Origin: Pseudobacteriovorax sp.
GTDB taxonomy: Bacteria > Bdellovibrionota_B > Oligoflexia > Oligoflexales > Oligoflexaceae
Length of the DNA stretch: 64,000 nucleotides
Reading direction: 5' to 3'
Assembly: GCA_013215145.1 (NCBI GenBank)
Contig: JABSRP010000011.1
Span: 1-64,000, forward strand
Part shown: in pieces, positions 1-64,000 of the stretch
Position numbering within the stretch: position 1 is the first letter of the stretch
How the letters are laid out: each line of letters opens with the position of its first letter
Notes under the pieces: model-generated
Database searches by the model: none
What the model saw: only the letters and a program-made list of their open reading frames with translations
What the model was told of the DNA's origin: nothing
Made by a program: the position numbers and the translations under genes

Positions 1-27
1 TAGTATAAAATTAATATGGAACAGTAA

Positions 28-588
28 ATTAAAATTGAGGCTACAACCGAGATCGCAGGTAAAAGGGTCAAGCTAATAAAGTTTCAGCATCGCAGATCCA
101 AAGAAACTCTAATCTTTGCAACAAACCTACCTGATAGGCATTGCGATCCCAAAACCCTAGCAGACCTTTATCGCTGTAGGTGGGAGATAGAGCTGTTTTT
201 TAGAGAGCTAACCGACCAGACAAAGTCCCATCAATGGCACTCCAAAACTTTAAATGGAATAAAACAAGAGCTATATACCCAGTTATGGCTCATCAACTGC
301 ACAAAAGCAAACATGCTATTGGCCGGCCAGAAGCCGTGCCAGCCTCAGGCAAAAGTCTACAAAAAAGCAAACTTCAAACAATGCTACCTGTTCGTAGTTC
401 GGTATCTAGCAAGCTCATTCGATAAGTTTCAATATATGTTTCGCTACTTACAGGGCCTGATCAACAAGACGACACAAAGGCGAATTCGGTTCTCGAGGGA
501 GTACGAAAGGGTGATCAAATCACCAAGAAGTACCTATAAATATTACGGTTCTAACTGGTACTGGGAGCTGAATCCAGCCTTAAGTTAA
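28..588 (+). pseudogene. IS4-family transposase, C-terminal remnant
   Basis: An open frame without an initiation codon runs from just after a stop at 25-27 to TAA at 586-588. It translates to the C-terminal third of an IS4-type DDE transposase. The YREK-type signature region is visible as YRCRWEIELFFRELTDQTK: Y, R and E are correctly spaced, but the position that normally holds K is T. Stops at 1-3 and 25-27 in the same frame show that the upstream catalytic part is missing or decayed, so the copy is almost certainly inactive. Two ATG-initiated frames at 234 and 313 are pieces of, or shadows of, this remnant. No terminal inverted repeat was recognised. The remnant may mark an old insertion upstream of the window. 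Confidence 0.75.
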
Positions 589-743
589 CAGCATTGAGAC
601 GATAGTCTCTGTCAAAAATCATCGCTCAGCTGTCTAAGGAATTTACAACTGTCATAGAAAAAGATCCTAAGCGCCGGAAATTATTGCGCGGCTATATTGG
701 CTTGGAAGTTGCTATATTGAGGCTACATACCACGGAGGCAATT

Positions 744-1223
744 ATGACAATTCTTTTTCACGCACTGACATGGATTTTTGTTCTATTTACGATTTCTTGC
801 GACGCAGGCACGCCTGCTGCAACAAAATATAAAAACGAGAGAGCGGTGGCTTCGTCCGCAACTCCTTCGGGCACGGACTCTGATCTGAATCAGGGCGAGG
901 AAACCGAGACCACCCCTGAAGGAGACGAATCAGAAACACCGGAAGGTGAAGAAGAGGAAAACGAAGAAGAGCAGGTCGAAGAAGAGGCAGAGCCCACTCC
1001 TGAAGAATTAGCTCTAAAAGCCAGACAGGATGGAAAGCTTGTCTACGAAGCTCGATGCATGCCATGCCACGGCGCTGCGGCTGAAACGACGCTAAACTCC
1101 CGTGATGCGGCTCAAATCGTTGCCGCCCAGAATAACGGATTTCATCCGGTTGGTACTGTCCCGCAGTTTGTCAACATGGCTGAAGCCGAAACTGTTGTGG
1201 CCTTTCTTAACGAGCCGATCTAA
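744..1223 (+). CDS. Monohaem cytochrome c-like lipoprotein with acidic linker
   Basis: Start chosen at ATG 744, 5 nt after GGAGG (734-738); an earlier in-frame ATG at 684 has no such site and would bury the signal peptide. The product (159 aa) begins with a hydrophobic signal ending in a lipobox (TISC), so it should be a lipoprotein. Next comes a Glu/Pro-rich acidic linker of about 60 residues, then a small C-terminal domain with one haem-binding CMPCH motif followed by a Met-containing helix region (FVNMAEAETVVAFLNE) typical of small class I cytochromes. Role inferred: membrane-tethered electron carrier in the periplasm. The ccm genes at 34-38 kb could supply its haem attachment. Its redox partner cannot be told from the neighbours. 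Confidence 0.85.
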   Translation: MTILFHALTWIFVLFTISCDAGTPAATKYKNERAVASSATPSGTDSDLNQGEETETTPEGDESETPEGEEEENEEEQVEEEAEPTPEELALKARQDGKLVYEARCMPCHGAAAETTLNSRDAAQIVAAQNNGFHPVGTVPQFVNMAEAETVVAFLNEPI

Positions 1224-1326
1224 TCACATCTACAGCGCGCCCTCCTAACCTTGAGTGGGGGCGTATCCGACTATCTTCGCAAACTCTCTTCTTTGATTAT
1301 TTTTTGAAATCTGCCTAGCGTTTCGT

Positions 1327-2331
1327 TTATCCGACCTTGTTTTTAACTTTATAAACAAGTTTTGGAATGTGACTACTTGGTTCCGTAGAGAAAAAGTGCA
1401 GACTTGAGTAGAGTCTGTTCTTTTCTTTTGGCGAACACTGGAGATCAAAAATACCGATAAACTCGGAACGCTCTTCTGGACTGACATTTATAATGAACGA
1501 ATTAGCCGCCGTAAAGCACATGTAGAGGCCTAAACCGGCGCCACCGTCTTGATCAAGATTGGTGATTTTTCGCTCTGAGGAAAAGCACCTCGCTAAGTAT
1601 TTCTGAACGACGTCCCATGTAATAGCACCAAAAGGATCAGAGACGGAAACCACAAGTTTTTCGCCGTCGCAGGCAAACTCCATCCGGGCAGCTTGTTGGG
1701 GTTTCAAAAGGATACGGTCTCGCCTGGATTTGTGACCGTACATGCCGACCCCTTTTTCATCCCTTGGCGCATCGTATATAGCATTCATCAGCAATTCTTC
1801 GCAAAATAGACTAACCGATTGCCTGACGGCCGTGCGGATGTGAAAAGACTTACAGTAGTCATCAAGGGCATCGAGATACTCATGCCTCTCTTTTGAGTCA
1901 CGGACGTGATAGATCTCTGATACCGTCCCGTGATTTAAATAATGCTCAACACCAAAAATGTTTTCATGAAAGATCTTTTTGGTGGTTGTAATCAAATCTC
2001 TGGGGTTCACTAACCCGCTTGGACCTTTTGCCAGAATATTTGTCGAGATATGGTCGCCAAAAAGCTTTTTTAGGTCTTTGATTTTCGACTGAGAAAGCAG
2101 GATTCTTGGAGTTTTGTCGGCAGAACTGCGAATTTTGATGAATATATCATGGTATTCAATCGGAAACACGTAAAGGTCGTACCGTTTGGTTTTGGTAAGG
2201 TCCAGAAACTGACTTTCGTTTTTCGCAACGGTGACCTCGCATCCAGCCACAGCGAAAACAGTGGCTGCGTTACGCCTGTTCGAAGCGTGACTGTCATAAA
2301 ATAACACAGGCCGTTTCTTTGATCTTTCCAC
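1327..2331 (-). CDS. Pseudo-receiver plus HATPase (RsbW/anti-sigma-like) protein
   Basis: Start chosen at GTG 2331, which has GGGAAGGG 6 nt upstream (2338-2345); another GTG at 2373 lacks a clear ribosome site. The N-terminal ~110 residues read like a response-regulator receiver (RPVLFYDSHASNRR...), but the phosphoacceptor strand is YDLYVFPIE with no Asp at the usual place, so it is probably not phosphorylated. The C-terminal half is a GHKL ATPase: N-box EELLMNAIYDA, G1-like DPFGAI and G2-like GGAGLGLY. No His dimerisation box is visible, which fits the RsbW/anti-sigma serine kinase class rather than a sensor histidine kinase. Partner and target are not evident. It is convergent with the cytochrome gene and probably monocistronic. 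Confidence 0.8.
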   Translation of the reverse strand: MERSKKRPVLFYDSHASNRRNAATVFAVAGCEVTVAKNESQFLDLTKTKRYDLYVFPIEYHDIFIKIRSSADKTPRILLSQSKIKDLKKLFGDHISTNILAKGPSGLVNPRDLITTTKKIFHENIFGVEHYLNHGTVSEIYHVRDSKERHEYLDALDDYCKSFHIRTAVRQSVSLFCEELLMNAIYDAPRDEKGVGMYGHKSRRDRILLKPQQAARMEFACDGEKLVVSVSDPFGAITWDVVQKYLARCFSSERKITNLDQDGGAGLGLYMCFTAANSFIINVSPEERSEFIGIFDLQCSPKEKNRLYSSLHFFSTEPSSHIPKLVYKVKNKVG

Positions 2332-2553
2332 TCGTAACCCTTCCCAGTGCCCATCGCGGCGTAAAGTCCCCACGGTCTCTAGTCAGGGCTAACAGGCATT
2401 TTCCGACTTACATAAGCAAGCATCGGTCACCGTTTACAAAACTTAAGAATGTTTCTTACCGCGGGGTAAAGGATGGACCTTCCAGTTAGGTTGCAGTGGC
2501 TTACAACGTTCGTTTTTGTGGCACCAGCAAGGACAATTACCTATTTTTGTCGC

Positions 2554-2808
2554 TCATAGGTCGGGGGTTGTGTGAATTCTTGCCTCTAGAAACTGATCGG
2601 CTGTCATGATTGTACAGGACTGAGATCTTTGATCAAAAGCCAATATGGCCTCTCCTTTCTCTAGTTGTTGGATAACAGCAGCCACCTTGTCTTCGAGGCT
2701 AAACTCTATCGTTCCGTAGTCCGTGCCTTCACGACAGACGAACTCCTCAACAACCCGTCTCAAGGTATCTGGCCGTAACGACCTAAGCGGAATATCTACG
2801 TAGTCCAT
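2554..2808 (-). CDS. yheU: YheU family (UPF0270) protein
   Basis: 84 residues with the core of the YheU/UPF0270 family: the order IPxxxLxPDTL, then FVCREGTDYG, then a lysine/glutamine helix (LEDKVAAVIQQLEKGEAIL) and a final IMTADQF. The family is small, cytoplasmic and has no established biochemical role; it is common in Gammaproteobacteria. Length agrees with the family (about 70-90 aa). ATG start at 2808. It stands alone between a minus-strand ATPase gene and a plus-strand response regulator, so its promoter must lie in the 250 nt upstream (2809-3058). Confidence 0.88.
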   Translation of the reverse strand: MDYVDIPLRSLRPDTLRRVVEEFVCREGTDYGTIEFSLEDKVAAVIQQLEKGEAILAFDQRSQSCTIMTADQFLEARIHTTPDL

Positions 2809-3058
2809 GTTTTAAACCTTAGAAGTTGACTTACTCGGTTTTTTGATTAGTACATCAGATTAGGTCGCGATTGTAGGACAAATAGGAATCCCTTAAAATC
2901 ATTTTTTCGAGGTTTAGAAGGTATATTCCGCGGTTTATCATTTCTTAAGTTGGCATTTGACAGAATCGTACTAAAGATATATTAGGTTTATACTTTCGAA
3001 AAAAATTACGTAGCTCTTGGTTAGTGTAAATAGCAATTTATTTCCAGGTGGAACTCTA

Positions 3059-3784
3059 ATGTACTCTAGGATGAAAGAAGATACTGAATCTATCGTTGCC
3101 GTCAAAAGCAAGATCCCTTTTTGGATACTTGAGGACGATGAGGGCTGTAACTTCATCTATGAAGAGATTCTTCAGCATAAATACAACTACAAGATTTTTA
3201 AGACCTTAGATGAATTCCGATCCGCATATTTCAGTGCTGGAGTCGAAAGACCCAAGCTAATCTTGGCAGATTTACGGTTACCTGATGGCTCATTCGTAAG
3301 TTTTCTGAATGAGCTACCTCAAGAAGACCTTAGCGACTTATCTATTGTGATTGTATCCATCTGCGACGATTTGGATATTATTCGCTATTGTCTTGGTGAA
3401 GGGGTGATCGACTACCTGACTAAGCCATTTAATAAATCTGAACTCCTAGTTAAAATTGAACGTTCGCTTAATCGTGTGATCAAAAGGACCACTGATCTTT
3501 CTGTGGACCCGCTGCGACGTCGCGTTATGACCAAAGATAATCTTCAAACCGAATTGACTTCGAAAGAGCTGATGATTTTCGATCTCATCAATAATGCCCC
3601 TAGCAAGCAAATCTCTCGGGCAGACCTTATCGGGAAGGTTTGGAAAGACGTCTCCGTAGGGTCAAAGACCTTAGACGTGCATATCTTCAATATAAGGCGT
3701 AAGCTGTCGAAGTTAAATGTAAGAATCAACTATACACCTCCTCAAACATATAGTATTGCCATGGATAATATAAACCAGATGTGA
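3059..3784 (+). CDS. OmpR/PhoB-type response regulator
   Basis: Start chosen at ATG 3059 behind AGGTGGA (3046-3052); a TTG at 3017 has no support. The product (241 aa) has an N-terminal receiver: acidic pair LEDDEG, phosphoacceptor Asp in LILADLRLPDG, and the conserved Lys in YLTKPF. A winged-helix DNA-binding domain follows (TSKELMIFDLI... SRADLIGKVW ... KTLDVHIFNIRRKL), the layout of OmpR-family transcription factors. No sensor kinase gene is adjacent, so it is an orphan whose partner is elsewhere. The next gene (msrC) starts 38 nt downstream and may be cotranscribed. Confidence 0.92.
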   Translation: MYSRMKEDTESIVAVKSKIPFWILEDDEGCNFIYEEILQHKYNYKIFKTLDEFRSAYFSAGVERPKLILADLRLPDGSFVSFLNELPQEDLSDLSIVIVSICDDLDIIRYCLGEGVIDYLTKPFNKSELLVKIERSLNRVIKRTTDLSVDPLRRRVMTKDNLQTELTSKELMIFDLINNAPSKQISRADLIGKVWKDVSVGSKTLDVHIFNIRRKLSKLNVRINYTPPQTYSIAMDNINQM

Positions 3785-3822
3785 CGGGTATTTGTCACCG
3801 TTTCTAACTATGGTGGTTACTT

Positions 3823-4329
3823 ATGTTTCAATCGATTTCCCTTGGTGCTTCCGATACCCAAAAAGACTCACATTATCAAGACGTTATAGCTAGGATTAAG
3901 GCTCTTCTTGAGCAGGAGACTGATTGGGTAGCCGCCATGGCTACTGTGTCCTGTGAACTTCATCACAGCTTCGGTTATTTTCACTGGACTGGATTCTATC
4001 GCACCGTAGCTAAAGAGCTGCTAAAAGTGGGGCCTTATCAGGGTGGGCATGGCTGTCTTGTCATCCCCTTTCAGCGTGGTGTCTGTGGAGCGGCAGCTCG
4101 AACGCAAGAGGTTCAGGTTATTGACGACGTTAATGCGATTGCAGATCACATCGCTTGTTCGAGTACCACTCAGTCGGAGATTGTTCTGCCTATTATCGAC
4201 AAACAAGGCCAGACGCAAGCGGTTCTCGATGTGGACTCTGATGACCCAGCTGCCTTTACCTCCGCCGATGCGAAAAACCTTGGAACACTCATCAAATACT
4301 TAGAAGACAAGTTTTTCTCGGATTCATAG
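3823..4329 (+). CDS. msrC: Free methionine-(R)-sulfoxide reductase (GAF domain)
   Basis: A single GAF domain of 168 aa matching fRMsr (YebR/MsrC), the cytoplasmic enzyme that reduces free L-methionine-(R)-sulfoxide with thioredoxin. The three cysteines used in catalysis and recycling are present in the known arrangement: GGHGCLVIP, then RGVCGAAA, then DHIACSSTTQSEIVLP. The substrate-site sequence around the last cysteine (HIACSSxxQSEIVLP) is the family hallmark. Start ATG 3823 has GGTGG upstream. It lies 38 nt after the response regulator, so the two could share a transcript, but no functional link is implied. Confidence 0.93.
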   Translation: MFQSISLGASDTQKDSHYQDVIARIKALLEQETDWVAAMATVSCELHHSFGYFHWTGFYRTVAKELLKVGPYQGGHGCLVIPFQRGVCGAAARTQEVQVIDDVNAIADHIACSSTTQSEIVLPIIDKQGQTQAVLDVDSDDPAAFTSADAKNLGTLIKYLEDKFFSDS

Positions 4330-4345
4330 GTTTTTCTGGAAACTG

Positions 4346-5713
4346 CTAAAACTGGTTTCCCTTCTGATGGTCATTAAAGAACTTAGTTAAGACATTTTTT
4401 ATGACTGCCACCGCATTGTCTTTGGGTAACTTAAGGAACGTGGCAGCCTCAGCAATATCTTCGATAGAATTTTTGTCATCTACTAGGGAAAATACATTAC
4501 CGAGCATGGAATGGACCATATGCTGCTGATTGAGTTTGTCCGCCCGTGGTACCGGTTGGCTGGTATTGGTCAACCAATCCGGTAAGAAGGTGAACTCTTC
4601 TGCCGGCGGCTCTTTGCTTTCTACTTTTCTTGCGGAGAAAGTGAGAACTTTTTCGGTTCTTTTTTGGCAACTGTAAGGTGAATGAAGATAGGGAATATCA
4701 TCATGGCTATATGCCTCAATCTTGAATCCTGAGTTTTCGACAATTTCTAGGGCTTCATCTATGCTGTAACAAATCTTCTGATCATTGTGATAGAAAGACA
4801 AACTACCAAAGTTAACCCATCGACCAGAATCTTTTAGGCAGTGATTGTATCGTAATGCCTGGAGCTGCAAATCCTGAGGTACGATATCAATCAACCAAGG
4901 CGTGAGTAAAGAGTCTAGACTTTGCTTTGCAAATACGGGATTCATGCCGTCTGCTAAACAGTAGTGAAAGTTTTCAGAAAGGATTTCTGGGGCTTTGCAT
5001 TTTAGTTTCACTGCTGTGGACTCCAAGTTTATTGGAGCTATGGGAAAATCGTAGAGAGAAACTGACTTACCTTGAATCAATCGGCTCGCCACGAGCAAAA
5101 GGTAGGGATTGATATCTGTATTTATCGTGTTAGAGGGTTTTAGTTTCCGATGGATATCAAAGGCAAGGCGGCAGGCTCCAGAGCCTATCACTCCCATATT
5201 TCTTAAGACTTTATCCTCTTTTAGAACCTCTTCTACCTTTTCCAAGCATATAGCATTTTCCTGGTCTCCGTAGGACCAGTCCCGGCAAACGTTTTGATAG
5301 TAACCCATGAGAGACTGGGTTGATGGTAATTCTGTGCCACCGACGAGAGATTCGGACTTAGGTCCGTCCTCTTCTTTCACGTCCATTGGCTTTAGGATCC
5401 GAGCAACCTCCCGGCTGTGCTCAGTCTTCGCCTGAATGAGTCGTAGCAGACGGTCTTTCGTTTTGCCGGAAATATTAGGAGACTGGCTATCGAATTTTAG
5501 CTTCTGAACCTCAAGTCCTGTCATGTCCACAAATAGATGATAACGATTCTGCCAGTCGGCAATTTCACCCTTAGGGTTTTCAAAGAGCCAAGCTACATTT
5601 CCGGTTTTGGGGTACTCACTCCCGCAAGATGTGCAAACCAGAGCCTTTTTTTCATCCTTCAGGTGGGTTTTTTTACAGTTTGGGCACATGAGTAGGTGCA
5701 AAAAATCGCTCAT
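4346..5713 (-). CDS. Zn-ribbon SAM methyltransferase-like protein
   Basis: 455 aa with a strong ribosome site (GGAGG) before ATG 5713. Residues ~10-40 form a zinc ribbon (CPNCKK ... CTSCGSEYP) of the Trm112-like kind often fused to methyltransferases. The middle holds a Rossmann methyltransferase motif I (NMGVIGSGACRLAFD) and an acidic strand end (NTDINPYLLL), resembling carnosine N-methyltransferase/N2227-like enzymes. The C-terminal ~70 residues are a small helical domain reminiscent of PqqD-like folds. No signal peptide, so cytoplasmic. Substrate unknown. It is transcribed away from the cytochrome cluster at 6085 and shares its upstream region. Confidence 0.7.
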   Translation of the reverse strand: MSDFLHLLMCPNCKKTHLKDEKKALVCTSCGSEYPKTGNVAWLFENPKGEIADWQNRYHLFVDMTGLEVQKLKFDSQSPNISGKTKDRLLRLIQAKTEHSREVARILKPMDVKEEDGPKSESLVGGTELPSTQSLMGYYQNVCRDWSYGDQENAICLEKVEEVLKEDKVLRNMGVIGSGACRLAFDIHRKLKPSNTINTDINPYLLLVASRLIQGKSVSLYDFPIAPINLESTAVKLKCKAPEILSENFHYCLADGMNPVFAKQSLDSLLTPWLIDIVPQDLQLQALRYNHCLKDSGRWVNFGSLSFYHNDQKICYSIDEALEIVENSGFKIEAYSHDDIPYLHSPYSCQKRTEKVLTFSARKVESKEPPAEEFTFLPDWLTNTSQPVPRADKLNQQHMVHSMLGNVFSLVDDKNSIEDIAEAATFLKLPKDNAVAVIKNVLTKFFNDHQKGNQF

Positions 5714-6084
5714 AGGTCCTCCATCGAATTCACCTTTAGCTATAAGTCTAGCAAAATTGATGGAAAAGGTGGGGATATGAAGGTTTCGAGCCCACTTTCA
5801 GCTCGGTATTTGAAGGCAGGTCCTACACCGTCATCAATCTACCCGTGAAGTCTCAAAACAATCGTCTGCAATGATTGTTTTTTTTTGGGAATCGTTGTTT
5901 TGCGAAAAGTATGATTTCGTAAATCCGGCCTGATCGTTTTTCTAACTAGTTTTAAGTATTGAGGAAAGTTTTTTATTTTCCCTTCTGTCTAAAGATTCCT
6001 TGCGAAAAACCGATATTAGTATGCATGACAGATCAAAGTGTTTTCTTTAGGCATTCTTTGCATGAAGATAGGGGATAGTAAAGT
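5714..6084. other. Divergent intergenic region (371 bp)
   Basis: Lies between the minus-strand methyltransferase gene and the plus-strand CxxCH protein gene, so it should hold promoters for both. The only clear structure is a hairpin at 5855-5881 followed by a T-run (listed separately). No open frame of convincing coding quality was found on either strand. Confidence 0.6.
5855..5887 (+). terminator. Rho-independent-like hairpin with T-tract in a divergent promoter region
   Basis: Arms AAAACAATC (5855-5863) and GATTGTTTT (5873-5881) with a 9-nt loop, continuing into a run of T to 5886. No plus-strand gene precedes it, so it may end a short RNA or act as an attenuator in the leader of the gene at 6085. 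Confidence 0.5.
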
Positions 6085-7317
6085 ATGAAGGTTTCAATCA
6101 TCACGGGACTGTTGTTTGGTGGTTTAGCTTTTACAGCTTATGGGCAGGCAGATGCTCTGAAGGTTGCAAGAGCTAAGGTATCTACAGTTTACAAAAGACT
6201 AGCTAGTGTTCCGCCTCCGGCTGCCGATTTAGAGAACTGGGCAGCTGCTTACGTTGCGGCTACAGATGATGCAGGTAAAAACGCTGCATTGTTGACGGTT
6301 GCTCAGGCTGCAACCGCTAACGACTTCTTCTACTCGAGGACAGTGAGAAACTTCGCTGACCCTGAGACTAATGAGGGTGAAGAACTCATCGAGCAAAACC
6401 TTTCCGATTACACGGCTACCATAGTCGGTTTTATTCGGGATGGACTCGATTACCGAACCATCTTATATGATGATGTTGTCTATATTCCAAATGCAGGCCT
6501 AAACCTGCCTTATTCTCCAGAGAATAATGATTCTTACGCAGCTTTGGAAGAGCTTGTTAGAACTGGGCAGCAGCCATTAGCTGGTTCATTGACTCAGTCA
6601 ACACAAACTGCCGTGACGCAGTATCCTGTTCAAGCAGGTATCTACACTCTACGGGGATACGGTTCTGTATTCTATAACGATGGGACCAACCGTTCGCCAC
6701 TTCGTTACACATTTATCAACTACTTGTGTAAGGACATGGAAGAGCTGTCTGATGTGACAAGACCTGATATCTACGTTAGGCGTGACGTTGACAGAACTCC
6801 AGGTGGTGATGGCGAAAAGTTCCGAACTGAGTGTGTGGGTTGCCACGCCGGTATGGATCCGCAGACATCGGCCTTTGCCTTTGTTGACTTTGATCCAGAA
6901 GCAGGACGTATTACATATTCACAAACACCGGTACCTAAAGTGAACCGGAACAACGATACCTTCCCCAACGGCGCCGCTGTCACAGGCGATGCTTGGCTGA
7001 ACATCTGGTATGAAGGAACCAATGCAAACCTCGGTTGGTCTAAAGAGATCAAGTCCGGTAACGGTCCGAAAAGCTGGGGTCAAGCTATGGCAGATACCGA
7101 GATGTTCCCTCAGTGTATGGCTAAGCGAGTCTATGAGGTGGTTTGCCTTCAAGACGGCACAACGAACTTGGCAAAAGCCAATATCAGTGCCATGGCAACT
7201 CAATTCGTAGCTGAAGGCCATAACATGAAGAAGCTTTTCGAGAACACTGCGGCCCTTTGTGGCGAGCAACTGTCTTTCGATGCTCCGGCAGCCGAACCAG
7301 CAGCCTTACGAAAATAG
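6085..7317 (+). CDS. Secreted CxxCH (cytochrome-like) protein, first gene of DUF1501-type cluster
   Basis: 410 aa. A Sec signal peptide (MKVSIITGLLFGGLAFTAYGQA) implies export. One haem-binding motif, CVGCH, occurs near residue 252 in a setting (FRTECVGCHAGMDP) like the DUF1585/DUF1588 cytochrome-like proteins of planctomycete-type clusters; several other cysteines are scattered (DYLCKD-like YLCKDM, PQCMAK, VVCLQ, ALCGE) and may form disulfides. ATG 6085 follows a GGGGATAG site. It heads a row of four co-directional envelope genes (6085-11296) with a lipoprotein, a Tat-type DUF1501-like protein and a second CxxCH lipoprotein. A role in periplasmic electron transfer or surface assembly is only inferred; the substrate is unknown. 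Confidence 0.7.
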   Translation: MKVSIITGLLFGGLAFTAYGQADALKVARAKVSTVYKRLASVPPPAADLENWAAAYVAATDDAGKNAALLTVAQAATANDFFYSRTVRNFADPETNEGEELIEQNLSDYTATIVGFIRDGLDYRTILYDDVVYIPNAGLNLPYSPENNDSYAALEELVRTGQQPLAGSLTQSTQTAVTQYPVQAGIYTLRGYGSVFYNDGTNRSPLRYTFINYLCKDMEELSDVTRPDIYVRRDVDRTPGGDGEKFRTECVGCHAGMDPQTSAFAFVDFDPEAGRITYSQTPVPKVNRNNDTFPNGAAVTGDAWLNIWYEGTNANLGWSKEIKSGNGPKSWGQAMADTEMFPQCMAKRVYEVVCLQDGTTNLAKANISAMATQFVAEGHNMKKLFENTAALCGEQLSFDAPAAEPAALRK

Positions 7318-7321
7318 CCCT

Positions 7322-7348
7322 GGCGACAACGAGGTGTCGCCACCTCGT
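7322..7348 (+). promoter_or_regulatory. Two overlapping alternative hairpins after the CxxCH gene
   Basis: GGCGACA (7322-7328) can pair with TGTCGCC (7335-7341), and ACGAGGTG (7329-7336) can pair with CACCTCGT (7341-7348). The two stems share bases and exclude each other. There is only a short T-run after them. This may attenuate readthrough into the lipoprotein gene at 7446. Confidence 0.5.
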
Positions 7349-7445
7349 TTAAGCATATTGATCATGGACATCCTTTCGAGGATACGGGACAGCAGAGTAT
7401 TAACAATACCTTTTTTGAAGACTTAGAGAAAGGAAAGAGGGACTT

Positions 7446-8117
7446 ATGAGACTAGTATCAAACAAATTGAGTTTATTTGCAGTGGTTGCAGGACTGACCT
7501 TATTCGGTTCAGCTTGTAACAAAAGTAAAGTTTCCGGTGGTGCGCAGACTGCGACTCCTGATACTCCAGGAGATACTGCTCCTGGCGCGGGTGATGCCGA
7601 AGTGGTTGAAGATGAAGAAAACGTTGAAGACGAGTTCGGAGCAGGTTACGGCCTTCTTAACTTCCGTCAGCTAGCGGCGACTTACGAGTCTTTGACTGGC
7701 GTTCAGTTGAACAACCAAGACGTACTTGCTGAGTACGAAAGACAATTGGCTTCACTACCTAAGGACTTTGATGCAGCGTCTATCTCTGCAGCTAAGGTTT
7801 CCGCATCGACTAAGCTTGCGGCTACTTACTGTGATGTTATGAGTCAGAACGATGGTCTTTTGACAGCTCGTTTTGCAACAGACATCGCGGGATTCGAAGC
7901 TCTTGGATCTGCTGAGTACGCGTCAACGATCTTAGATGGCTTCTACGGTCCAGAGACTGCTCTTCAAGGCGATCGCACAGCTGATATCGCTACAGTTGTT
8001 GATCTTGTTGATACCTTGAAGGCTGTTCAAGTTGGAAACAACCCAGCTGGCCCCGAGGCAGTATTCATGGGTACTTGTGCTGCGGTTATCTCGACTGCTG
8101 AATTTACCATGTACTAA
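7446..8117 (+). CDS. Lipoprotein of the DUF1501-type cluster
   Basis: 223 aa with a signal peptide ending in lipobox FGSAC, then a Thr/Pro/Gly and acidic linker of about 40 residues (TPDTPGDTAPGAGD, EDEENVEDEFG), then an alpha-helical domain (FRQLAATYESLTGV ... ASLPKDFDAASISAAKVSASTKLAATYC). ATG 7446 is preceded by AGAGGGA. The sequence LAATYESLTG is reminiscent of the start of DUF1592-type regions in planctomycete cytochrome proteins, but I do not claim homology. It sits between the CxxCH protein and the DUF1501-like protein and is likely an anchored partner of the same complex. Function unknown. Confidence 0.7.
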   Translation: MRLVSNKLSLFAVVAGLTLFGSACNKSKVSGGAQTATPDTPGDTAPGAGDAEVVEDEENVEDEFGAGYGLLNFRQLAATYESLTGVQLNNQDVLAEYERQLASLPKDFDAASISAAKVSASTKLAATYCDVMSQNDGLLTARFATDIAGFEALGSAEYASTILDGFYGPETALQGDRTADIATVVDLVDTLKAVQVGNNPAGPEAVFMGTCAAVISTAEFTMY

Positions 8118-8198
8118 GATCTAAGTGATCGACATAAGTTTTTGATACGAAAAACAACAAAAATAAAAAACAACATTTGAAGATAGGGAAAACAAAGT

Positions 8199-9773
8199 AT
8201 GAAATTTAAGAACAGAAAAGAAGAAGCCATGGCCAAATTCGCTGTTGCTCAGCAGAAAGCTGCTCAAGATGCACAGTGGAAACGACAAGTAGAAGTCATG
8301 AAGGAAATGAAGACTCCCATCCTTCACGCTGATCATAAACTTCCAACAAGTCGTCGGGACCTGCTTTCTGCCGGTCTGATGTCTGGACTAGCTTACGCGG
8401 CAGTTCCAGGACTTCTTTCTACGATTACGACAAAAGCTTACGGTATCGACCCAGCTAAATGTAAGGCTGACGCTGCTGAGGGTGCTGATGCAGCAGCTGC
8501 AGCAGGTTACCTACACGTTGAGCTTTCTGGTGGTGCTGGACTCTCTGGAAACATGGTTTTCGGAAAGCAAGCAGCTGGCGCAGCATTAGAGTTATATGCT
8601 CCAGAAGGTTACGGTACTAACGGTTTTGGTAGCATGATCCGTCCTGGAGATGTTACCTTAGACACGACTTTTGGTGCTCCGTTTCACCCTGAGAGTCGTA
8701 TCATGCAAGGTATGAAGTCTGTTATGAGTCCTGAAGCTCAGGCTAAGACTCAGGCTGCTGGTATCGCTGGTACGTCTGGTGACGATACTAGAAACAACCC
8801 ACTGAACCCAGTTCAGCTTGTGACTAAGATGAGAACTCCTGGTGCTCTTACTAGTATCGCAGGTGTTCAAGATGGTAACACAGGTGGTCGTACTCGTGAA
8901 TTGGACATCGGTGCTGACCCTTCGATTCCAAAAGCTCTTGTTAGTAACGAGCAAAGTTTGGCGAACCTTGTCGATCCCGGTTTGGTTGCGACAAGACTAT
9001 CAGAGCAAGCGGCTGTTAAGATTGCTGAGACAGCTGGAAAGCTTTCTGAGTCTAAGCTTGCTGCTTTTAACAAGAAAGACTTGAACGAGCAGGTCCAAGA
9101 GCTAATTGCTTGTGGATACCTAGGTGCTAAAGATCTTTTGACAGAGTATACAGAAGACGCGTTGCGACCTTCAAACGATGCTATGCTTACAGGAACACCT
9201 TTTGGAAACTTGACCTTCCAACAAGCTGTTGCTGATCAAAACAACGAGCGATCCATCGTAATGTCAAAGCTTTTGACTGACGGATTAGCTTCTGGTGCTA
9301 CCGTGGTTATGGGTGGATACGATTACCACGGACGTGGACGTCAAGCTCAGAATGATCGTGACTTCGCTGTTGGTGTTGTTATTGGTCTAGCTCTTGAGTC
9401 GGCTCACCGTAAGAGTGTGCCGATGATGGTAGCTGTAACCTCTGATGGTTCTGTTGCGGCTCTTGACGGTGCTGGTCACGAAGCTTACCGATCTGACTCA
9501 GGTGCACGAGGTTCTGCCTTGATGTTTGGTATCGGCGCTGCAGCCGCTCCAGAAATGGTCCAAAATCAAATCGGTAAGTACTCGGATGCGGGTGCTGTGG
9601 ATACCTCTTACCTAGTAACAGGTAACTCGCCGAACTTGATGGCACTAGCATTGGCTTACAACTTTGCTGCATTCTCAGGAAATATGGCAAATTTTGATAA
9701 GGCTCTATCCGACGCTGGAGCTCAGATGCCTTTCAACCAACAAGAATACCTAGCTTTTGCTCCAAAGGCATAA
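8199..9773 (+). CDS. DUF1501-like exported protein with twin-arginine signal
   Basis: 524 aa. An unusual 45-residue charged, cytoplasmic-looking extension precedes a twin-arginine motif (TSRRDLLSAG) and a hydrophobic segment (GLAYAAVPGLLSTITTKAYG), as seen in Tat-exported DUF1501 proteins. The mature part has a Gly/Ala-rich sulfatase/phosphatase-like character, with GGYDYHGRGRQAQNDRDFA resembling the DUF1501 metal-binding region. Similar proteins have been mis-named general secretion pathway proteins in databases; nothing here supports that. ATG 8199 follows a leader nearly identical to that of the gene at 6085 (GAAGATAGGG...AAAGTATGAA). A perfect terminator follows at 9794. In planctomycetes DUF1501 proteins pair with CxxCH proteins, as here. 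Confidence 0.75.
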   Translation: MKFKNRKEEAMAKFAVAQQKAAQDAQWKRQVEVMKEMKTPILHADHKLPTSRRDLLSAGLMSGLAYAAVPGLLSTITTKAYGIDPAKCKADAAEGADAAAAAGYLHVELSGGAGLSGNMVFGKQAAGAALELYAPEGYGTNGFGSMIRPGDVTLDTTFGAPFHPESRIMQGMKSVMSPEAQAKTQAAGIAGTSGDDTRNNPLNPVQLVTKMRTPGALTSIAGVQDGNTGGRTRELDIGADPSIPKALVSNEQSLANLVDPGLVATRLSEQAAVKIAETAGKLSESKLAAFNKKDLNEQVQELIACGYLGAKDLLTEYTEDALRPSNDAMLTGTPFGNLTFQQAVADQNNERSIVMSKLLTDGLASGATVVMGGYDYHGRGRQAQNDRDFAVGVVIGLALESAHRKSVPMMVAVTSDGSVAALDGAGHEAYRSDSGARGSALMFGIGAAAAPEMVQNQIGKYSDAGAVDTSYLVTGNSPNLMALALAYNFAAFSGNMANFDKALSDAGAQMPFNQQEYLAFAPKA

Positions 9774-9793
9774 GCAACGCGACACAACTAATG

Positions 9794-9820
9794 CCTGGGG
9801 CCTAAAGCCCCAGGTTTTTA
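9794..9820 (+). terminator. Rho-independent terminator of the DUF1501-like gene
   Basis: CCTGGGGC (9794-9801), loop CTAAA, GCCCCAGG (9807-9814), then TTTTTA. A textbook intrinsic terminator 20 nt after the stop codon. Confidence 0.92.
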
Positions 9821-9916
9821 TGTGCCCTGCCATAAAGCAGAGCAGGTACGACGAGACAGAGTTAAACAACTTAGAGACGACACATAACTTTGTTATGACG
9901 TAAATTAGGGTGGAAC

Positions 9917-11296
9917 ATGAATATTATAAGACTAGGGATCATTGCTTTGTTCAGCACAATGCTGATGCTAACAGGCTGTTCAAAGCCACCAAAAATTAGT
10001 GCAAGCGGCGGAGGCGCCGATAATGGATCTGGTGGGCCTGGCGACGCAGCAGACGTGGAACAGGCGAATGGCTTTCCAACGGGTTCACTGGCGATGTTCA
10101 GTAGCAACCTATACGAGCCTGTGATCGAACAACAATGTAAAAAATGTCATCATGCTGAGACTAATCAAAACGATACGGCTGAGAATGCCTTCGCTTACTT
10201 TACAGATGGTGTCCGAGCTAATTATCAAAAACCTGAGTTCTCTTCGACGGTAGAAAAAGTCCTCTCAGGGCACAACTGCTGGTCGGGTGACTGTGTAGAA
10301 GATTCTGCTACCATCCTTGCCGGAATCGAAGCTTGGTTTGCTGAGATGAAAGCCGCTGGTTGGGTACCACCATCGGTAACCTATGCAGGTGGAAATTCGG
10401 CGACAGTTGCCTTTAACAGTGGTGCTCCTTATGTGCCAGAGATGAATCCGGCCGAGTACATCGGCGGTCCCATCACAATGGCGACGACAGCGAACAGCTG
10501 GGCGACACCTGCTACCGATGATCCGGATGGTGCCTTAGCCGAGTATGTGGCTGGTACACTGGGTCAGAACAATAACAACCCGGCAAACCAAAATGCTGGA
10601 AATGCGGTGTTTACCTTTGATGTTCAGACTCCTGGCGAGTACTTCGTTTGGGTACGGACTAAGATGATCGATAACGATCAGAACCAGTTGTTTGTTAGTA
10701 ACATTACAGACGCTGCCAACCCTATCGATCTCGAATTTGATAATGACACCGAAGTCACGGCGGAAGCCTGGGGATGGCGTCAATTGATGATCACAGATGA
10801 AAACGATAACCGAGTTCCGGGAACATTTAACTTGGCAGCAGGTCCCGCTACAATTCGACTCACAGAGCGTGAGGGTGGTGTTCGTGTGAACTATGTGATC
10901 CTAACACCAAAACCGGATCCAAACCTTCAGACCTTCAGTGAGAAGTTCTACGATGTCACAACTGATGTCTCTGAACTTGTCGGTGTCGATGCAAAGGTGA
11001 TCGTGACTCTATGGGAGAAAGCTCAGGCAGAGGATCAAGAGAAGATCATCGGGATTAAAGAGATGCGCATCGAATCAGCTCAGCCGATTCATGTCAAAGG
11101 AATCTTTCCTGTGATCAATGATTTTTACCAGAATGATCACGCGACCTATACTCAGGTGGATGGAACCTTCGGTGGTAGTGATGTGCGCGCCGACCAGATT
11201 ATTCAGACTGGTGGTGCGACGGCAACGACCTGGCGTGGTGACTATGCAGCCGATAGCTTTAACCTAGGGTTTGAGCTGATTGAGGTCGCTCAGTAA
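9917..11296 (+). CDS. CxxCH lipoprotein with carbohydrate-binding-like domain
   Basis: 459 aa. Signal peptide with lipobox LTGC, a Gly/Ser linker, then a haem-type motif CKKCH with HAET following, and a helical region with a Cys pair (GHNCWSGDCVED) like other planctomycete-type cytochrome domains. From about residue 155 a beta-rich segment (FTFDVQTPGEYFVWVRTKM ... GPATIRLTEREGGVRVNYVIL) reads like a jelly-roll carbohydrate-binding module. The last ~130 residues (MRIESAQPIHVKGIFPVIND...) resemble the DUF1592-neighbouring surface domains with no assigned function. It has its own terminator upstream and downstream, so it may be a separate transcript in the same functional cluster. Inferred role: outer-surface or periplasmic redox/binding protein. 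Confidence 0.7.
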   Translation: MNIIRLGIIALFSTMLMLTGCSKPPKISASGGGADNGSGGPGDAADVEQANGFPTGSLAMFSSNLYEPVIEQQCKKCHHAETNQNDTAENAFAYFTDGVRANYQKPEFSSTVEKVLSGHNCWSGDCVEDSATILAGIEAWFAEMKAAGWVPPSVTYAGGNSATVAFNSGAPYVPEMNPAEYIGGPITMATTANSWATPATDDPDGALAEYVAGTLGQNNNNPANQNAGNAVFTFDVQTPGEYFVWVRTKMIDNDQNQLFVSNITDAANPIDLEFDNDTEVTAEAWGWRQLMITDENDNRVPGTFNLAAGPATIRLTEREGGVRVNYVILTPKPDPNLQTFSEKFYDVTTDVSELVGVDAKVIVTLWEKAQAEDQEKIIGIKEMRIESAQPIHVKGIFPVINDFYQNDHATYTQVDGTFGGSDVRADQIIQTGGATATTWRGDYAADSFNLGFELIEVAQ

Positions 11297-11331
11297 CCAT
11301 TCTCTTAAGTACGTCAACATAGTTAAAAACC

Positions 11332-11360
11332 AAGTCCCAGTATCAACTGGGACTTTTTTG
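11332..11360 (+). terminator. Rho-independent terminator after the CxxCH lipoprotein
   Basis: AAGTCCCAG (11332-11340), loop TATCAA, CTGGGACTT (11347-11355), followed by TTTTTG. Separates the envelope cluster from parE. Confidence 0.93.
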
Positions 11361-11502
11361 TTTCTAGCTGCTTTCAATTACCCTCCCCTCTCTAGCTTGT
11401 ATAATTCCACCCAGATCAGTAAAAGATCCGTTGTGATTTTCACCTAGATCACTATATGATTGTTATCTACTATGTCGCTATGTTTAGTAATAGGAGAGCT
11501 AA

Positions 11503-13350
11503 ATGGCTCAGGCAAAATATACGGAAAGCAATATCCGGTCTCTAGATTGGAAACAGCATATTAGGCTGAGGCCGGGGATGTACATCGGTAAGCTAGGTGA
11601 TGGTAGCTCTCCTGACGATGGTATTTATGTGCTCCTGAAAGAGATCATTGACAACTCTATTGACGAGTTTGTCATGAAAGCCGGAAACCGTATTGAGATC
11701 AGCCTCCAAGACGATGGCGTGCTAGTTCGAGACTTTGGTCGTGGGATTCCTCTTGGTAAAGTCGTCGATTGCGTATCAAAAATCAATACGGGCGGTAAGT
11801 ATGACTCAGAGGCCTTCAAAAAGTCAGTGGGCCTCAACGGCGTTGGTACCAAGGCTGTCAACGCATTGTCTCAGGCTTTTGAAGTCACCTCCTATCGAGG
11901 GGGTAAGGGGAAGACGGCGCGATTCACATGTGGCGAGCTTATTCAGGAAAAAAATCTAAGCCGGACTGGGCAAGAAGATGGCACAGCGGTGTTCTTCCGT
12001 CCAGATCAGAGTATATTTAAAGATTATAAATTCGACCTAGCCTTTATTGAAGCCATGGTGTGGAATTATGTGTTTCTGAATACAGGATTGACGATTCATT
12101 TTCAGGACACAGACTATCAGTCGAAACGCGGTCTCCTCGATCTCTTAGAGCGCAACACTCAGAGTCAAGATATTCGCTATCCGGTCATTTTTCTAAAGGA
12201 TCACGATATTGAAGTCGCCTTCACTCACGGTGATCAGTACGGAGAGGAGCACTATAGTTTTGTAAATGGCCAGCATACGACCATGGGCGGAAGCCATCAA
12301 GTGGCCCTTCGCGAAGGGGTGGTAAAGGGCATTCGTGAGTTCTTTAAGAAAGATTTTGATGCCGCAGATATCAGGTCTGGATTAATTGCAGCTATTAGTG
12401 TCAAAGTCCAGGATCCTGTATTCGAATCCCAGACCAAAACAAAACTAGGCTCTCAGAAAGTCAGTGAAGATGGTCCCACTGTGCGAAGTTGGGTGGTGGA
12501 TTTTTTAAAACTCCAGATTGATAACTACCTGCATCGCGAGCCTGAGGTTGCCATTGCTCTGCAGAAGAAAATTCTACAGTCAGAAAAAGAACGCAAAGAG
12601 ATGGCTGGGATTAAAAAGATTGCGAGCGAACGAACGAAGAAAGCCAATCTCTATAATAAAAAGCTAAGGGACTGCCGCGTTCACTATGGAAGCTCCCATA
12701 AGAGGCAAGATGAGTCGATGATCTTTATCACAGAGGGTGACTCGGCTTCAGGTTCTTTGACTAAAGCGCGCGATGTTCAAACACAGGCTGTTTTTAGCCT
12801 GCGCGGTAAACCCCTTAACAGCTATGGTCTGACTAAAAAAATCGTCTATGAAAATGAGGAGTTTAGCCTTCTTCAGCATGCCCTGAATATCGAAGATGGT
12901 CTAGAGGGACTTCGTTATGCAAAGATTATCATAGCTACCGATGCCGATGTCGACGGCATGCACATCCGGCTATTGATTATGACATTCTTCTTGCAGTTCT
13001 TTCCCGAACTTGTCCGTAATGGTCACGTCTTTATTTTGCAAACACCGCTGTTTCGTGTGCGAAATAAGGAAGAAACCATATATTGCTACGATGAAACTCA
13101 GAGAAAGTCTGCCATCACCAAACTTGGAAAAAAAGCTGAAATTACGCGTTTCAAAGGACTTGGAGAGATTTCCCCGAAAGAGTTTGGTCAGTTTATTGGC
13201 GCATATATGCGTATCGAACAGGTCCGCCTAACCCAGAAAACGGCGATTTCTGAACTTCTGAAGTATTTTATGGGAAAAAATACTCAGGAGCGGCAAAAAT
13301 TTATTATTGATAATCTACGCAGCGAATTAGACTCAGAGGAAATGATATGA
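11503..13350 (+). CDS. parE: DNA topoisomerase IV subunit B (Bacteroidetes-like)
   Basis: 615 aa, ATPase subunit of the type IIA topoisomerase that decatenates chromosomes. GHKL ATPase motifs are complete: [17 protein letters not shown] and [14 protein letters not shown]. The TOPRIM domain shows [12 protein letters not shown] and the metal-binding [10 protein letters not shown]; the C-terminal end has the [14 protein letters not shown] region. The N-terminus ([38 protein letters not shown], given here in part) is closer to what I know of Bacteroidetes ParE than to proteobacterial ParE. ATG 11503 follows AGGAGAGC. It overlaps parC by 4 nt (ATGA), so the two are translationally coupled. Gyrase is not in the window. 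Confidence 0.92.
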
Positions 13351-15875
13351 CGATTTCGGATCCAGCAGTAGAAAGGGCCCCACTCGATGGACAAAATACT
13401 CCTGGTGGTATCTCGGGCGGTGGAAAAGGTTCTGATGACGTCGAAGGCATGTACGAGGAGTGGTTTCTTGACTACGCTAGTTATGTGATCCTCGACCGGG
13501 CTGTCCCGGGGATTGATGATGGTTTAAAGCCTGTGCAAAGGCGTATCCTTCATGCCATGAATGAGCTTGAGGATGGTCGATATAATAAAGCTGCCAATAT
13601 TATCGGACATACCATGCGCTATCATCCTCATGGCGACATGGCTATCGAAGATGCACTAGTTAAGATTGCTCAGAAAGATCTACTAATTGATACTCAGGGT
13701 AACTGGGGAAACATCGCTACCGGAGACCGAGCCGCTGCTCCGCGATATATTGAAGCGCGACTGTCTCCGTTTGCTAAAGAGATCCTATTCAAAGAGGAGG
13801 TGACCGAATGGTCGTTATCCTACGATGGTCGCAATAAGGAACCAGTTTCTTTGCCAGTTAAGTTTCCCTTGTTGCTGGCCACTGGTGTTGAAGGTATCGC
13901 TGTAGGACTCTCTACGAAAATCTTACCTCACAATTTTCATGAACTGATTGATCAAAGTATTTGCCATCTGAATGATGAAAATATCAGCCTTTTTCCTGAC
14001 TTTCAGACTGGGGGAAGTATAGATGTTTCTCAGTACAATGATGGTAAACGAGGTGGTAAGGTTAAGGTTCGAGCCAATATCGAGATTGTTGATAATGTAA
14101 CCTTGAAAATCAATGAATTACCTTATGCTGTGACGACATCAGGTTTGATTGATTCTATCATTTCAGCGGCGGATAAGGGTAAGCTCAAGATAAAAAAAGT
14201 CGAAGATAATACAGCGGAGTTGGTAGAAGTCTTGGTTCACTTGCCCGCTGGAATCTCTCCTCATACGATGATCGATGCTCTTTATGCCTTTACTGACTGT
14301 GAGATAAGTATCTCACCCAATTGCTGTGTGGTCAAAGATGATCAACCATCTTTTATTGGTGTTACAGACCTTTTGAAGCATTCTGTCGAACAGACAAAGC
14401 AGCTTCTGTCGCAGGAACTTGCGATTGAGCGAGATGGGTTAAAACAAAAAATTCATTTTGCTGAGCTCGAGATCATCTTTATCGAAGAAAAAATCTATCG
14501 CAAGATTGAAACAGCTGAGTCCTGGGATCAAGTGATGGTAGCTATCCGAAAAGGATTGGCCCGTTGCCTTGATGATAAGGCTGCTTCTGTTAGTGATGAC
14601 GATATTACAAAGCTAACTGAGATCAAGATAAAACGTATCTCTAAGTTTGATCGGAAAAAGGCCGAGTCGTCTCTCAAAAAGCTTAAGACTGCAGTTAGGG
14701 CTATCGAAAAAAAGCTCAAGCATATTACCCAAACCACCATTGACTACTATCTGAATCTTAAAGAAACCTATGGAGAGGGGAAGGAGCGAAAAACTACCAT
14801 CGAGGAATTTCAGCAAGTTGAGGCAAAGGCGGTGGTTGTCGCTAACCAAAAGCTATATGTCAATAGACGCGAGGGTTTTGTTGGAACGGCACTGAAAAAA
14901 GATGAATTCGTTACAGATTGTTCCGATCTCGATGAAATCATCTCTTTCTGCAAAGACGGAAAATTCCAGGTGACAAAGGTCTCTGACAAAACCTTTATTG
15001 GTAAGCAGGTTTTGGATGTGAGGATCTTTACAAGAGGCGATAAAGACACGATCTATCATGTATTATACCAAGATGGAAAAGATGGCCCCATTTACGCTAA
15101 GCGATTTCCTATAAGCTCAATTACGCGTGATCGATCCTATGATCTGACAAAGGGGGCGAAAGGCTCGCGGATACTTCACTTAAGCAGTAATGAGTTTGGA
15201 GCTAACGAAGTTGTTGAACTCCATTTGAAAGATAAAAAACGTAGCTCCCTGGCGACTATGGAGTTGGACTTTTCCGAGATTCCTATTCAGACGCGAGGGG
15301 TAAAAGGTCAACTGATAAGTAAGGATACCTTCGTAAAAGTTAAGGTCTTAGAGCGAGAGCAACCTTCAGGAGCTGAGTTTGAATTATGGTTTAACAAAAG
15401 CGAGCGCAGGCTAAACCAAGATGGCCAGGGAAAGTCTCTAGGTCAGTTTACCTCCGATGATAAACTATTTGCCATTTATAAGAAGGGTGTTATCGAAGCT
15501 TATGAACCAAGCACGGAAATCTATTTGGATGATGATTTGGTTCATGTAGCTAAACTTCAAGGTGAGGAAGTCGTTAGTTGCGTGTATTACCACGGTGAAA
15601 AACAAGACTACTATGTGAAGCGTTTTTCGCTAGCGGAAATGACACTTGGTAAACGGGAGGAGTTTGTCGATCCCCATCCTAAGAGTAAGATATTGATTCT
15701 AAGTTTTGGACTAGAGCCTGAAGTTCAAGTTACCTACAAAAAAGGAAAGAAGGCAACGCCCGAACCTGAAATCATTTGCTTAAGTGATATTGTTGCCCCA
15801 AAAGGGATTCGGGCCATTGGTAACAAGCTTAGTCGACAGTCGGTGAAAACTGTCAAATTAGCAAAACGGAATTAA
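13347..15875 (+). CDS. parC: DNA topoisomerase IV subunit A (Bacteroidetes-like)
   Basis: 842 aa, DNA-cleaving subunit partnered with the upstream ParE. The breakage-reunion domain has [14 protein letters not shown], the quinolone-determining helix region ([17 protein letters not shown]) and the catalytic Tyr at about residue 134 ([15 protein letters not shown]). A charged coiled-coil region follows at ~380-500, then a beta-propeller-like C-terminal domain rich in KxGKxxx repeats. As with parE, the sequence around the active site and the C-terminal domain resembles Bacteroidetes ParC/GyrA-type proteins. An N-terminal Gly/Ser-rich extension of ~33 residues precedes the core. It ends 28 nt before the convergent fxsA gene. 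Confidence 0.92.
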
Positions 15876-15903
15876 GGATAAGGAACCTAAGTAGTCTTCA
15901 ATA

Positions 15904-16440
15904 CTAATTAATCGGTCGTCTGGGATTACCAGGCGGGGATTCTGAAACAGGCTCCACATCGATCACGTTAGGGTCCATGGGCTGAGGGTTCGGTTGTGGT
16001 CTAGAAGTCGAATGAAAGTGTACAGAGCCAATGTTGACTCTTATACTTCCGTTTTTCACTTTTGCAGCTAAGGTTTTTTGAAACCAAAGCCGTAGTAAGC
16101 TTCGTGAACCAGGTAAGATCATAGCGAAGCCAAATAGGTCGGTGGCATATCCGGGTGTCATTAAAAGGACTCCGCCAACAAGTATCATCAGGCCTTCGAT
16201 CATATCATTTCCAGGTATTTGTCCCTGAGCCATTCGTTCTTGAATACGCCCCATGACCTTAAATCCCTGATTTCTTGCTAAATTGGCACCGATAAGACCA
16301 GTCAGTATTATACTGCCAATAGTAATCAATAAAGCGTAGCCAGAGCCCAGAAAGCTTGCGAAAGACTGGTGGATCTGAATGATAAAATATATCTCTATGA
16401 TTGGGATCGTCGTCATTAGTAGAAACAATATAAGAAGCAT
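15904..16440 (-). CDS. fxsA: FxsA family membrane protein
   Basis: 178 aa. FxsA-type inner-membrane protein: two N-terminal hydrophobic segments (LLILFLLMTTIPIIEIYFII and a second one around residues 30-55), the conserved ARNQGF segment, and a third segment GLMILVGGVLLMTPGYATDLFGF, the family signature (LLLxPGxxTDxxG). The C-terminal tail is Pro-rich and hydrophilic. In E. coli FxsA overproduction relieves F-factor exclusion of phage T7; the native role is unknown. Length matches the family. Transcribed alone, convergent with parC. Confidence 0.9.
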   Translation of the reverse strand: MLLILFLLMTTIPIIEIYFIIQIHQSFASFLGSGYALLITIGSIILTGLIGANLARNQGFKVMGRIQERMAQGQIPGNDMIEGLMILVGGVLLMTPGYATDLFGFAMILPGSRSLLRLWFQKTLAAKVKNGSIRVNIGSVHFHSTSRPQPNPQPMDPNVIDVEPVSESPPGNPRRPIN

Positions 16441-16586
16441 TTCCGTACCTTTTACCTAAAGGAGTTAACCTACTAAAGATAAGGTATGTTTTTAACTTGT
16501 CAATCAAATGCCAAATAAACGAAGGTAAGCTACTAGTATCAAAGACTTAAATGTTCATGGCGCGGTTGCGTCATATCTGTCCTGTA

Positions 16587-17450
16587 TTAAAGGTTAGAGA
16601 CGCGTTTGGTCTGTGTGGCGAGCTTGCGAAAGAAGCGAGCCTCCTCAAATTGTGTGGACTCGTAGCAATCGCTTAGATTTGAAATTGATTCGGCGCATCC
16701 AAGAACCAGATAGCTGTCGTCTTTCAAATAGCGATGCATATTTTTTAAGATCTCATACCGCTTCTCCAGACTTTGATAAATAAGTACATTGCGACAGAGA
16801 ATGATGTCAAAACTTCCTGTTATGCTCCAGGCCTCAAGAAGGTTGAAGTGTGAGAAAGATATATGCTTTTTCAGTTCGTCGTTGACCTCCCATAGAGTTC
16901 CTGGACGGTCGTCAACCTTGGGTTTTTGATTGAAGTATTTGACAAGATTTGCCGAGCCCAAACCTCGTTGGACTTCTAGCTGAGTATAGATGCCAGATTT
17001 TGCTTTATCGAGTGCTCTTTGGGAATAGTCTGTGGCAACAATGCTAAAGTCAAAGTCTTTTTGCTTTTTTTGTAGGGTTAGCAGCTCCATGGCTAGGCTG
17101 TATGGCTCCTGTCCAGTACTACAAGCGGCAGACCAAATGCGTACGCTCTTGCCTTCTGCGGCAAGGGGTTTGATTACCTCACGAATAAGGGTCTTAAAAA
17201 CTTTTGCATCTCTAAAGAATGAGGTTTCGTTGTTTGTTGCAACATCCAAAATATATTTTGTGATCTTTTGATCACGTAATTTTGCAACTTTATGATGTAG
17301 AGTTTCCATGGAATCTAGTTCGAAGTGAGCTACAACTGACTCAAGTCGGGACTCTAGTTGATAAAAAGTCATTTCATTGTAGACAATGCCGATCTCTTTA
17401 AAAATGAGGTCTGCAAAGAACTTTAAGATTGGACCATTTAGGTCTTCCAT
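16587..17450 (-). CDS. cheR: Chemotaxis protein methyltransferase CheR
   Basis: 287 aa. SAM-dependent enzyme that methylates glutamates of chemoreceptors. N-terminal helical CheR_N domain, then the SAM-binding motif ACSTGQEPYSLAM, the segment NETSFFRD that precedes it, and the catalytic-domain marker ILCRNVLIY. Length is normal for CheR. Last gene of the minus-strand operon that begins with cheA; its ATG overlaps the cheY stop by 1 nt (TAATG), so it is translationally coupled. No receptor (MCP) gene is in the window, so the methylation substrates lie elsewhere. Confidence 0.95.
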   Translation of the reverse strand: MEDLNGPILKFFADLIFKEIGIVYNEMTFYQLESRLESVVAHFELDSMETLHHKVAKLRDQKITKYILDVATNNETSFFRDAKVFKTLIREVIKPLAAEGKSVRIWSAACSTGQEPYSLAMELLTLQKKQKDFDFSIVATDYSQRALDKAKSGIYTQLEVQRGLGSANLVKYFNQKPKVDDRPGTLWEVNDELKKHISFSHFNLLEAWSITGSFDIILCRNVLIYQSLEKRYEILKNMHRYLKDDSYLVLGCAESISNLSDCYESTQFEEARFFRKLATQTKRVSNL

Positions 17451-17818
17451 TATGCGACCTTTCTTTCCAAAACCATTTCTAATTTTTCGAAAAGAATATC
17501 TTTGGTGAAAGGTTTCATAATATACTCATCGGCACCAAAGGTTAGGGCTTCGGATATATCTTTTACATTGTTTTTGGAAGTTACCATAACAATGGGGATT
17601 TCGCTGCCACCGTCTCGGAGTTTTTTAAGAGCTTCCACACCAGTGACGTTGGGCATCTCCCAGTCGAGGAGGATCACATCAATGTTTTGTTCACCGGCAA
17701 CGGTATCGATAGCTTGCTGGCCATCGTAGGCATGTAGGAGCGTATGTTCCGTTTCTGCAAACATAGCCTCGATAAAGCCATGGACCGATTTTGAATCGTC
17801 GGTAACTAAAATTTTCAT
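17450..17818 (-). CDS. cheY: CheY-type single-domain response regulator
   Basis: 122 aa consisting of one receiver domain: acidic pair VTDDSKS, phosphoacceptor Asp in VILLDWEMPN, switch Thr/Ser in IVMVTSKNN and conserved Lys in YIMKPFT. No output domain, so it should act as a diffusible phospho-protein under CheA control, binding either a flagellar switch or another target. It lies 34 nt after the 277-aa MshEN-like protein gene and is coupled to cheR. Because no flagellar gene is nearby the output (flagellar or other) cannot be decided. Confidence 0.94.
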   Translation of the reverse strand: MKILVTDDSKSVHGFIEAMFAETEHTLLHAYDGQQAIDTVAGEQNIDVILLDWEMPNVTGVEALKKLRDGGSEIPIVMVTSKNNVKDISEALTFGADEYIMKPFTKDILFEKLEMVLERKVA

Positions 17819-17852
17819 CGAAGTTTAACCCCCAAACTACAATAATTCTTAT

Positions 17853-18686
17853 TTATAATAGCGCTTTAAGTTTTGTAATGGCTCCAACAAAATTTCCCTT
17901 GGATACATTATTTTCCCAGAACTCCCTTTCATCGCCACTCACTTCGATGAATCGGTGCAGCTCCCATAAAACGTCAAGAACCGTGAGTCGTGTCGGTAAA
18001 AAATCACCATTCTTAAGTAAGCTTCTTTCGGGGTCGTCTGAAAGAGCTTCAATCACTTGGGTCAGTACCTCTAGAAGTGTAAAAGAGATCTGCATTCTAG
18101 CAAAGTTAGCTGCAGCAGTTAATTGTTGGAGTGTTTCTTCAAGTTTCATCAGTAAGGTATCGTAGTCGGAATCCTGAGCGACGACTTTTTGTATGCTTGT
18201 TTCTAAAAACTGCTTAATCTCATTTGAGAAAAAATCAATATACTGGCGCTTTGTTTCGCCGCTAACTTTGGCGAATTCAAATGCGTACCCACCATCATCG
18301 ACGTTCTCCTCTGCTACATGATTTTGTACCTGTGCTGGACGATCATCTCTCTGTTGATCCAGCACCTCACTTAGGGAGGCAATATCGATATTGAATGTTT
18401 CGGCAATAATTTGACCAAGAGGTTGTCTCGAGGCTTTTTGATGTTCACTTACCTCGGAAATGACTTTTTGAGAAAGAAATCCAAGTTTGTTGCAAGTTGA
18501 GGTGAAGGTGTCTCCGCTCTCCCTGACCCCGATGGCCTTGACCAAGTCTTTGCATGATATTAGCTGCTTTTCATGGCAAATTTCAAATGTTGATACCAAT
18601 TGATCGCTTTGTAGCAGTAATGCTTCGGCGAGCTGCTCTCGGTTAATCACCCCCATTTCCACCAGTCTATTTCCAAAAAAACCCAT
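17853..18686 (-). CDS. Chemosensory-operon protein with MshEN-like repeats and Hpt-like C-terminus
   Basis: 277 aa, not a known che product. Residues 4-26 (FGNRLVEMGVINREQLAEAL) match the half-repeat of MshEN/GspE N-terminal domains; weaker copies occur at about 31-53, 60-83 (CNKLGFLSQKVISEVSEHQ) and 89-112 (PLGQIIAETFNIDIASLSEVL), i.e. two tandem MshEN-like units. MshEN is a c-di-GMP-binding domain in some secretion and pilus ATPases. The C-terminal part (145-250) is helical and laid out like a CheA P1/Hpt bundle, but LTAAANF stands where HTxKGS would be, so the phospho-His is missing. Encoded between the 131-aa paralogue and cheY. Inferred role: ligand-binding or scaffold component of this signalling operon. 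Confidence 0.7.
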   Translation of the reverse strand: MGFFGNRLVEMGVINREQLAEALLLQSDQLVSTFEICHEKQLISCKDLVKAIGVRESGDTFTSTCNKLGFLSQKVISEVSEHQKASRQPLGQIIAETFNIDIASLSEVLDQQRDDRPAQVQNHVAEENVDDGGYAFEFAKVSGETKRQYIDFFSNEIKQFLETSIQKVVAQDSDYDTLLMKLEETLQQLTAAANFARMQISFTLLEVLTQVIEALSDDPERSLLKNGDFLPTRLTVLDVLWELHRFIEVSGDEREFWENNVSKGNFVGAITKLKALL

Positions 18687-18698
18687 ATCAAATCTCTC

Positions 18699-19094
18699 CT
18701 ATGCGGCAATTTCAATTCCGAAGTCGCTAGGGCTTTCTATGACCATCGCAACGTATTCATCGAGTTTTACGGTTAAATCTGTAAAGGTTACGTGCTGATT
18801 TTTCAGTAGGTATAAGAATATAGATGGAACCTGATCCTTTATTATGCCGTCTAGCTGTAGTGAAAATTCTTCAGACCAATAACCCAAGACTTGGCAACTC
18901 TTTTCAAAACTACAATGCTCTGACGTCTGATGCTCATAAACAGCAAGTATTTGGTCAGTCGTCAGAAGGTTATTATCCTTAATCAGCCTCGGTAGAGACT
19001 TATTTCCCTTCGATTGTTGAATAAAGGCTTGCACCATGATCTCTGGGGTTACAATGCCGGATTCGACTAAAAACTCGCAAAAAGAAATTTTCAT
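18699..19094 (-). CDS. Small MshEN-like repeat protein in che operon
   Basis: 131 aa. Starts inside the last codons of cheB (4-nt ATGA overlap) and ends 12 nt before the 277-aa gene. It resembles the N-terminal half of that protein: repeats at 4-27 (FLVESGIVTPEIMVQAFIQQ), 34-56 (LPRLIKDNNLLTTDQILAVY), ~62-80 and ~92-113, the spacing of two MshEN-like units. The LG pair and Arg typical of good c-di-GMP binders are not well kept, so nucleotide binding is uncertain. No signal peptide or membrane segment. Likely a cytoplasmic partner of the chemosensory proteins; no named family recognised beyond the repeat. Confidence 0.7.
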   Translation of the reverse strand: MKISFCEFLVESGIVTPEIMVQAFIQQSKGNKSLPRLIKDNNLLTTDQILAVYEHQTSEHCSFEKSCQVLGYWSEEFSLQLDGIIKDQVPSIFLYLLKNQHVTFTDLTVKLDEYVAMVIESPSDFGIEIAA

Positions 19095-20182
19095 AAAATA
19101 CCCTTTACCATTTTTGAGATAATTTTTTCACAAGCATCAATACTTTTGATTTCGTCGAAAGCATCAACCTTAAATACGCTGCCTGGCATACCCCAAACGG
19201 TAGACGTTTCCTCATCTTGTATGACCACACAGCCTCCAGCATTTTTTATAGCTATAGAACCATCTTTACCGTCGCTTCCCATTCCGGTCAAAACCATTGC
19301 AAAGGCCTTTCTTTGAAAAATTTCAGCAGCAGATTCGAAAAGATAATCAACGGCAGGCCTGACGGAACATCTCTTTTGCCTTTGATCAAGCGATATACTA
19401 ATATCGTCTCCTTGCTTGACCAGAGTCATATGGTAATCTCCCGGAGCTATATAGATGCGATTTTGTAAGGTTTCCATGTGCTTTGCTTCAGCAGTCTCAA
19501 TTTGGGTTAATTCTTGAATCGATTTCGCCAACGAGCTTGTGAACGTCGGAGGCATATGCTGGGTGATGAGAATTGGAATCTTTAAAGGTGGACGCAACTG
19601 ACCTAAAAGTGTTTTTAATGCTACTGGCCCGCCGGTGGAAGAACCTACGACACATATCTTAGGTGAAAACATATTTACGTTGATTTTGTGCCAATTACTT
19701 TTGTTCGGAGTTTGACTTTGAGGAACTGGAGCGGCGGGAGCTGAAGTCGTTTGCCCAACAGCCACTTTTTCAGGTACTCTGTTATTGCTAATGAATTGAA
19801 GTGCTCTAGGAATGAGTTGCTCTTTTATATGTTCAAGGGCTTCTTCTAACGAATTAACATTAGCTGGTTTTGTTACAAAATCATTTGCACCAGCCTCCAG
19901 TGCTTTGATTGTTGTATCGGCACCACGAGCAGACTGACCAGAGAATACTATAGTATGTACCTTTATATTCTTCTGTCGAATCTGTTCAAGGGTTTCGATG
20001 CCTCCCATTTCAGGCATTTCCAAATCGAGTATGAGAAGATCAAAATCTCCGCGTTCGAGTTTGCCAAGGGCTAATACACCGTTAGGCGCAACTTCAATAT
20101 GATTGAACTCTGGACACGAACCAATAGCGGCTTTGATTTGGCTCCGAAACACAACCGAGTCATCAACAATCAGAACTTTCAT
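19091..20182 (-). CDS. cheB: Protein-glutamate methylesterase CheB
   Basis: 363 aa. Receiver domain first (VDDSVVFR, phosphoacceptor in LLILDLEMPEMGG, Lys in FVTKPAN), then a Pro/Ala-rich linker, then the methylesterase domain with the Ser-His-Asp triad in VVGSSTGGP, ITQHMPP and LTGMGSDG. It removes methyl groups (and deamidates) chemoreceptor glutamates opposite to CheR, activated by phosphorylation from CheA. Lies 13 nt after cheW and overlaps the following 131-aa gene by 4 nt. Confidence 0.96.
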   Translation of the reverse strand: MKVLIVDDSVVFRSQIKAAIGSCPEFNHIEVAPNGVLALGKLERGDFDLLILDLEMPEMGGIETLEQIRQKNIKVHTIVFSGQSARGADTTIKALEAGANDFVTKPANVNSLEEALEHIKEQLIPRALQFISNNRVPEKVAVGQTTSAPAAPVPQSQTPNKSNWHKINVNMFSPKICVVGSSTGGPVALKTLLGQLRPPLKIPILITQHMPPTFTSSLAKSIQELTQIETAEAKHMETLQNRIYIAPGDYHMTLVKQGDDISISLDQRQKRCSVRPAVDYLFESAAEIFQRKAFAMVLTGMGSDGKDGSIAIKNAGGCVVIQDEETSTVWGMPGSVFKVDAFDEIKSIDACEKIISKMVKGIL

Positions 20183-20195
20183 ATTTCAACAACCT

Positions 20196-20663
20196 TCATG
20201 CGGCTAGGTCTTCCGCTGTTTCGTTCAGAAAACCAATCACACGATCAATATCAATAACTGACAAAAGCTGTCCTGATACTTTATAGACGCCCCTTAGAAA
20301 TCGTCTTGTCCCTTCAGGAATGGTATTAGGTGTTGGTTCAAAGTCATTGGTATTGACCTCGAGTACATCTCCAATTTTGTCCACTTGAAAAGAGATCAAG
20401 AAACCATCGAGTTTACAAACGACATTGAGTGCCTCTGCTGGACGTTCGACGTGAATCTCGAATAATTCTCTTAGACCTATCGCTGTGGCAACCTGCCCAC
20501 GTAGGTTAATCAGCCCTCTTACAAAATCGGGAGCTAGCGGAATATCTGTCATACCCATGGGTCTCACGATTTCTTGAACTCGAGTGACATCGAGGCCAAA
20601 AAGCCTATTACCGATAATAAAAGTGGAAAACTGCTCTGTTGTTACTTTATTTGTCATAATCAT
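20196..20663 (-). CDS. cheW: Chemotaxis coupling protein CheW
   Basis: 155 aa, a single CheW SH3-like domain: FIIGNRLFGLDVTRVQEIV, the VRGLINLRGQVATAIGLREL core and a final SGQLLSVIDIDRVI strand. It couples receptors to CheA. The ATG overlaps the cheA stop (ATGA); a second ATG two codons later is equally possible. CheA itself has two more CheW-like domains, so this operon encodes three in all. Confidence 0.95.
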   Translation of the reverse strand: MIMTNKVTTEQFSTFIIGNRLFGLDVTRVQEIVRPMGMTDIPLAPDFVRGLINLRGQVATAIGLRELFEIHVERPAEALNVVCKLDGFLISFQVDKIGDVLEVNTNDFEPTPNTIPEGTRRFLRGVYKVSGQLLSVIDIDRVIGFLNETAEDLAA

Positions 20664-23584
20664 CCGCCATTAATGATTTCGTTGATTGTCTTTAGTAGAA
20701 TCTCTTCATTTAGTTTCTCAAGGTAATCGATGAAACCAACATCTTTGCCACGTTTTATGTCCGACTCTCGAAACCTTGTGGTGACGGCAACCATCGGAAT
20801 ATGCTTAGTACTCGTATCAGAGTTTACCTTTTCAGCAAAAGTATAGCCGTCCATTCTTGGCATTTCTATGTCCGATAGAATCATGGTTAATTCATCTTTA
20901 TTTGCCTCAACCATCTCTAGGCCTTGCACACCATCGTCAGCAGTGGTGACCTTATAGCCATTGGATTCAAGACAGTTTCGGATATGATTGCGGAAGAATT
21001 TACTATCTTCAACCACCAAGATATGTTCCGAGTTAGCGGCTTTCTTCGGAGGCTCGAGCTTTATTCCGTGACTATCAGCGTAGTCCTGAATGATTTTAAA
21101 GGCGTCAATCACGACAAAAACTTGATCCCGATCAATGAAGGAACCGAGAATTCCCTGGTGGGATTTAATCTGATCATCGATAGCGGCGGTAGAACCAATG
21201 ACATCCAGGATCTCGCCGACCTCGAGTCCAAATAATCGTTCTTGGTACATAACGACAACGATTGGATTTGGCTCTGAAGGATCGGCCTTCTCTTTTTTGG
21301 GAAAGCCATAATAGTCAAGGACAGAAATTATGGGAAGTAGTTTGCCTCTGTAACGCACCACTCTTTGGCCGCCCGAGTAGTCATACTCACTGTCTTTAAA
21401 CTCTTCCAGACGATTGACTAATGAGAGAGGAAAGGCATACTTGCTTTGATCGTGAACATCGACAATTAGGTAATCAGTGATTTCCTCAAGTTTACGGTTC
21501 TTGTCACGCGCGCCTGCTAAGAAGTCTGAGTCCTCGTCGTTATGACCAATAAGTGCTTTTTCTGCAATTCCCATAACATCCAGTGTCAGCGCTACGGTTC
21601 CGTCACCAAGGAGTGTAGCTCCAGCATATAAGCCGAGAGATTTCAAGAATTGAGTTAAAGGCTTAACGACGATATCAGCTGAGTCTTCGATGTCTTCCAC
21701 AATAAGGCCGAAGGCTGTAGTACCTGCCTTAAGGACTACGATATTGCAAGTGGGATCGTCTAAAAATGATGATCTTTCGAGGGAAGGATCAAGTAGCTGA
21801 TCGAGACAGACCAAGGGTAGCAGTTGACCTCTAAGTCGATAGACGGGCTTTCCTTGTAAGGTTTCAATTTTATTCTCGCTGTCTTCACTGAGGTCGATCC
21901 TAAGTAACTCGAGTAGTTTTACCTGAGGAATGGCAAAACGCTGATCTCCCGACCTAATAAGTAGTGCCGGTACGATGGCCAAAGTTAGTGGGATTTTTAA
22001 CAGAAGCGTCGTCCCCTTACCCAGAGTCGAGTTAAGGTCGATGACTCCTCCAATTCGTTCAATATTGGTCTTGACAACGTCCATGCCCACACCTCGACCT
22101 GATATATTAGATATCGATGCTGCGGTGGAGAATCCAGGTGCAAATATTAGCTGATGGACTTCCCGGTCGGACATGTTAGCCAGTTGGTCGTTGTTCACGA
22201 TACCTTTTTCAAGGGCCTTTTGTCCAATTTTATCACGATCCAATCCTCTCCCATTGTCGGCGATCTCTATCACGACTTGGCCGCCTTCGTGGTAGGAGTT
22301 GATCATGATCTGACCCACTTCACCTTTACCAGAGGCTAATCGTTCTTCGGGTGTTTCAAGTCCATGATCAGCTGAGTTCCGGACTATGTGGGTGAGTGGA
22401 TCCTTCACGGCCTCGATAAGAGTTTTGTCGAGCTCCGTCTCCGTTCCTTCTAATTTTAGTTCAATGCGTTTATTGAGTTCTTTTGCAAGATCTCTCACAA
22501 CGCGATGGAATTTACTTAGGATTGATCCCACAGGTTGCATCCGAGTCTTCATGACTTCGGCTTGAATTTCTGTGGTCACAAGGTTCACCTTTTGAGCGAG
22601 CTTGGCAAATTCTGGGTTTTTATCATCAGCTGCGAATCGAAGAACTTGGTTTCGTACCAGTACGAGTTCTCCAGCAAGATTCATCAATTTGTCCAAGAGA
22701 GTGACGTGAACTCGAATCGTTTCCTGAGAGTCCGCTTTTTTCTCTGTCATTGTATTAGCCTTCTTTTCAGGTTTGGTTGACTTTGGTTTCGGTGTTGATG
22801 GAGCAGGAGCCGGAGACGCCGCTTTAGGAGTAGTTGGACTCGCTTTTGGAGCCGGAACCTCCTTCTTTTCCACTTGTGCTACTGGAGTGGAAACAACTTT
22901 TTCTGGGGCAGCTTTCGCTGCAACAGGCTCTGATTTTTTTACGGCGCTGGCCTCTGGGCCGGCTGTCTTTTCTTCAGTAGGTGTTGAGGGTTTGGCAGCC
23001 ACAGGTTTGGGTTCCACCTTTTTTGGAGCCGCTTCCACTGAAGCTGGACTGGCTTCTACCTTAGTCTCGGAGCTCGTTGTTGCCGTTGCCGCGTGTTTGT
23101 GGGCCTGTGCATCAAATTTGGGTGTGTCTGCATTCGAAACCACATCGAAGCCGATGAAATCATCTCTCAAAAATCTTGTGGATCCGCCTATTGAACGTAT
23201 AGTCATGTCAATGAGTTTTGGAATACAGTCGAGCATTTCTGCTTCGGCATCATGCTCGACTTTGTTTTCTTTTATCGACTTGACGAGGTGAGAAACGATA
23301 TCGCAACCTTTGTAGATCACATCAATGAGATTACTATTTGGTTTGATCAGTCCCTGTCTGATCGGATCGAGACTAGATTCCATGGCGTGGGCAATGGAGC
23401 CAATCTGATGGAACCCAAACAACTGCGATGATCCTTTGATTGTGTGCATATCTCTATAGATGCTACTGATCGTCTCGTTGTCTATTTCGCCCTTCTCAAG
23501 GGAGGACAAAGACAGCGAAATGCGTTCGAGCATCTCCTCGCACTCACTGGTAAATTCACCAATGGCCTCTTCCATTGCGGACAT
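20660..23584 (-). CDS. cheA: Hybrid chemotaxis histidine kinase CheA with two CheW-like domains and a receiver
   Basis: Start chosen at ATG 23584 with AAAGGA 7 nt upstream; a longer frame could begin at TTG 23719 but adds 45 residues unlike CheA. The 974-aa product contains: Hpt/P1 with phospho-His at ~47 (MHTIKGSS); an Ala/Pro/Lys-rich linker (~160-290); dimerisation helices; a GHKL kinase (HIVRNSADHGLETPEER, IADNGRGLD, SGRGVGMDVVK); a first CheW-like domain; a second CheW-like domain (YLIVDVHDQSKYAFPLSLV... and FGLEVGEILDVI); and a C-terminal receiver (VVEDSKFF, Asp in MILSDIEMPRMDG, VTTRFRE). The receiver fusion recalls FrzE/hybrid CheA of deltaproteobacteria. First gene of the operon cheA-cheW-cheB-131aa-277aa-cheY-cheR. 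Confidence 0.93.
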   Translation of the reverse strand: MSAMEEAIGEFTSECEEMLERISLSLSSLEKGEIDNETISSIYRDMHTIKGSSQLFGFHQIGSIAHAMESSLDPIRQGLIKPNSNLIDVIYKGCDIVSHLVKSIKENKVEHDAEAEMLDCIPKLIDMTIRSIGGSTRFLRDDFIGFDVVSNADTPKFDAQAHKHAATATTSSETKVEASPASVEAAPKKVEPKPVAAKPSTPTEEKTAGPEASAVKKSEPVAAKAAPEKVVSTPVAQVEKKEVPAPKASPTTPKAASPAPAPSTPKPKSTKPEKKANTMTEKKADSQETIRVHVTLLDKLMNLAGELVLVRNQVLRFAADDKNPEFAKLAQKVNLVTTEIQAEVMKTRMQPVGSILSKFHRVVRDLAKELNKRIELKLEGTETELDKTLIEAVKDPLTHIVRNSADHGLETPEERLASGKGEVGQIMINSYHEGGQVVIEIADNGRGLDRDKIGQKALEKGIVNNDQLANMSDREVHQLIFAPGFSTAASISNISGRGVGMDVVKTNIERIGGVIDLNSTLGKGTTLLLKIPLTLAIVPALLIRSGDQRFAIPQVKLLELLRIDLSEDSENKIETLQGKPVYRLRGQLLPLVCLDQLLDPSLERSSFLDDPTCNIVVLKAGTTAFGLIVEDIEDSADIVVKPLTQFLKSLGLYAGATLLGDGTVALTLDVMGIAEKALIGHNDEDSDFLAGARDKNRKLEEITDYLIVDVHDQSKYAFPLSLVNRLEEFKDSEYDYSGGQRVVRYRGKLLPIISVLDYYGFPKKEKADPSEPNPIVVVMYQERLFGLEVGEILDVIGSTAAIDDQIKSHQGILGSFIDRDQVFVVIDAFKIIQDYADSHGIKLEPPKKAANSEHILVVEDSKFFRNHIRNCLESNGYKVTTADDGVQGLEMVEANKDELTMILSDIEMPRMDGYTFAEKVNSDTSTKHIPMVAVTTRFRESDIKRGKDVGFIDYLEKLNEEILLKTINEIINGG

Positions 23585-24095
23585 AGGTGGGTCCTTTCTC
23601 GATTGATTCCTATAAGACTCAAATTTGCCCTTGACCGTATAGATCAAAGGCTTACCTTGAGGGGATTCGGTTGCTATAGCGTCAATATTTAGTCCGGTAG
23701 ATGGCTCATGCTTTGGCAACCTGTTGATTTTTCCATACGCGCCTCAACAAAGAATCATATTCTTAGACTGTTACGAGACTTTAGGGTTGGCCAGAACAAT
23801 ATGAACCGGCGAGAATCTGCATGGAATTGCACCGATTTGTAAGCATCGCAGCATAGGGTTGAGGTGTGATTAGCTTGCCGGCCAAAATTTGACCTTTGTC
23901 GTTCTTTTTTATCCAGGCTCTAACCCGTTATATCTGTCAAATATTGATTCTATTTAACTTTCCTTTGTAAAAATATAATTTTGTCCTGGCGCGCTTGTTT
24001 CCTCTTATCAGGCAGAATTTGTTAAGATATTAGGTAGATGTCTTCGTCGTAATGCGATCCTGTGTTTCGCGGTTCATAGTAAGAGGGAGGAAGTC
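23585..24095. other. Intergenic region between divergent cheA and top6B
   Basis: 511 bp that should carry promoters for the che operon (minus) and topoisomerase VI subunit B (plus). The first 135 bp can be read as an N-terminal extension of CheA from a TTG codon, but with no ribosome site. The rest is A/T-rich towards 23940-24030. I see no other coding frame or strong repeat. Confidence 0.5.
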
Positions 24096-25967
24096 TTGCA
24101 AAAGGGAAAAATACGAGCGAGTAGTACTGCCGAGTATTTTGCGAAAAATTTGCAACAAGTTGGATTTTCCTCTCCGACGAAAGCCGTGTTAACCACATTG
24201 AAAGAGGCAGTCGATAATTCCCTTGACGCCTGTGAAGAGGCCGGGATTTTACCTGATATTTCCATCACTATCGAAAAAAAAGGAAAAGGTTCGCTAAAAA
24301 ATACGGATCAAATCCTAGTTAAGGTTGAAGATAACGGACCGGGGATTCACTCAAAGGATATTGCTAAGGTTTTCGGGGAATATCTTGCATCTTCAAAATT
24401 TGGTAAGGGTAGGTGTTCTCGCGGGCAACAAGGTATCGGTATCTCTGCTGCCACCACCTGGGCTATGCAAACGACGGCAAAGGGAGTTCGCGTCACCACC
24501 AAGACAGCAAAGCAAAAAATGGCAACCACTTGCTTAGTGCAGGTGGACTTGAAGCTCAATAAAGGGCACGTGAAAGATAAAAAAGAAATCAAATGGAAGC
24601 GTGAGCGTGGCACTGTCGTTGAGTTCTGGATCGATGGGCGCGTTCAATTGAACGGTGAGGCTGGTGTCATCGCTTTTCTTCGTAGCAATGTGCTGGTTAA
24701 CCCGCACTTAACTCTGCGTTATAAACTTATGGATCAAAAGCCGGTGACTGTAGAACGAGTCAGCGAGCTAGTACCGAAAATTCCTGAAGCCATGGCTCCT
24801 CATCCTCATACGATGAAGCTAGGGGAGTTTCTCGCTCATGCTCGCTTATTCGGAAGTACTGATATCAAAACTTGGCTGTCCGAATCCTTCTCTCGTATGG
24901 ATGATTCTGTTATCAAGGAATTGACTAGCTTAGGCGTAAAAAAATCTCTTTTGCTGAAGAAAATCGATCAGTTAAAAGATGATGATTTTAAATCGCTGTT
25001 TGTTGCCATACAAAATTGTGAGCTTAAACCACCTTCTACGAAAACGGTTTTATCCATCGGAGAGGAAGGTTTGGCAAAAAGTATTTTACGTTTGGGAGAT
25101 GTGGATTACTTTTCTGTGGTGACGCGAAAACCCACCATATGTGATTTCAAACCAGTCCAAGTCGAAATTGCCTTAGCAAGGATGTTAGGTAAAAACTCAG
25201 CAGAAGAAGACGTCGTCCAAGTCCTACGTTTTGCTAATCGTGTTCCGCTGCAATTTGATAAAGCTGGTTGTGCCATCGTCAAGGGAATCAGCACGGTTAA
25301 TTGGAAGTCTTACGGACTGCGCCAGTCGAGATCCTCTTTGCCTTTGGGGCCTTATATCATCGCCGTCAGCTTAGTCTCGCCCTTCATCAAATTTAAAAAT
25401 GCCTCAAAAGAGACCATCGATGCTTCCGAAGAGTTGGTAGAAGAAATCCGTAAGGCTCTCATGCAGGCGGGACAGCGCCTATCCAGGCATCTTCGACGAG
25501 AACACAAAGAAAGTGTTTTGGAAAGTAAAATCCAGCATATTGAAAGTTTTGCTCCCATATTGGTGGAAGGTCTAGTCAGAATCACTGAGTCTGATGAGGA
25601 AAGGAGAGATCGAGCTCATCAGGGATTGCTCAAGCTACTTGGGAGGGAAACAAAGGAAGCGGAAAAGGATTTGGAAGCTGCCGAAACTAAGCTCAAAAAA
25701 CATCTTCAAAGCCGACGGAAGAGGCTTGGTCACGTGGCTACAATCCTAGATCAAGAAAACGAAAAAAATGATGAGTCAGAAAAAAAGTTGGATGAAAACT
25801 CCGAATCTGATAGTACGAACTCTTCCAAGTCTAGGAAGACGAAAAAGGCTTCAGAGAAAACATCAAAAGACGGCAAAAAGGTAGCGAAGAAGAAAGTCGC
25901 GAAGAAGAAAGTCGCGAAGAAGAAAGTCGCGAAGAAAAAAGTCGCAAAGAAAAAAACTAAAAAATGA
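24096..25967 (+). CDS. top6B: DNA topoisomerase VI subunit B
   Basis: 623 aa; TTG start 24096 supported by AGAGGGAGG just upstream. ATPase subunit of the type IIB topoisomerase VI, an A2B2 enzyme that relaxes and decatenates DNA. GHKL motifs: EAVDNSLDACEEAG (Asn ~41), VEDNGPGI (~78-84), and RGQQGIGISAA (~109-119). An H2TH-like segment lies near residues 270-300, then the transducer domain with the switch Lys in the WKxY motif (VNWKSYGL). The C-terminal ~110 residues are charged and end in five Lys/Ala/Val-rich repeats, an extension not needed by archaeal enzymes. The family is archaeal/plant; bacterial copies are rare. The A subunit follows 97 nt downstream. Confidence 0.95.
   Translation: MQKGKIRASSTAEYFAKNLQQVGFSSPTKAVLTTLKEAVDNSLDACEEAGILPDISITIEKKGKGSLKNTDQILVKVEDNGPGIHSKDIAKVFGEYLASSKFGKGRCSRGQQGIGISAATTWAMQTTAKGVRVTTKTAKQKMATTCLVQVDLKLNKGHVKDKKEIKWKRERGTVVEFWIDGRVQLNGEAGVIAFLRSNVLVNPHLTLRYKLMDQKPVTVERVSELVPKIPEAMAPHPHTMKLGEFLAHARLFGSTDIKTWLSESFSRMDDSVIKELTSLGVKKSLLLKKIDQLKDDDFKSLFVAIQNCELKPPSTKTVLSIGEEGLAKSILRLGDVDYFSVVTRKPTICDFKPVQVEIALARMLGKNSAEEDVVQVLRFANRVPLQFDKAGCAIVKGISTVNWKSYGLRQSRSSLPLGPYIIAVSLVSPFIKFKNASKETIDASEELVEEIRKALMQAGQRLSRHLRREHKESVLESKIQHIESFAPILVEGLVRITESDEERRDRAHQGLLKLLGRETKEAEKDLEAAETKLKKHLQSRRKRLGHVATILDQENEKNDESEKKLDENSESDSTNSSKSRKTKKASEKTSKDGKKVAKKKVAKKKVAKKKVAKKKVAKKKTKK
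25881..25955 (+). repeat. Five tandem 15-bp repeats encoding the basic tail of Top6B
   Basis: Unit GTCGCGAAGAAGAAA, five copies with minor changes (first starts GTAGCG; last GTCGCAAAGAAAAAA), each encoding VAKKK. Gives a histone H1-like Lys-rich tail just before the stop. Confidence 0.95.
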
Positions 25968-26064
25968 TTGGCCGTGAGAGACGACTTGAAGCGTCGTTCA
26001 AGATAGACTGTTACTGAGGTATTTCGGCAAAGAGATACAAATCTTATTAATAGGAGCAAGATTC

Positions 26065-27225
26065 ATGTCGAAAAAGCCAAAACGAGTCCTCCAGGAGGAT
26101 ATTCCCGAGATAGCTCTGAGTCTATGCGAGGGGTTGCTCAAAGACTTGGAGCGAGCGAAAAGACCCTTAATTCAGGCAACAAAGTGTAGTTTGGATAACT
26201 CAAATTACGATCCTCGATTAGGTTACCTAACTCCTGGTAACAAAAAAGTCAAAACAGAACTCAACGTGGCGTCCGTGAAAAAAATGTCGCGAACCATTTT
26301 TATGTTAGAAATTCTCTTGCGAAATATTCAGGCCGGTAATGTGAATACCAAGCGCGAGCTCTACTATATGAGTAAGGGGGAGGTTAAGCATAATAGTCTA
26401 TTGAAGCCATTAGATTTTGCTGAGCAGCAAGAATCAGATTCCATAGTTGATTTTATTTGTGAAATCATCGAATGCTACCGTGAAGAGCTAAACTGCTATG
26501 CGAATGATAGGGGAGGGCAAACCTATTCAAAGCAGCTCGTTGTGGAAGAGCAGCTTCCAGACGGAACTACCGCTACCATTGATTTGTCGACACTTGGTAC
26601 GTCGCCCTTCCAACCAAAGAATCGGCCTCAAAATCTAAAGTTATCGTCTCGAAAAAAAATAGACTTTTGCCTCATCGTGGAATCAGAGGGTACCGCCAAC
26701 ACTCTCGTGGCTAATGGTTTTACTAAAAGGCATAATTCCATCGTTGTGGGGGCTCAGGGAGTTCCGTCGAATGCTGTCCGAGGTTGGCTCAAGCGTATTC
26801 AAGATCAGCTTAAAATTCCCTTGTTCTTTTTTGGCGATCTCGACGCCTACACCATGCAGAATATCTATCGTACCCTAAAAGCAGGTTCAGCCGCCTCACT
26901 CATCAGGAACTCTGACTTTTCTGCTCCAGAGGTGAAGTTTCTGGGCGTTTTGCCGGAGGATATCAAAAAATATGATCTTCATGATTATCCTGTGAAAGAA
27001 AATGATGCCGGAGAGTTCCGTTCCCTTAAAAAAGCCAAAGATGCCCTAGAAAATGATCCATTTTTTCAAAGTAGGAAAAACAAGGGATTGGCTGACATTT
27101 TGAGGTGGTTACTGGAAAATAAGCGAAGGTGTGAGCAGCAGGCTTACTTCACGGTTGATCCCCGGGATCCAACCATGCCTGAAAAAATTATTGTTGAAAA
27201 AATTGAGCGCGGAGATTTCATTTGA
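26065..27225 (+). CDS. top6A: DNA topoisomerase VI subunit A (Spo11-like)
   Basis: 386 aa; ATG 26065 with AGGAG upstream. DNA-cleaving subunit of topoisomerase VI. The 5Y-CAP (winged-helix) domain has a Tyr pair at residues 100-101 in TKRELYYMSKGEV, the place of the catalytic tyrosine of Spo11/Top6A. The TOPRIM domain has the metal-binding Glu at 206 (LIVESEGTANTL) and the DxD at 258-260 (FFGDLDAYTM). The C-terminal region (LPEDIKKYDL ... RWLLENKRRCEQQAYF) matches the Top6A dimer region. All residues needed for activity appear present. Together with top6B this makes a complete enzyme; the 97-nt gap with a good ribosome site suggests one transcript. Confidence 0.94.
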   Translation: MSKKPKRVLQEDIPEIALSLCEGLLKDLERAKRPLIQATKCSLDNSNYDPRLGYLTPGNKKVKTELNVASVKKMSRTIFMLEILLRNIQAGNVNTKRELYYMSKGEVKHNSLLKPLDFAEQQESDSIVDFICEIIECYREELNCYANDRGGQTYSKQLVVEEQLPDGTTATIDLSTLGTSPFQPKNRPQNLKLSSRKKIDFCLIVESEGTANTLVANGFTKRHNSIVVGAQGVPSNAVRGWLKRIQDQLKIPLFFFGDLDAYTMQNIYRTLKAGSAASLIRNSDFSAPEVKFLGVLPEDIKKYDLHDYPVKENDAGEFRSLKKAKDALENDPFFQSRKNKGLADILRWLLENKRRCEQQAYFTVDPRDPTMPEKIIVEKIERGDFI

Positions 27226-27401
27226 ATCGCTACCGAAGGTTTGAGCTTGCTTTGAAGTGTAGGAATTTGCATAAAAAGTGGTTCTTGGTCACTTGATGCC
27301 TTTTCATATTGGATTTTCTCCGGTAATATTAATAGAGGCGGATAGTCTACTTTTGAGTGGCTTCTTAATTGCGGAAACTGATCTAATTACGGATGATAGA
27401 T

Positions 27402-27656
27402 ATGTCGAACGAAGATGGTTCCATGAAAGAGTTGGTTGAATATGTTGCCAAAGCGTTGGTTGACGAAGTCGACCGCATCGAAATCAGCGAGATAACGGGC
27501 AATCAAACAAACATTATTGAACTCAAGGTCGCCAAGGAAGATATTGGCAAAGTCATTGGTAGGCAGGGGCGCACAGCCGATGCCATTCGCACGATCTTAA
27601 ATTGTGCAGCAGCCAAACTGAACCGTCGTTATATCCTGCAAATCATCGACGAATAG
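27402..27656 (+). CDS. khpA: KhpA family KH-domain RNA-binding protein
   Basis: 84 aa from ATG 27402 (an ATG at 27393 is also in frame; neither has a strong ribosome site). One type II KH domain: KELVEYVAKALVDEVDRIEI, a beta strand ending ELKVAKEDIG, then the GxxG loop KVIGRQGRTADAIRTIL. KhpA/YlqC proteins bind RNA and, with KhpB, affect cell division and translation in Firmicutes. Usually found near rpsP-rimM-trmD; here it instead precedes nagZ by 10 nt, probably in one transcript. Confidence 0.93.
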   Translation: MSNEDGSMKELVEYVAKALVDEVDRIEISEITGNQTNIIELKVAKEDIGKVIGRQGRTADAIRTILNCAAAKLNRRYILQIIDE

Positions 27657-27665
27657 GCCTTAACC

Positions 27666-28679
27666 TTGGGATTGGATGCGGCGAGCGCCGTACTGGTCGC
27701 GGCTTATGAGGGGCCAAGGCCCACCCAGGCCGAAATGTCCTTTTTCGAATCTGAGCAGCCTGCAGGCGTTACCCTTTTTCGCCGCAATGTACCGCAAAAT
27801 TTTTCGGAGCTAAGGGAGACCATGTCTCTCTTGCAAAGTCTTATGGGGTCTTCTCTACCAGCTATCATCGCAATCGATCAAGAGGGGGGAAGGGTGAGTC
27901 GGATGCGAAGTCCTTTCCCTGATCTGGGTCCACCGTTTCATATCAAACCCCAAGACCCTTCTGTCGCGCCTTCTGATCTTTTAGAAAACTATGGATATAT
28001 CTTGGGTAGTAGCCTTAGGTCTCTTGGCATCAACACCAACTTTGGTCCTGTCTGTGATATTTTGTCAAATCCCGACAATATTGCAATTGGGGACCGTTGT
28101 TTTGGTGAGGTTGCTGAGGACGTGATCGCTCGAGCTGGGGCATTTCAGAAGGGAATGCAAGCTTCTGGAGTTAAAGGCTGTCTCAAGCACTTTCCTGGGC
28201 AGGGGGACGCAAGTCTCGATACTCATTTACATGGTACGGTAATAACAGCTAGCTATTCTGCCTTGAAAAGTCGTGAGATCTTGCCATTTGAGGCGCTGTT
28301 GCCTCATACCAGTATGATTATGATGTCTCATGTCATCTATCAGTCGGTCTGCTCCAAACCTGCAAGTTTGAGTGAGCGGTGGGTGACTGATATTTTGCGT
28401 GGTGAACTTAGCTACCAAGGACTCGTGGTCACTGATGATCTCAATATGAAAGCATTACCACAAGACGACCAGTCCTGGTCGGAATTGATTTGTGAAGCGG
28501 TCGCTATTGGATCAGACTTGCTTTTGGTGTGCCGAGATCTAGACAAGTGCCGGCTTGCGCTTCAGGCGTTGCGTGCGAAAGCTAAGCAGTCGCAGTCCTT
28601 TTCTAACAAACTTGAACTGGCTGCAAAGCGCGTTTCTAAATTAAGAAAAACTCTAATGGTCGGAACCAGGCTCGTCTGA
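27666..28679 (+). CDS. nagZ: Beta-N-acetylhexosaminidase NagZ (GH3)
   Basis: 337 aa, cytoplasmic (no signal peptide). Glycoside hydrolase family 3 NagZ type, releasing N-acetylglucosamine from muropeptides in peptidoglycan recycling. Visible motifs: AIDQEGGRVSRM near residue 70, the KHFPGQGDASLDTH loop with the catalytic His/Asp pair, the MMSHVIY segment and the nucleophile Asp in VVTDDLNMKAL. TTG start 10 nt after khpA; a second TTG two codons later is possible. Its 3' end overlaps the convergent CorC-like gene by 27 bp. Confidence 0.93.
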   Translation: MGLDAASAVLVAAYEGPRPTQAEMSFFESEQPAGVTLFRRNVPQNFSELRETMSLLQSLMGSSLPAIIAIDQEGGRVSRMRSPFPDLGPPFHIKPQDPSVAPSDLLENYGYILGSSLRSLGINTNFGPVCDILSNPDNIAIGDRCFGEVAEDVIARAGAFQKGMQASGVKGCLKHFPGQGDASLDTHLHGTVITASYSALKSREILPFEALLPHTSMIMMSHVIYQSVCSKPASLSERWVTDILRGELSYQGLVVTDDLNMKALPQDDQSWSELICEAVAIGSDLLLVCRDLDKCRLALQALRAKAKQSQSFSNKLELAAKRVSKLRKTLMVGTRLV

Positions 28680-29984
28680 TGAGTCAACTGGGACGACGGG
28701 ATCTCCTCGCGAGACGCGAAGCCTTTCGATGCGATGCCTATCGACATCGGTCACTTCTATCGTTAGTGGTCCATGGGTCATAGTCTGGCCTGTCTCGGGT
28801 AAGGATCCGAGGACCTGAGTCATCCAACCAGCGATGGTATCCACATCTCCCTCCACTTCTTCTTGGAAATTTTGATCCAAATTAAAGTGCTCAACGAAAT
28901 CGCCAATATTCACGGAGCCGGAGACATCGTAGGTGTTATCGTCAATCTGCAAGATTTCAGCTTCTTCAACATCAAATTCGTCCTGGATATCGCCGACAAT
29001 TTCTTCGAGAATGTCTTCCATGGTCACAATCCCAGCAGTTCCGCCGTATTCGTCGATAATAATGGCCATATGATTCTTTGTTCGCTTGAGATCTTTGAAT
29101 ACTTCCATGAGTTGCTTGCTCTCGGGAACAAACAAGGGCTCGCGCATAAGTTCAGATAGCGTAGCTGGTTTGCTTTTGTCTTTTTCGTTGTCGGCTAATA
29201 ACCGGAGCAAGTCTTTGGCAAAGACGACTCCCATAATATTGTCTATCCGTTCTTCGTAAACAGGGAGACGGGAGTGTCCTGTTTGGATTGTTAGTTTGAC
29301 GGTATTTTCAATAGACTCTTCTTTCTCTACGGCAATAATATCAGTTCTTGGTGTCATAATCTCTCTGACTTTGGTTTCGTCAAAGTCAAATACGCCACTA
29401 ATCATGTTTTTCTTAGTGTCTTCGAGGACTCCCGCTTTTTCTCCAACTTCGATCAAAAACTCGAGTTCTTCTTCAGTGATGGCAGGTTGCAACGACTGCT
29501 CGCTACCTAATATTTTGATGACCCGATTTGCTAGCTCTGAAAATGCCCAAACGATCGGAAAGAATATTTTGTAGATAACGCTAATAACTAGCATTGCGTA
29601 TATAGCGAGGATTTCGGAGTTAGCTCGCGCGAAGGATTTTGGTACGATTTCACCAAAAATCAATACTAGTAGGGTAATGACCCCGGTAGCAATCCCAATA
29701 GCCGATGATTCAAAGTAGCCTATGGCTAGATCTGCAGCGATCGCTGAGGCCATGATATTGAAGAGATTGTTAAAGATCAAAATGGTGGTCAGTACTCGCG
29801 ATGGATGCTGCAGCCAAAGTCGCAGTTGGCTGACACTTTTGCCGCGTTGATCAATGAGATGCCTCGCTTTCAATGCACCTAACGAAGTGATCGCGGTTTC
29901 GGCAGCTGAGAAAAAGGCGGAAAGGCTAAGGCAAATGCCAATGATAACAAAACTAGTCCAGTCTTCAGGGTTAATCGCATTCAT
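28653..29984 (-). CDS. CNNM/CorC-family membrane protein (HlyC/CorC type)
   Basis: 443 aa. N-terminal CNNM/DUF21 domain with three to four membrane segments (SFVIIGICLSLSAFFSAAETA, the FNNLFNIMASAIAADLAIGY region, GVITLLVLIFGEIVPKSFA), then a CBS pair (REIMTPRTDIIAV ... SRLPVYEE, and LFVPESKQLMEVF ... MAIIIDEYGGTAGIVTMEDILEEIVG), then the CorC_HlyC transporter-associated domain. The family mediates Mg2+/divalent cation efflux or its regulation. Follows ybeY by 3 nt in the same operon, a common pairing. The tail overlaps nagZ by 27 bp. Confidence 0.93.
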   Translation of the reverse strand: MNAINPEDWTSFVIIGICLSLSAFFSAAETAITSLGALKARHLIDQRGKSVSQLRLWLQHPSRVLTTILIFNNLFNIMASAIAADLAIGYFESSAIGIATGVITLLVLIFGEIVPKSFARANSEILAIYAMLVISVIYKIFFPIVWAFSELANRVIKILGSEQSLQPAITEEELEFLIEVGEKAGVLEDTKKNMISGVFDFDETKVREIMTPRTDIIAVEKEESIENTVKLTIQTGHSRLPVYEERIDNIMGVVFAKDLLRLLADNEKDKSKPATLSELMREPLFVPESKQLMEVFKDLKRTKNHMAIIIDEYGGTAGIVTMEDILEEIVGDIQDEFDVEEAEILQIDDNTYDVSGSVNIGDFVEHFNLDQNFQEEVEGDVDTIAGWMTQVLGSLPETGQTMTHGPLTIEVTDVDRHRIERLRVSRGDPVVPVDSSDEPGSDH

Positions 29985-29987
29985 AGC

Positions 29988-30533
29988 TTATGACCTTAAC
30001 CTCGCACAGTCCGACCAAATCAGAGGAGGGTCGTCCTCTTCCAATAGTGACAGAATAGTCTTTTGTTGTTCGATCATGATAATTTCCTCTGTTGGATTGT
30101 TATGATCATGCCCACAAAGATGTAGGATTCCGTGTATGATAAGGAAGCAAATCTCCCGATCGATGCTTTGTCCGATACCATTTGCATTGTCGAGAGCAAC
30201 TAAAGGTGCAATCACGATGTCACCAAGATGCCTGGGAGGTTCCGGAGACCTAGTGTGTTTTGATGCTGAATGATAGGGGGTATTTATGGTAACGGGTTCG
30301 GGCCAGTGTTCTTGTGGGAAAGATAAGACATCGGTCGGCTGATTCTTGTTACGAAACTCTGAGTTGAGCGATTGGATGTCTTCGTTGTTGACAAAGGATA
30401 TACTTACGTCGAAAACGTCAAGCCCTAAATGACTTTTAATCCTTCCTAACAAGTTGTCGACCTTAGCCTGGTCGATGGCGATCCTTGAGTTCCAAGATAT
30501 GTGGGGGTCGTCGCTACTACTATCAGATGCCAA
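29988..30533 (-). CDS. ybeY: Endoribonuclease YbeY (rRNA maturation factor)
   Basis: 181 aa. Zinc-dependent ribonuclease involved in 16S rRNA 3'-end maturation and ribosome quality control. The metal site HGILHLCGHDHNN matches the family H3xH5xH pattern, and NxxFRNKNQPTDVLSFP is the other conserved block. The segment EPVTINTPYHSASKHTRSPE looks like an insert relative to shorter family members. Lies 3 nt upstream of the CorC-type gene and 15 nt downstream of a small unknown gene. Confidence 0.95.
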   Translation of the reverse strand: MASDSSSDDPHISWNSRIAIDQAKVDNLLGRIKSHLGLDVFDVSISFVNNEDIQSLNSEFRNKNQPTDVLSFPQEHWPEPVTINTPYHSASKHTRSPEPPRHLGDIVIAPLVALDNANGIGQSIDREICFLIIHGILHLCGHDHNNPTEEIIMIEQQKTILSLLEEDDPPLIWSDCARLRS

Positions 30534-30548
30534 CTGTTGATCTTTCTC

Positions 30549-30821
30549 CTATTTTCGTTTTAACTGCAGCACAGAAGCCGAGCCTGATTCGGTGTCCTGA
30601 CGATCTTTAATGCGAAGCGATTGCCGACCTCCAAGACTTTCCAGGGACGATACCCTTATTGAATCAGTACCGTCATTAAAATTATCTAATTTTTTGTCAA
30701 AATTCAGTAGGGTTTTTGCTAGGCAAGATAGGTCATCTAGTTCGTCGCGTTCCGCAAGTCGCCTGACTTTCGCTAATGAATCAGTGTTTTCAATAGGTTT
30801 TCGATTGTTTTCGTTTGCCAT
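30549..30821 (-). CDS. Small hydrophilic protein of unknown function
   Basis: 90 aa from ATG 30821 (a GTG directly before it is possible). Charged, no signal peptide or membrane segment; two short helical stretches (SLAKVRRLAERDELDDLSCLAKTL, shown here as SLAKVRRLAERDELDD) followed by a Ser/Arg-rich C-terminus (RVSSLESLGGRQSLRIKDRQ). Not recognised. Its stop lies 15 nt before the ybeY start on the same strand, so it appears to be the first gene of the ybeY-corC operon, which is the main argument for it being real. Confidence 0.55.
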   Translation of the reverse strand: MANENNRKPIENTDSLAKVRRLAERDELDDLSCLAKTLLNFDKKLDNFNDGTDSIRVSSLESLGGRQSLRIKDRQDTESGSASVLQLKRK

Positions 30822-30907
30822 CACATATCTCTATTAATTTCTTTTAATGTATCGGTAGGTGGTTGTGCGCCATGACGGCAAGAAATTGCCCAGCTGTTGC
30901 GGCTTTG

Positions 30908-31621
30908 CTACTCACATTCTGGCTTCATCCAAACCTTTTCATAGGTGGGCAATCCCTGGCTTAGAAATTTGTTTTCGAAGGTAGATGTATACGTATCTTG
31001 CCAGAGTGAGTCTGAGGACGTTTCAGCAGTCTGAAACATGCGATCTGCTGAGACGCAGACGTCATCAAAGTAAGGTTTGTGATCGGTTTTGAACCACAAA
31101 AAACCCTTTGGTTTTAGGAGGCTGTGAATTTTCTCTAAAAACTCCTGATTAATCAGGCGGTTCTTTTGTTGTCGTTTCTTCTTGATCCATGGGTCTGGGA
31201 AAAAAATGACGATGCCATCGAGCTCGCCTTGGGCAAAAATCTGATCCATGGCTTTCGCGTTGCAGAGTATGGATACTATATTGGGCAAACTTGAAGCGAT
31301 CGCCTTATCAGCAAGGGTAACAACACGCTTAAAGGTAATATCCATGCCGACAAAACCCACATCACTATGACGACTAGCCATAGAACTGAGGACGTCTCCT
31401 TTATGAGATCCAATTTCCACCACTACAGGACTCCCTGCTGGGAGGCTTTGCTTTTCAAAGTGAGTTTGCCAGGTACCTTTCCGGTCCCTAAGGGAAGGGC
31501 CAAAAAATGCCGGAAGACTTCCGTCCAAAATCCCTTGCTTCAAACGTCCCACAAAAGGATTGACGTCTTCCTGCATCCTCGGTGTCGGGTCGTAAAATGG
31601 GTCTTCGATACGAATCGGCAT
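30908..31621 (-). CDS. trmB: tRNA (guanine-N7-)-methyltransferase TrmB
   Basis: 237 aa. Forms m7G46 in tRNA. SAM-binding motif VEIGSHKGDVLSSMA, then DITFKRV, and the family signature FPDPWIKKKRQQKNRLI (usual FPDPWpKkRHhKRRl), followed by LKPKGFLWFKTDH. Length is typical. Transcribed on the minus strand just downstream of rnpB; the 37-nt gap means the RNase P RNA 3' end abuts this gene. Confidence 0.94.
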   Translation of the reverse strand: MPIRIEDPFYDPTPRMQEDVNPFVGRLKQGILDGSLPAFFGPSLRDRKGTWQTHFEKQSLPAGSPVVVEIGSHKGDVLSSMASRHSDVGFVGMDITFKRVVTLADKAIASSLPNIVSILCNAKAMDQIFAQGELDGIVIFFPDPWIKKKRQQKNRLINQEFLEKIHSLLKPKGFLWFKTDHKPYFDDVCVSADRMFQTAETSSDSLWQDTYTSTFENKFLSQGLPTYEKVWMKPECE

Positions 31622-31658
31622 AATTTTATGGCTCCGGATATGGGTTTAGGTCAGGGAA

Positions 31659-32050
31659 GTTGAAGCCTTAGCATTGTCTATAAGCCGGATTCTGTCTCGC
31701 AGCCAATGGCTACGGAGGCTACCATTAATCTGGGACAGTTGTTACCAACTGCCTCGATGCGGCCTACCCAAGGGATGCCGGGTCAGCATTGCGCAAAAAA
31801 GCGCTACCCTTTGCTTGGCCTTGCTTCGGATGGGGTTTACCTAGCCAGTATGTTTCCATAACTGCTGGTGAGCTCTTACCTCACCGTTTCACCCTTACCT
31901 CACATTGCTGCGAGGCGGTTTGCTTTCTGTTGCACTTGCCGTCGAGTTTCCCCGCCTGGCCGTTAGCCAGCATCCTACCCTGTGAAGTCCGGACTTTCCT
32001 CGTCACCTAAAAAGTGGCGCGATAGCCCAACGTTACCTAGCTTCAACTTC
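31659..32050 (-). ncRNA. rnpB: RNase P RNA (bacterial type A-like)
   Basis: Minus-strand RNA of about 390 nt. The conserved 5' block GAGGAAAGTCCGGACTTCAC is the complement of ~31982-32003, and the conserved 3' block GACAGAATCCGGCTTATAG the complement of ~31679-31697. The ends pair: GTTGAAGC at the 5' end (complement of 32040-32047) with GCTTCAAC at the 3' end (complement of 31659-31666), forming P1. These features identify the catalytic RNA that matures tRNA 5' ends. The short open frames read across this stretch are not genes. Exact ends are estimated from P1. Confidence 0.93.
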
Positions 32051-32109
32051 GCCTGGACTGGTCGTTTTAAATGGTTTGCCGTGGGATGTCAACAGGACCT
32101 TATGTTATT

Positions 32110-32433
32110 TCAAGCTCGGGGTGTTAGTGCCAAAATAGCATCGTAGTCATCGCTTTGGAATTGGTCGTCAAGGAGTGCTTTATTGCGAACTTTTGCGCCA
32201 CAGGACTGGCAGAGAAACAGGATGACGAGCCCTTTTTTAGCACTTTGCTCGTAGCCTACAGGGACTAGAAGGCCTTTGCAGGGGTTGGCTCGATCTCCCG
32301 GAAATTCGTCGACATGGAGAGAATGTAGGCAAAATGGACAGTGGTTACGGCATGTTGAACTCGATGGGGGTACCTTTTTTCCGCAGTTTATGCAGTCAAA
32401 AGACTCGTTAATCTTGGTGAATTTGCGACTCAT
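32110..32433 (-). CDS. RNHCP domain protein
   Basis: 107 aa, a small zinc-binding protein of the RNHCP family, named for the motif seen here as RNHCPFCLHSLHVD. Further cysteine pairs (CINCGK near the N-terminus and CQSCGAKVRNK near residue 75) give two zinc-ribbon-like knuckles. The family function is unknown. ATG 32433. Monocistronic on the minus strand between rnpB and a divergent lipoprotein gene. Confidence 0.92.
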   Translation of the reverse strand: MSRKFTKINESFDCINCGKKVPPSSSTCRNHCPFCLHSLHVDEFPGDRANPCKGLLVPVGYEQSAKKGLVILFLCQSCGAKVRNKALLDDQFQSDDYDAILALTPRA

Positions 32434-32536
32434 TTGATTCCTTTGCGATCTGAATCCTTACTGGGTTTGTGTATCATGTCAATCGATCCTAAACAAATTC
32501 TTAGGCGTACCGATGATTAGAGTGGAGGTAGATGCT

Positions 32537-33892
32537 TTGAAACTCTTACTAATCATGGCCGTTTGCGCGGGGCTGGGGCTACTTTCCGCCTGCAGAGGTG
32601 GGACGTCCAGCGAGTCGGGTGAAGGGTCTGTAACGGGTACGACTCTTACAGGAGTCTTCAAGAGCTCGGCTGGCAGTCAGTCTGAAATGGCAAGCTGGGT
32701 CGTAGCCTTCGTCGAGCGCGATACCGGGATCGTGAAGGTCGGGGTTTTGGGGAGTTTGGGTAATTACTCTATTGAAGATATCAGAATCAGCCAGCCCCAG
32801 ACCATGGTTCTTCTGGACCCGCAATACCGTGTTAGTGCGGTTTTGGCCACTCCCGGTGAGACTGCGGGTACTGTGTTGCAGTATTTCACAACCACGAGTC
32901 TTAGTTTGCCAAGCGTCGTCCATCAAGGCCCTATTCTCAAATTCTCAGAGCTTTCCGGGATTTCTTGGACGACCAACGTTGCCACCGACACCGATGGAGA
33001 TTCGATCCCAGATGGGTTGGAAACTCAGACGGCTCTTGCGGACACTGACGGAGATACCATCTTAAATAGCAGCGATTCCGATCTAGATGGTGATGGCATT
33101 GCCAACTGGTTTGACAGCGATGATGATGGGGACGGTACCTTTGATCCCTTCGATACGGATGCCAACGACGACGGATTACTGGACATAACCCAGGCCGTGG
33201 GTGATCTCTACTTTACCGGTTCGGTAGAATTCATATCCGTTCAAGCCATTCAGGACGTTCAATCCGACGGTAGTCTGAGTTCTGAGGTGTTGTTTACCCT
33301 GAAGGTGGCCGAAGGCTATTTGCCAGCGTCTACAGAGGTTCGGGGACCGTCAGTTTTGCTCGATGGAGCCACAGTTACCTCGACGGACTTAGCGACAGGA
33401 AACGAGACAGCGGTAGCTTGGGATGGGTTGCTAGTAGATGATGGTTTGAGTGAAGACGGAGCAGCAAGCGATCTTGTATATGCCAGAAAAGTTAGTTTGA
33501 CGTTAGGCACCAACCCGAAAGCGAGTCAGGTTGTGTTCTTTGATGTTACGGGAGACGATGGATCTACTGTGTCCTACGCCTACACCTTTCCTGCGCTCAT
33601 TACAGGGGTTGTCGCTGGTAGCTATGACGCGGCAACGAGGGTCATTACGAAAACAGGTACGCCTTTTGGAACAGAGGAGAATTATATATGGTCGGTGAGT
33701 ATTTTCGATGCGACCGGAATTAAGGTCTACAGTTCGGAATCTCTTGCAGGACCTGTCGATACCTTTACCGTTCCAGAAACCATCCTAGATGACAGTCAGA
33801 CTTACACAGCCAAGGTTGTGGCAAATACTTTCGATCGTATCAATAGTTTCCCCACCTGGACTGTGCGCAGCGCATCCTTCTCTATTCAATAG
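32537..33892 (+). CDS. Lipoprotein with thrombospondin type 3-like calcium repeats
   Basis: TTG 32537 chosen because GGAGG lies 8 nt upstream and the product then starts with a compact lipoprotein signal (MKLLLIMAVCAGLGLLSAC); an ATG at 32513 gives eight more residues. After an N-terminal beta-rich domain (~120 aa), residues ~150-215 hold Asp-rich repeats of the thrombospondin type 3 kind (DTDGDSIPDG, DTDGDTILN, DLDGDGIANW, DDDGDGTFDPFD), which bind Ca2+. The C-terminal ~230 residues look like Ig/fibronectin-type beta domains. Likely an outer-membrane or surface-anchored protein. Function unknown; a 50-aa membrane protein gene follows. Confidence 0.8.
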   Translation: MKLLLIMAVCAGLGLLSACRGGTSSESGEGSVTGTTLTGVFKSSAGSQSEMASWVVAFVERDTGIVKVGVLGSLGNYSIEDIRISQPQTMVLLDPQYRVSAVLATPGETAGTVLQYFTTTSLSLPSVVHQGPILKFSELSGISWTTNVATDTDGDSIPDGLETQTALADTDGDTILNSSDSDLDGDGIANWFDSDDDGDGTFDPFDTDANDDGLLDITQAVGDLYFTGSVEFISVQAIQDVQSDGSLSSEVLFTLKVAEGYLPASTEVRGPSVLLDGATVTSTDLATGNETAVAWDGLLVDDGLSEDGAASDLVYARKVSLTLGTNPKASQVVFFDVTGDDGSTVSYAYTFPALITGVVAGSYDAATRVITKTGTPFGTEENYIWSVSIFDATGIKVYSSESLAGPVDTFTVPETILDDSQTYTAKVVANTFDRINSFPTWTVRSASFSIQ

Positions 33893-33988
33893 ATGCCACA
33901 ATAGCTTGATCTCCTTACTGTTGATTAATTAAGGGGTTCGTGTATACACTGTAGGTGTTTCTGAGAAAAATGAAAGGAAGCCTTACGA

Positions 33989-34141
33989 ATGATGTTTTCC
34001 AGCGATGACTTTAAGATTGACTCTGTATCGGAGTTTTTGATTTTTTTACCCATAGTATTCTTTATTGGCTTTATCGCGCCGTTTCTCATTGGAGCTTACA
34101 AGCTCGGCTTCGTCATGGATAAGTTAGGCTGGTTGGATTAA
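33989..34141 (+). CDS. Small single-pass membrane protein (50 aa)
   Basis: ATG 33989 (or the next ATG, 33992) to TAA 34139-34141, with AAAGGAAG upstream at about 33972-33979. Short polar N-terminus, one hydrophobic segment (EFLIFLPIVFFIGFIAPFLI) and a C-terminal tail ending KLGFVMDKLGWLD. No family recognised. Codon pattern and the ribosome site make it a plausible gene. It sits between a lipoprotein gene and the end of the convergent ccm operon; a link to cytochrome maturation or oxidase assembly is possible but not shown. Confidence 0.55.
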   Translation: MMFSSDDFKIDSVSEFLIFLPIVFFIGFIAPFLIGAYKLGFVMDKLGWLD

Positions 34142-34213
34142 TTGACCCTGCCATCAAGTGATCGATCAACCGTTGGAATCTCCAAACATCTGTCAGAATA
34201 CTGGAGTATTATG

Positions 34214-34237
34214 GCAAAGGCGATAGAGCGCCTTTGC
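34214..34237 (-). terminator. Hairpin at the end of the ccm operon
   Basis: GCAAAGGCG (34214-34222), 6-nt loop, CGCCTTTGC (34229-34237). It lies 7 nt past the stop of the ccmG-like gene. No good T-run on the minus strand, so termination may be partial or Rho-assisted. Confidence 0.6.
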
Positions 34238-34244
34238 AAATGAG

Positions 34245-34835
34245 CTAACTACTCTTGCGGTTCATAAGAATAGCCGCAAATTCCTCGAGTTTCTTCTCGT
34301 TGACCGGTCCAGCAACCTTGTAAATGATGACCCCATTTTCATCTATCAGAAATGTTTCGGGAACCCCGGTGACGCCATAATCAATGGCTGTTTTGCCGTC
34401 GTTGTCCAAGCCTAAGATATAAGATTTTTGGTAAGATTTAGCGAACTTCATGGCTGCTTCGGGAGTGTCCTGAATGGCGATTCCCACCACCTTGACTCCT
34501 TTGTCTTTGAAATTCTGCCAAAATCTCTCGAAATCATAGGCCTCTTGCCGGCAGCTAAAGCACCAGCTTGCCCAAAAGTTCAAGATGACAGGCTCACCTT
34601 TAAAATCGTGAAGGTGGAAGGTGGGAGAATCCGTGTTGTTCAAATACTCCTGACCCTGTATCCAATCTACTGTAAAGTCATTAGCAGGTCTGTTGAGGAG
34701 GGCAGAAGGGATTTGCGTCGTGTCAAGATTTAAGCCTTTTCTCATGACAACGACAACGGATATTGCGACTACCGCCAGTCCCAAGGAAACTAGGATGTGG
34801 CGGCGCGAAAATTGACTCTTATTTGTATGACTCAT
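34245..34835 (-). CDS. ccmG: CcmG/DsbE/ResA-like thioredoxin
   Basis: 196 aa. N-terminal membrane anchor (ILVSLGLAVVAISVVVVM), then a periplasmic thioredoxin fold with active site WASWCFSCRQE and cis-Pro loop GVPETFLIDENG, as in the CcmG/DsbE/ResA group that keeps apocytochrome haem-site cysteines reduced. It overlaps the ccmE 3' end by 17 nt and closes the ccm operon. Gene symbol follows from context; ResA would be equally correct biochemically. Confidence 0.85.
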   Translation of the reverse strand: MSHTNKSQFSRRHILVSLGLAVVAISVVVVMRKGLNLDTTQIPSALLNRPANDFTVDWIQGQEYLNNTDSPTFHLHDFKGEPVILNFWASWCFSCRQEAYDFERFWQNFKDKGVKVVGIAIQDTPEAAMKFAKSYQKSYILGLDNDGKTAIDYGVTGVPETFLIDENGVIIYKVAGPVNEKKLEEFAAILMNRKSS

Positions 34836-35304
34836 ATGAACTATTCCCTATCTTTTCGTTTTTGAAGATCGACTCTTCAAGTAAGGCTTCGTTCATAGTA
34901 CTATGGTCGTCCGGTTTTTTGTACTCCTCAGAGTGTTTTACCATAAGTCTTTGGGCCACTAGATTCGATCCATCATCGGCCAAACGGCCTTCAACCACCA
35001 CGCCTTGATTTTCTTTAAACATATCAGGAGGAGTTCCGTCGTGATTGACAGTTATTTCCGTACCTTTCATGTCCGTCAGCGTGAAAGCAAGCTTGATGTC
35101 TTTGGCCTGCCAATCGACGCTTCCCGCCTTTACCATACCGCCTACTTTGATCGTTTTTTTGCTTAGCTCAGCGGCTTGGGCTGTGGCTTCTTTCGGCGTA
35201 TAGAAGTAAACGATGTTCTCGCCGAAATTTAGCATCGATATCGCTATGCTGGCGAAAGCTATGACAAATATACCGATTAACCATTTAAAATAAGCCTGCT
35301 TCAT
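34819..35304 (-). CDS. ccmE: Haem chaperone CcmE
   Basis: 161 aa. One N-terminal membrane segment (WLIGIFVIAFASIAISM) and an OB-fold periplasmic domain (IKVGGMVKAGSV ... VVVEGRLADDG). The haem-binding motif HSEEY (KHSEEYKKP) holds the His that binds haem covalently and the axial Tyr, matching HxxxY-type CcmE. The C-terminal tail is longer than usual and acidic. It receives haem from CcmC/CcmAB. The ATG overlaps the ccmD stop (ATGA). Confidence 0.94.
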   Translation of the reverse strand: MKQAYFKWLIGIFVIAFASIAISMLNFGENIVYFYTPKEATAQAAELSKKTIKVGGMVKAGSVDWQAKDIKLAFTLTDMKGTEITVNHDGTPPDMFKENQGVVVEGRLADDGSNLVAQRLMVKHSEEYKKPDDHSTMNEALLEESIFKNEKIGNSSYESYK

Positions 35305-35465
35305 CGCCTGGTCTCCTTTCTATACTGTGACGCGATTTTGATCGCTTTCAACCGCTTACGCTGGACGACAATCCACGCACCGTAGCCGCCAAGCATGAGG
35401 GCTGCAATGCCGAAAGCTGCTGAAATATAAGGAATTGGGTTTAAACCTTCGCCGTATGGACTCAT
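35301..35465 (-). CDS. ccmD: CcmD-like haem exporter subunit (54 aa)
   Basis: Small gene placed exactly where ccmD belongs, between ccmC (11-nt gap) and ccmE (4-nt overlap). ATG 35465 follows AAGGAG. The product has the CcmD layout: a short N-terminus with NPIPYISAAFGIAAL, one membrane segment continuing MLGGYGAWIV, then a basic cytoplasmic tail (QRKRLKAIKI). CcmD helps release holo-CcmE from CcmABC in System I. The sequence PYI-AA-G--AL and the position together make the call good. Confidence 0.88.
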   Translation of the reverse strand: MSPYGEGLNPIPYISAAFGIAALMLGGYGAWIVVQRKRLKAIKIASQYRKETRR

Positions 35466-35476
35466 AATCAATCTCC

Positions 35477-36163
35477 TTAGGGTGTTTGTTCGTAAGACAG
35501 TTTTTCTAACTCTTCCGCAAGAGCTAAATTTCTGTATCGTTGATAAGTTAAAAAGGCTCCTACAATGATCATAACGACCATGCAGCTCACCAAAGCAATT
35601 CTCATCTCAGGATCAATGGTTGACTCTCCTCCGGGTCGTATGAGGGTGGGAGGCTGATGTAGTGTTCTCCACCATGTCACACTTTTGTATATGATCGGGA
35701 CGTCGGCCGCAATAATGATGCCTAGAGTCGCCGCAATTTTGTTTCTTTGGGGCCCGGCCGCCAGGGAACTATATAGGATAAGATACCCGCAATATAATAA
35801 GGCTAGGATGAGAGTTGTCGTCAACCTGGCGTCCCACTCCCACCAGACACCCCATGTTGGGCGCCCCCAGATAGATCCCGTGGCAAGGGTTAAAACGGTA
35901 AATATCAAACCGACTTCGGCTACCGATCGCCCCCAAAGGCCGGCGCTCGACTCTTTTTTAATCAGAGTCACAATGCTGGCAATCAGCAAGATGAAGGCCG
36001 AGAAGAAGGCTGTAAACGCAGCTGGAACATGCACGTAGATAATCCGGTAGACTTCACCCATGTGGAGCTCAGTCGGTGCCCATTTGAGACCCCAAGTCCA
36101 CGTCAAGGCAACCAGTCCAATCATGAGTAGACTCATTCCTACATGTAACTTTTCACTTTCCAT
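35477..36163 (-). CDS. ccmC: Cytochrome c maturation protein CcmC
   Basis: 228 aa with six predicted membrane segments. The tryptophan-rich haem-handling motif is WGVWWEWDARLT, and the flanking conserved histidines occur in YVHVPAA and WWRTLHQP. CcmC loads haem onto CcmE. Length and motifs are normal. 12 nt after ccmB. Confidence 0.95.
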   Translation of the reverse strand: MESEKLHVGMSLLMIGLVALTWTWGLKWAPTELHMGEVYRIIYVHVPAAFTAFFSAFILLIASIVTLIKKESSAGLWGRSVAEVGLIFTVLTLATGSIWGRPTWGVWWEWDARLTTTLILALLYCGYLILYSSLAAGPQRNKIAATLGIIIAADVPIIYKSVTWWRTLHQPPTLIRPGGESTIDPEMRIALVSCMVVMIIVGAFLTYQRYRNLALAEELEKLSYEQTP

Positions 36164-36175
36164 ATACCATCCCCT

Positions 36176-36871
36176 CTATTCTGCTTTCACCAGTTCGCCA
36201 AAAAGCAAGATACCTAAAGTGAAAGACATCACACCAAATATAAGTAACAAGCCCAGCCAAGAGCTCATCAAGCTTTGCAGATTAACATTATCGACCAGTA
36301 TGCTTTTGCTAGCTTCCACAGCGGATATGAGTACGGGTGCAGTCAGAGGGAAATAAAGCAATGGGTAAAGGATTTGCTTCGACCCAGACCCCATGGTCAT
36401 TGTGCTAAGAAGGACTCCTAGGGCCGCCATACCCGATAAGGCCGTCACCGCTACAGTTATGACCGGAATGGACATAAGCGATACACCGCTTTTCGCGTGG
36501 AGAAAGCTGGTTAAAAAGATCGTTGGTATGAGGATTAAAAGCCCCATAATCATAACAGTAATGTATTTTCCCAGGTACCAAGCCGAACCAGACAGAGGGT
36601 AGGTTCTGAGAAGCGAAAACACGCCGTCTTGTTGGTCGGGTTCTAAAAATCGGGCAAAACTGATTTGAAGTGAGAAAAATGCGGTCAAGTAGGTTTCGGC
36701 CACCAAAAGTTTTGCTGTGTCTGGGCCTTCAATGGTGCCGACAGAAAAAGAAAACAAAATAAGCATCGTGATGGCAAATAGAATGGGGGACAACCATCGC
36801 TCTGGATTTGCCCATTCGATCTTAAAGCCATGGCGCACAATAGTCATCGTTTGTGAGAAAAGCAGCTTCAT
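36176..36871 (-). CDS. ccmB: Cytochrome c maturation ABC permease CcmB
   Basis: 231 aa, about six membrane segments, with the CcmB-type order: cytoplasmic start, ARFLEPDQQDGVFSLLRTYP after the second segment (family pattern FxxDxxdGtLe), ALSGMAALGVLLSTMTMG, and PLLYFPLTAPVLISAV. It forms the ABC transporter with CcmA that drives release of haem-CcmE. Its start overlaps the ccmA stop by 4 nt. Confidence 0.93.
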   Translation of the reverse strand: MKLLFSQTMTIVRHGFKIEWANPERWLSPILFAITMLILFSFSVGTIEGPDTAKLLVAETYLTAFFSLQISFARFLEPDQQDGVFSLLRTYPLSGSAWYLGKYITVMIMGLLILIPTIFLTSFLHAKSGVSLMSIPVITVAVTALSGMAALGVLLSTMTMGSGSKQILYPLLYFPLTAPVLISAVEASKSILVDNVNLQSLMSSWLGLLLIFGVMSFTLGILLFGELVKAE

Positions 36872-37503
36872 GATGCTGTCCTCTTTTCGATTTCGAGTAC
36901 CTTAGGCCGAAACGTCTCCAAAGGAACCGTGTCGTGGCTGACCACTGCAACAGCGCCTCCCGCATCAAGATGCTGGCTGAGAATACTTTGGAATTGAACA
37001 ATACCTTTGGCATCCAAACCGTATAATGGTTCGTCGAGTAACCATAAAGGTGTTCCCGATAACTGGACTCGCGCTAGCGCCAATCTTCGTTTCATTCCCG
37101 TCGAATACTTTTCTGTCGGAAAATTACTGCGGATAAGCGGATGATCCAAATCCCACTGTGCCAATGCTGCGATAATATCCTCGTTGGATGGGGAAAGTCC
37201 TCTCAACTTTTGCCAAAACCTGAGATTATCCATAGCATCCATTTTACCATATAAGCCATTTGCCTCCGCCGGAAGGTACTCTGTTTTTTGTCGCCTGTCA
37301 GCTATTTCCTGGTTATCGCAAGTGAGAGTAATGCTACCTGCTGTTTCCTTAGTCAGTCCAGCTAGGATTGACATAAGCGTGGTTTTGCCGCTGCCGTTGG
37401 TGCCGACGATGTGCAGTATTTCGCCCGCAGAAACTTCGCAAGAGACTCCTTGCAAAATGGGACGAAACCGATATCCAAAATGTAAATCACTTACTTTTAA
37501 CAC
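36868..37503 (-). CDS. ccmA: Cytochrome c maturation ABC ATPase CcmA
   Basis: 211 aa, GTG start. ABC ATPase with Walker A VGTNGSGKTTLMS, signature segment YSTGMKRRLALARV, Walker B LWLLDEPLYGLD and switch His VVSHD. Size and the YSxGMKRR signature are those of CcmA. Begins 3 nt after the preceding outer-membrane protein gene, so it is cotranscribed with three upstream envelope genes. Confidence 0.93.
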   Translation of the reverse strand: MLKVSDLHFGYRFRPILQGVSCEVSAGEILHIVGTNGSGKTTLMSILAGLTKETAGSITLTCDNQEIADRRQKTEYLPAEANGLYGKMDAMDNLRFWQKLRGLSPSNEDIIAALAQWDLDHPLIRSNFPTEKYSTGMKRRLALARVQLSGTPLWLLDEPLYGLDAKGIVQFQSILSQHLDAGGAVAVVSHDTVPLETFRPKVLEIEKRTAS

Positions 37504-37506
37504 GCT

Positions 37507-38682
37507 TTAATAATCCGCTACGTTGACGCCAAAATTCACAAAAGTCCTTCGTTCTATCACGCTAATGTTGTTAACACCAACATCTTCTACCGATGATGCC
37601 ACAGAAATTCCTAGGATACCTAAGTTAATACCCAAGCCACCGGAAGCCCCTGCGTTGTTAGCTCCGATTCTGACCCCTAAACCCGCACTACTACCGCCCC
37701 GTTTTCCTAGGGTCCATTCAACCCCCAGTTTGATTTTTTTTCTCAAGGCTATGCTTTTTACCGTTAGCTTTTCCGCTTCTAGGTTTGTATTGAGCTTGCC
37801 CCATTTGCCAATATCGGGATGTAGGGAAAAACTCATAGTAAAGTCTTCCTCTACCTTAAAGTCTTCCGTTGCTTCATCGTTTGCTCGGTACTTTGTCCCT
37901 CCAGCATCGCGAAAAACAAGAGACAAACTTGGTTTCCAACGAGGGCTGAGTCGCCAAGTGGTTCCTATATTCAGAGGAGATCCCTCGTAGGTTTTGGTGG
38001 CATCACCGAAGGCAGACTTTCTCGTCCCAGGATCGTTGAGGTCAGTGAAATTAAAAACCCCTTGCGTCTGTTTAAGGGTAAAAAAACCTGAAAAAAAACC
38101 TAAATAAAACCGATCTTTACTGTCTGCGAAGCTGAACCCTAAAGCAGGCCCTTCCATCGTTCGAGCGGAGACATCTATTTGATCGCTCCCCGGAGCAATG
38201 GCAGCCGCCGCTAGTTGATTATCGTAAATGTAGGTAATCATTGTGCGCCCGAGAGTGATAGCCGGAGCGATGGTAGCCCTTCCGTATTGCCTTTCGCCCT
38301 CGTGGGCTCTTAAGATCTGCGCCGCGACCTCTTCGTCATTGACGTCACCAGCTTTGCTTAGGCTCTCGTTAAGCTTTACCGTGTTTTCATTGACGGAAAA
38401 TGAAAAATAAGGAAACAAGACGGACGTAACAAATGGTTTCCCTTTTTCTTTCGCATTCATACTGCCGATGTAAGCTGGGTTGTAGTAGGGTGCGTCCATA
38501 CCGTTCGCGATTCCAGTGATGCTGCCTCCTAAGCCAGCAGCGCGGGCTGACGGCCAGAGGCTATCACTTAGGGTTGCCTTCTGAACCGGACTTTCCGTCG
38601 ATTCTTGCGAAAAACCGTCAACCTCCTGTAATAAAAACAGAAAACTAACCAGAAAGCTCAGTTTTTGTGTAAGATATGACAT
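37507..38682 (-). CDS. Outer-membrane beta-barrel protein (FadL/PorV/UPF0164-like)
   Basis: 391 aa. Signal peptide up to GFSQ, then an N-terminal motif typical of this barrel class, ARAAGLGGSITGIANGMDAPYYNPA (key part: GLGGS ... A...DAPYYNPA), followed by alternating beta strands and a C-terminal aromatic/Tyr ending (NFGVNVADY) as expected for a BAM substrate. The N-terminal motif (AxxxGxGGAxxAxAxDxxAxxxNPA) is shared by FadL, PorV and UPF0164/TraF-like proteins. Start has GGGGGAT upstream. Lies directly before ccmA (3-nt gap) and may share its transcript. Substrate unknown. Confidence 0.72.
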   Translation of the reverse strand: MSYLTQKLSFLVSFLFLLQEVDGFSQESTESPVQKATLSDSLWPSARAAGLGGSITGIANGMDAPYYNPAYIGSMNAKEKGKPFVTSVLFPYFSFSVNENTVKLNESLSKAGDVNDEEVAAQILRAHEGERQYGRATIAPAITLGRTMITYIYDNQLAAAAIAPGSDQIDVSARTMEGPALGFSFADSKDRFYLGFFSGFFTLKQTQGVFNFTDLNDPGTRKSAFGDATKTYEGSPLNIGTTWRLSPRWKPSLSLVFRDAGGTKYRANDEATEDFKVEEDFTMSFSLHPDIGKWGKLNTNLEAEKLTVKSIALRKKIKLGVEWTLGKRGGSSAGLGVRIGANNAGASGGLGINLGILGISVASSVEDVGVNNISVIERRTFVNFGVNVADY

Positions 38683-38721
38683 TCGATCCCCCGTTACGAT
38701 ATCGGATATTGGGGGAGGACC

Positions 38722-39687
38722 TTAAGGGTTTTCGGAGGCATCTGCCGGTAATTGTAGCGGGAGTTCGCCAGCGCAGGGTAAGTGGGTAAAAACAGCATCG
38801 AAAGTATCTGTGTTGAAGCATTCGATTAGGCCGCTTTCGGGGTCTCCTGGTGCATTCTTAAACCGATACCGACAACTTCCGTTCATTCCGGGAGGAGATC
38901 CTTCTTCGTACACAAATGATGAGTTCATTTTGTAGCTATTGTAAGGGCTGGTTATGAATTTATAGGTTTCTTTTTTCTTCTCTTTATAGCGACCAGAAAG
39001 CTTTAAGGACAAAACTGAGTGCTTTCGTTTTATATCCTCTTTTGTGATATTTTGTCCTGCTTTCCCGCCCGTGCTCAGATCTTTTGATACCGCTTGGCCG
39101 TCCTTTGCTGTGGTCATAACCGGAACAAAAAGGTTTGGCTTCTCTTTGCGCTTTTTTACGATCGTATCGACTTCAGGAAACGTGATGTACCAAACTCGAC
39201 CGTTAAAGAATTCAAGAACAATACGCCTTTTTTCGCCTTTGCCAGAAGCTTTACAGCTGTATAAGGGGATAGCCTGATTGTTGCCGCTTTCGAATTCTCC
39301 TAGGGGCGCGTAGTTAGAAATGCGATAATCACTGTGCCAAGTTACTTCAGTACCCGGATCTTTTTTGCCCTGAATAATTCTCCAGGTCAGCTTTCCTCCT
39401 GGATCAATATCTTTTAGTCTGAAGTATACTTTTTTCCGTTCGCAGACATTTATATCCGGACACTCCTTGTTTTTGGTGATAATAAAGCAGGAGCCCTCCG
39501 GTGGGGTGACCCAAATGTAACCTTTTGCCATCAAAGGGTTGGCGCGGTTTTTTTTGACTTGGGAACGGGAAATAGTCACTTTTTCGCCCACTGCGGGGTC
39601 GAAAAAGGGGGTGAGCATTTCAACTTTTTTCGATTCCTCAAGATTGGGAGGAAACATCGAATTGAGCACAAGCGCAGCGACGATCAT
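38722..39687 (-). CDS. Exported protein of unknown function upstream of ccm genes
   Basis: 321 aa. ATG 39687 overlaps the stop of the upstream gene (TGATG); a GTG one codon earlier is also possible. A short N-terminal hydrophobic segment (MIVAALVLNSMF) suggests export or anchoring. The mature part has several Cys (SCFIITKNKECPDINVCERKK, SCKASGKG, CRYRF, CFNTD, LPCAGE; each stretch short), probably disulfide-bonded, and many Lys. No family recognised. Translationally coupled to the propeller gene and 39 nt from the outer-membrane barrel gene, so likely part of the same envelope assembly. Confidence 0.6.
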   Translation of the reverse strand: MIVAALVLNSMFPPNLEESKKVEMLTPFFDPAVGEKVTISRSQVKKNRANPLMAKGYIWVTPPEGSCFIITKNKECPDINVCERKKVYFRLKDIDPGGKLTWRIIQGKKDPGTEVTWHSDYRISNYAPLGEFESGNNQAIPLYSCKASGKGEKRRIVLEFFNGRVWYITFPEVDTIVKKRKEKPNLFVPVMTTAKDGQAVSKDLSTGGKAGQNITKEDIKRKHSVLSLKLSGRYKEKKKETYKFITSPYNSYKMNSSFVYEEGSPPGMNGSCRYRFKNAPGDPESGLIECFNTDTFDAVFTHLPCAGELPLQLPADASENP

Positions 39688-40622
39688 CACAGGTCAAAAC
39701 TCATTTCGAAAAGATCCGTGCTGAGATGATGGGTATAGAGGATACTCGAGCTCTTGGGTAACCAAATAGGAAATCTTTCGTCTGTATTTGGTGTGTGGCT
39801 GAGTTGTTTGAGATGCCCATCCCTAGTGGCTATGGCGATGTTGTGACTAACAGCCTTCCCCGCTACCCGTATAGATTTGGCATAGACTATATGCTTGCCA
39901 TCAGGATGCCAAGAAGGGTCGGTACCGAAATCGACAAACCTGGCCTTTCCTCCTAAGTCGCTGACAAAGATTTTCCCATCGGAGTGAGCCCATACAATGG
40001 CTTCGCCATTCGGTGAGATAGAGTGGGCTTCGATGTTGTTTCCCGTATCTTGAGAAACCGACCGCATCGAGACGCCCCGATTATGTATCCATAAGATATT
40101 GCTTACTGTTGCTAGCCAGTAACCAATTTTAGTCCTCTGGGATTTTTGCCAAGCCGCTAGTCTTTGGCTGGGATACTGGAGCAGATGACTTTTGATCCCA
40201 GTTTTACTCATTGCGTAGAAGCGGTGGTCTCTGGGATCAAAACTGAGGTCGCTCGTAGGGCCCTCAACACTATCGATTTCAACAGGACGATTCAATTTGT
40301 TGTCGAACGCCTTGATGGCACTCATTATTTTGCCATTTTCTAAGAAAATTTCGCGAAATATCAATCGTGTATTATCAGGGGCCCAGAAATAGGCTCCGTT
40401 TACCCGGTGTGGAGTCACAACCTTAGTCTTCCTGGTTTTTAGGTCGAGAACGTACAATCCCATTCCGTCGGGATTAGAGTAGGCTAGTAGTTCACTTTTT
40501 TTATTGATTTTAGGATGATAGATGGCCCCGTCCAGCCGAAGGTACGGTGTTTTTGGCGAAACAGTGACGCCATACGCAGTTGATGTAAGCATGAAACTTA
40601 TTAAGATGCGACGTATCACCAC
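39687..40622 (-). CDS. TolB/WD40-like beta-propeller, exported
   Basis: 311 aa; GTG start with GGGAGGG upstream. Signal peptide (RRILISFMLTSTAYG). Repeated blades of the TolB/PD40 kind are visible: LAYSNPDGMGLYVLDLKTRKT, FWAPDNTRLIFRE, HSISPNGEAIVWAHSDGKIFVSDL (in part), PSWHPDGKHIVYAKS, FPIWLPKSSSILYTHH. This is a periplasmic propeller, but the gene is too short and too divergent to be called TolB. First gene of the minus-strand row that continues into ccmA-G. Confidence 0.72.
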   Translation of the reverse strand: MVIRRILISFMLTSTAYGVTVSPKTPYLRLDGAIYHPKINKKSELLAYSNPDGMGLYVLDLKTRKTKVVTPHRVNGAYFWAPDNTRLIFREIFLENGKIMSAIKAFDNKLNRPVEIDSVEGPTSDLSFDPRDHRFYAMSKTGIKSHLLQYPSQRLAAWQKSQRTKIGYWLATVSNILWIHNRGVSMRSVSQDTGNNIEAHSISPNGEAIVWAHSDGKIFVSDLGGKARFVDFGTDPSWHPDGKHIVYAKSIRVAGKAVSHNIAIATRDGHLKQLSHTPNTDERFPIWLPKSSSILYTHHLSTDLFEMSFDL

Positions 40623-40793
40623 GATTCAACCCTCCCATGACCATTTTAGCAGTTCGCACTGATTAGTACTTGCCTACCCCTGAGCTAGATTTGTCTGTAG
40701 ATCAAAAACCTGCTAGATTGGCTAGGTAGAGGAAATCAAAGCTCATGATTTCGCCAAATTCTACCGATAGATAGCCTGAAATGGAGGTCTAAA

Positions 40794-41216
40794 TTGAACA
40801 ATAACATCCTAATATCACTAGTATTCATGTTTTCGACTGCCTCGGCCAGCGCTGCCGTTAGCGCTAATGAACCAAGTAAACTGTCCCAGAAAACCGAGTC
40901 AGTCGCCCCTCAGACCTTGTTGGCACAAAACAAGAAAAAATCATCGAAAAGCAAAGCTCGCTCAGGAAAGTCGTCTAAGGGGAAAAAGTCCGAAGGGCGT
41001 AAGCGCTACCTCCAAGGGGAGGCGAGGGCCTCATCGTCAAAGACTGAGATAGATTTCGATGCCGCTGCTATCGATGGTGAGCGCCGGACTCCGGTGGGTG
41101 TCCAAATTGGTAGCAACAAACAGGATCACGGTTACGACTTGATTAACTTAAGGTTGCGTTGGCACCCGGAAATGATTAAGTCTACGTCGAATCTTGAGAC
41201 TGGCAAAGGCAAATAG
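40794..41216 (+). CDS. Small exported basic protein
   Basis: 140 aa; TTG start 40794 with GGAGG 6 nt upstream (40783-40787). Signal peptide (NILISLVFMFSTASASAA). Middle section is extremely basic and Ser-rich (NKKKSSKSKARSGKSSKGKK). The C-terminal ~55 residues (IDFDAAAIDGERRTPVGVQIG ... YDLINLRLRWHPEM, shown in part) look structured and conserved-like but were not assigned. Possibly a periplasmic protein acting with nucleic acid, peptidoglycan or a polyanion. Divergent from the propeller gene and convergent with a thioredoxin-like gene. Confidence 0.6.
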   Translation: MNNNILISLVFMFSTASASAAVSANEPSKLSQKTESVAPQTLLAQNKKKSSKSKARSGKSSKGKKSEGRKRYLQGEARASSSKTEIDFDAAAIDGERRTPVGVQIGSNKQDHGYDLINLRLRWHPEMIKSTSNLETGKGK

Positions 41217-41224
41217 ATCTTAGG

Positions 41225-41770
41225 TTAAAAAATAGTGATCGAGTTCAGTAGATCGTCTAGGGTCGCAAGGCCCTTTTCGTCGATAGCCAGATGGCGCCAT
41301 GTGAGCCAACCGTGTCTATCCCCGAGGTAAACCGTGGGCAGGTCCGGTTGATGAAATGCCTCCATTAACGCAACATTTGCCAGAATAATGGTCCCGCTTA
41401 CCTTATACTCCTTCACAAATGCTAGAGCGTCCTCTTCCATATCATGAGCAAATATGTAGATAAATCGGGTGTAACGGTCGGCATATTTTTTTTCCAGATC
41501 TTGAAAATGGCTCATCTGTTGTTGGCAAGGTATGCACCAAGAAGCCAAGAAAACGGCTACATTGACAAATCCCCTTTCCGGTTCGATCACCTGCAAGTCG
41601 TCTGAGCCGAGGCGATTGCCTTTGATAGAAGGGAATTTCTTCCATGAATGAACGTACTTATCTGTGATAGACTTGATAAGTGGTCCGGGGGAAGATGGTT
41701 TTTGTCCGACGGCTACTTGTGAAGCCAGTAGCAGTCCTAGCAAGAGAAATACTCTGCCTAGCGTTGTCAT
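41225..41770 (-). CDS. TlpA-like exported thioredoxin
   Basis: 181 aa from ATG 41770, which has AAGGAG 5 nt upstream; ATG 41788 upstream is less likely. Signal peptide (GRVFLLLGLLLASQVAVGQ), then a thioredoxin fold with active site LASWCIPCQQQM, a strand IYIFAHD and a cis-Pro loop DLPTVYLGDRHG. Periplasmic thiol-disulfide protein of the TlpA/ResA type. It ends 9 nt from the convergent gene at 40794. It is one of two such proteins in the window, the other being in the ccm operon. Confidence 0.82.
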   Translation of the reverse strand: MTTLGRVFLLLGLLLASQVAVGQKPSSPGPLIKSITDKYVHSWKKFPSIKGNRLGSDDLQVIEPERGFVNVAVFLASWCIPCQQQMSHFQDLEKKYADRYTRFIYIFAHDMEEDALAFVKEYKVSGTIILANVALMEAFHQPDLPTVYLGDRHGWLTWRHLAIDEKGLATLDDLLNSITIF

Positions 41771-41815
41771 AAAAACTCCTTGTTTCATCGATTATAGCAT
41801 ATATGAGGGCTAGAT

Positions 41816-43051
41816 ATGGAAGAGTTGGCGGATGAGGTGTCCCGTATCAAAAAGCTTTGGGATTTCAACTGGGGCGCCATGGACGTGCTGATTGGTGGGA
41901 AATCCTCTATCGACTTGGAAAAACTCCAATTTAAGAATTGGCAGGATGCTTCGGTTTTCATCAAGTACTACGGCTACGATCCCGATGACGAGGAGGATGC
42001 TCAAAGGATTCATTGTGTCATCATCGAAGCCTGGAACTTTATCGAACGTTATCTCATCCCCCAGGAATGGAATCGTGGCCAAAGACCGCCCGATGATTTA
42101 CTGCAGTATAGTGATGTCCGAGATATTATTTTGGCTGCCTCCGATATGCGGCCTGACAGAGAGATCAAACAAGCATGGGCTTGTAGCTTGTTACGTGTTA
42201 TGCACACCATTGCTCATATTGAAGGCGTTCAGCGTCATGCCGATTTTCGAGTAGCACGAGACCAAATCATGGCGCGGTTTCAGGAGTTTATTTTCCGAAA
42301 TTCTGATGGAGAACTCAGGTTCGGAGATAAGAACCAATCCATCGCTGTTCAAGATATCGAGTGGAAGTACGACAAGCCGCGAGAGTCGGTTATCCTCAAA
42401 CTTCTGCATAAGAAGGCAAATGTTACCGAAACCATATACGACTTTATCGGAATGCGCATCATCCCAAAGCGTTTGTGTGACGTATTGGTAGTGGTCAAGT
42501 TCTTGCGGGACCATCACATGGTGACCTTTGCCAATTGTAACCCGTCGCGAGCACGAAATACATTGCTCGATGTTGAATCATTTCGACACAATGTGGAGTC
42601 TCTAAAAGTCATGCTCGAAAATAAAAAGCTCTCTCTCGAAGAGTTTTGGAACCTATTGCAGCGGATAACCAGGCCTCTCGAACGAGCAACAAGTCGTTCC
42701 AACCCTCATTCAGGTTCGACCTATCGGTCCATACAGTTGACCTGTCGTCAGCTCATTCGAATGCCTTCACAGGCGAAACGCTCAGAAGAAAGGCTACTCA
42801 ACTTCATGGAAAATTCGAACATTGAAGGAGGCGGAGCAAAACTGCTCAAACAACTCGCTCAGTTGTTTCGAGAAGATCAAAAAGAATCGCGGGAGGTTTT
42901 AGGCTTTTTCCCATTTGAAATTCAAATAGTTGATGGTGATACCTACGAAAAAAATAAGGCTGGCGATGCTAATCATAGTTTTTATAAACAGTCTCAAATT
43001 AAGTCAGCAAGACGTCGCGTACTTGGCAAAGTCATAGCCAATAAATACTGA
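41816..43051 (+). CDS. Conserved protein with RelA/SpoT-like nucleotidyltransferase features (TIGR04552-like)
   Basis: 411 aa, cytoplasmic, ATG 41816. I recall the family as the uncharacterised TIGR04552 group of Bdellovibrio, Myxococcus and relatives (from memory). The C-terminal half keeps the order of RelA/SpoT synthetase motifs: RESVILKL (189-196; compare RxKxxxSIxxKM), YDFIGMRII (208-216; compare DxxGxRxI), STYRSIQLT (301-309; compare xGYxSLHxT), and FEIQI ... HSFYK (367-391; compare EVQIRT ... HWxYK). Asp209, Arg214, Tyr303 and Glu368 are candidates for the active site. The N-terminal 160 residues are helical. Whether it makes (p)ppGpp, modifies RNA or is inactive is unknown. Confidence 0.75.
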   Translation: MEELADEVSRIKKLWDFNWGAMDVLIGGKSSIDLEKLQFKNWQDASVFIKYYGYDPDDEEDAQRIHCVIIEAWNFIERYLIPQEWNRGQRPPDDLLQYSDVRDIILAASDMRPDREIKQAWACSLLRVMHTIAHIEGVQRHADFRVARDQIMARFQEFIFRNSDGELRFGDKNQSIAVQDIEWKYDKPRESVILKLLHKKANVTETIYDFIGMRIIPKRLCDVLVVVKFLRDHHMVTFANCNPSRARNTLLDVESFRHNVESLKVMLENKKLSLEEFWNLLQRITRPLERATSRSNPHSGSTYRSIQLTCRQLIRMPSQAKRSEERLLNFMENSNIEGGGAKLLKQLAQLFREDQKESREVLGFFPFEIQIVDGDTYEKNKAGDANHSFYKQSQIKSARRRVLGKVIANKY

Positions 43052-43098
43052 ACATGCTATGTAAGGTTTTTGGGTATTTTTAATTTTCTGGAACCAGT

Positions 43099-43851
43099 AT
43101 GGCCATAGTCTTTGAAACAACTCAGGACGGATGCACGTATCAGGTTAGGTCTGCCGGCAACTCGAGGCGACTTTACACAAACGGTATTCTACATACACAT
43201 TATAATCCTAAACATATCTTGACGGGTTCGGTATGGGATCTCTTGCTTCTCGGAGCATTTACTCTCAAAAAATTCAATCGACCCATGCGTGTCCTTGTCC
43301 TTGGGGTCGGGGGGGGAGCCGTTCTACGACAGCTGATGCGTTTTTTTCCTGAAGTATCGATCACAGGAATCGAGCTTAACTCTATCCACCTGAAACTCGG
43401 AGAGGAGTATTTCGGTCTCTTAGATCCTAGGGTTCAGCTGATTCAGGCAGATGCAGCTGATTGGCTGAAATCCAACAAAGGACCTTTGTTTGATTTGGTG
43501 ATAGATGATGTTTTTGGCGAGGTTGATGGCGAGCCTTCACGTGGTATTGCTTTCTCCGAAAGTTGGTTTCGGCAGCTTTCCAAGAGAATTACAGCTCATG
43601 GCGTGTTAGTTGTGAATCAAATTGAAGAAGATGACTTTGTTCTGGGGAGGGGGCAAGCCCATTCCCACGGATTTAGATCAATATTTCGAGTTACCACTGC
43701 TAATTGCTATAATATAGTCAGCATTTACAGCCGAAGCAATGTGACTTCTAGCGAAATTCGTGGTCATCTGAGGCAGTTTGAAGAGCTTGATACTAGAAGA
43801 AAGCAATGCCGACTAACCTACTCCATCCGCTCCTACAGTACCCTGGCATAA
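43099..43851 (+). CDS. Spermidine synthase-like methyltransferase-fold protein
   Basis: 250 aa. Rossmann fold of the spermidine synthase/SAM-methyltransferase class: VLVLGVGGGAVLRQLMRFFP (motif I), ITGIELNSIHLKLGEEYFGL (acidic ribose-binding end), VQLIQADAADWL, and FDLVIDDVFGE. The N-terminal SpeE beta domain is shortened and the polyamine-site DxxxP/YxD arrangement is not obvious, so the true substrate is uncertain. Starts 47 nt after the RelA/SpoT-like gene and is followed closely by ttcA; the three may form an operon. Confidence 0.8.
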   Translation: MAIVFETTQDGCTYQVRSAGNSRRLYTNGILHTHYNPKHILTGSVWDLLLLGAFTLKKFNRPMRVLVLGVGGGAVLRQLMRFFPEVSITGIELNSIHLKLGEEYFGLLDPRVQLIQADAADWLKSNKGPLFDLVIDDVFGEVDGEPSRGIAFSESWFRQLSKRITAHGVLVVNQIEEDDFVLGRGQAHSHGFRSIFRVTTANCYNIVSIYSRSNVTSSEIRGHLRQFEELDTRRKQCRLTYSIRSYSTLA

Positions 43852-43912
43852 ATTAAATTGGCCCAGGCATTTAGCTGTGGTATACAACCGCATAAAACCT
43901 GCGGGAGGAGTG

Positions 43913-44665
43913 ATGGAACTATCTGAAAAAATTAGAAAAAAAATGGTAAGTGCCATGGCGGACTTCCACATGATAGAAGCTGGTGATCGCGTAATGGTAG
44001 CCGTTTCTGGAGGAAAAGACTCTACGGCAATGCTGTTATTATTGAGAGATATTCAAGCTAAAGCTCCCTTTGATTTTTCCATTCATCCAGTTATTCTCGA
44101 TCAGAAGCAGCCTGGATTTTCTGTGGAACAGTTTGATCAGTTTCTGGCTTCGGAAGGATTTAAACTCGACATCGTCACGGAAGATACTTACAGCATAGTA
44201 TTAGACAAAGTGAGTGGCGGAAAAAGCTTTTGCGGTCTATGCTCTCGTCTTAGGCGCGGCATTCTTTATAACTATGCAGAAGCTAAAGGTTATTCAAAAA
44301 TAGCATTGGGACACCATAGAGAGGATCTCAATGAGACCTTGTTGTTGAATATCTTTTTCAATGGGCGCGTCGCGAGTATGCCTCCGAAACTTCAGTCTGA
44401 CGATGGTCGTAACACAGTTATTAGACCTATGGCTTACGTCCCGGAAGCCTGGCTTATTGAGCTTCAAGAAGGCTTGAATTTCCCTGTGATTCCTTGCAAT
44501 TTGTGTGGGAGCCAGGATAATCTGCAACGATCCCAGATGAAAGCCATGCTAAGCAGCCTCTACGACAGACATGCAAATATCGGTTCCAGCATGCTCAACG
44601 CCTTGGCAAATGTGAGGCCTTCCCAGTTGATGGACCGGGATTTGTGGGATTTCGAAAAGCTGTGA
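43913..44665 (+). CDS. ttcA: tRNA 2-thiocytidine biosynthesis protein TtcA
   Basis: 250 aa from ATG 43913, which has GGGAGGAG directly upstream; an upstream GTG (43877) is not needed. PP-loop ATP pyrophosphatase with AVSGGKDSTAML, the CGLCSRLRRGILY motif (CxxC) and the second cysteine motif PCNLCGSQ: together these ligate the [4Fe-4S] cluster needed to thiolate C32 of tRNA. GHHREDLNETLLLN is the family active-site helix. Length slightly below E. coli TtcA (about 310 aa), lacking a C-terminal extension. Confidence 0.93.
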   Translation: MELSEKIRKKMVSAMADFHMIEAGDRVMVAVSGGKDSTAMLLLLRDIQAKAPFDFSIHPVILDQKQPGFSVEQFDQFLASEGFKLDIVTEDTYSIVLDKVSGGKSFCGLCSRLRRGILYNYAEAKGYSKIALGHHREDLNETLLLNIFFNGRVASMPPKLQSDDGRNTVIRPMAYVPEAWLIELQEGLNFPVIPCNLCGSQDNLQRSQMKAMLSSLYDRHANIGSSMLNALANVRPSQLMDRDLWDFEKL

Positions 44666-44695
44666 TTTCTCTTGGTAATGTCACCAGTTAAAATA

Positions 44696-44725
44696 CCGTC
44701 GAGGCGCGAGTAAAGCGCCTGACGG
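44696..44725 (+). terminator. Hairpin after ttcA
   Basis: CCGTC-G-AGGCGC (44696-44707) pairs with GCGCCT-GACGG (44715-44725) with one bulged G and a GAGTAAA loop; only a weak T-run follows (ATCTTTAT). Probable terminator. Confidence 0.7.
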
Positions 44726-44889
44726 CATCTTTATATTCCATTAAAAATTACAATAAAAAGCCCTATTTCTAGTAGGTTGATAAGTTTTTTGTGGAATTCC
44801 TTCAAGGCGCAGAGAAAACCGCCGAATGACCGGATATTCAGTGGGCAGCCACTGCAATTTAATGAACGTTTCCGGCAAGGGGGAAAGAA

Positions 44890-45597
44890 GTGAAAACTCT
44901 GATTGCAATACAGTGTCTTTTGTTTGCGTTTATCGGACAAACGGCATTTGGAAAATTTAACTGGAAAGCTAACAAGTGGGATAAGATAGACAGCAAAGAA
45001 GGTGTGAATGTCTACCGGAAAGAAGTTCCGGATTCGGATGTACTTGGAGTTGGTGGATCAGCCATGATTAACGCCCCAGTATCAAAGATCATCTGGGTAC
45101 TGATGGACCACGAAAACAAAAAAGACTGGGTTGATAAGTTTGAGTCGTCAAAAACCATAGAAAATCCCTCTGATCTTGTGAGTATTCAATACGCAGCCTT
45201 CGATATGCCTTTTCCGGTTTCAGACCGTGACTTTGTCTACAGATATGAATTTTCCTACGATCCAGATAAACATATGATTACCGTGGACGTTAAGTCCGTG
45301 ACACACAGTAGCGCACCAGAGGAAGATACCATTGGTGTTCGCGGTGAAATTAAATTCGGCGAGTACCGACTCTACCCGAGAAAAAATGGCAAGAAAACCT
45401 ACGTTGAAGTTGAGTATATGACAGACCCTAAAGGGTACTTACCAACTATGATCGTCAACATGGTTCAAAAGAGCTGGCCCTATAAAACGTTGTCGAGTTT
45501 AAGACGCCAAGTTCAAAAATCTGGCATCAAACACGAGAAGAAAATTTTAGATGCCTTGGGTGTTCAAGTTGATAAAAGAACGGCTCAGAATAAATAG
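44890..45597 (+). CDS. Exported START/SRPBCC-domain protein
   Basis: 235 aa; GTG start preceded by AAGGGGGAAAG. Signal peptide (TLIAIQCLLFAFIGQTAFG). The rest is a START-type helix-grip domain: WDKIDSKEGVNVYRKEVPDSD, a central AMINAPVSKIIWVLMDHENKKDW, MPFPVSDRDFVYRY and a long C-terminal helix (MIVNMVQKSWPYKTLSSLRR in part). START domains bind lipids; periplasmic members are known in Gram-negative bacteria and might carry lipid between membranes. Followed by a strong terminator. Confidence 0.85.
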   Translation: MKTLIAIQCLLFAFIGQTAFGKFNWKANKWDKIDSKEGVNVYRKEVPDSDVLGVGGSAMINAPVSKIIWVLMDHENKKDWVDKFESSKTIENPSDLVSIQYAAFDMPFPVSDRDFVYRYEFSYDPDKHMITVDVKSVTHSSAPEEDTIGVRGEIKFGEYRLYPRKNGKKTYVEVEYMTDPKGYLPTMIVNMVQKSWPYKTLSSLRRQVQKSGIKHEKKILDALGVQVDKRTAQNK

Positions 45598-45630
45598 TCA
45601 TAGCCTTTCCGGGGCGCATCTTTAGAAATC

Positions 45631-45662
45631 AGCACTGAGTTGAGTACTCAGTGCTTTTTTTT
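45631..45662 (+). terminator. Rho-independent terminator of the START-domain gene
   Basis: AGCACTGAGT (45631-45640), loop TGAGT, ACTCAGTGCT (45646-45655), then eight T. It abuts the stop codon of the convergent gene at 45661. Confidence 0.94.
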
Positions 45663-46836
45663 ATTTGTTTCCTGGTGGCCAGGGGGTTGGATAGGTTTTC
45701 TGATCAAATATCCAGGTTTCTCCCATTCGGATTTTCCTAGCTCCTTTTCTAATATAGAGGATGGCTCCTTCATGAACAGGCTGACCTGTAGTCGTTCGTA
45801 AATTTTTTTTAGGACCAAAGAATCCTACAATATGACCCTTGATGGCGTCAGGGGCTGAGGAAGAAACCAGTCTGTCGTTTAATTCTAGTCCCCATGCTCG
45901 GCCTTTGCTCAGGTAGGCCCAAGCTCCGAGTATTTTCACCACCTCTGGATTCGTTTGTTCACTTAGCATGGCATTCTCGTTTGTCAAAACCGTGTTTAAC
46001 CCTTGATCCAAGGGCAAGCGTGGCTCATCACCTGACATTGACCAAGTATAGTCGGGACCAATTTTGTTGCCAAAAATAGACTCTGATAGGCTCACCTTTG
46101 CATTCCATTTTGAATCCTTATAGCTCCAAACGGTATTTAGAGACCGATTAACGCGAGACAGTGATTGTCTGCTGCCCACAATCCCTTGAATGAATTTTAT
46201 TTGCTCGAGACCAGTGCTGGTGGAGATTCTATAGGAAGTGTGTAGCGATTCTGCGAGTCGTAGATTCATGCAATTGAGCTCACCTTGATCGTGAGAAAGA
46301 CTTCCTCGCTTGAGTGTGAGTCCAAGTTTGAGGCTTGAAGACTGATCCGAAGGTTGAATGGGTTGTTCCCAAGAGTCGATAAATTTTTTTAGGGCCGATT
46401 CTATCTGTTCAATATGATCTTTTTTGATCTGGACTTTGACTTGATTCATGACGAGAGATCTCATCAGTCCATCTTCGCCTACAGCATTAAGTCCAAAAAA
46501 GTAGCTTTTTCCTGTGGAGCACAGAATTGGTTGATAGTACATACTTGAGTTGGAAGCGCCAGTTAGGATGTTTTTTGCCTTCCTCAGTTGATTCATTGTC
46601 AATGTTTTGTTTTTTTTCTTACTTAAGGCTTCGAGTGTCTGCCATTTATTGAGATATTTGGTGGCAACTTGCTGCTGAAGTCGGCTGAGTGTTTCCTTCA
46701 TCAATCTTATTTCGTCATAGTCTAGACCACTGGTAATCCAAGGTGTAATATAGCTGCTGCTATTGGCTGCTTTGGCTTGACTCATGCCAAGACCTCCAAG
46801 GCAGACCCATAGCATCGCTTTAATTGTAGGTCGCAT
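45661..46836 (-). CDS. Exported protein of unknown function, coupled to histidine kinase
   Basis: 391 aa with a Sec signal (AMLWVCLGGLGMSQAKAA). The N-terminal third of the mature protein is helical and basic (LQQQVATKYLNKWQTLEALSKK region); the rest is mixed alpha/beta with a C-terminal domain ending YIRKGARKIRMGETWIF. Two Cys at about 107 and 184. No family recognised. Its start overlaps the end of the upstream histidine kinase gene by 17 nt, indicating translational coupling; it could be a periplasmic partner of that sensor. Confidence 0.6.
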   Translation of the reverse strand: MRPTIKAMLWVCLGGLGMSQAKAANSSSYITPWITSGLDYDEIRLMKETLSRLQQQVATKYLNKWQTLEALSKKKNKTLTMNQLRKAKNILTGASNSSMYYQPILCSTGKSYFFGLNAVGEDGLMRSLVMNQVKVQIKKDHIEQIESALKKFIDSWEQPIQPSDQSSSLKLGLTLKRGSLSHDQGELNCMNLRLAESLHTSYRISTSTGLEQIKFIQGIVGSRQSLSRVNRSLNTVWSYKDSKWNAKVSLSESIFGNKIGPDYTWSMSGDEPRLPLDQGLNTVLTNENAMLSEQTNPEVVKILGAWAYLSKGRAWGLELNDRLVSSSAPDAIKGHIVGFFGPKKNLRTTTGQPVHEGAILYIRKGARKIRMGETWIFDQKTYPTPWPPGNK

Positions 46837-48784
46837 CGTTTTTATACTCGTTTAAATCCATCGGGAATTTTATCGTAGACTGGGTATAGAAAGTATTTTG
46901 AATAAATTTGATGGTACCACCATAAGACTTTAGGACCTGACTAGCTATACTGATTCCGGTGGTTGCTTCTTGGATATTCGAACCAGACTTGGTTTGATGA
47001 TTAATCTCCTCAAACATTTTGCTTCTTTCGTCATTTTGCTGGGTCGTGGCACTATCTTTTATGATAATTATGATGTCTTGTTTTACACGACTTACATTGA
47101 TTTCAATCCATTTATTGGGAGCCTCGATGACAGCATTGATGGCACCGTTGAATAGCTCGCTTATGATGTCTGCAAGGTGAAGTGGATTGCCTGGTATGGT
47201 CAATTCATCTGGGAGATTTGTAGTGAGTGCAATCTCATGCTGTAAGCATTGACCGCTATGCAGATCAATGATTGACTGAAGGTATTCCTTTATGTCAACT
47301 CCCTTGCCATCTTTATTGGTGGTTGGGTTGAGATAAGTTATGGTTAAAGCCTTCACAATTTTTTCGATTTTATCCACAGCCCGTTCGATCTGATCGGTTC
47401 GGCGCTCGATCATTTTTTGCTCTAACTCGGTACCGTGTCTGTGTAGGATGCTGGCTCCAGTCCTTATGATCATCAAAGGGGTGTTGACTTCGTGAGCGAG
47501 TGCATCGGCAATGCGGCCTAAGGCAGCAAACTTTTCACTTTCAATGACGTGAGCTTGATTCTCTTTATGTCTCTTGTTGGCTTGTTTAAGTTGCTTTGTT
47601 CGGTTGTTGATTTTAAGTTCTAGACTTTCGTTTAGACGAGTAAGCTCCTTCTGAAGCAGGTTGATTTTGTCAGCCAGTACCACTGCCAGGAAGATGAGTT
47701 CGATTGTTAGGCCAATTTTATAGGCGTTTTCGGTGATAGAGTTTGTTTCCATCTGCCCAATTTGAGTGAGAAATCGTAATGTGACTAGGATTAAAGTAAG
47801 GGACCATGCGATGAGTAGGATTCGGGCAGGTTTGAAATCTCGCAAATATGAGAGAGTCGCGGCTGCGACGCAGACTGCGGTAATGATCGCCACGTAAAGC
47901 CCTAAGTAATTATCGATTAAATTGCTTATGCCAGGGATAAAATCACATATGACTACAGCGGCTGAGCTGTAGGATATACGATTCACATAAGTATCAATTT
48001 TTGGTGCCTGAATCTGAAGAGGTAGCATCTCGCGGACACACTGTATCTTTAAATAGAGGGCAAACGCCACTACGATATTGAGATACTTGTACCAGCTAAG
48101 TTCCCTAGGAAATAATAAATCTGCGTTGCCTTGTTCGATCATTAAACCCGCGGTCACCGCAAACGCATAAGCTACGAAAAGTAAATAAGTGCGATCTTTG
48201 GTGGATGAATAGAGGTAGAGGTTATAAATGGTCAGACCTGAGGCAATTCCTAGAAAAAGGAGAAAGTATACCTGGGCAGTCAGCTCTTTGGCTGTAGCAG
48301 AGTTTTTGGTTTCTATGCTATAGGTCAGCGGTATGCGTCTCTCCGATCTTATGTTCAAATATAGCTCGCTGATACCATCTCGGTCGGTAGCAATTTTGAA
48401 TTTGGGGCTGTGCCTGAACGGATAGTATTGATGGACGTTGCGAAAGGCTTGGTAGTGGTCTTCACCGATCATTTGAGCATTGCGTACTTGCCAATAACGC
48501 ACATGTTCGATTTCTCGAGACGGAATCTGAAGGAAGATGTTTCCGTGACACTTGAAATGCTCAACTGTGACCTTAAGCCATAGGTTTTGACTGGGTATAC
48601 TGATCACCTCTTTGCGGAAAATTGGGAGAAAGCTAGTCGTCTGGGCATACTCTAGGTCGAACTCCTGATCATTTATTTGGAATTCTTCGCTGATGACGCG
48701 GAAGCACTTTCCTGACTTTGCCGCTGCTATGGATCCGCTTAGGCCAAAAAGTATCGTCATGAGCATTAAGGCTTTGTATGCCAT
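46820..48784 (-). CDS. 7TMR-DISM sensor histidine kinase with degenerate ATP-site motifs
   Basis: 654 aa. Signal peptide, a periplasmic 7TMR-DISMED2-like beta domain (to ~165), seven membrane segments (~175-375), a coiled coil, then a HisKA domain with the H-box FAALGRIADALAHEVNTPLM. The catalytic domain has an N-box-like ELFNGAINAV, but G1 is KDSATTQQND rather than DxGxG and G2 is TTGISIASQV rather than GxGLGLx. It may be a weak kinase, a phosphatase-type sensor or an inactive partner. No response regulator is adjacent. Coupled to the exported 391-aa protein downstream. Confidence 0.85.
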   Translation of the reverse strand: MAYKALMLMTILFGLSGSIAAAKSGKCFRVISEEFQINDQEFDLEYAQTTSFLPIFRKEVISIPSQNLWLKVTVEHFKCHGNIFLQIPSREIEHVRYWQVRNAQMIGEDHYQAFRNVHQYYPFRHSPKFKIATDRDGISELYLNIRSERRIPLTYSIETKNSATAKELTAQVYFLLFLGIASGLTIYNLYLYSSTKDRTYLLFVAYAFAVTAGLMIEQGNADLLFPRELSWYKYLNIVVAFALYLKIQCVREMLPLQIQAPKIDTYVNRISYSSAAVVICDFIPGISNLIDNYLGLYVAIITAVCVAAATLSYLRDFKPARILLIAWSLTLILVTLRFLTQIGQMETNSITENAYKIGLTIELIFLAVVLADKINLLQKELTRLNESLELKINNRTKQLKQANKRHKENQAHVIESEKFAALGRIADALAHEVNTPLMIIRTGASILHRHGTELEQKMIERRTDQIERAVDKIEKIVKALTITYLNPTTNKDGKGVDIKEYLQSIIDLHSGQCLQHEIALTTNLPDELTIPGNPLHLADIISELFNGAINAVIEAPNKWIEINVSRVKQDIIIIIKDSATTQQNDERSKMFEEINHQTKSGSNIQEATTGISIASQVLKSYGGTIKFIQNTFYTQSTIKFPMDLNEYKNDATYN

Positions 48785-48927
48785 TAAAACACTGATCCTT
48801 GTTCGTGGTGATTCAGTATCATGTCGGTCAATGACGTGATTTATTTAGCGATGACATCCGGAGCCGTGCCAGGGTTTGTCAGAGAATGCCAGTTGCCAAG
48901 CTTGGGAAACTTTGCAATAGTAAGACT

Positions 48928-48945
48928 ACCATAAAAAATTATGGT
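48928..48945. promoter_or_regulatory. Perfect inverted repeat upstream of the EI24-recA pair
   Basis: ACCATAA-AAAA-TTATGGT, 18 bp, 88 nt before the chosen start of the EI24/CysZ-like gene and in the divergent region with the histidine kinase. Shape fits a dimeric repressor site; the regulator is unknown. Confidence 0.5.
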
Positions 48946-49032
48946 GTATTTTAGAAAAAAGACTCTGGCTTTCTCCCGTTGATTGGTGAAACTATAGATG
49001 AGGATTGGCTTGCTTTTGGAGGAAGACAGAAT

Positions 49033-49743
49033 ATGAATCCTTTTTCCCGATTTTTAAGGGGTTTGCGTGTGTACTGGGATGGTATAGCCTGGTTAAGGCG
49101 TCATCCTAGATATTTTATTTTGCTGTTTGTGCCGAGCTTGGTGGGGATTTTAGCTGCTATCGGGGTCTTTTCGATATTTTCGAATTTTAGTAAAGAGGTG
49201 TATGACTATATCCTCTTTACCCCTAGCGATAGTTTTTTCTCTGTGCTGCTTTACAATATTGCCAGCGCCTTTGTGACGGTTACCATGGTCGCTTTGTCAC
49301 TACTTTTAGGGTTTTTGATCTCTAATATTGCCTCGGTGCCGATTTATGACTATGTCTCAATTGTTATTGAGAAAGACATAACGGGCCAAGCGCCTCAGGT
49401 CTCACTATGGGCTTCTATCAAGCTCATTCCAGAGGAGATAAAGAAGGTTCTAGCCATCCTTTTGATCTCCCTTGTGATGCTTATATTGCCTGGAGTCAAT
49501 CTCCTTGCTATTTTTGTGACTGGGTTTTTAATTGGTTGGGATTTTTACGATTATCCGCTAGCACGCAGAGGTTGGAGCTTCAAACGCAGGTTTCACTTTG
49601 TTAGTACAGATCTCTGGGCAGTGATAGGTTTGGGTCTATGGTTGACGATTCCTTTTGTTCAGTTGATCCTATATCCGTTTACCGTAGCTGGTGGCACACT
49701 ATTAAATATCGAACGTTTACAGCGTGAGCAAATTTCGGCTTAA
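49033..49743 (+). CDS. EI24/CysZ-like integral membrane protein
   Basis: Start at ATG 49033 behind GGAGGAAGA; a TTG at 48979 is less likely. 236 aa. EI24 domain (CysZ family) with about four long hydrophobic stretches (YFILLFVPSLVGILAAIGVF; VTMVALSLLLGFLISNIASV; ILLISLVMLILPGVNLLAIF; LWAVIGLGLWLTIPFVQLIL) and the characteristic short polar link FLIGWDFYDYPLARRGWSFKRR (in part DFYDYPLARRGWSF). CysZ imports sulfate in E. coli; other EI24 proteins are of unknown function. Ends 27 nt before recA, so they may be cotranscribed. Confidence 0.85.
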   Translation: MNPFSRFLRGLRVYWDGIAWLRRHPRYFILLFVPSLVGILAAIGVFSIFSNFSKEVYDYILFTPSDSFFSVLLYNIASAFVTVTMVALSLLLGFLISNIASVPIYDYVSIVIEKDITGQAPQVSLWASIKLIPEEIKKVLAILLISLVMLILPGVNLLAIFVTGFLIGWDFYDYPLARRGWSFKRRFHFVSTDLWAVIGLGLWLTIPFVQLILYPFTVAGGTLLNIERLQREQISA

Positions 49744-49770
49744 GTTTTGTTTTAAAAGGGGATTCTTGTT

Positions 49771-50859
49771 ATGGTTATGGAAAATACAAAAGAGCGTTTG
49801 CAAGCGATAGATTCTGCGGTGAGCTCGATCGAAAAGCAGTTTGGCAAGGGTGCCATCATGCGTTTGGGCTCCGATGAAGACTCTAAGACTAAAGTCGACT
49901 CCATTTCAACGGGGGCGTTGTCCTTAGATATCGCTCTTGGTATCGGCGGTGTTCCGCAGGGCCGTATCATTGAGATTTATGGCCCAGAGTCCAGTGGTAA
50001 GACGACATTGACTCTTCACTTGGCGGCACAGGCGCAAAAGGCTGGAGGTGTGGCTGCATTTGTCGATGCCGAGCATGCCTTGGATACTGTGTATGCAAAG
50101 AAAATTGGGGTTAGCCTTGATGAGCTGCTTGTGTCTCAGCCAGATACTGGTGAGCAAGCCTTAGAGATCGTCGACATGCTAGTCAGAAGCGATGCCGTGA
50201 ATTTGATTATTGTAGATTCGGTTGCAGCACTAACGCCTAAAGCCGAAATTGAAGGAGATATGGGTGATCATCACGTCGGTTTGCAGGCGCGGTTGATGTC
50301 TCAGGCTTTACGAAAACTGACAGGCTCCATTTCGAGATCAAATTGTACAGTGGTATTTATCAATCAGATTCGTATGAAAATTGGCGTTATGTTCGGAAGC
50401 CCAGAAACGACCACAGGTGGTAACGCCCTAAAGTTTTACTCCTCTGTTAGGATGGATATTCGACGAATTGCCGCAATAAAACAGTCGGATGAGGTTGTAG
50501 GTAACCGTGTCCGTGTAAAAGTGGTTAAGAACAAAGTGGCTGCTCCCTTTAGAGAGGCGGAATTTGATGTTATGTTTGGGGAGGGAATTTCTAAGACTGG
50601 CGATGTCTTGGATCTAGCGACAAATTTAGAAGTTGTCAGTAAAACGGGAGCATGGTTTTCCTATAAAGAACAGCGATTGGGACAAGGGCGAGAAAAGGCG
50701 AAGGACTTTCTAGCGCAAAATCCTGAGATATTTGCTGAGATTGAGCTCGCAGTCAAAGAGAAGCATGGACTGGTTGCGTCTTCGGATTCTGATAAGCCAG
50801 CAAGTAAAAGTAGCGCTGCACCTGAGGTTCCTCAAAAAGCAAAACGTAAACGTGGTTAG
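49771..50859 (+). CDS. recA: Recombinase RecA
   Basis: 362 aa. RecA strand-exchange protein: Walker [11 protein letters not shown], Walker B region [18 protein letters not shown], loop L1 [19 protein letters not shown] (in part), loop L2 [20 protein letters not shown] (19 of its residues), and a Lys/Ser-rich acidic-basic C-terminal tail ending KAKRKRG. Full length. Its ribosome site (AAAGGGGA) is 10-11 nt away, a little far. No LexA-type box that I recognise lies directly upstream; the 18-bp palindrome at 48928 is the only candidate operator for the pair. Confidence 0.97.
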
Positions 50860-51004
50860 TTTTTATTTGTTATTTTTTAGTTTTTAGCTCTGTTGAGAGC
50901 TCGCATGAAAACAAGATTATTAATCATCAAGCATACAATGACAGAATTGTATGCGCTATATCCCGGAAATGAATGACGTGTGTTGCTTCTGACAAGACAC
51001 GAAG

Positions 51005-51035
51005 ATCGGCAGTCAAATTTATTTTGACTGCCGAT
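51005..51035 (+). terminator. Strong hairpin downstream of recA
   Basis: ATCGGCAGTCAAA (51005-51017), loop TTTAT, TTTGACTGCCGAT (51023-51035): a perfect 13-bp stem 145 nt after the recA stop, with only GGTTT following. Probably a terminator. Confidence 0.65.
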
Positions 51036-51125
51036 GGTTTAAAACGATTGATGAAAAATTATCCCTTCCTTTGAAAACTCTGTAGTATCATAACGAAATC
51101 CATTCAATCACTACGGGGTAGTCCT

Positions 51126-52319
51126 ATGAAGACGTATATATTGGCTATTGCTATAGGCCATCTGATCTTCCTAACTCAATTAAATGCAGCAGGATGGGTC
51201 AATAAACCCTATGTCGAGGCAAGAGAGTCATTTCGAACGGCATGTGACAAGCTCGTGAAAACCTCAATAGCTACGGCTGATTCCTATTTAGTGCCTAGTC
51301 AAATAGACCCTGATTTGACAGTCGATAGTTGTTATATTAAAGCTGATGATCAGGCTGAGAAACTTGTCATACTAACATCAGGGATTCACGGTGTTGAGGG
51401 TCATGTGGGCTCAGCTCTCATGGAGCAGTTCTTCGCAGATATTCTGCCAAAAATAGATCGTCAGAATACGGCGTTTCTTCTCATTCATAGTTTGAACCCC
51501 TTTGGGCAAAAATACAATAGGAGGGTGACGGAAAACAATGTCGATCTTTGTCGCAATTTCTCTCTCTCGAATGCGCTTTTTTCGACAAAAAACCAATCTT
51601 ATGCAAAATTTGACGATTTTTTGAATCACCAAAAACCGGTTTCATCCTCAGTACTCTCTACAGTAAAGACTTACACAGAGCTAGCCTATTACATTGCCAA
51701 ATACGGTGTCAGCGATCTGCGGCAGTCAATACTGGGAGGGCAATATACCTTTCCCAAGGGTTTGTATTTTGGAGGGTTTGACCATGAACCCCAAAACGGA
51801 TTTGTTCGATCCTTATTTGAGAGGTATGGACAAGACGTCGATTACATCCTTCACGCCGATATCCATACAGGATATGGAAATCGGGGGCAGCTACACTTTT
51901 TTCCAAATCCAATCCCAGACAGGTTGCTTTCCAGCTTCAAAACAGTATTTCGTGGGTTCGAACTCGATATTCCCGAAGCAGGTGGAGATTTTTATGAAAC
52001 CAGCGGTGATCTTTCGACATTTATAACAAACCTGTTTCCCCAGAAAAATGTGATTTCCCTAGCCTTCGAGTACGGCACAAATAACAATATTGAGACCTTA
52101 GGTAGTATAAAATCATTACAGATTATGAGGCTGGAAAACCAATTGCATCACTTCGGCGGAAAAAGCCCCGAGGATAAACAGGCTATCAGCGATAGATTTA
52201 AAGACATGTATAACCCTATGGATCCTGACTATCATAAAAAAATTATGGAGCATACAAAAGAAGTCATGCCGATCATAATATCGAATTTTCAAGGTCTACA
52301 AACAAAAAAATCTATGTAG
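51126..52319 (+). CDS. Exported DUF2817/M14-like zinc carboxypeptidase
   Basis: 397 aa with signal peptide (YILAIAIGHLIFLTQLNAAG). DUF2817 group of the M14 metallopeptidase fold: zinc ligands in SGIHGVEGH (HxxE) and LHADIHTGYG (His), conserved NPFGQKYNRRVTENNVDLCRNF (in part RRVTENNVDLCRNF), and the catalytic Glu in LAFEYGTNNN. The periplasmic location and fold suggest a peptidase or amidase; substrate unknown. Monocistronic, ending at a palindromic intergenic element. Confidence 0.87.
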   Translation: MKTYILAIAIGHLIFLTQLNAAGWVNKPYVEARESFRTACDKLVKTSIATADSYLVPSQIDPDLTVDSCYIKADDQAEKLVILTSGIHGVEGHVGSALMEQFFADILPKIDRQNTAFLLIHSLNPFGQKYNRRVTENNVDLCRNFSLSNALFSTKNQSYAKFDDFLNHQKPVSSSVLSTVKTYTELAYYIAKYGVSDLRQSILGGQYTFPKGLYFGGFDHEPQNGFVRSLFERYGQDVDYILHADIHTGYGNRGQLHFFPNPIPDRLLSSFKTVFRGFELDIPEAGGDFYETSGDLSTFITNLFPQKNVISLAFEYGTNNNIETLGSIKSLQIMRLENQLHHFGGKSPEDKQAISDRFKDMYNPMDPDYHKKIMEHTKEVMPIIISNFQGLQTKKSM

Positions 52320-52323
52320 TCTT

Positions 52324-52430
52324 AGACAAACTCATTCAAGCGATCTCTGCGTTGCTGCCTCATAAAACGATGCTCATTTACTGTTTGTAAACTGCGCTCG
52401 TTTTCTTCGTTGCGATGAATGAGTTTGTCT
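52324..52430. repeat. 107-bp imperfect palindromic element between convergent genes
   Basis: Outer arms AGACAAACTCATTCA (52324-52338) and TGAATGAGTTTGTCT (52416-52430) are perfect complements; inner parts also pair (AAAACGA with TCGTTTT, TTTAC with GTAAA around a TGTTT centre), so the whole element can fold into one long hairpin. It fills most of the gap between the converging genes. Looks like a REP/MITE-type element or a bidirectional terminator; no ORF inside. Confidence 0.75.
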
Positions 52431-52482
52431 TCTCTGCTAGATCTCTGTGTTGCACTTTTGGAATCGAGAGCGCCAATCCGCT

Positions 52483-53523
52483 CTAAAAAACCGAGCTCCC
52501 TTGCTTTTTGCTAACATTAGTAGAGGTAAATCCAGCTCGGCATTTGGCTAGGGCTTCCGCTAGTGGAAAGTCACTGCCTTTCAAATCAGATAAAAACTGA
52601 GCGGCGTAGTAACAATGCATCTTGGTATTTGGGTGCAAATAGTCCCAATACTTAACGGCAAATGGCTGATCACAGAATTGGGGTGATTTGTGAAACTCAC
52701 CCGTATACCCACCTTCGTAACAAGCCGATGTTAAATCGGTGAAACCAAATTCTACAGGGTTATCAATGGTTTTTTGATTGATTTGAAATGCCCGAAACGT
52801 TTTTATGTCCTTGCCTGGATTTTCAGAAATCAGTTGTTCCATCATTCTTGGAAACGCTTTTGCATGTTCTTTGGTGAATGTCATGTAAGCGCGATTACTC
52901 TTGTCTTTTAGGATGGTCGGATCTTTTGGAAGATCAGCTAAATTTGGCATAGAACCAACGATAACCGTCCTGAAACCAGAGTTAACCAACTCTTGGCTCT
53001 GAGTTTTGATATCCATGATGGTTTCGTTCACATTGTCTCTAACCTCATAAAAGTAATTGTTAGGGCCGACCCACAGGACGGCAATGCTGCGACTGAGATC
53101 AATTTTCTGGTCGCGCAGATCTTCTAGCGTAGTCCGGATCTGTTTGTCGGTCCCGGGTATCAAATAAGACTTAAATCCGGCTTTTTCTCCGGTTTCAGCT
53201 CCTGCTACAGCCTTATTAACCACCGGGACTGAGAGTGACTTTGAGACATAGTCAATCCAAATGGGGCCATTGCTAAATTTATTTTCAAAGTAGACGGTTT
53301 CGGGAATATAGAACCCAAAGGTATTTTTATGTAAATTCCCCGGGTCGCTCATGCTGTCACCGAAAACATAAATCTTATCGAACTGGGCGTCAGTTCTGGT
53401 CACTACCGTATTGAGTAGATTGGCCTTATCACCTGTTTTGAGGTCAATCACTTTTGGACCCTGGTATTGGCACGCAACCAGGCTTAGAAAAAGGGCAGCA
53501 AAAATCCCAATTTTATATCCCAT
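52483..53523 (-). CDS. SGNH/GDSL-family lipase/acyltransferase-like lipoprotein
   Basis: 346 aa; ATG after AAGGAG. Lipobox VACQ at the signal end. GDSL motifs: block I YVFGDSMSDPGN with the nucleophile Ser, block II VNKAVAGAETG, block III-like WVGPNNYFYE, and block V DYLHPNTKMH with Asp and His. This arrangement is that of the thermolabile haemolysin/phospholipase-type GDSL esterases. Anchored in the envelope, likely acting on lipids or esters. Convergent with the peptidase gene across the palindromic element. Confidence 0.9.
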   Translation of the reverse strand: MGYKIGIFAALFLSLVACQYQGPKVIDLKTGDKANLLNTVVTRTDAQFDKIYVFGDSMSDPGNLHKNTFGFYIPETVYFENKFSNGPIWIDYVSKSLSVPVVNKAVAGAETGEKAGFKSYLIPGTDKQIRTTLEDLRDQKIDLSRSIAVLWVGPNNYFYEVRDNVNETIMDIKTQSQELVNSGFRTVIVGSMPNLADLPKDPTILKDKSNRAYMTFTKEHAKAFPRMMEQLISENPGKDIKTFRAFQINQKTIDNPVEFGFTDLTSACYEGGYTGEFHKSPQFCDQPFAVKYWDYLHPNTKMHCYYAAQFLSDLKGSDFPLAEALAKCRAGFTSTNVSKKQGSSVF

Positions 53524-53583
53524 AATGTAGATCTCCTTGGCTGATTGAGTACTATACTAGCAAAAGCTGCGGAGTCTTTCTGC

Positions 53584-54018
53584 TTAATAATTGGTTTTAT
53601 GAGACTTTTTGAGGTCTTTTAATCCATCTTTTATGATTTTTTTGAGAATAGAGGTATCGATATCCGAGACTCTTTTTATGTATAAACAGGATTTACCCAG
53701 CTTGTGCGGGCCTAGTTTTTCGAGAACTTTCGCATAGCCTTGGTATCCAGGCATGATATATAGGGTAGGTCCCGACTTGCGAGGACTAAACCCCGTAGCC
53801 ATAAACTGACCCTCATCGCCATTGCTGCGAAAGTAAGTGTATTCCCCAAATCCAATAATGGAATTTCCCCACATCTTAGGGCGAAGTCCAGTGGTTTCCT
53901 TAAATAGTTTGAGTAGAGTCTTACAGTCCTTTCGTAGGCTTTCATCCTCAATGTTCTTAATAAATTCAGTAACCGATCCTGAATTTTTGGCTGTTTTTAA
54001 CTGAATCTTTTTGGCCAT
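53584..54018 (-). CDS. DUF1801 (YdhG-like) protein
   Basis: 144 aa, ATG with GGAGG upstream. DUF1801 fold: LLKLFKETTGLRPKMWGNSIIGFGEYTY (in part KMWGNSIIGFGEY), GQFMATGFSPRKSGPTLYIM, and LGKSCLYIKRVSDID near the end. Small cytoplasmic alpha/beta protein, relatives of iron-chaperone-like YdhG; function not known. 60 nt upstream of the GDSL gene on the same strand. Confidence 0.9.
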   Translation of the reverse strand: MAKKIQLKTAKNSGSVTEFIKNIEDESLRKDCKTLLKLFKETTGLRPKMWGNSIIGFGEYTYFRSNGDEGQFMATGFSPRKSGPTLYIMPGYQGYAKVLEKLGPHKLGKSCLYIKRVSDIDTSILKKIIKDGLKDLKKSHKTNY

Positions 54019-54252
54019 AGCAGTAGGCCTCCGGTGATTATTGGTCCCTAAGCATCATACAAAATTATGTGGATTCTCGAAATCGGCAAAAGAAGGATTG
54101 GGCTAAGGGATATCTATCGATGCTGGCGATGGCTTATTTGCTGATAGGAAAATTTATCAATTGAATTTAAATAAATCACTATCTAGCTAGTGATTCGTCC
54201 TAAAAATCGAGCAAAAAAAGTCGCAGATTGGTGGTAGATCGTCTCCTAAAGA

Positions 54253-54271
54253 ATCGGCAAATGCTGCCGAT
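54253..54271 (+). promoter_or_regulatory. 5' UTR hairpin before the lipoprotein gene
   Basis: ATCGGCA-AATGC-TGCCGAT, ending about 20 nt before the GGAGGAG ribosome site of the gene at 54302. A 5' UTR stability element or attenuator is possible; the stem is short. Confidence 0.4.
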
Positions 54272-54301
54272 CTCAAAAGTAAACCAACGGAGGAGACTCT
54301 T

Positions 54302-55636
54302 GTGAAGCGATATATAGCCTTTTTAATTCTGGCTCTGGCCTGTGACAACCCCGAAGGGGACGAAGGAACAGGTGGAGGTGGTGACGGCGAATCTGATGGT
54401 AGTTTAGCCTACGGTGAAGTCAACATAGTATCATCAACCTTGGCTGTAGAATCTGGAGGCAGTTTGGCCCTTCAAGATGACGAAGATATCGAGGACTGTG
54501 ATTTTAGTCTAGATATTTACCGAGGCGAAGGGTCTTGTTTTGCTCCCTACTCAGTTATTGGTTACGCCTCAGTTGTCACTGGCGAAGATTCAACATCCAC
54601 CGAGGTATTCAGCGCTGCGCGCTTAGCTGGGGTTCCAAATACAGAATATGACCCCACTGCTAGTGAAGAGGAAGGTGTCATCATTCCTGGGGCGGAGATT
54701 GACTTCGCTGTGAATCAGCCTTTCACGGGATTCAATGAGATATTTAAGCAATACGAACGGAAGCCTCTCTATACTCATATTGCTATGGACACCGCCTATC
54801 AAAAAATCGGATTTTCACTGAAAGGTAAGTTTATCACCATGTTGATTCCTACCTTCAGTCAGCCAGTCGTTGAATGGAGTGCTTGGGATAACTGTCCATT
54901 AAGTGAGGCCGAAAAAGAGTATGATCGCTTTGAAAATGCCGATGTTTTGGATGGCATGACCTTCGAAGCGGGAGACTATTTGTTTTGTGTGAAGGATACC
55001 CAAACTGCTGTTTGTGGCGCAACTGATTACCAATGGTATGACATGGGAACCGATTCCCTTGTCTCCACACGCCCATCCAATCCGCGGACACACAGTTATC
55101 TAAACTTTAACAAAGCTGACTGTGTAGATGAAGGTGAAGGGCGCAAGAATCTTAATCTTACAAAGACTTTTTTTCCTGCCACAATTAAGAGTAAATTTAG
55201 ACTATACTCGGACTACTCCCATGGCATTAACAGTGCACAGTGGCCTGACGCCATAGAGCCATTTGGTGAGGCGATTCCTGCAGGCGATCGCACAACGGAT
55301 GAATTTGCGGAAACCTACCAACTATATTATTACCAACCCGAAAATGGAGAGATCACCGAAGGAACTAATTTGGCTATCGAATTTAACTTTGATGTTTCCG
55401 AGATGCTTTATCTTGATGGGGTGCGCTCGAGCGAGGTAGCATCTAGCACTTTGGAAGAGCTTTTGAAAGTGGTCTATACAAAGCACGATTGGGCCTTCCA
55501 GAAAAAAGGTGATGATGAGGTTATTGGGTACGGTATCGATCAAGTGGCCTCCATGGAGGTTGAGGTGACCGTGACCCTAACTGGCGACCGCGATCCTCCG
55601 GATGTACCAGATATACTTCAGTCGATTGCTGAGTGA
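54302..55636 (+). CDS. Lipoprotein of unknown function
   Basis: 444 aa; GTG start with GGAGGAG 6-9 nt upstream. Very short signal with lipobox LALAC at residues 11-15, then a Gly/Asp/Glu linker (GDEGTGGGGDGESD) and a large acidic domain with several Cys (DCDFS, GSCFAPY, NCPLSE, LFCVKDTQTAVCG, KADCVDEG) likely disulfide-paired. No family recognised. Ends with a strong terminator. The acidic, Cys-paired, anchored character matches other lipoproteins of this genome segment (7446, 60811). Confidence 0.7.
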   Translation: MKRYIAFLILALACDNPEGDEGTGGGGDGESDGSLAYGEVNIVSSTLAVESGGSLALQDDEDIEDCDFSLDIYRGEGSCFAPYSVIGYASVVTGEDSTSTEVFSAARLAGVPNTEYDPTASEEEGVIIPGAEIDFAVNQPFTGFNEIFKQYERKPLYTHIAMDTAYQKIGFSLKGKFITMLIPTFSQPVVEWSAWDNCPLSEAEKEYDRFENADVLDGMTFEAGDYLFCVKDTQTAVCGATDYQWYDMGTDSLVSTRPSNPRTHSYLNFNKADCVDEGEGRKNLNLTKTFFPATIKSKFRLYSDYSHGINSAQWPDAIEPFGEAIPAGDRTTDEFAETYQLYYYQPENGEITEGTNLAIEFNFDVSEMLYLDGVRSSEVASSTLEELLKVVYTKHDWAFQKKGDDEVIGYGIDQVASMEVEVTVTLTGDRDPPDVPDILQSIAE

Positions 55637-55658
55637 CAACAGCCTAGAATCTGACGAA

Positions 55659-55687
55659 AAAGCGGCTTTGAAGGCCGCTTTTTTTGT
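55659..55687 (+). terminator. Rho-independent terminator
   Basis: AAGCGGC, loop TTTGAAG, GCCGCTT (55660-55680), followed by TTTTTTG. Ends the transcript of the lipoprotein gene. Confidence 0.93.
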
Positions 55688-55839
55688 GGGAAAGTATTAT
55701 CGAGCCATTTTGGATTTCCCTATTTAAGGAACGCATTCCATGACCTTTCTGAATCTTTTGCAATGTTTTCCTTTTTCGCTTGTCCTTCTACTGTGTGGAC
55801 GTGGAGTTGTATTAAAAACATTAATAATTGGAGTGGGTT

Positions 55840-55971
55840 ATGAAAAAAAGCAGTACCGCGCAAAAGGAGAGGAGATCTCCTCTAACGGATAAAATGATTG
55901 AGAAAATCTGCCAATATATGGATACCAAAGGGGTCAGGCTTAAGATCGAAACCTCATCGACACCTCATTAA
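55840..55971 (+). CDS. Possible small basic protein (43 aa)
   Basis: ATG 55840 to TAA 55969-55971, with GGAG about 7 nt upstream. The peptide is basic and hydrophilic (KKSSTAQKERRSPLTDKMIE, then a helix-like ICQYMDTKGVRLKIE). No family recognised. It contains a 16-bp perfect palindrome in its first third, so the stretch could instead be a regulatory site. Isolated between a terminator and a convergent operon. Confidence 0.35.
   Translation: MKKSSTAQKERRSPLTDKMIEKICQYMDTKGVRLKIETSSTPH
55868..55883. promoter_or_regulatory. 16-bp perfect palindrome
   Basis: AGAGGAGA-TCTCCTCT. Lies inside the possible 43-aa ORF. Could be an operator, a hairpin in the mRNA covering early codons, or chance. Confidence 0.4.
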
Positions 55972-56022
55972 TTGGTGCCGATACCCCTTGCCGTGAAAGT
56001 TACTGATGCTCCCAGGACAATC

Positions 56023-56310
56023 CTATTGGACCTCTTCAGGGGGAGCAGCTCGATCTTCGATTTCTATCTCAATTTTTTCGCGAAGCCATTTTTTTAGTTT
56101 ACGACGCTCTTTGCCAGAAAGCTCCTCGTTAAGTTTCTCGTCGATCATCTCTCCTATGCGCTCTCCCAAATCACGACTAATCCGATCGCTATCCCAGTCA
56201 TCGAGCATAATATCAAGTCTAAGACGTAGTTTGCTGTCACTTGTGGTCTCTCTGAGCCTTATCAGTTCATCTTTCAAAATCATTTGGCTTTGACTTTCTA
56301 TGATACTCAA
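56023..56310 (-). CDS. Small charged helical protein, last gene of GntR-ABC operon
   Basis: 95 aa from TTG 56310 (ATG 56283 gives 86 aa; neither has a strong ribosome site). Almost entirely charged helix (LGERIGEMIDEKLNEELSGK, ERRKLKKWLREKIEIEIE), no membrane segment, suggesting a coiled coil. Not recognised. It lies 30 nt after the permease gene on the same strand, which supports it being the last member of the operon. Confidence 0.5.
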   Translation of the reverse strand: MSIIESQSQMILKDELIRLRETTSDSKLRLRLDIMLDDWDSDRISRDLGERIGEMIDEKLNEELSGKERRKLKKWLREKIEIEIEDRAAPPEEVQ

Positions 56311-56340
56311 TGCGTATTCTATCCGTTGCCTATTATTGGA

Positions 56341-57366
56341 TTACAAAAATCTAACAAGGCGCTCTTCCGCATCGGCAAGATTAAGGTAGCTGGGGCCGAT
56401 AAACTCAGCAAGTTCTTCACAGTCATCATCGCATTCACCTACCCCAATCAAGACAAATGACTCGAGTTTCGTAACAGCCTCTATGTTTGTAAGCCAAGGA
56501 TAGGTAACCCCATCATTATCTCTTACCCTTTTAAAATGCCGGAGCATGATTTCTCTTGTCCGTTTATCTCTTTCTATGTAAGTCCAACCTAAGTCTTGCG
56601 AAAGATTGAGTTGAATATCGTAAACTCTAGAAAGGTAGAGAGCATCGCGTAATAGAGTAGCTCCGGCATTGCTTTCCACCAATTTAACGACAGTTTTTCG
56701 CGCTTTTTCATGGTCCTCATTCTCTTCCAGAATTAACTCGGCGGCATCAACTTGAGATCGCGGCCTCCCACTGTCAAGCATTCCGTAAAGTAGTTGGGTA
56801 ACTATTTGGTGATGGATCAAAGAGATACCAATAGCGGCGATGGTTCCCCCTGTAAATAGCTTTTGCCATGGAAGCCTCTTATCTGACAGGTAAAAAACAG
56901 ACAAGGTAAGGCCCAAGCCAGCGAAAAAGATCTGACCAGAGGGTGTCTCTGGCATGGAAAAGAAGGCAAAGCAAATGAGGGCGTAGATCAAAAATGTGAC
57001 GACGCTGTTTGCCAAAATGCTAGCTGTTACCATGACAACGGATAGGGCAAAGTAGTAGCTGGCCGCGCCAAGAGGGTAGGAGAATGTCTCCCTAGCATCT
57101 AGCCCCAACATTTGAAGAGCAAACATGAGCATAACGGGCGCTACAATCTTCACCAATGCCTTTTGCGCAAATGGTATGGGTAGTGATTGGAAAAAGTTCC
57201 AAGTGCGGTTGTTGCGTTCTTCGGCTACCAACCGATAGGCAAAGACCCAAAGCATAACTGTAAGCAGCCCTTCCGCTACGCCTAACCTTTGGAAAAAAGC
57301 TGCCAAAAATATAACTAGCAATAGGATGCTATTCCGCCGAGCTATTGAGATAAAAAGCTCTTTCAT
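56341..57366 (-). CDS. ABC transporter permease of GntR-controlled system
   Basis: 341 aa. Six to seven hydrophobic segments in the first ~200 residues (SILLLVIFLAAFFQRLGVA, LVKIVAPVMLMFALQMLGL, YYFALSVVMVTASILANSVV, FLIYALICFAFFSMP, ...), with NNRTWNFFQSLPIPFAQKALVK between, a layout of ABC-2-type exporters related to YtrC/D systems. The remaining ~140 residues are a soluble acidic domain with a Cys pair (GECDDDCEELAEF), an unusual addition. The start overlaps the ATPase stop (ATGA). Exporter substrate unknown. Confidence 0.78.
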   Translation of the reverse strand: MKELFISIARRNSILLLVIFLAAFFQRLGVAEGLLTVMLWVFAYRLVAEERNNRTWNFFQSLPIPFAQKALVKIVAPVMLMFALQMLGLDARETFSYPLGAASYYFALSVVMVTASILANSVVTFLIYALICFAFFSMPETPSGQIFFAGLGLTLSVFYLSDKRLPWQKLFTGGTIAAIGISLIHHQIVTQLLYGMLDSGRPRSQVDAAELILEENEDHEKARKTVVKLVESNAGATLLRDALYLSRVYDIQLNLSQDLGWTYIERDKRTREIMLRHFKRVRDNDGVTYPWLTNIEAVTKLESFVLIGVGECDDDCEELAEFIGPSYLNLADAEERLVRFL

Positions 57367-58244
57367 TTTAGTGACCCTCCTAGTCGAGTGATAATCTCCT
57401 CAAGGGGAAAATTTTCTAATTTTGTTGCAATACCCATTTGCTCTAGGGAGGTTAGTACTTGGGAATCAAACGCTGAAGTGATCATAGATCCAGTGGACCC
57501 ATCCCATTTGAGTTCGTCATGATGGATATGTTTGATGGAAGTACCTTTATAGGCATCCGTCTTTTTTAGCGATATCTTTTTGAATCGATTTTTAAGACTG
57601 TCTATGTCTTCTGTTGCCAAAATCTGACCTTCTTTAAGCAGAACGATACGATTGGCAAAGCGTTCAATATCGTGAATAATATTGGTGGCGACGAGAATAG
57701 TGGCCTCCTTTTCAAAGGAGTAAGCATCGAGCTTTTTGAATACAATCCGACGTGTTTCTACATCAAGATCATTGGTGAGCTCATCAATCAGGACCACCTT
57801 TGGATTGCGACATAGTGTCAATAAAATCTTTAGCTTTGTGCGTTCACCTCGCGAAAGTTTTACGACTTTATCGTCTAGCGGTATCATAAGTTCAGGAATC
57901 AATTCGTCCTCAAGGGCTTGATTCCAATTAGAATCCAAACTTTTGACGAGCCGAATCAACTGCCATCCAGTTTCACTTCCATAAAGGGGAATTTCATCGG
58001 CAACGAGTTGAATGTCTTTTTTAATACTTTCATAGTGCTGCCAGGTATCTCTCTGTTGATAACGAACACGTCCCTGGGTAGGGTGCGTTAGGCCAGCGAC
58101 ACAAGAGAGTAAGGTAGACTTTCCGCTTCCGTTGTGTCCAACAATACCAGTGACTCCAAGTTCGTCGAAGGTAAGGGTGGGGATGTTGAGGACAGTCTTT
58201 TTTCCTTTTTTATAGCTGTGCTGTAATTCTTGAATACTTATCAT
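57363..58244 (-). CDS. ABC transporter ATPase of GntR-controlled system (YtrB-like)
   Basis: 293 aa from ATG 58244 (ATGA overlap with the GntR stop; GGGAG upstream). ATPase motifs: Walker A GIVGHNGSGKSTLLS, signature KLSRGERTKLKILL, Walker B KVVLIDELTNDLD, and a degenerate switch (VATNIIHD with N rather than the usual His position just before). A C-terminal ~80-residue extension follows. With the permease it forms an ABC-2 exporter of the type that B. subtilis YtrA-type regulators control in response to cell-envelope antibiotics. Confidence 0.9.
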   Translation of the reverse strand: MISIQELQHSYKKGKKTVLNIPTLTFDELGVTGIVGHNGSGKSTLLSCVAGLTHPTQGRVRYQQRDTWQHYESIKKDIQLVADEIPLYGSETGWQLIRLVKSLDSNWNQALEDELIPELMIPLDDKVVKLSRGERTKLKILLTLCRNPKVVLIDELTNDLDVETRRIVFKKLDAYSFEKEATILVATNIIHDIERFANRIVLLKEGQILATEDIDSLKNRFKKISLKKTDAYKGTSIKHIHHDELKWDGSTGSMITSAFDSQVLTSLEQMGIATKLENFPLEEIITRLGGSLK

Positions 58245-58615
58245 ACTGACTCCCAGGTTTCTTTTACGCGGCCGCAAAAGTCGTCAACTCCCACGTCTTG
58301 CGATTTTGCCGATTTGATTGCCGTTTGGATGTCTTGATCCAGCTGAACTGCCAAAGCTTCTTGTCCTTGCTGTGCCGCACCTTCTTTTACAAAAGCTCCA
58401 ACACCTTTCTTAATAGTGATGACCCCTTCAGCCTCCAGGCCTTTATAAGCCTTTTGAATCGTCAGGGAATTCACTTCAAGTTGTTCAGCAAGCTGCCTTA
58501 CCGACGGAAGATTGCTTCCGGTAGAGATATGACCAGAATAGATCAATGATTTGATCTGCTCCATAAGCTGAGCATAGATTGGCAAAGGGGCTTGTGGATT
58601 TATGCTGATGTTCAT
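58241..58615 (-). CDS. GntR-family regulator, YtrA subfamily
   Basis: 124 aa. Winged helix of the GntR family (PIYAQLMEQIKSLIYSGHI, LPSVRQLAEQLEVNSLTIQKAYKGLEAEGVITIKKGVGAFV, here in part) with only a short two-helix C-terminus, which defines the YtrA subfamily. Such proteins act as dimers and repress the neighbouring ABC operon. Its promoter (TTGACA at the complement of 58671-58676, 17-bp spacer, TACTGT at 58648-58653) overlaps the operator at 58630-58651, so autorepression is expected. Translationally coupled to the ATPase gene. Confidence 0.93.
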   Translation of the reverse strand: MNISINPQAPLPIYAQLMEQIKSLIYSGHISTGSNLPSVRQLAEQLEVNSLTIQKAYKGLEAEGVITIKKGVGAFVKEGAAQQGQEALAVQLDQDIQTAIKSAKSQDVGVDDFCGRVKETWESV

Positions 58616-58629
58616 GATGTTTGCCCTTT

Positions 58630-58651
58630 CTGTATTACTCTTGTAATACAG
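58630..58651 (-). promoter_or_regulatory. GntR operator O1 overlapping the operon promoter
   Basis: CTGTATTA-CTCTTG-TAATACAG, perfect inverted repeat with 8-bp arms (9 if the inner C/G are counted). It overlaps the -10 element of a TTGACA-17-TACTGT promoter (58648-58676, minus strand) and ends 14 nt before the regulator's start codon. Confidence 0.85.
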
Positions 58652-58864
58652 TATGATGCAATCGGTAATCTGTCAAGAAAACTGATGCGATTTTTTATAT
58701 AATTAAATTTATCAAATCATTACGACGCTTTATGAATGCTAAAACGATGTGCTTCTCCAACCATCTTGACCTCGAGGGTTGCTGGATCGCCCTATGACTC
58801 ATGTTGTGTCTATATCTGCGTTATAGCTCAAATGAGTTATTTTTCCGCCCACCATTAGGCTTTG

Positions 58865-58886
58865 CTGTATTACTGTTATATAACAG
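58865..58886. promoter_or_regulatory. Putative GntR operator O2 (imperfect)
   Basis: CTGTATTA-CTGTTA-TATAACAG, the same 22-bp frame as O1 and O3 with two changes in the right arm. Lies between the two divergent promoters. Confidence 0.6.
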
Positions 58887-58980
58887 ATAATTTTTTATCA
58901 ATTTTTTTATCATAAATTATAGTAAGTTAGAATATTTTTTTCATATATGTGTCAAGTTAGTACTTCCAAAGTCCGTTATA

Positions 58981-59002
58981 CTGTATTAGATATATAATAC
59001 AG
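58981..59002 (+). promoter_or_regulatory. GntR operator O3 upstream of the small peptide gene
   Basis: CTGTATTA-GATATA-TAATACAG, perfect 8-bp arms. It contains a consensus TATAAT (58993-58998) and lies about 50 nt before the peptide start, so repressor binding should block that promoter too. Confidence 0.8.
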
Positions 59003-59052
59003 CATTACAACAGTGCTGGTTTTTTGAAAGATATTACGAAAGGAAAAGGAAA

Positions 59053-59271
59053 ATGAAAGCTGTTAATCTTCAAAGCTCACAAGAGACACAAACAGAATTG
59101 CTTAGCTCACTAAGAATTGTGGAAACCAAAGACTCCTCGGAGTTACCTCCGGCACGTCAACCACAAACGGCCTCTCAGCGTCGTCGGTCTAGACGTCGAG
59201 GGAGGTTTTCAGGTGGTAGCTCTTCAACCACGGCGGCTGTAAAATCTGCTATACACTCGGTTTCATGGTAA
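59053..59271 (+). CDS. Small peptide with Arg-rich centre and Ser/Thr-rich tail, GntR-controlled
   Basis: 72 aa; ATG 59053 follows AAAGGAAAAGGAAA, a strong ribosome site. N-terminal half is hydrophilic and acidic (SQETQTELLSSLRIVETKDS), then an Arg cluster (RRRSRRRGRFSGG), then a C-terminal stretch rich in Ser/Thr (SSSTTAAVKSAIHSVSW). The layout (leader, basic site, Gly-Gly, Ser/Thr-rich end) resembles precursors of processed peptides, but no modification enzyme is adjacent. It lies under operator O3, opposite the YtrA-type regulator and ABC exporter operon, so the exporter or regulator may be tied to this peptide. No family recognised. Confidence 0.65.
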   Translation: MKAVNLQSSQETQTELLSSLRIVETKDSSELPPARQPQTASQRRRSRRRGRFSGGSSSTTAAVKSAIHSVSW

Positions 59272-59463
59272 ATGCGGTCTCTATGTTTTCGACATCGATG
59301 TCTAATGATGGAAGCCAAGAGGTTATTCGAAAGCTCAAAATCTGATTTCATGCACTTCTCAGCGACTTACTTTCATAAGCAGAAGGTAGCGACTGATTTT
59401 TTGGATTATCGAATAACCTATCAAGCTTTTCGACAGTATTTGCATAGGCTGGACGTGTTTTGA
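59272..59463 (+). CDS. Possible second small protein of the peptide transcript
   Basis: 63 aa starting at the ATG directly after the TAA of the previous gene (TAAATG), with no ribosome site, so translation would need coupling. Basic/aromatic composition (CFRHRCLMMEAKRLFESSK, FHKQKVATDFLDYRITYQAF). Its stop codon coincides with the start of the terminator stem at 59462, which supports the frame being the last of the transcript. Not recognised; could be non-coding. Confidence 0.35.
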   Translation: MRSLCFRHRCLMMEAKRLFESSKSDFMHFSATYFHKQKVATDFLDYRITYQAFRQYLHRLDVF

Positions 59464-59496
59464 CGGCTATCCTTTTTATGGAAAAGCCGTCATTTT
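59462..59496 (+). terminator. Terminator of the small peptide transcript
   Basis: GACGGCT (59462-59468) pairs with AGCCGTC (59485-59491); inner TCC/GGA pairs extend it. Followed by ATTTTG. Confidence 0.7.
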
Positions 59497-59554
59497 GCAC
59501 TTTGAAGTTGAACCAAGGGGTCATAAACCAAGACTCAACATCATTTTTTTTACT

Positions 59555-60811
59555 TTATTCGCACTGAGCGTTTTCTTCTTCAGTCTCTTCTTCTTCATCC
59601 TCTCCCTCGTCTCCTTCAAGTTCAGCAAAAGAGACAAAGTAGCTACCAATGAGAGGTATATTATAGATGCGAGCGCCTTCGGTAGTGACGTCGATTTCAT
59701 CAAGGGTTAGTGACATACTTCCGATGATGGGAACATTATTCACATCGACTTCAATTCCCTCAAATATGATTTTCATACCTTTTTCATCTTCGAGATTAGC
59801 TATGGAGGCGATTTTAACTGTTTCTTCCAGTGCAAGTCCAACACTAAAATCATCAGCACACTCACCTGAAATAGTCATGTCGAGGGCTTTGTCGAACTTA
59901 ATATCTAAAGGTACTTTATTGGTACCAATGTTAAGTGACTGCACAGCTTGAAGGGCTTGATCTGCTTGAGCTGGCATGTTATCAACGATGCTTGGTAGTT
60001 TTGCTCTTAGGTTATCTAAGAAAGCTGAGTCGAAAACGATTTGGTTAACTCCGTTAAAAAACTTAGGGTATAGAGCCATTCCAGCCTCGACTGCAGCGGC
60101 AATCTTAACATCTGATTCTGTATCCACTTTTGTTTCTGAAGTTTCTTCCGAACTTTCTGCGAAGAAATATGGGTGAATGTTATCGACGGAAAAGTTATCG
60201 CCGATGATTTTTACGCGCTCACCTTCTAAGCTTGCAGATTGAAGAGTGATACCTTGTCCATTTGAAGAAGACATGGAAAATCCATTGATAGCAGCTGACG
60301 TAGCTTCGTTAAATGTCAGAGCTACATCGGCATCAAGATTCCAGTCGATATTTACGTGATTGATGGATCCTGGTTTTCCTGTCTTAGCAATAGTAGCGTT
60401 TTCCACAGTTACCGTCTCGACGCCTAATTGATCAAGAATGGATGTGATATCAGCTAGTGTCTTAGTACCATTGATAAGTGCAACCGCTTGTTTAACCTCG
60501 TCAGACTTGACATCGGCCATAGAAAAGCTAAGCTTTGTGTCAGTTTTGCCTGATGCAATAAACATATCTCCAGCAAATTGAGCTATTTTGCTGTCAAATT
60601 CACCTTCTTGACTACAGTCTAGTTCCCAAGCGACACACCACTCAGTTGCTTCAATTAGCTGACTTCCGTTTTCCCCAACACCTATACTGTTAGTTTTTTT
60701 CACGTCTGATGCTGATTGCTGGTCCTTATTTTTGCTTCCTGTAAAACCTCCTGAACTACACCCTACTGTTAACAATCCCAAAATAGATACAACTTGAATA
60801 CTGTTTCTCAT
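59555..60811 (-). CDS. Lipoprotein of unknown function
   Basis: 418 aa from ATG 60811, 7 nt after AAGGAG; an upstream ATG at 60847 is not supported. Lipobox TVGC at the signal end (ILGLLTVGCSS), then a Ser/Lys/Asp linker with two Cys soon after (EWCVAWELDCSQEG). The body is a long beta/alpha domain of regular strand-turn pattern (VTVENATIAKTGKPG, ITLQSASLEGERVKIIGDNF), and the C-terminus is very acidic (GDEGEDEEEETEEENAQ). No family recognised. Surface or periplasmic location inferred. Confidence 0.72.
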   Translation of the reverse strand: MRNSIQVVSILGLLTVGCSSGGFTGSKNKDQQSASDVKKTNSIGVGENGSQLIEATEWCVAWELDCSQEGEFDSKIAQFAGDMFIASGKTDTKLSFSMADVKSDEVKQAVALINGTKTLADITSILDQLGVETVTVENATIAKTGKPGSINHVNIDWNLDADVALTFNEATSAAINGFSMSSSNGQGITLQSASLEGERVKIIGDNFSVDNIHPYFFAESSEETSETKVDTESDVKIAAAVEAGMALYPKFFNGVNQIVFDSAFLDNLRAKLPSIVDNMPAQADQALQAVQSLNIGTNKVPLDIKFDKALDMTISGECADDFSVGLALEETVKIASIANLEDEKGMKIIFEGIEVDVNNVPIIGSMSLTLDEIDVTTEGARIYNIPLIGSYFVSFAELEGDEGEDEEEETEEENAQCE

Positions 60812-61140
60812 CCCATGCTCCTTTACATTAAGAAAAACTATTTCCACTTCAAATCGGTTACGAAACTAAAAGCAAGGGCAATGCCAAATCTTACGTCACG
60901 AAATTGCAGTGACTTACTTGTGTTTTGATTCAAAAACTTGCCTGTCTGATAGACAGCTGTATGAGAGTTGGACAGAAATTTGTCAAATTATGTTGACAAA
61001 CAATTATTAGCTGAATTCTAGTATTTATCAGTAATTTCAATGATATAAGGAGGTAGGTATCAATCTTCAGCAAGATAATGTCATTTTTAAATCGCTGATT
61101 AACTTTCTTGATAACGATTTGAGGATAAATTGAAGGGAAA
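60812..61140. other. Divergent intergenic region with inverted repeats
   Basis: 329 bp between the minus-strand lipoprotein gene and a possible small ORF at 61141. Contains an inverted repeat at 60979-61000 and an A/T-rich stretch; no other coding frame is convincing. Confidence 0.5.
60979..61000. promoter_or_regulatory. Inverted repeat TTTGTCAA-N6-TTGACAAA
   Basis: Perfect 8-bp arms around ATTATG, 168 nt upstream of the lipoprotein start (minus) and 140 nt upstream of the ORF at 61141. The arms contain TTGACA, so it may hold a -35 element on both strands as well as an operator. Confidence 0.5.
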
Positions 61141-61302
61141 ATGGAAGTCCTGAGTTTATTTCATTATGCTTTGCTTAAGTCGTTATTTGAATACAATTTC
61201 CCCATAAAAAACGAGAGCCAGCTAATAAAAGATGTGCACTCAGCAAGAGATCAAGGCTTTGATTCGGTAACATTAGGTTTCCTAAAGATCGCCATTCTAT
61301 GA
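61141..61302 (+). CDS. Possible small protein (53 aa)
   Basis: ATG 61141 to TGA 61300-61302, ribosome site GAAGGGAAA immediately upstream. The sequence has ordinary globular composition (EVLSLFHYALLKSLFEYN, then QLIKDVHSARDQGFDSVTLG), which is unusual for a chance frame. No family recognised. A hairpin at 61330 follows it. Confidence 0.4.
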   Translation: MEVLSLFHYALLKSLFEYNFPIKNESQLIKDVHSARDQGFDSVTLGFLKIAIL

Positions 61303-61329
61303 GCAACATACTTTCTGTGGTAGGTTCCC

Positions 61330-61368
61330 AACGACTTGTAAGGAGCTCCTAGTTATTAACAAGTCGTT
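61330..61368 (+). promoter_or_regulatory. Hairpin with nested palindrome
   Basis: AACGACTTGT (61330-61339) and ACAAGTCGTT (61359-61368) form a 10-bp stem; its loop contains the palindrome AGGAGCTCCT. No T-run. May end the small ORF transcript or form a cruciform. Confidence 0.5.
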
Positions 61369-61505
61369 TACTTAATCTTAGGAAACGAAAAGACATGATC
61401 TGTTGTTTGGTCTATCGATTCGCAACATATCGATATTGATTCACTCGATCGACCCATGCTCTTTTTCTAGTCCTTAAGAACATTTTAGGATCGAAATTTA
61501 GGGAG

Positions 61506-62483
61506 ATGTTTATGAAATGGATGATTGGATTTTTAATCTTGCAAACTCTGTTTGTGGCGAAACCTGGTTTATTGGCTGATGAAGCTCCAGACCCACAAGT
61601 TGTCGCTAATCTAACCCGAATCACAGCATTAAGTTTGGATATCGTCGACGATATTGCCTACGTGGCTTTGGGACCTAGTGGACTATCCGTAGTCGATGTC
61701 TCAAATCCCGAGAGACCTCGCGTCATCGGATCAGTAAGGACACCCTCTGATGCCTATGAAGTGAAAGTTGTCGGAAACTTCGCTTATGTTGCTGGCTGGG
61801 CAGCAGGTTTGGTTGTTGTTGATATCTCGAACCCACGCGCGCCAAGAGTGGTATCCTCACAGCGAACACCGACCAATGCCTTGACGATTGATGTTGTGGA
61901 TGGACTTATAGTAGTGGGCTGCTGGAACGTAAATATTAATGGCGGTGATCCTAGGCACGGTATCGTACTATATGAGACGACTGGACCACGACCGAACAGA
62001 TTAGCGAACTTTAACACTCCAGGCTGGGCCGGTAGCGTATTTATTGATGGTTCGCTTATCTACGTTGCAGACGGACCAGGTGGGCTATTGCTCGTTGATT
62101 CTTCCGATCCGGAGAATCCCAGAACTATCAGCTCGATTGAAACACGTGTCCGAGCGTACGGAGTTGCAGTGAGAGATGATATTGCATTTGTCGCGGATAA
62201 CAGTGCAGGACTTGCTGTGATCGATGCAAGTGACCCAAGACGGATGGTAACCATCGAACGTTTGGCGATCCCAGGGGCATCCTACGATGTCTCTATCAGA
62301 GGAGATTATGCCTGGGTAGCATCAACTGCTGGCGTTTTCGTTGTGGATATTGCTAACCCCAACAACGTTGAGCTCCTCACCAATATACCCAGCTCTCGCG
62401 CTAGAGATGTTAAATTTTATAAAGATCACGCCTACATTGCTGATAGTTTTGGCGGCTTGAAGATTGTGCAGATCGCACGCTAA
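61506..62483 (+). CDS. Exported LVIVD-repeat beta-propeller protein
   Basis: 325 aa. Sec signal (MKWMIGFLILQTLFVAKPGLL), then about six LVIVD-type blades with the repeated pattern AYVAxGxxGLxVVDVSNPxxPRVI (seen in part as GLSVVDVSNPERPRV, GLVVVDISNPRAPRV, GLLLVDSSDPENPRT, GLAVIDASDPRRMVT, GVFVVDIANPNNVEL). Such propellers are surface or periplasmic scaffolds of unknown ligand. Monocistronic with a good terminator downstream. Confidence 0.9.
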   Translation: MFMKWMIGFLILQTLFVAKPGLLADEAPDPQVVANLTRITALSLDIVDDIAYVALGPSGLSVVDVSNPERPRVIGSVRTPSDAYEVKVVGNFAYVAGWAAGLVVVDISNPRAPRVVSSQRTPTNALTIDVVDGLIVVGCWNVNINGGDPRHGIVLYETTGPRPNRLANFNTPGWAGSVFIDGSLIYVADGPGGLLLVDSSDPENPRTISSIETRVRAYGVAVRDDIAFVADNSAGLAVIDASDPRRMVTIERLAIPGASYDVSIRGDYAWVASTAGVFVVDIANPNNVELLTNIPSSRARDVKFYKDHAYIADSFGGLKIVQIAR

Positions 62484-62505
62484 CACTAGCTCTACTTGCA
62501 ATAGC

Positions 62506-62537
62506 GGCAGGCTTCGAAAGAGGTCTGCCCTTTTTTG
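62506..62537 (+). terminator. Rho-independent terminator of the LVIVD gene
   Basis: GGCAGGCTTC, GAAA tetraloop, GAGGTCTGCC (62520-62529; two G-T pairs), then CTTTTTTG. Confidence 0.9.
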
Positions 62538-62633
62538 TATTTATTTCTTCATATTATCAGATGATTACAAAAACATATTAGTAATTGCTAATATGTTTTG
62601 CTATCGTGCCGATAGTTATAATAAGGAGGCACG

Positions 62634-62936
62634 ATGGAGATCTATGGAGCATTAAAAGATCCCAAAAGGCGGGAGATACTCGAAACTTTAATGACGGGGA
62701 CTCAGGATGTCTCCTCTATCATGACCAGCGTTCAACTGTCTCAATCGGCCACGTCTCAGCACCTTAAAAAACTGCAATCAGCCGGACTCGTTGAAAAAGA
62801 GCGAAGCGGCAAACACATTATGTACACCGTAAGATTCGAACCTTTGGATGAAGTCGTGACCTGGATTCAGAGCCTTCGTAAGTTTTGGGAGCAGAGACTG
62901 GATCGATTGGACGATTATTTAGGAGAAAAAAACTGA
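62634..62936 (+). CDS. ArsR-family transcriptional regulator
   Basis: 100 aa; ATG with AAGGAGG upstream. Winged helix of the ArsR/SmtB family: LKDPKRREILETLMTGTQDV, QLSQSATSQHLKKLQSAGLVEKE (recognition helix SATSQHLKKLQ), wing RSGKHIMYTV. No Cys metal site, so this belongs to the non-metal ArsR subgroup usually paired with an SRPBCC (AHSA1) gene, and that gene overlaps its stop codon (TGATG), though broken here. Confidence 0.93.
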   Translation: MEIYGALKDPKRREILETLMTGTQDVSSIMTSVQLSQSATSQHLKKLQSAGLVEKERSGKHIMYTVRFEPLDEVVTWIQSLRKFWEQRLDRLDDYLGEKN

Positions 62937-63371
62937 TGTTTACCCGTGAGATTCTGATCGAGAGAGTACTCCTACCCTGCTGAATCCTTATGGAAGGCAA
63001 TCTCTACTCGGGAAGCCTTAAGCAAATGGTTGATGCCCAATGATTTTAAGCTCGAGTTAGGCCACCGCTTCACAATGAAAACGGATCCCGCACCAGGCTT
63101 CGATGGAGTGATTCAATGTGAGGTTTTATCTTTCGAAGTTGGTAGGTCTATTAGTTTTTCTTGGAAGGGCGGGCCCATCGATACCGTCGTGAGCTTTATA
63201 ATTAGCTCTCCTACATCAGAAACTAGCAAGTTACTAGTTAAACACAGTGGGTTTTCCGGTATGAAAGCTCATATGGTGAAATGGATTCTTTTGAAAGGGT
63301 GGAAGAGTCTTTTGACTGATAAATTGGAAAGCTATTTGAAAAAAGGAAACACTAATGACGTCGAAGCATGA
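62936..63371 (+). pseudogene. SRPBCC (AHSA1-like) gene with frameshift
   Basis: ATG 62936 overlaps the ArsR stop. Frame 1 reads MFTREILIERVLLPC then TGA (62981-62983); the frame shifts near 62972, after which YPAESLWKAISTREALSKWL and onward to TAG 63369-63371 is a typical SRPBCC/AHSA1 domain (N-terminal xxAPxExVWxAxxxxExLxxW). Joining the two needs a 2-base insertion (or removal of 1) at about 62971-62973. The remaining frame has no ribosome site at its first ATG (63030), so the product is probably lost, unless the read is in error. The family includes ligand-binding partners of ArsR regulators. Confidence 0.85.
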
Positions 63372-63654
63372 GAAAATTCAAATTGAAAATATTAATACTC
63401 CTGGTAGAACGCAAAATGTCGACAAGACTAAGTATCTGGCGATGAAATCCTGTTTACTAAAAGTCATACCGAAGAAAAAGCCTGGTCTGACTCAAAAACA
63501 AATGATGGAAGCGGTAAAGGTTAAAGCAGACCAAAAACTTTGGCCAAAAGGAGAAAAGTCGGGATGGTGGGCTAAAACGGTTCAACTCGACTTAGAAGCA
63601 AAAGGAATTTTGATCAGGACGGACTTGAAGCCCCTGACTTGGTTTCGATCTTAG
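63355..63654 (+). CDS. DUF6958 family protein
   Basis: 99 aa. Matches the small family DUF6958: N-terminal NTPGRTQNVDKTKYLAMK, LLKVIPKKKPGLTQKQMMEAV, and KSGWWAKTVQLDLEAKGILI with a final PLTWFR. Cytoplasmic, function unknown. ATG 63355 lies inside the 3' end of the SRPBCC gene (17-nt overlap), with AAAGGAAAC upstream, so this three-gene unit ArsR-SRPBCC-DUF6958 is one operon. Confidence 0.85.
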   Translation: MTSKHEKIQIENINTPGRTQNVDKTKYLAMKSCLLKVIPKKKPGLTQKQMMEAVKVKADQKLWPKGEKSGWWAKTVQLDLEAKGILIRTDLKPLTWFRS

Positions 63655-63670
63655 GTGGTTTTCGAAGAAA

Positions 63671-63703
63671 AAAGCCAAGGTATTTTGCATACCCTGGCTT
63701 TTC
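63671..63703. terminator. Bidirectional terminator
   Basis: AAAGCCAAGGTAT and ATACCCTGGCTTT (one mismatch) around TTTGC, flanked by A-run on the left and T-run on the right. Serves the ArsR operon on plus and the gene at 63775 on minus. Confidence 0.85.
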
Positions 63704-63774
63704 CAATTGTCGATTCTAAAGCGTCGGCTCACTCCCTATGAGCCTTCTTCTTCGAAATTTTAACATCTTAGCTT

Positions 63775-64000
63775 CTAAGCATCATCACATGTTTCTTTAA
63801 TCGTTTTATCGAGAATGTCTTCGAAAATAGCTGTTTCGAGCTGATCCGAAGAGGTTACCTCAATGACACTTTTATCTGTAGTGATGTCAGCGCCTAAACT
63901 CATTAAGGCATCAATGTAGGCGTCGCGTGAAGGGTAGATTCTAGAAAAGTTTTGGGGCGCTTGTGTTTTTAGTCGATTCTCGCGGTCTTCAACACTTATG
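63775..64000 (-). CDS. Partial CDS, C-terminal end of an unknown protein
   Basis: The minus strand is open from the window edge to TAG at 63775-63777, giving at least 75 residues ending DKTIKETCDDA. The segment includes FSRIYPSRDAYIDALMSLG and SVIEVTSSDQLETAIFEDIL. Soluble, acidic, not recognised. The start lies beyond 64000. It ends before the bidirectional terminator at 63671. Confidence 0.7.
   Translation of the reverse strand, partial: ISVEDRENRLKTQAPQNFSRIYPSRDAYIDALMSLGADITTDKSVIEVTSSDQLETAIFEDILDKTIKETCDDA

Follow-up and report, generated by a model that had tools for sequence, protein, structure and literature searches.

MshEN-like proteins in che operons of the class Oligoflexia, a possible decoy of the chemotaxis phosphotransfer core

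A chemotaxis operon of Pseudobacteriovorax sp. carries two genes, X1 and X2, for which Pfam scans give no family, and this raises the question of what part the two proteins have in a chemosensory pathway. The source genome is a 7.4 Mb draft; the window is the whole 64,000 nt stretch of contig JABSRP010000011.1 that was analyzed. Comparison with homologous proteins indicates that X1 and X2 together correspond to one protein, termed M, which is usually undivided and is here split or duplicated, a relationship that an earlier sequence-only reading of the locus overlooked.

Operon layout

The operon is on the minus strand with the gene order cheA, cheW, cheB, X1, X2, cheY and cheR, as determined from open reading frames and Pfam matches (Table 1). 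The coordinates of the two genes, which the sequence-only reading had placed between cheB and cheY, are confirmed by the open reading frames and by the Pfam assignments of the flanking genes. The X1 start overlaps the cheB stop, and X2 begins 12 nt downstream of X1. The ribosome-binding site of X2 overlaps the X1 stop codon, and from this overlap the two genes are predicted to be translationally coupled. The cheA open reading frame opens at a TTG at position 23719; the ATG at 23584 agrees with the start of an orthologue.

Table 1. Features of the che operon (positions in the window)
Feature	Position	Strand	Description	Evidence
cheA	20660–23584	−	P1-P3-P4-CheW-CheW-REC	
cheW	20196–20663	−		Pfam
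cheB	19091–20182	−	REC + methylesterase	Pfam
X1	18699–19094	−	131 aa; only four MshEN-like half-repeats, 29-residue period	ORF
X2 ribosome-binding site	18694–18699	−	GGAGAG; overlaps X1 stop codon	sequence
X2	17853–18686	−	277 aa; MshEN-like head and His-less CheA-P1-like tail	ORF, AF2 (pLDDT 84)
X2 residues 1–114	18345–18686	−	MshEN-like half-repeats	NCBIfam, AF2 model, motif comparison
X2 residues ~137–277	17856–18278	−	five-helix CheA-P1-like domain without phosphoacceptor His	Foldseek, hhalign
Gln187 codon	18126–18128	−	aligned with CheA P1 phosphoacceptor His	P1/M alignment
Glu253 codon	17928–17930	−	acid common to CheA P1s and all family members having the region	
cheY	17450–17818	−		Pfam
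cheR	16587–17450	−		Pfam

Pfam scans find no T2SSE ATPase domain in X1 or X2, the lengths of which are only 131 and 277 aa. Single-sequence phmmer searches of PDB sequences with X1 or X2 gave nothing useful, and a plasmid search gave no match. Adjacent genes for topoisomerase VI subunits B and A (window positions 24096–27225) adjoin the che operon. Subunit B has a Lys/Ala/Val repeat tail and also adjoins the che operon in a second genome, G006.

The MshEN-like head and its nucleotide site

X1 and residues 1–114 of X2 are MshEN-like by both profile and fold. The NCBIfam model NF053729 ("c-di-GMP motif, MshE-related") matches X2 at 1.6e-8 and X1 at 2.7e-5, each under the curated cut-off, and matches 16 of 20 family members. 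Alignment of the family head by hhalign with GspE N-termini (GspE-N) from the same taxonomic order gives a score of 57.4 and a probability of 97, where 100 block shuffles give no more than 32.4 and the reversed control 14.9; the pair of X1 sequences and the pair of X2 sequences, each used by itself, still score 40.6 and 44.8. When PDB sequences are searched with the family profile, Thermus thermophilus PilF is matched in four stretches (E 1e-5). AF2 models display four helix-turn-helix half-repeats in each protein. The X1 model (pLDDT 90) has eight helices, and its best PDB fold match in Foldseek is 5htl, MshE with c-di-GMP (probability 0.85, with a weak E of 3.5). PilF-GSPIIB is also among the top matches, with weak E-values. 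The half-repeats of X1 start near residues 4, 33, 62 and 91, in agreement with a 119-aa homologue from Silvanigrellaceae that has four half-repeats of perfect 29-residue spacing; its alignment with X1 spans 111 residues (E 3e-8). The hydrophobic residues F4 and L8 are invariant. The sequence-only assignment of both proteins to MshEN/GspE-N half-repeats thus stands for X1 as a whole and for residues 1–114 of X2, but not for residues ~137–277, a CheA-P1-like half that was overlooked there.

The 119-aa homologue is a stand-alone MshEN protein (L048:1555-1914, minus strand; L049:1501-1860, plus strand; also L037 and L038). The c-di-GMP motif scores 105–112 bits in the two that were scored, far over the cut-off, and genes reading as rimM and trmD follow immediately downstream. 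This arrangement suggests that genes of ribosome/tRNA maturation are associated with a nucleotide receptor.

MshEN is a c-di-GMP receptor domain with the motif RLGxx(LVI)2xxG(LVI)2xxxxLxxxLxxQ, present twice with a 5-residue linker between the copies (Wang et al., PMC5013675). M resembles the MshEN/GspE-N domains of Vibrio cholerae MshE and T. thermophilus PilF in tandem half-repeats, fold and profile, and the motif length and 5-residue linker are retained. It differs in that the ATPase domain is absent, the scores of X1 and X2 are sub-threshold, and RLG is missing from both motifs in 20/20 members. The Gly of motif II is also missing in all 20, with A, P, F or I in its place. The two Gln positions that contact the ligand (ribose/phosphate) are each retained in 18 of the 20. 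X1 has both, while in the X2 head motif I is intact except for RLG to FFG and the second Gln is Arg55.

With RLG lost from every member and another residue in place of the motif II Gly throughout, canonical binding of c-di-GMP by the head is doubtful, i.e., the c-di-GMP sensing considered in the sequence-only reading is not borne out in its canonical form, and M is not filed as a demonstrated c-di-GMP receptor on this motif comparison. A changed, non-canonical nucleotide pocket may be present. M as a true receptor of c-di-GMP or another cyclic dinucleotide, feeding the level of the second messenger into chemotaxis, is consistent with the retained Gln residues, with the established role of MshEN, with the 12 GGDEF domains in the source genome, and with another CheA of that genome, which has a P1-MshEN-P3 architecture. 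It is nevertheless unlikely in view of the motif losses, the sub-threshold scores and the second Gln missing from X2; moreover, XpsE, a known non-binder, shows comparable changes (PMC5013675).

The P1-like tail of X2

Past the head, the AF2 model of X2 has a disordered linker followed by five helices. A motif in the tail, LxAAAxFxxA, had led to the suspicion of an Hpt-like bundle ahead of the fold search. The top six PDB matches of X2 in Foldseek are all CheA P1 domains, including P1 bound to CheY6. These matches include 1i5n (TM 0.73 by target) and 1tqg (TM 0.81), and 3kyi (P1:CheY6), 3kyj and 8c5v are also matched. The probabilities reach 1.00 and the E-values are weak (0.25 to 5), which reflects a query model that spans two domains and has a pTM of 0.52. 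Profile comparison by hhalign of the tail with P1 of the same-operon CheA gives a score of 32.1. The controls are lower: 150 block shuffles give no more than 20.8, reversed P1 15.9, and other helical domains 9.5–12.3. The hhalign probability is only 61 although the score is far above the shuffles. The match is specific in that P1 of CheA1 scores 30.4 and P1 of the REC-headed CheA2 10.7, and CheA2 P1 is ruled out as the origin of the tail by this low score. The Pfam Hpt family does not match the tail.

A REC-headed second cheA precedes cheA or is near it in many relatives (L083, L085, L087-L092 and L096), with the domain order REC-Hpt-kinase-CheW-CheW in the one scanned; it is absent beside the window operon.

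The column of the phosphoacceptor His holds H in 15/15 CheA P1 domains and in 0/17 M proteins, where the residue is Q, I, A, K, D, V, E, L or R. The family alignment shows no conserved His elsewhere in the tail, and an active Hpt is ruled out on these two grounds. The acid after helix D is common to CheA P1 domains and M, with E or D in all 14 M members that have the position. The tail thus resembles CheA P1 in its five-helix fold, in the profile of the same-operon P1 and in this acid, but it lacks the phosphoacceptor His, the HxxKG motif and a Pfam Hpt match, and it is on a separate polypeptide, fused to the MshEN-like head. Residues ~137–277 of X2 are accordingly read as a P1-like domain that, with the His gone, is predicted to be unable to carry phosphate at this site; for the same reason M is not classed as an Hpt member. 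Where P1 has its His and Lys, the tail has variable residues, so that the docking surface is not visibly conserved.

A different role for the tail would be that of a CheY-P phosphatase or phosphate-sink element rather than a decoy. In 56 genomes of the class no CheZ match exceeds the curated cut-off, and the P1 fold docks CheY (3kyj/3kyi). However, no acid/amide pair is invariant in the tail, CheX homologues are present elsewhere in many genomes of the class, including the source genome, and M persists in operons that have no local cheY. This role is very unlikely. A CheZ/CheX-type phosphatase by motif is ruled out, as the tail has no conserved amide column and no Pfam match.

Distribution of M and a possible decoy mechanism

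M is linked to che genes in 17 of the 58 genomes searched in the class Oligoflexia (Bdellovibrionota). A survey of che operons, suggested in the sequence-only reading, thus finds the linkage to be recurrent. It is conserved across genera, and M is a genuine component of che operons. The profile search names three carriers: two MAGs of the window's order, one of Pseudobacteriovorax antillogorgiicola and one of Oligoflexales, and, sharing only the class, Fluviispira multicolorata. M is usually encoded by one gene of 250–330 aa directly between cheB and cheY or cheR. Among the family members the X1–X2 pair is present only in the window genome and G006, where the X2 orthologue is 41% identical. 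X1 and X2 may or may not descend from one gene duplicated within this family (AU p 0.37). The P1-like tail is present in complete che-linked copies of M and absent from an orphan copy (G010) and from the rimM-linked 119-aa homologues.

M is facultative. Close relatives carry the same operon without it, with cheB directly followed by cheY or cheR. On the CheB tree the presence of M is clustered and corresponds to about five gains or losses, at least two of them forced. A minimal operon in G022 and G025 (L093:4413-8828 and L094) encodes an MCP, a P1-less CheA, CheW, M and an Hpt-REC protein and lacks both cheB and cheR; its split kinase recalls CheA3/CheA4 of Rhodobacter sphaeroides. In two related genomes (L099 and L100) the che operon is decayed: cheB, M and cheY survive as short fragments that are decaying together, and fliM is still present.

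A role of M in controlling the motor of a secretion system or of a pilus, the latter also considered in the sequence-only reading, would fit the GspE-N-like sequence. ATPase and pilus genes are, however, absent from all M operons examined; there is no PilB-type gene in the window operon, and the search of the source genome yielded a single canonical MshEN ATPase, the T2SS gspE, located on another contig. FliM is present in 16/16 M-carrying genomes tested, which is weak evidence, as most genomes of the class have it. Control of such a motor is extremely unlikely.

The position of M after cheB, and its persistence in operons that have a P1-less CheA and no cheB or cheR, argue for the kinase/phosphotransfer step rather than methylation. 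A MapZ-like link to methylation is unlikely, since M survives where cheB and cheR are gone. The retention of M in some operons without a local cheY argues against CheY as its sole partner, and gene order for this reason points to no one partner. The proposal made here, which has somewhat less than an even chance of being right, is that M regulates the chemotaxis phosphotransfer core as a decoy, switched by its MshEN-like head. In M, four half-repeats form the head, and a flexible linker joins it to a CheA-P1-like bundle that is predicted to be non-phosphorylatable. This pseudo-P1 would dock at the sites of the real P1, i.e., the P4 kinase domain of CheA and/or receiver domains, and would damp or redirect the flow of phosphate; the sign is presumed to be inhibitory. 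Docking would be gated by the head, in response to a ligand or to another protein. In the window pair, X1, with both Gln residues and no tail, may be the sensor, and X2, with the tail and a degenerate head, the effector.

The nature of the gate can be read in other ways. The head could be a ligand-free protein-docking or localisation module that brings the pseudo-P1 to the array, the motor or the pole. The eroded nucleotide-site signature is consistent with this, and short-helix repeats with invariant F4 and L8 suit protein binding; it leaves the selective retention of the two ligand-contact Gln residues unexplained, and the module is on balance fairly unlikely. A head of altered specificity (e.g., for 3',3'-cGAMP or another dinucleotide), with Arg lost, Phe gained and both Gln kept, could instead switch the pseudo-P1 on and off the CheA core, the two functions having been split onto two polypeptides by gene duplication in the family of the window. 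Such a specific combination is distinctly unlikely.

A small protein that regulates the kinase has a precedent in CsoR of Pseudomonas putida, which binds P1/P3/P4 of CheA and inhibits autophosphorylation (PMC11978298). MapZ and CsoR are, as proposed for M, small ligand-responsive accessory proteins that modulate a chemotaxis enzyme. Their folds are unrelated to that of M; the target of MapZ is CheR, whereas M is retained in operons that lack cheR, and CsoR, unlike M, is a copper repressor. The plant pseudo-HPt AHP6, which acts in the cytokinin relay, has an Hpt fold without a phosphorylatable His. It is a proposed analogue for the decoy mechanism only, being eukaryotic and without a sensor head, and no common origin is claimed. 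M is filed among the accessory che regulators. The open-access literature searched yielded no account of a stand-alone protein that combines MshEN with a His-less P1 and is encoded in che operons; subscription journals may hold one.

Known couplings between second messengers and chemotaxis involve a few adaptors (MapZ, PilZ receptors). A pseudo-P1 decoy would represent a different coupling principle, in which an MshEN-type head is joined to a dead copy of the phosphotransfer domain of the kinase. The assignment also gives an identity to genes that have no Pfam name and are labelled in NCBIfam only by a weak c-di-GMP motif.

An association of MshEN with CheA and CheX has been reported as domain architecture (PMC5013675). 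The second CheA of the source genome (G000:C87, L104:1039-2847) has an MshEN-like motif between an Hpt-matching P1 and P3. MshEN-bearing CheA proteins of this kind combine P1 and MshEN in a kinase context, as M does, but their P1 is functional by family match (Hpt over the cut-off) and is on the kinase chain in the order P1-MshEN-P3, whereas M has the order MshEN-pseudoP1 and no kinase.

Follow-up and report, generated by a model that had tools for sequence, protein, structure and literature searches.

A complete archaeal-type topoisomerase VI (topo VI), encoded by an Oligoflexia bacterium in the same window as a complete topoisomerase IV (topo IV), raises the question of whether the enzyme is genuine, how the lineage came by it, and what it does beside another decatenase. 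The window, i.e., the whole stretch of 64,000 nucleotides of Pseudobacteriovorax sp. that was analyzed, is contig C23 of a genome (G000) of 7.39 Mb in 152 contigs. The explanation that best accounts for the data as a whole, to which we assign a probability of about 0.8, is that the gene pair encodes a working topo VI, that this enzyme is the main, inherited decatenase of the group in place of topo IV, and that the Oligoflexaceae keep both enzymes with topo VI as the primary one.

Topo VI genes in the window

The features are listed in Table 1. Top6B comprises a GHKL ATPase, an H2TH region, a transducer, and a basic C-terminal tail, and its TTG start codon is preceded by GAGGGAGGAAG. Top6A contains a winged helix with Tyr100/Tyr101 and a TOPRIM domain with Glu206, Asp258, and Asp260. 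Top6B matched NF003218 (PRK04184) with 502 bits (cut-off 274), TIGR01052 with 387 bits (cut-off 381), and the Pfam transducer model PF09239 with 148 bits (cut-off 24). Top6A exceeded the Pfam cut-offs for TOP6A-Spo11_Toprim (132 bits) and TP6A_N (56 bits) and stayed under those of the NCBIfam Top6A models (best 392 vs. 424), which marks it as a divergent member.

Table 1. Features of the window related to the topoisomerase genes.
Feature	Position	Strand	Length	Remarks
ParE, topoisomerase IV subunit B	11503..13350	+	615 aa	N-box, EGDSA, DADVDG
ParC, topoisomerase IV subunit A, PRK12758 (NF009397) type	13347..15875	+	842 aa	Tyr134
Top6B, topoisomerase VI subunit B	24096..25967	+	623 aa	open frame, profile matches
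Lys-rich, histone-H1-like C-terminal tail of Top6B	25700..25964	+	89 aa	KVAKK repeats
Top6A, topoisomerase VI subunit A	26065..27225	+	386 aa	open frame, profile matches
KhpA-like KH-domain protein	27393..27656	+		directly downstream of Top6A in Oligoflexaceae

In a motif alignment of 58-59 rows, with M. jannaschii, M. mazei, and S. shibatae included, residues Y100/Y101, E206, D258, and D260 of Top6A and E37, N41, D79, G81, G110, G113, and G115 of Top6B were invariant, and the Top6B switch residue K404 was K or R. The lysine of the WKxY switch was an arginine in 32 of the 58 aligned Top6B sequences, a haloarchaeal row among them. The pair consists of separate full-length A and B subunits encoded by adjacent genes. 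In B, the N, G1, and G2 boxes of the GHKL ATPase are intact, the switch Lys/Arg is present, and the H2TH region and transducer, lost from topo VIB-like proteins, are retained; A has the Tyr of the winged helix together with the TOPRIM Glu and DxD.

The closest solved proteins to both subunits were the topo VI enzymes of M. mazei, S. shibatae, and M. jannaschii. AlphaFold models were built from shallow alignments (pLDDT of 72 and 74). The predicted Top6B fold matched topo VI first (M. mazei, E-value of 9e-40; S. shibatae, TM-score of 0.69) and aligned with full-length Top6B over 477-523 columns, with modeled helices at residues 242-307 between the GHKL and transducer domains. The Top6A model, the domain arrangement of which is doubtful (rmsd of about 15), also matched topo VI first (M. 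mazei, E-value of 3e-19; 1d3y, TM-score of 0.68 by target length). By tree, profile, and fold, the window pair is a topo VI with adjacent genes in BA order, and it is complete, as the initial annotation had stated. From its motifs it is predicted to form an active A2B2 enzyme.

Related protein kinds were considered and rejected. Topo VIII and Mini-A have a fused or minimal B subunit or an orphan A subunit and occur on mobile elements; the window pair has a full B subunit with H2TH and lies in a chromosomal housekeeping context. The initial annotation had named a position among Mini-A/Topo VIII or plasmid-borne groups as evidence against it, and the trees gave no such placement. Spo11 and topo VIB-like proteins were discarded, given that the GHKL domain is not degenerate and H2TH is kept; Spo11 structures also fitted the Top6A model more weakly than topo VI did. 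PADLOC gave no match to a Wadjet- or Gabija-type TOPRIM defence nuclease. A plasmid or phage origin was rejected as well: only three haloarchaeal plasmids were matched, at 25-33% identity, and neither phages nor PHROG gave any match to the window topo VI. As for a second archaeal trait, bacterial histones, the PF00808 model, which may miss them, matched in a single genome of 58 and at this sensitivity showed no co-occurrence with topo VI. RNA structure in the Top6B-Top6A gap was unremarkable (z of -1.7), and promoter and terminator scans gave no more than the chance level.

In topo VI, an A2B2 enzyme, ATP-driven dimerisation of Top6B traps a DNA crossing; the gate duplex is cut by the Top6A tyrosine, and the other duplex then passes. 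By the same scheme, the two ATPases of the window enzyme would catch a crossing and drive the two Top6A subunits, which would cut one duplex, bound covalently via Tyr101, and let the other through, so that replicated chromosomes may be unlinked.

Neighboring genes and other type II topoisomerases

The window topo IV has an intact ATPase, TOPRIM domain, and Tyr134, in agreement with the initial annotation, which had called it complete. It combines ParE and ParC with the catalytic Tyr and EGDSA/DxDxD and has no GyrA box; ParC matched NF009397/PRK12758 with 1170 bits (cut-off 780). It is a type IIA enzyme whose A subunit is unrelated to that of topo VI; an overlapping decatenase role is proposed for the two, and only in Oligoflexales does this kind of topo IV take the place of topo VI or occur beside it. 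GyrB and GyrA are encoded on contig C68 of the same genome, which therefore has three type II topoisomerases.

Topo IV and topo VI are separated by a chemosensory-type cluster on the minus strand (16587-23719), with CheR, a response regulator, CheB-like and CheW-like proteins, and a CheA-like hybrid of 1019 aa; the cluster is also present in G032, with two CheA-like genes, and absent from G029. Four successive ORFs without a Pfam match precede topo IV on the plus strand (6085-11296).

Distribution and phylogeny of topo VI

Topo VI was found in 33 of 58 genomes of the window's phylum (grouping of the tool used), all of them within its order (33/43), and was absent from all 15 genomes in the rest of its class. 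In Bdellovibrionota, the phylum of Bdellovibrio bacteriovorus, it was present in 147 of 241 genomes. The conservation of the pair in Oligoflexia and Bdellovibrionota, which the initial annotation had proposed to check, is thus borne out; its description of bacterial topo VI as scattered has to be restricted, as it does not apply to Oligoflexales and Bdellovibrionota, where these proportions go with vertical inheritance. When 84,980 species were scanned with an alignment of Oligoflexales Top6B, 210 relatives were retrieved, and the titles of the best 80 were nearly all Oligoflexia or Bdellovibrionales, B. bacteriovorus (63%) included. The B and A genes were adjacent at 105 of 106 topo VI loci. 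Two records titled Streptomyces griseus and Nitrospira (L116 and L174) carry Bdellovibrionota topo VI; these MAG titles are probably wrong.

In both the Top6A and Top6B trees, Oligoflexales and Bdellovibrionota formed one clade (100/100) separate from archaea, the archaeal rows being few and long, which makes the exact position of the root and the lengths of the deep branches unreliable. Families f1, f3, f7, and f9 were each recovered together in the Top6B tree. In families f3, f7, and f11, the topo VI locus is shared with mfd, gpsA, and nuo-type genes (the latter assigned by reading the sequences rather than by profile search), which is a core chromosomal place. One clade far from archaea and a common locus in three families argue for old vertical inheritance. 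The ParE+ParC tree of Oligoflexales was congruent with the GyrA tree (f1; G003/G004/G008; f8; f6+f2). Both enzymes were most likely present in the common ancestor of Oligoflexales, and one of the two would have been lost in most of its lineages; parsimony within the order required about four topo VI and six topo IV changes, counts that cannot separate gain from loss. An in situ swap of topo VI for topo IV was rejected because their loci share no neighbors outside the dual family.

A recent horizontal transfer of topo VI into the window's lineage, from archaea or a plasmid, would agree with the archaeal type of the enzyme and with the published view that bacterial topo VI generally derives from archaea by HGT (PMC11302465). 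It is nevertheless highly improbable in view of the fully supported clade with Top6B identities of about 61-69% across Bdellovibrionota and Oligoflexia, the family-wise congruence and shared synteny, and the distance of the haloarchaeal plasmid matches and lack of phage matches reported above. A transfer long ago, at the base of the group, is still likely. Five Bdellovibrionota genomes (L191-L195; G089, G094, G099, G111, and G106), also without ParC, contain a different, much more archaeal-like topo VI, apparently the product of a second transfer from archaea. Its genes likewise form a BA pair, yet the type is separate: the proteins are about 36% (B) and 32% (A) identical to those of the window, and its Top6A matches M. 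jannaschii 1d3y with 369 bits.

Near-exclusion of topo VI and topo IV

Among the 147 topo VI-positive Bdellovibrionota genomes, 142 had one or no GyrA/ParC-type gene. In the remaining five, the additional gene was a split GyrA (G259 and G268), a real extra copy (G103), or what looks like a split GyrA/ParC-type gene too (G087 and G124, no full-length best match). No more than one of the 147 genomes with topo VI thus has a genuine second GyrA/ParC gene, while 77 of the 94 topo VI-negative genomes have two or more (Fisher p of 1.6e-39 over 241 genomes, uncorrected for kinship, so that relatedness of the genomes makes this value overstate the number of independent events). At the order level, independent pairs were too few for a phylogenetically independent exclusion test. 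The assemblies are mostly incomplete, and single absences may be gaps. In another set of 28 topo VI genomes picked by name, many of them also within the 241, all 28 had GyrA only. The second GyrA-like gene of G103 (C83:5018-6493; frame of 946 aa) has about 54 extra residues between model positions 171 and 172 and may reflect contamination or an insertion.

In ten topo VI-negative Bdellovibrionota genomes examined (L252-L261), the second gene was a short ParC with frames of 474-489 aa, which leave no room for the usual C-terminal beta-pinwheel. The window's ParC type was found in none of the 241 Bdellovibrionota genomes; the same query detected 14 genomes at E < 1e-200 in the window's own phylum. 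Within Oligoflexales, the window-type topo IV occurs alone in G001, G003, G004, G008, G013, G021, and G022; topo VI occurs alone in families f4, f5, f7, f9, f11, and part of f3; and both are present in the window's family Oligoflexaceae (f1) and in G007. Close relatives use at least three decatenase set-ups, based on topo VI, on a topo IV with the short ParC type, or on a PRK12758-type topo IV, in addition to the dual family, outside which the two enzymes hardly ever coexist.

From this near-exclusion, topo VI is most likely the main decatenase of the group and an alternative to topo IV, for which it would substitute as a vertically inherited enzyme in Bdellovibrionota and Oligoflexales. Such a role would fit, by analogy, the behavior of M. 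mazei topo VI, which is reported to complement a parE(ts) mutant of E. coli (Allen and Maxwell, unpublished data in PMC11302465); the M. mazei enzyme is a poor relaxase and prefers decatenation (PMC8837201). Neither enzyme was found in 17 Bdellovibrionota genomes, in Oligoflexales family f10, in the whole sister order, and in the class beyond Oligoflexales, which indicates that gyrase alone can suffice; in f10 (G025 and G026) and the sister order (G044-G057), gyrase is apparently the sole type II topoisomerase.

The dual family Oligoflexaceae

In Oligoflexaceae, topo VI lies away from the mfd locus and roughly 7-13 kb from topo IV (G000, G029, and G032), and the gene order Top6BA-KhpA-NagZ is conserved throughout the family. 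The ratio of ParC to GyrA pairwise distances was 2.4-3.1 in the dual family, compared with 1.2-1.9 for pairs that have topo IV only; the 95% bootstrap intervals were separate, or almost so, when the complete protein was used and overlapped for the core. The faster ParC rate lies largely outside the catalytic core. The Top6A/GyrA ratio was 0.60-0.77 in the dual family and 0.73-0.99 in topo-VI-only pairs. Since ParC evolves faster and Top6A does not, topo VI appears to be the enzyme under constraint and would be the primary decatenase of Oligoflexaceae, with topo IV as its faster-evolving partner.

The KVAKK repeats of the Top6B tail are encoded by a 15-nt tandem repeat (25875-25949). Dual carriers had the longest and most basic tails (median of 170 aa, net charge of +37.5), compared with 83 aa and +5 for relatives that have topo VI only and with 42 aa and 0 for Bdellovibrionota; this contrast comes from two independent lineages only, and family f9 is an exception with basic tails and no topo IV.

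These tails, together with the move of the gene pair off the mfd/gpsA/nuo locus to the vicinity of topo IV and the filamentous type species of the family (PMC4179278), could be taken to mean that topo IV is the housekeeping decatenase of dual Oligoflexaceae and that topo VI has been retasked, either for multi-copy nucleoids in filaments or as a nucleoid-bound enzyme held by its basic tail. We consider this unlikely, since Top6A is no less constrained here than elsewhere, ParC is the faster one, and the tail contrast has the narrow basis just described. The special need such as filamentous growth suggested by the initial annotation is not supported beyond the type species, and the tracking of topo IV absence by topo VI presence fits a housekeeping decatenase instead. 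A somewhat better, though still tentative, case can be made for redundancy, in which the coexistence is a neutral remnant from a two-enzyme ancestor and topo IV is about to be lost: losses are reciprocal in sister families, ParC is faster in the dual family, and topo IV is not seen in one Oligoflexaceae genome (G030, 72% complete). The active-site residues of topo IV are, however, intact in dual genomes, and the dual state covers the whole family. A split of labour brought about by coexistence, in which topo VI, having acquired its long H1-like tail and its place close to topo IV, would be a nucleoid-tethered decatenase of large multi-copy chromosomes and topo IV would be drifting to another substrate, is a speculative and rather doubtful variant.

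Comparison with known systems and significance

Topo VI of B. bacteriovorus (L175), listed in PMC11302465 and PMC11318664, resembles that of the window in BA order, all motifs, and clade, with 62% (B) and 70% (A) identity. Unlike the window genome, B. bacteriovorus has a single GyrA/ParC-type gene and no topo IV, and its Top6B (588 aa) is without the long basic tail. The review PMC11318664 lists 'Top IV (Bd0005)' for this species; in the strain searched, the only GyrA/ParC gene has a GyrA box, so the label probably refers to GyrA. The archaeal enzymes (M. mazei 2q2e/9o0g, S. shibatae 2zbk, and M. jannaschii Top6A 1d3y) share domain order, catalytic residues, and fold with the window pair at a much lower identity of about 25-35%. 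The window Top6B has a Lys-rich tail where archaeal Top6B has its C-terminal region. Clade-specific TOPRIM changes occur near the metal site (Top6A residues 231-263), where archaeal DGDPYG and ATRR are replaced by DLDAYT and AVRG and D258/D260 are kept.

Bacterial topo VI, its presence without topo IV in B. bacteriovorus, and the idea of topo IV substitution have already been published (PMC11302465). New here are the group-wide prevalence, the near-exclusion numbers within one phylum, the pattern of reciprocal losses among Oligoflexales, and the coexistence of both enzymes with the accompanying differences in evolutionary rate and Top6B tail. According to Allen and Maxwell (PMC11302465), all three type II topoisomerases occur in Pseudomonadota and Terrabacteria only, and Oligoflexia are unmentioned in the main text of that paper; Oligoflexaceae would be a further such group. 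The same authors state the bacterial role of topo VI as open, and here the enzyme proves widespread and ancient in an entire group of bacteria. The decatenase swap is testable in Bdellovibrio, a genetically tractable predator, and in Oligoflexus, a cultured relative.
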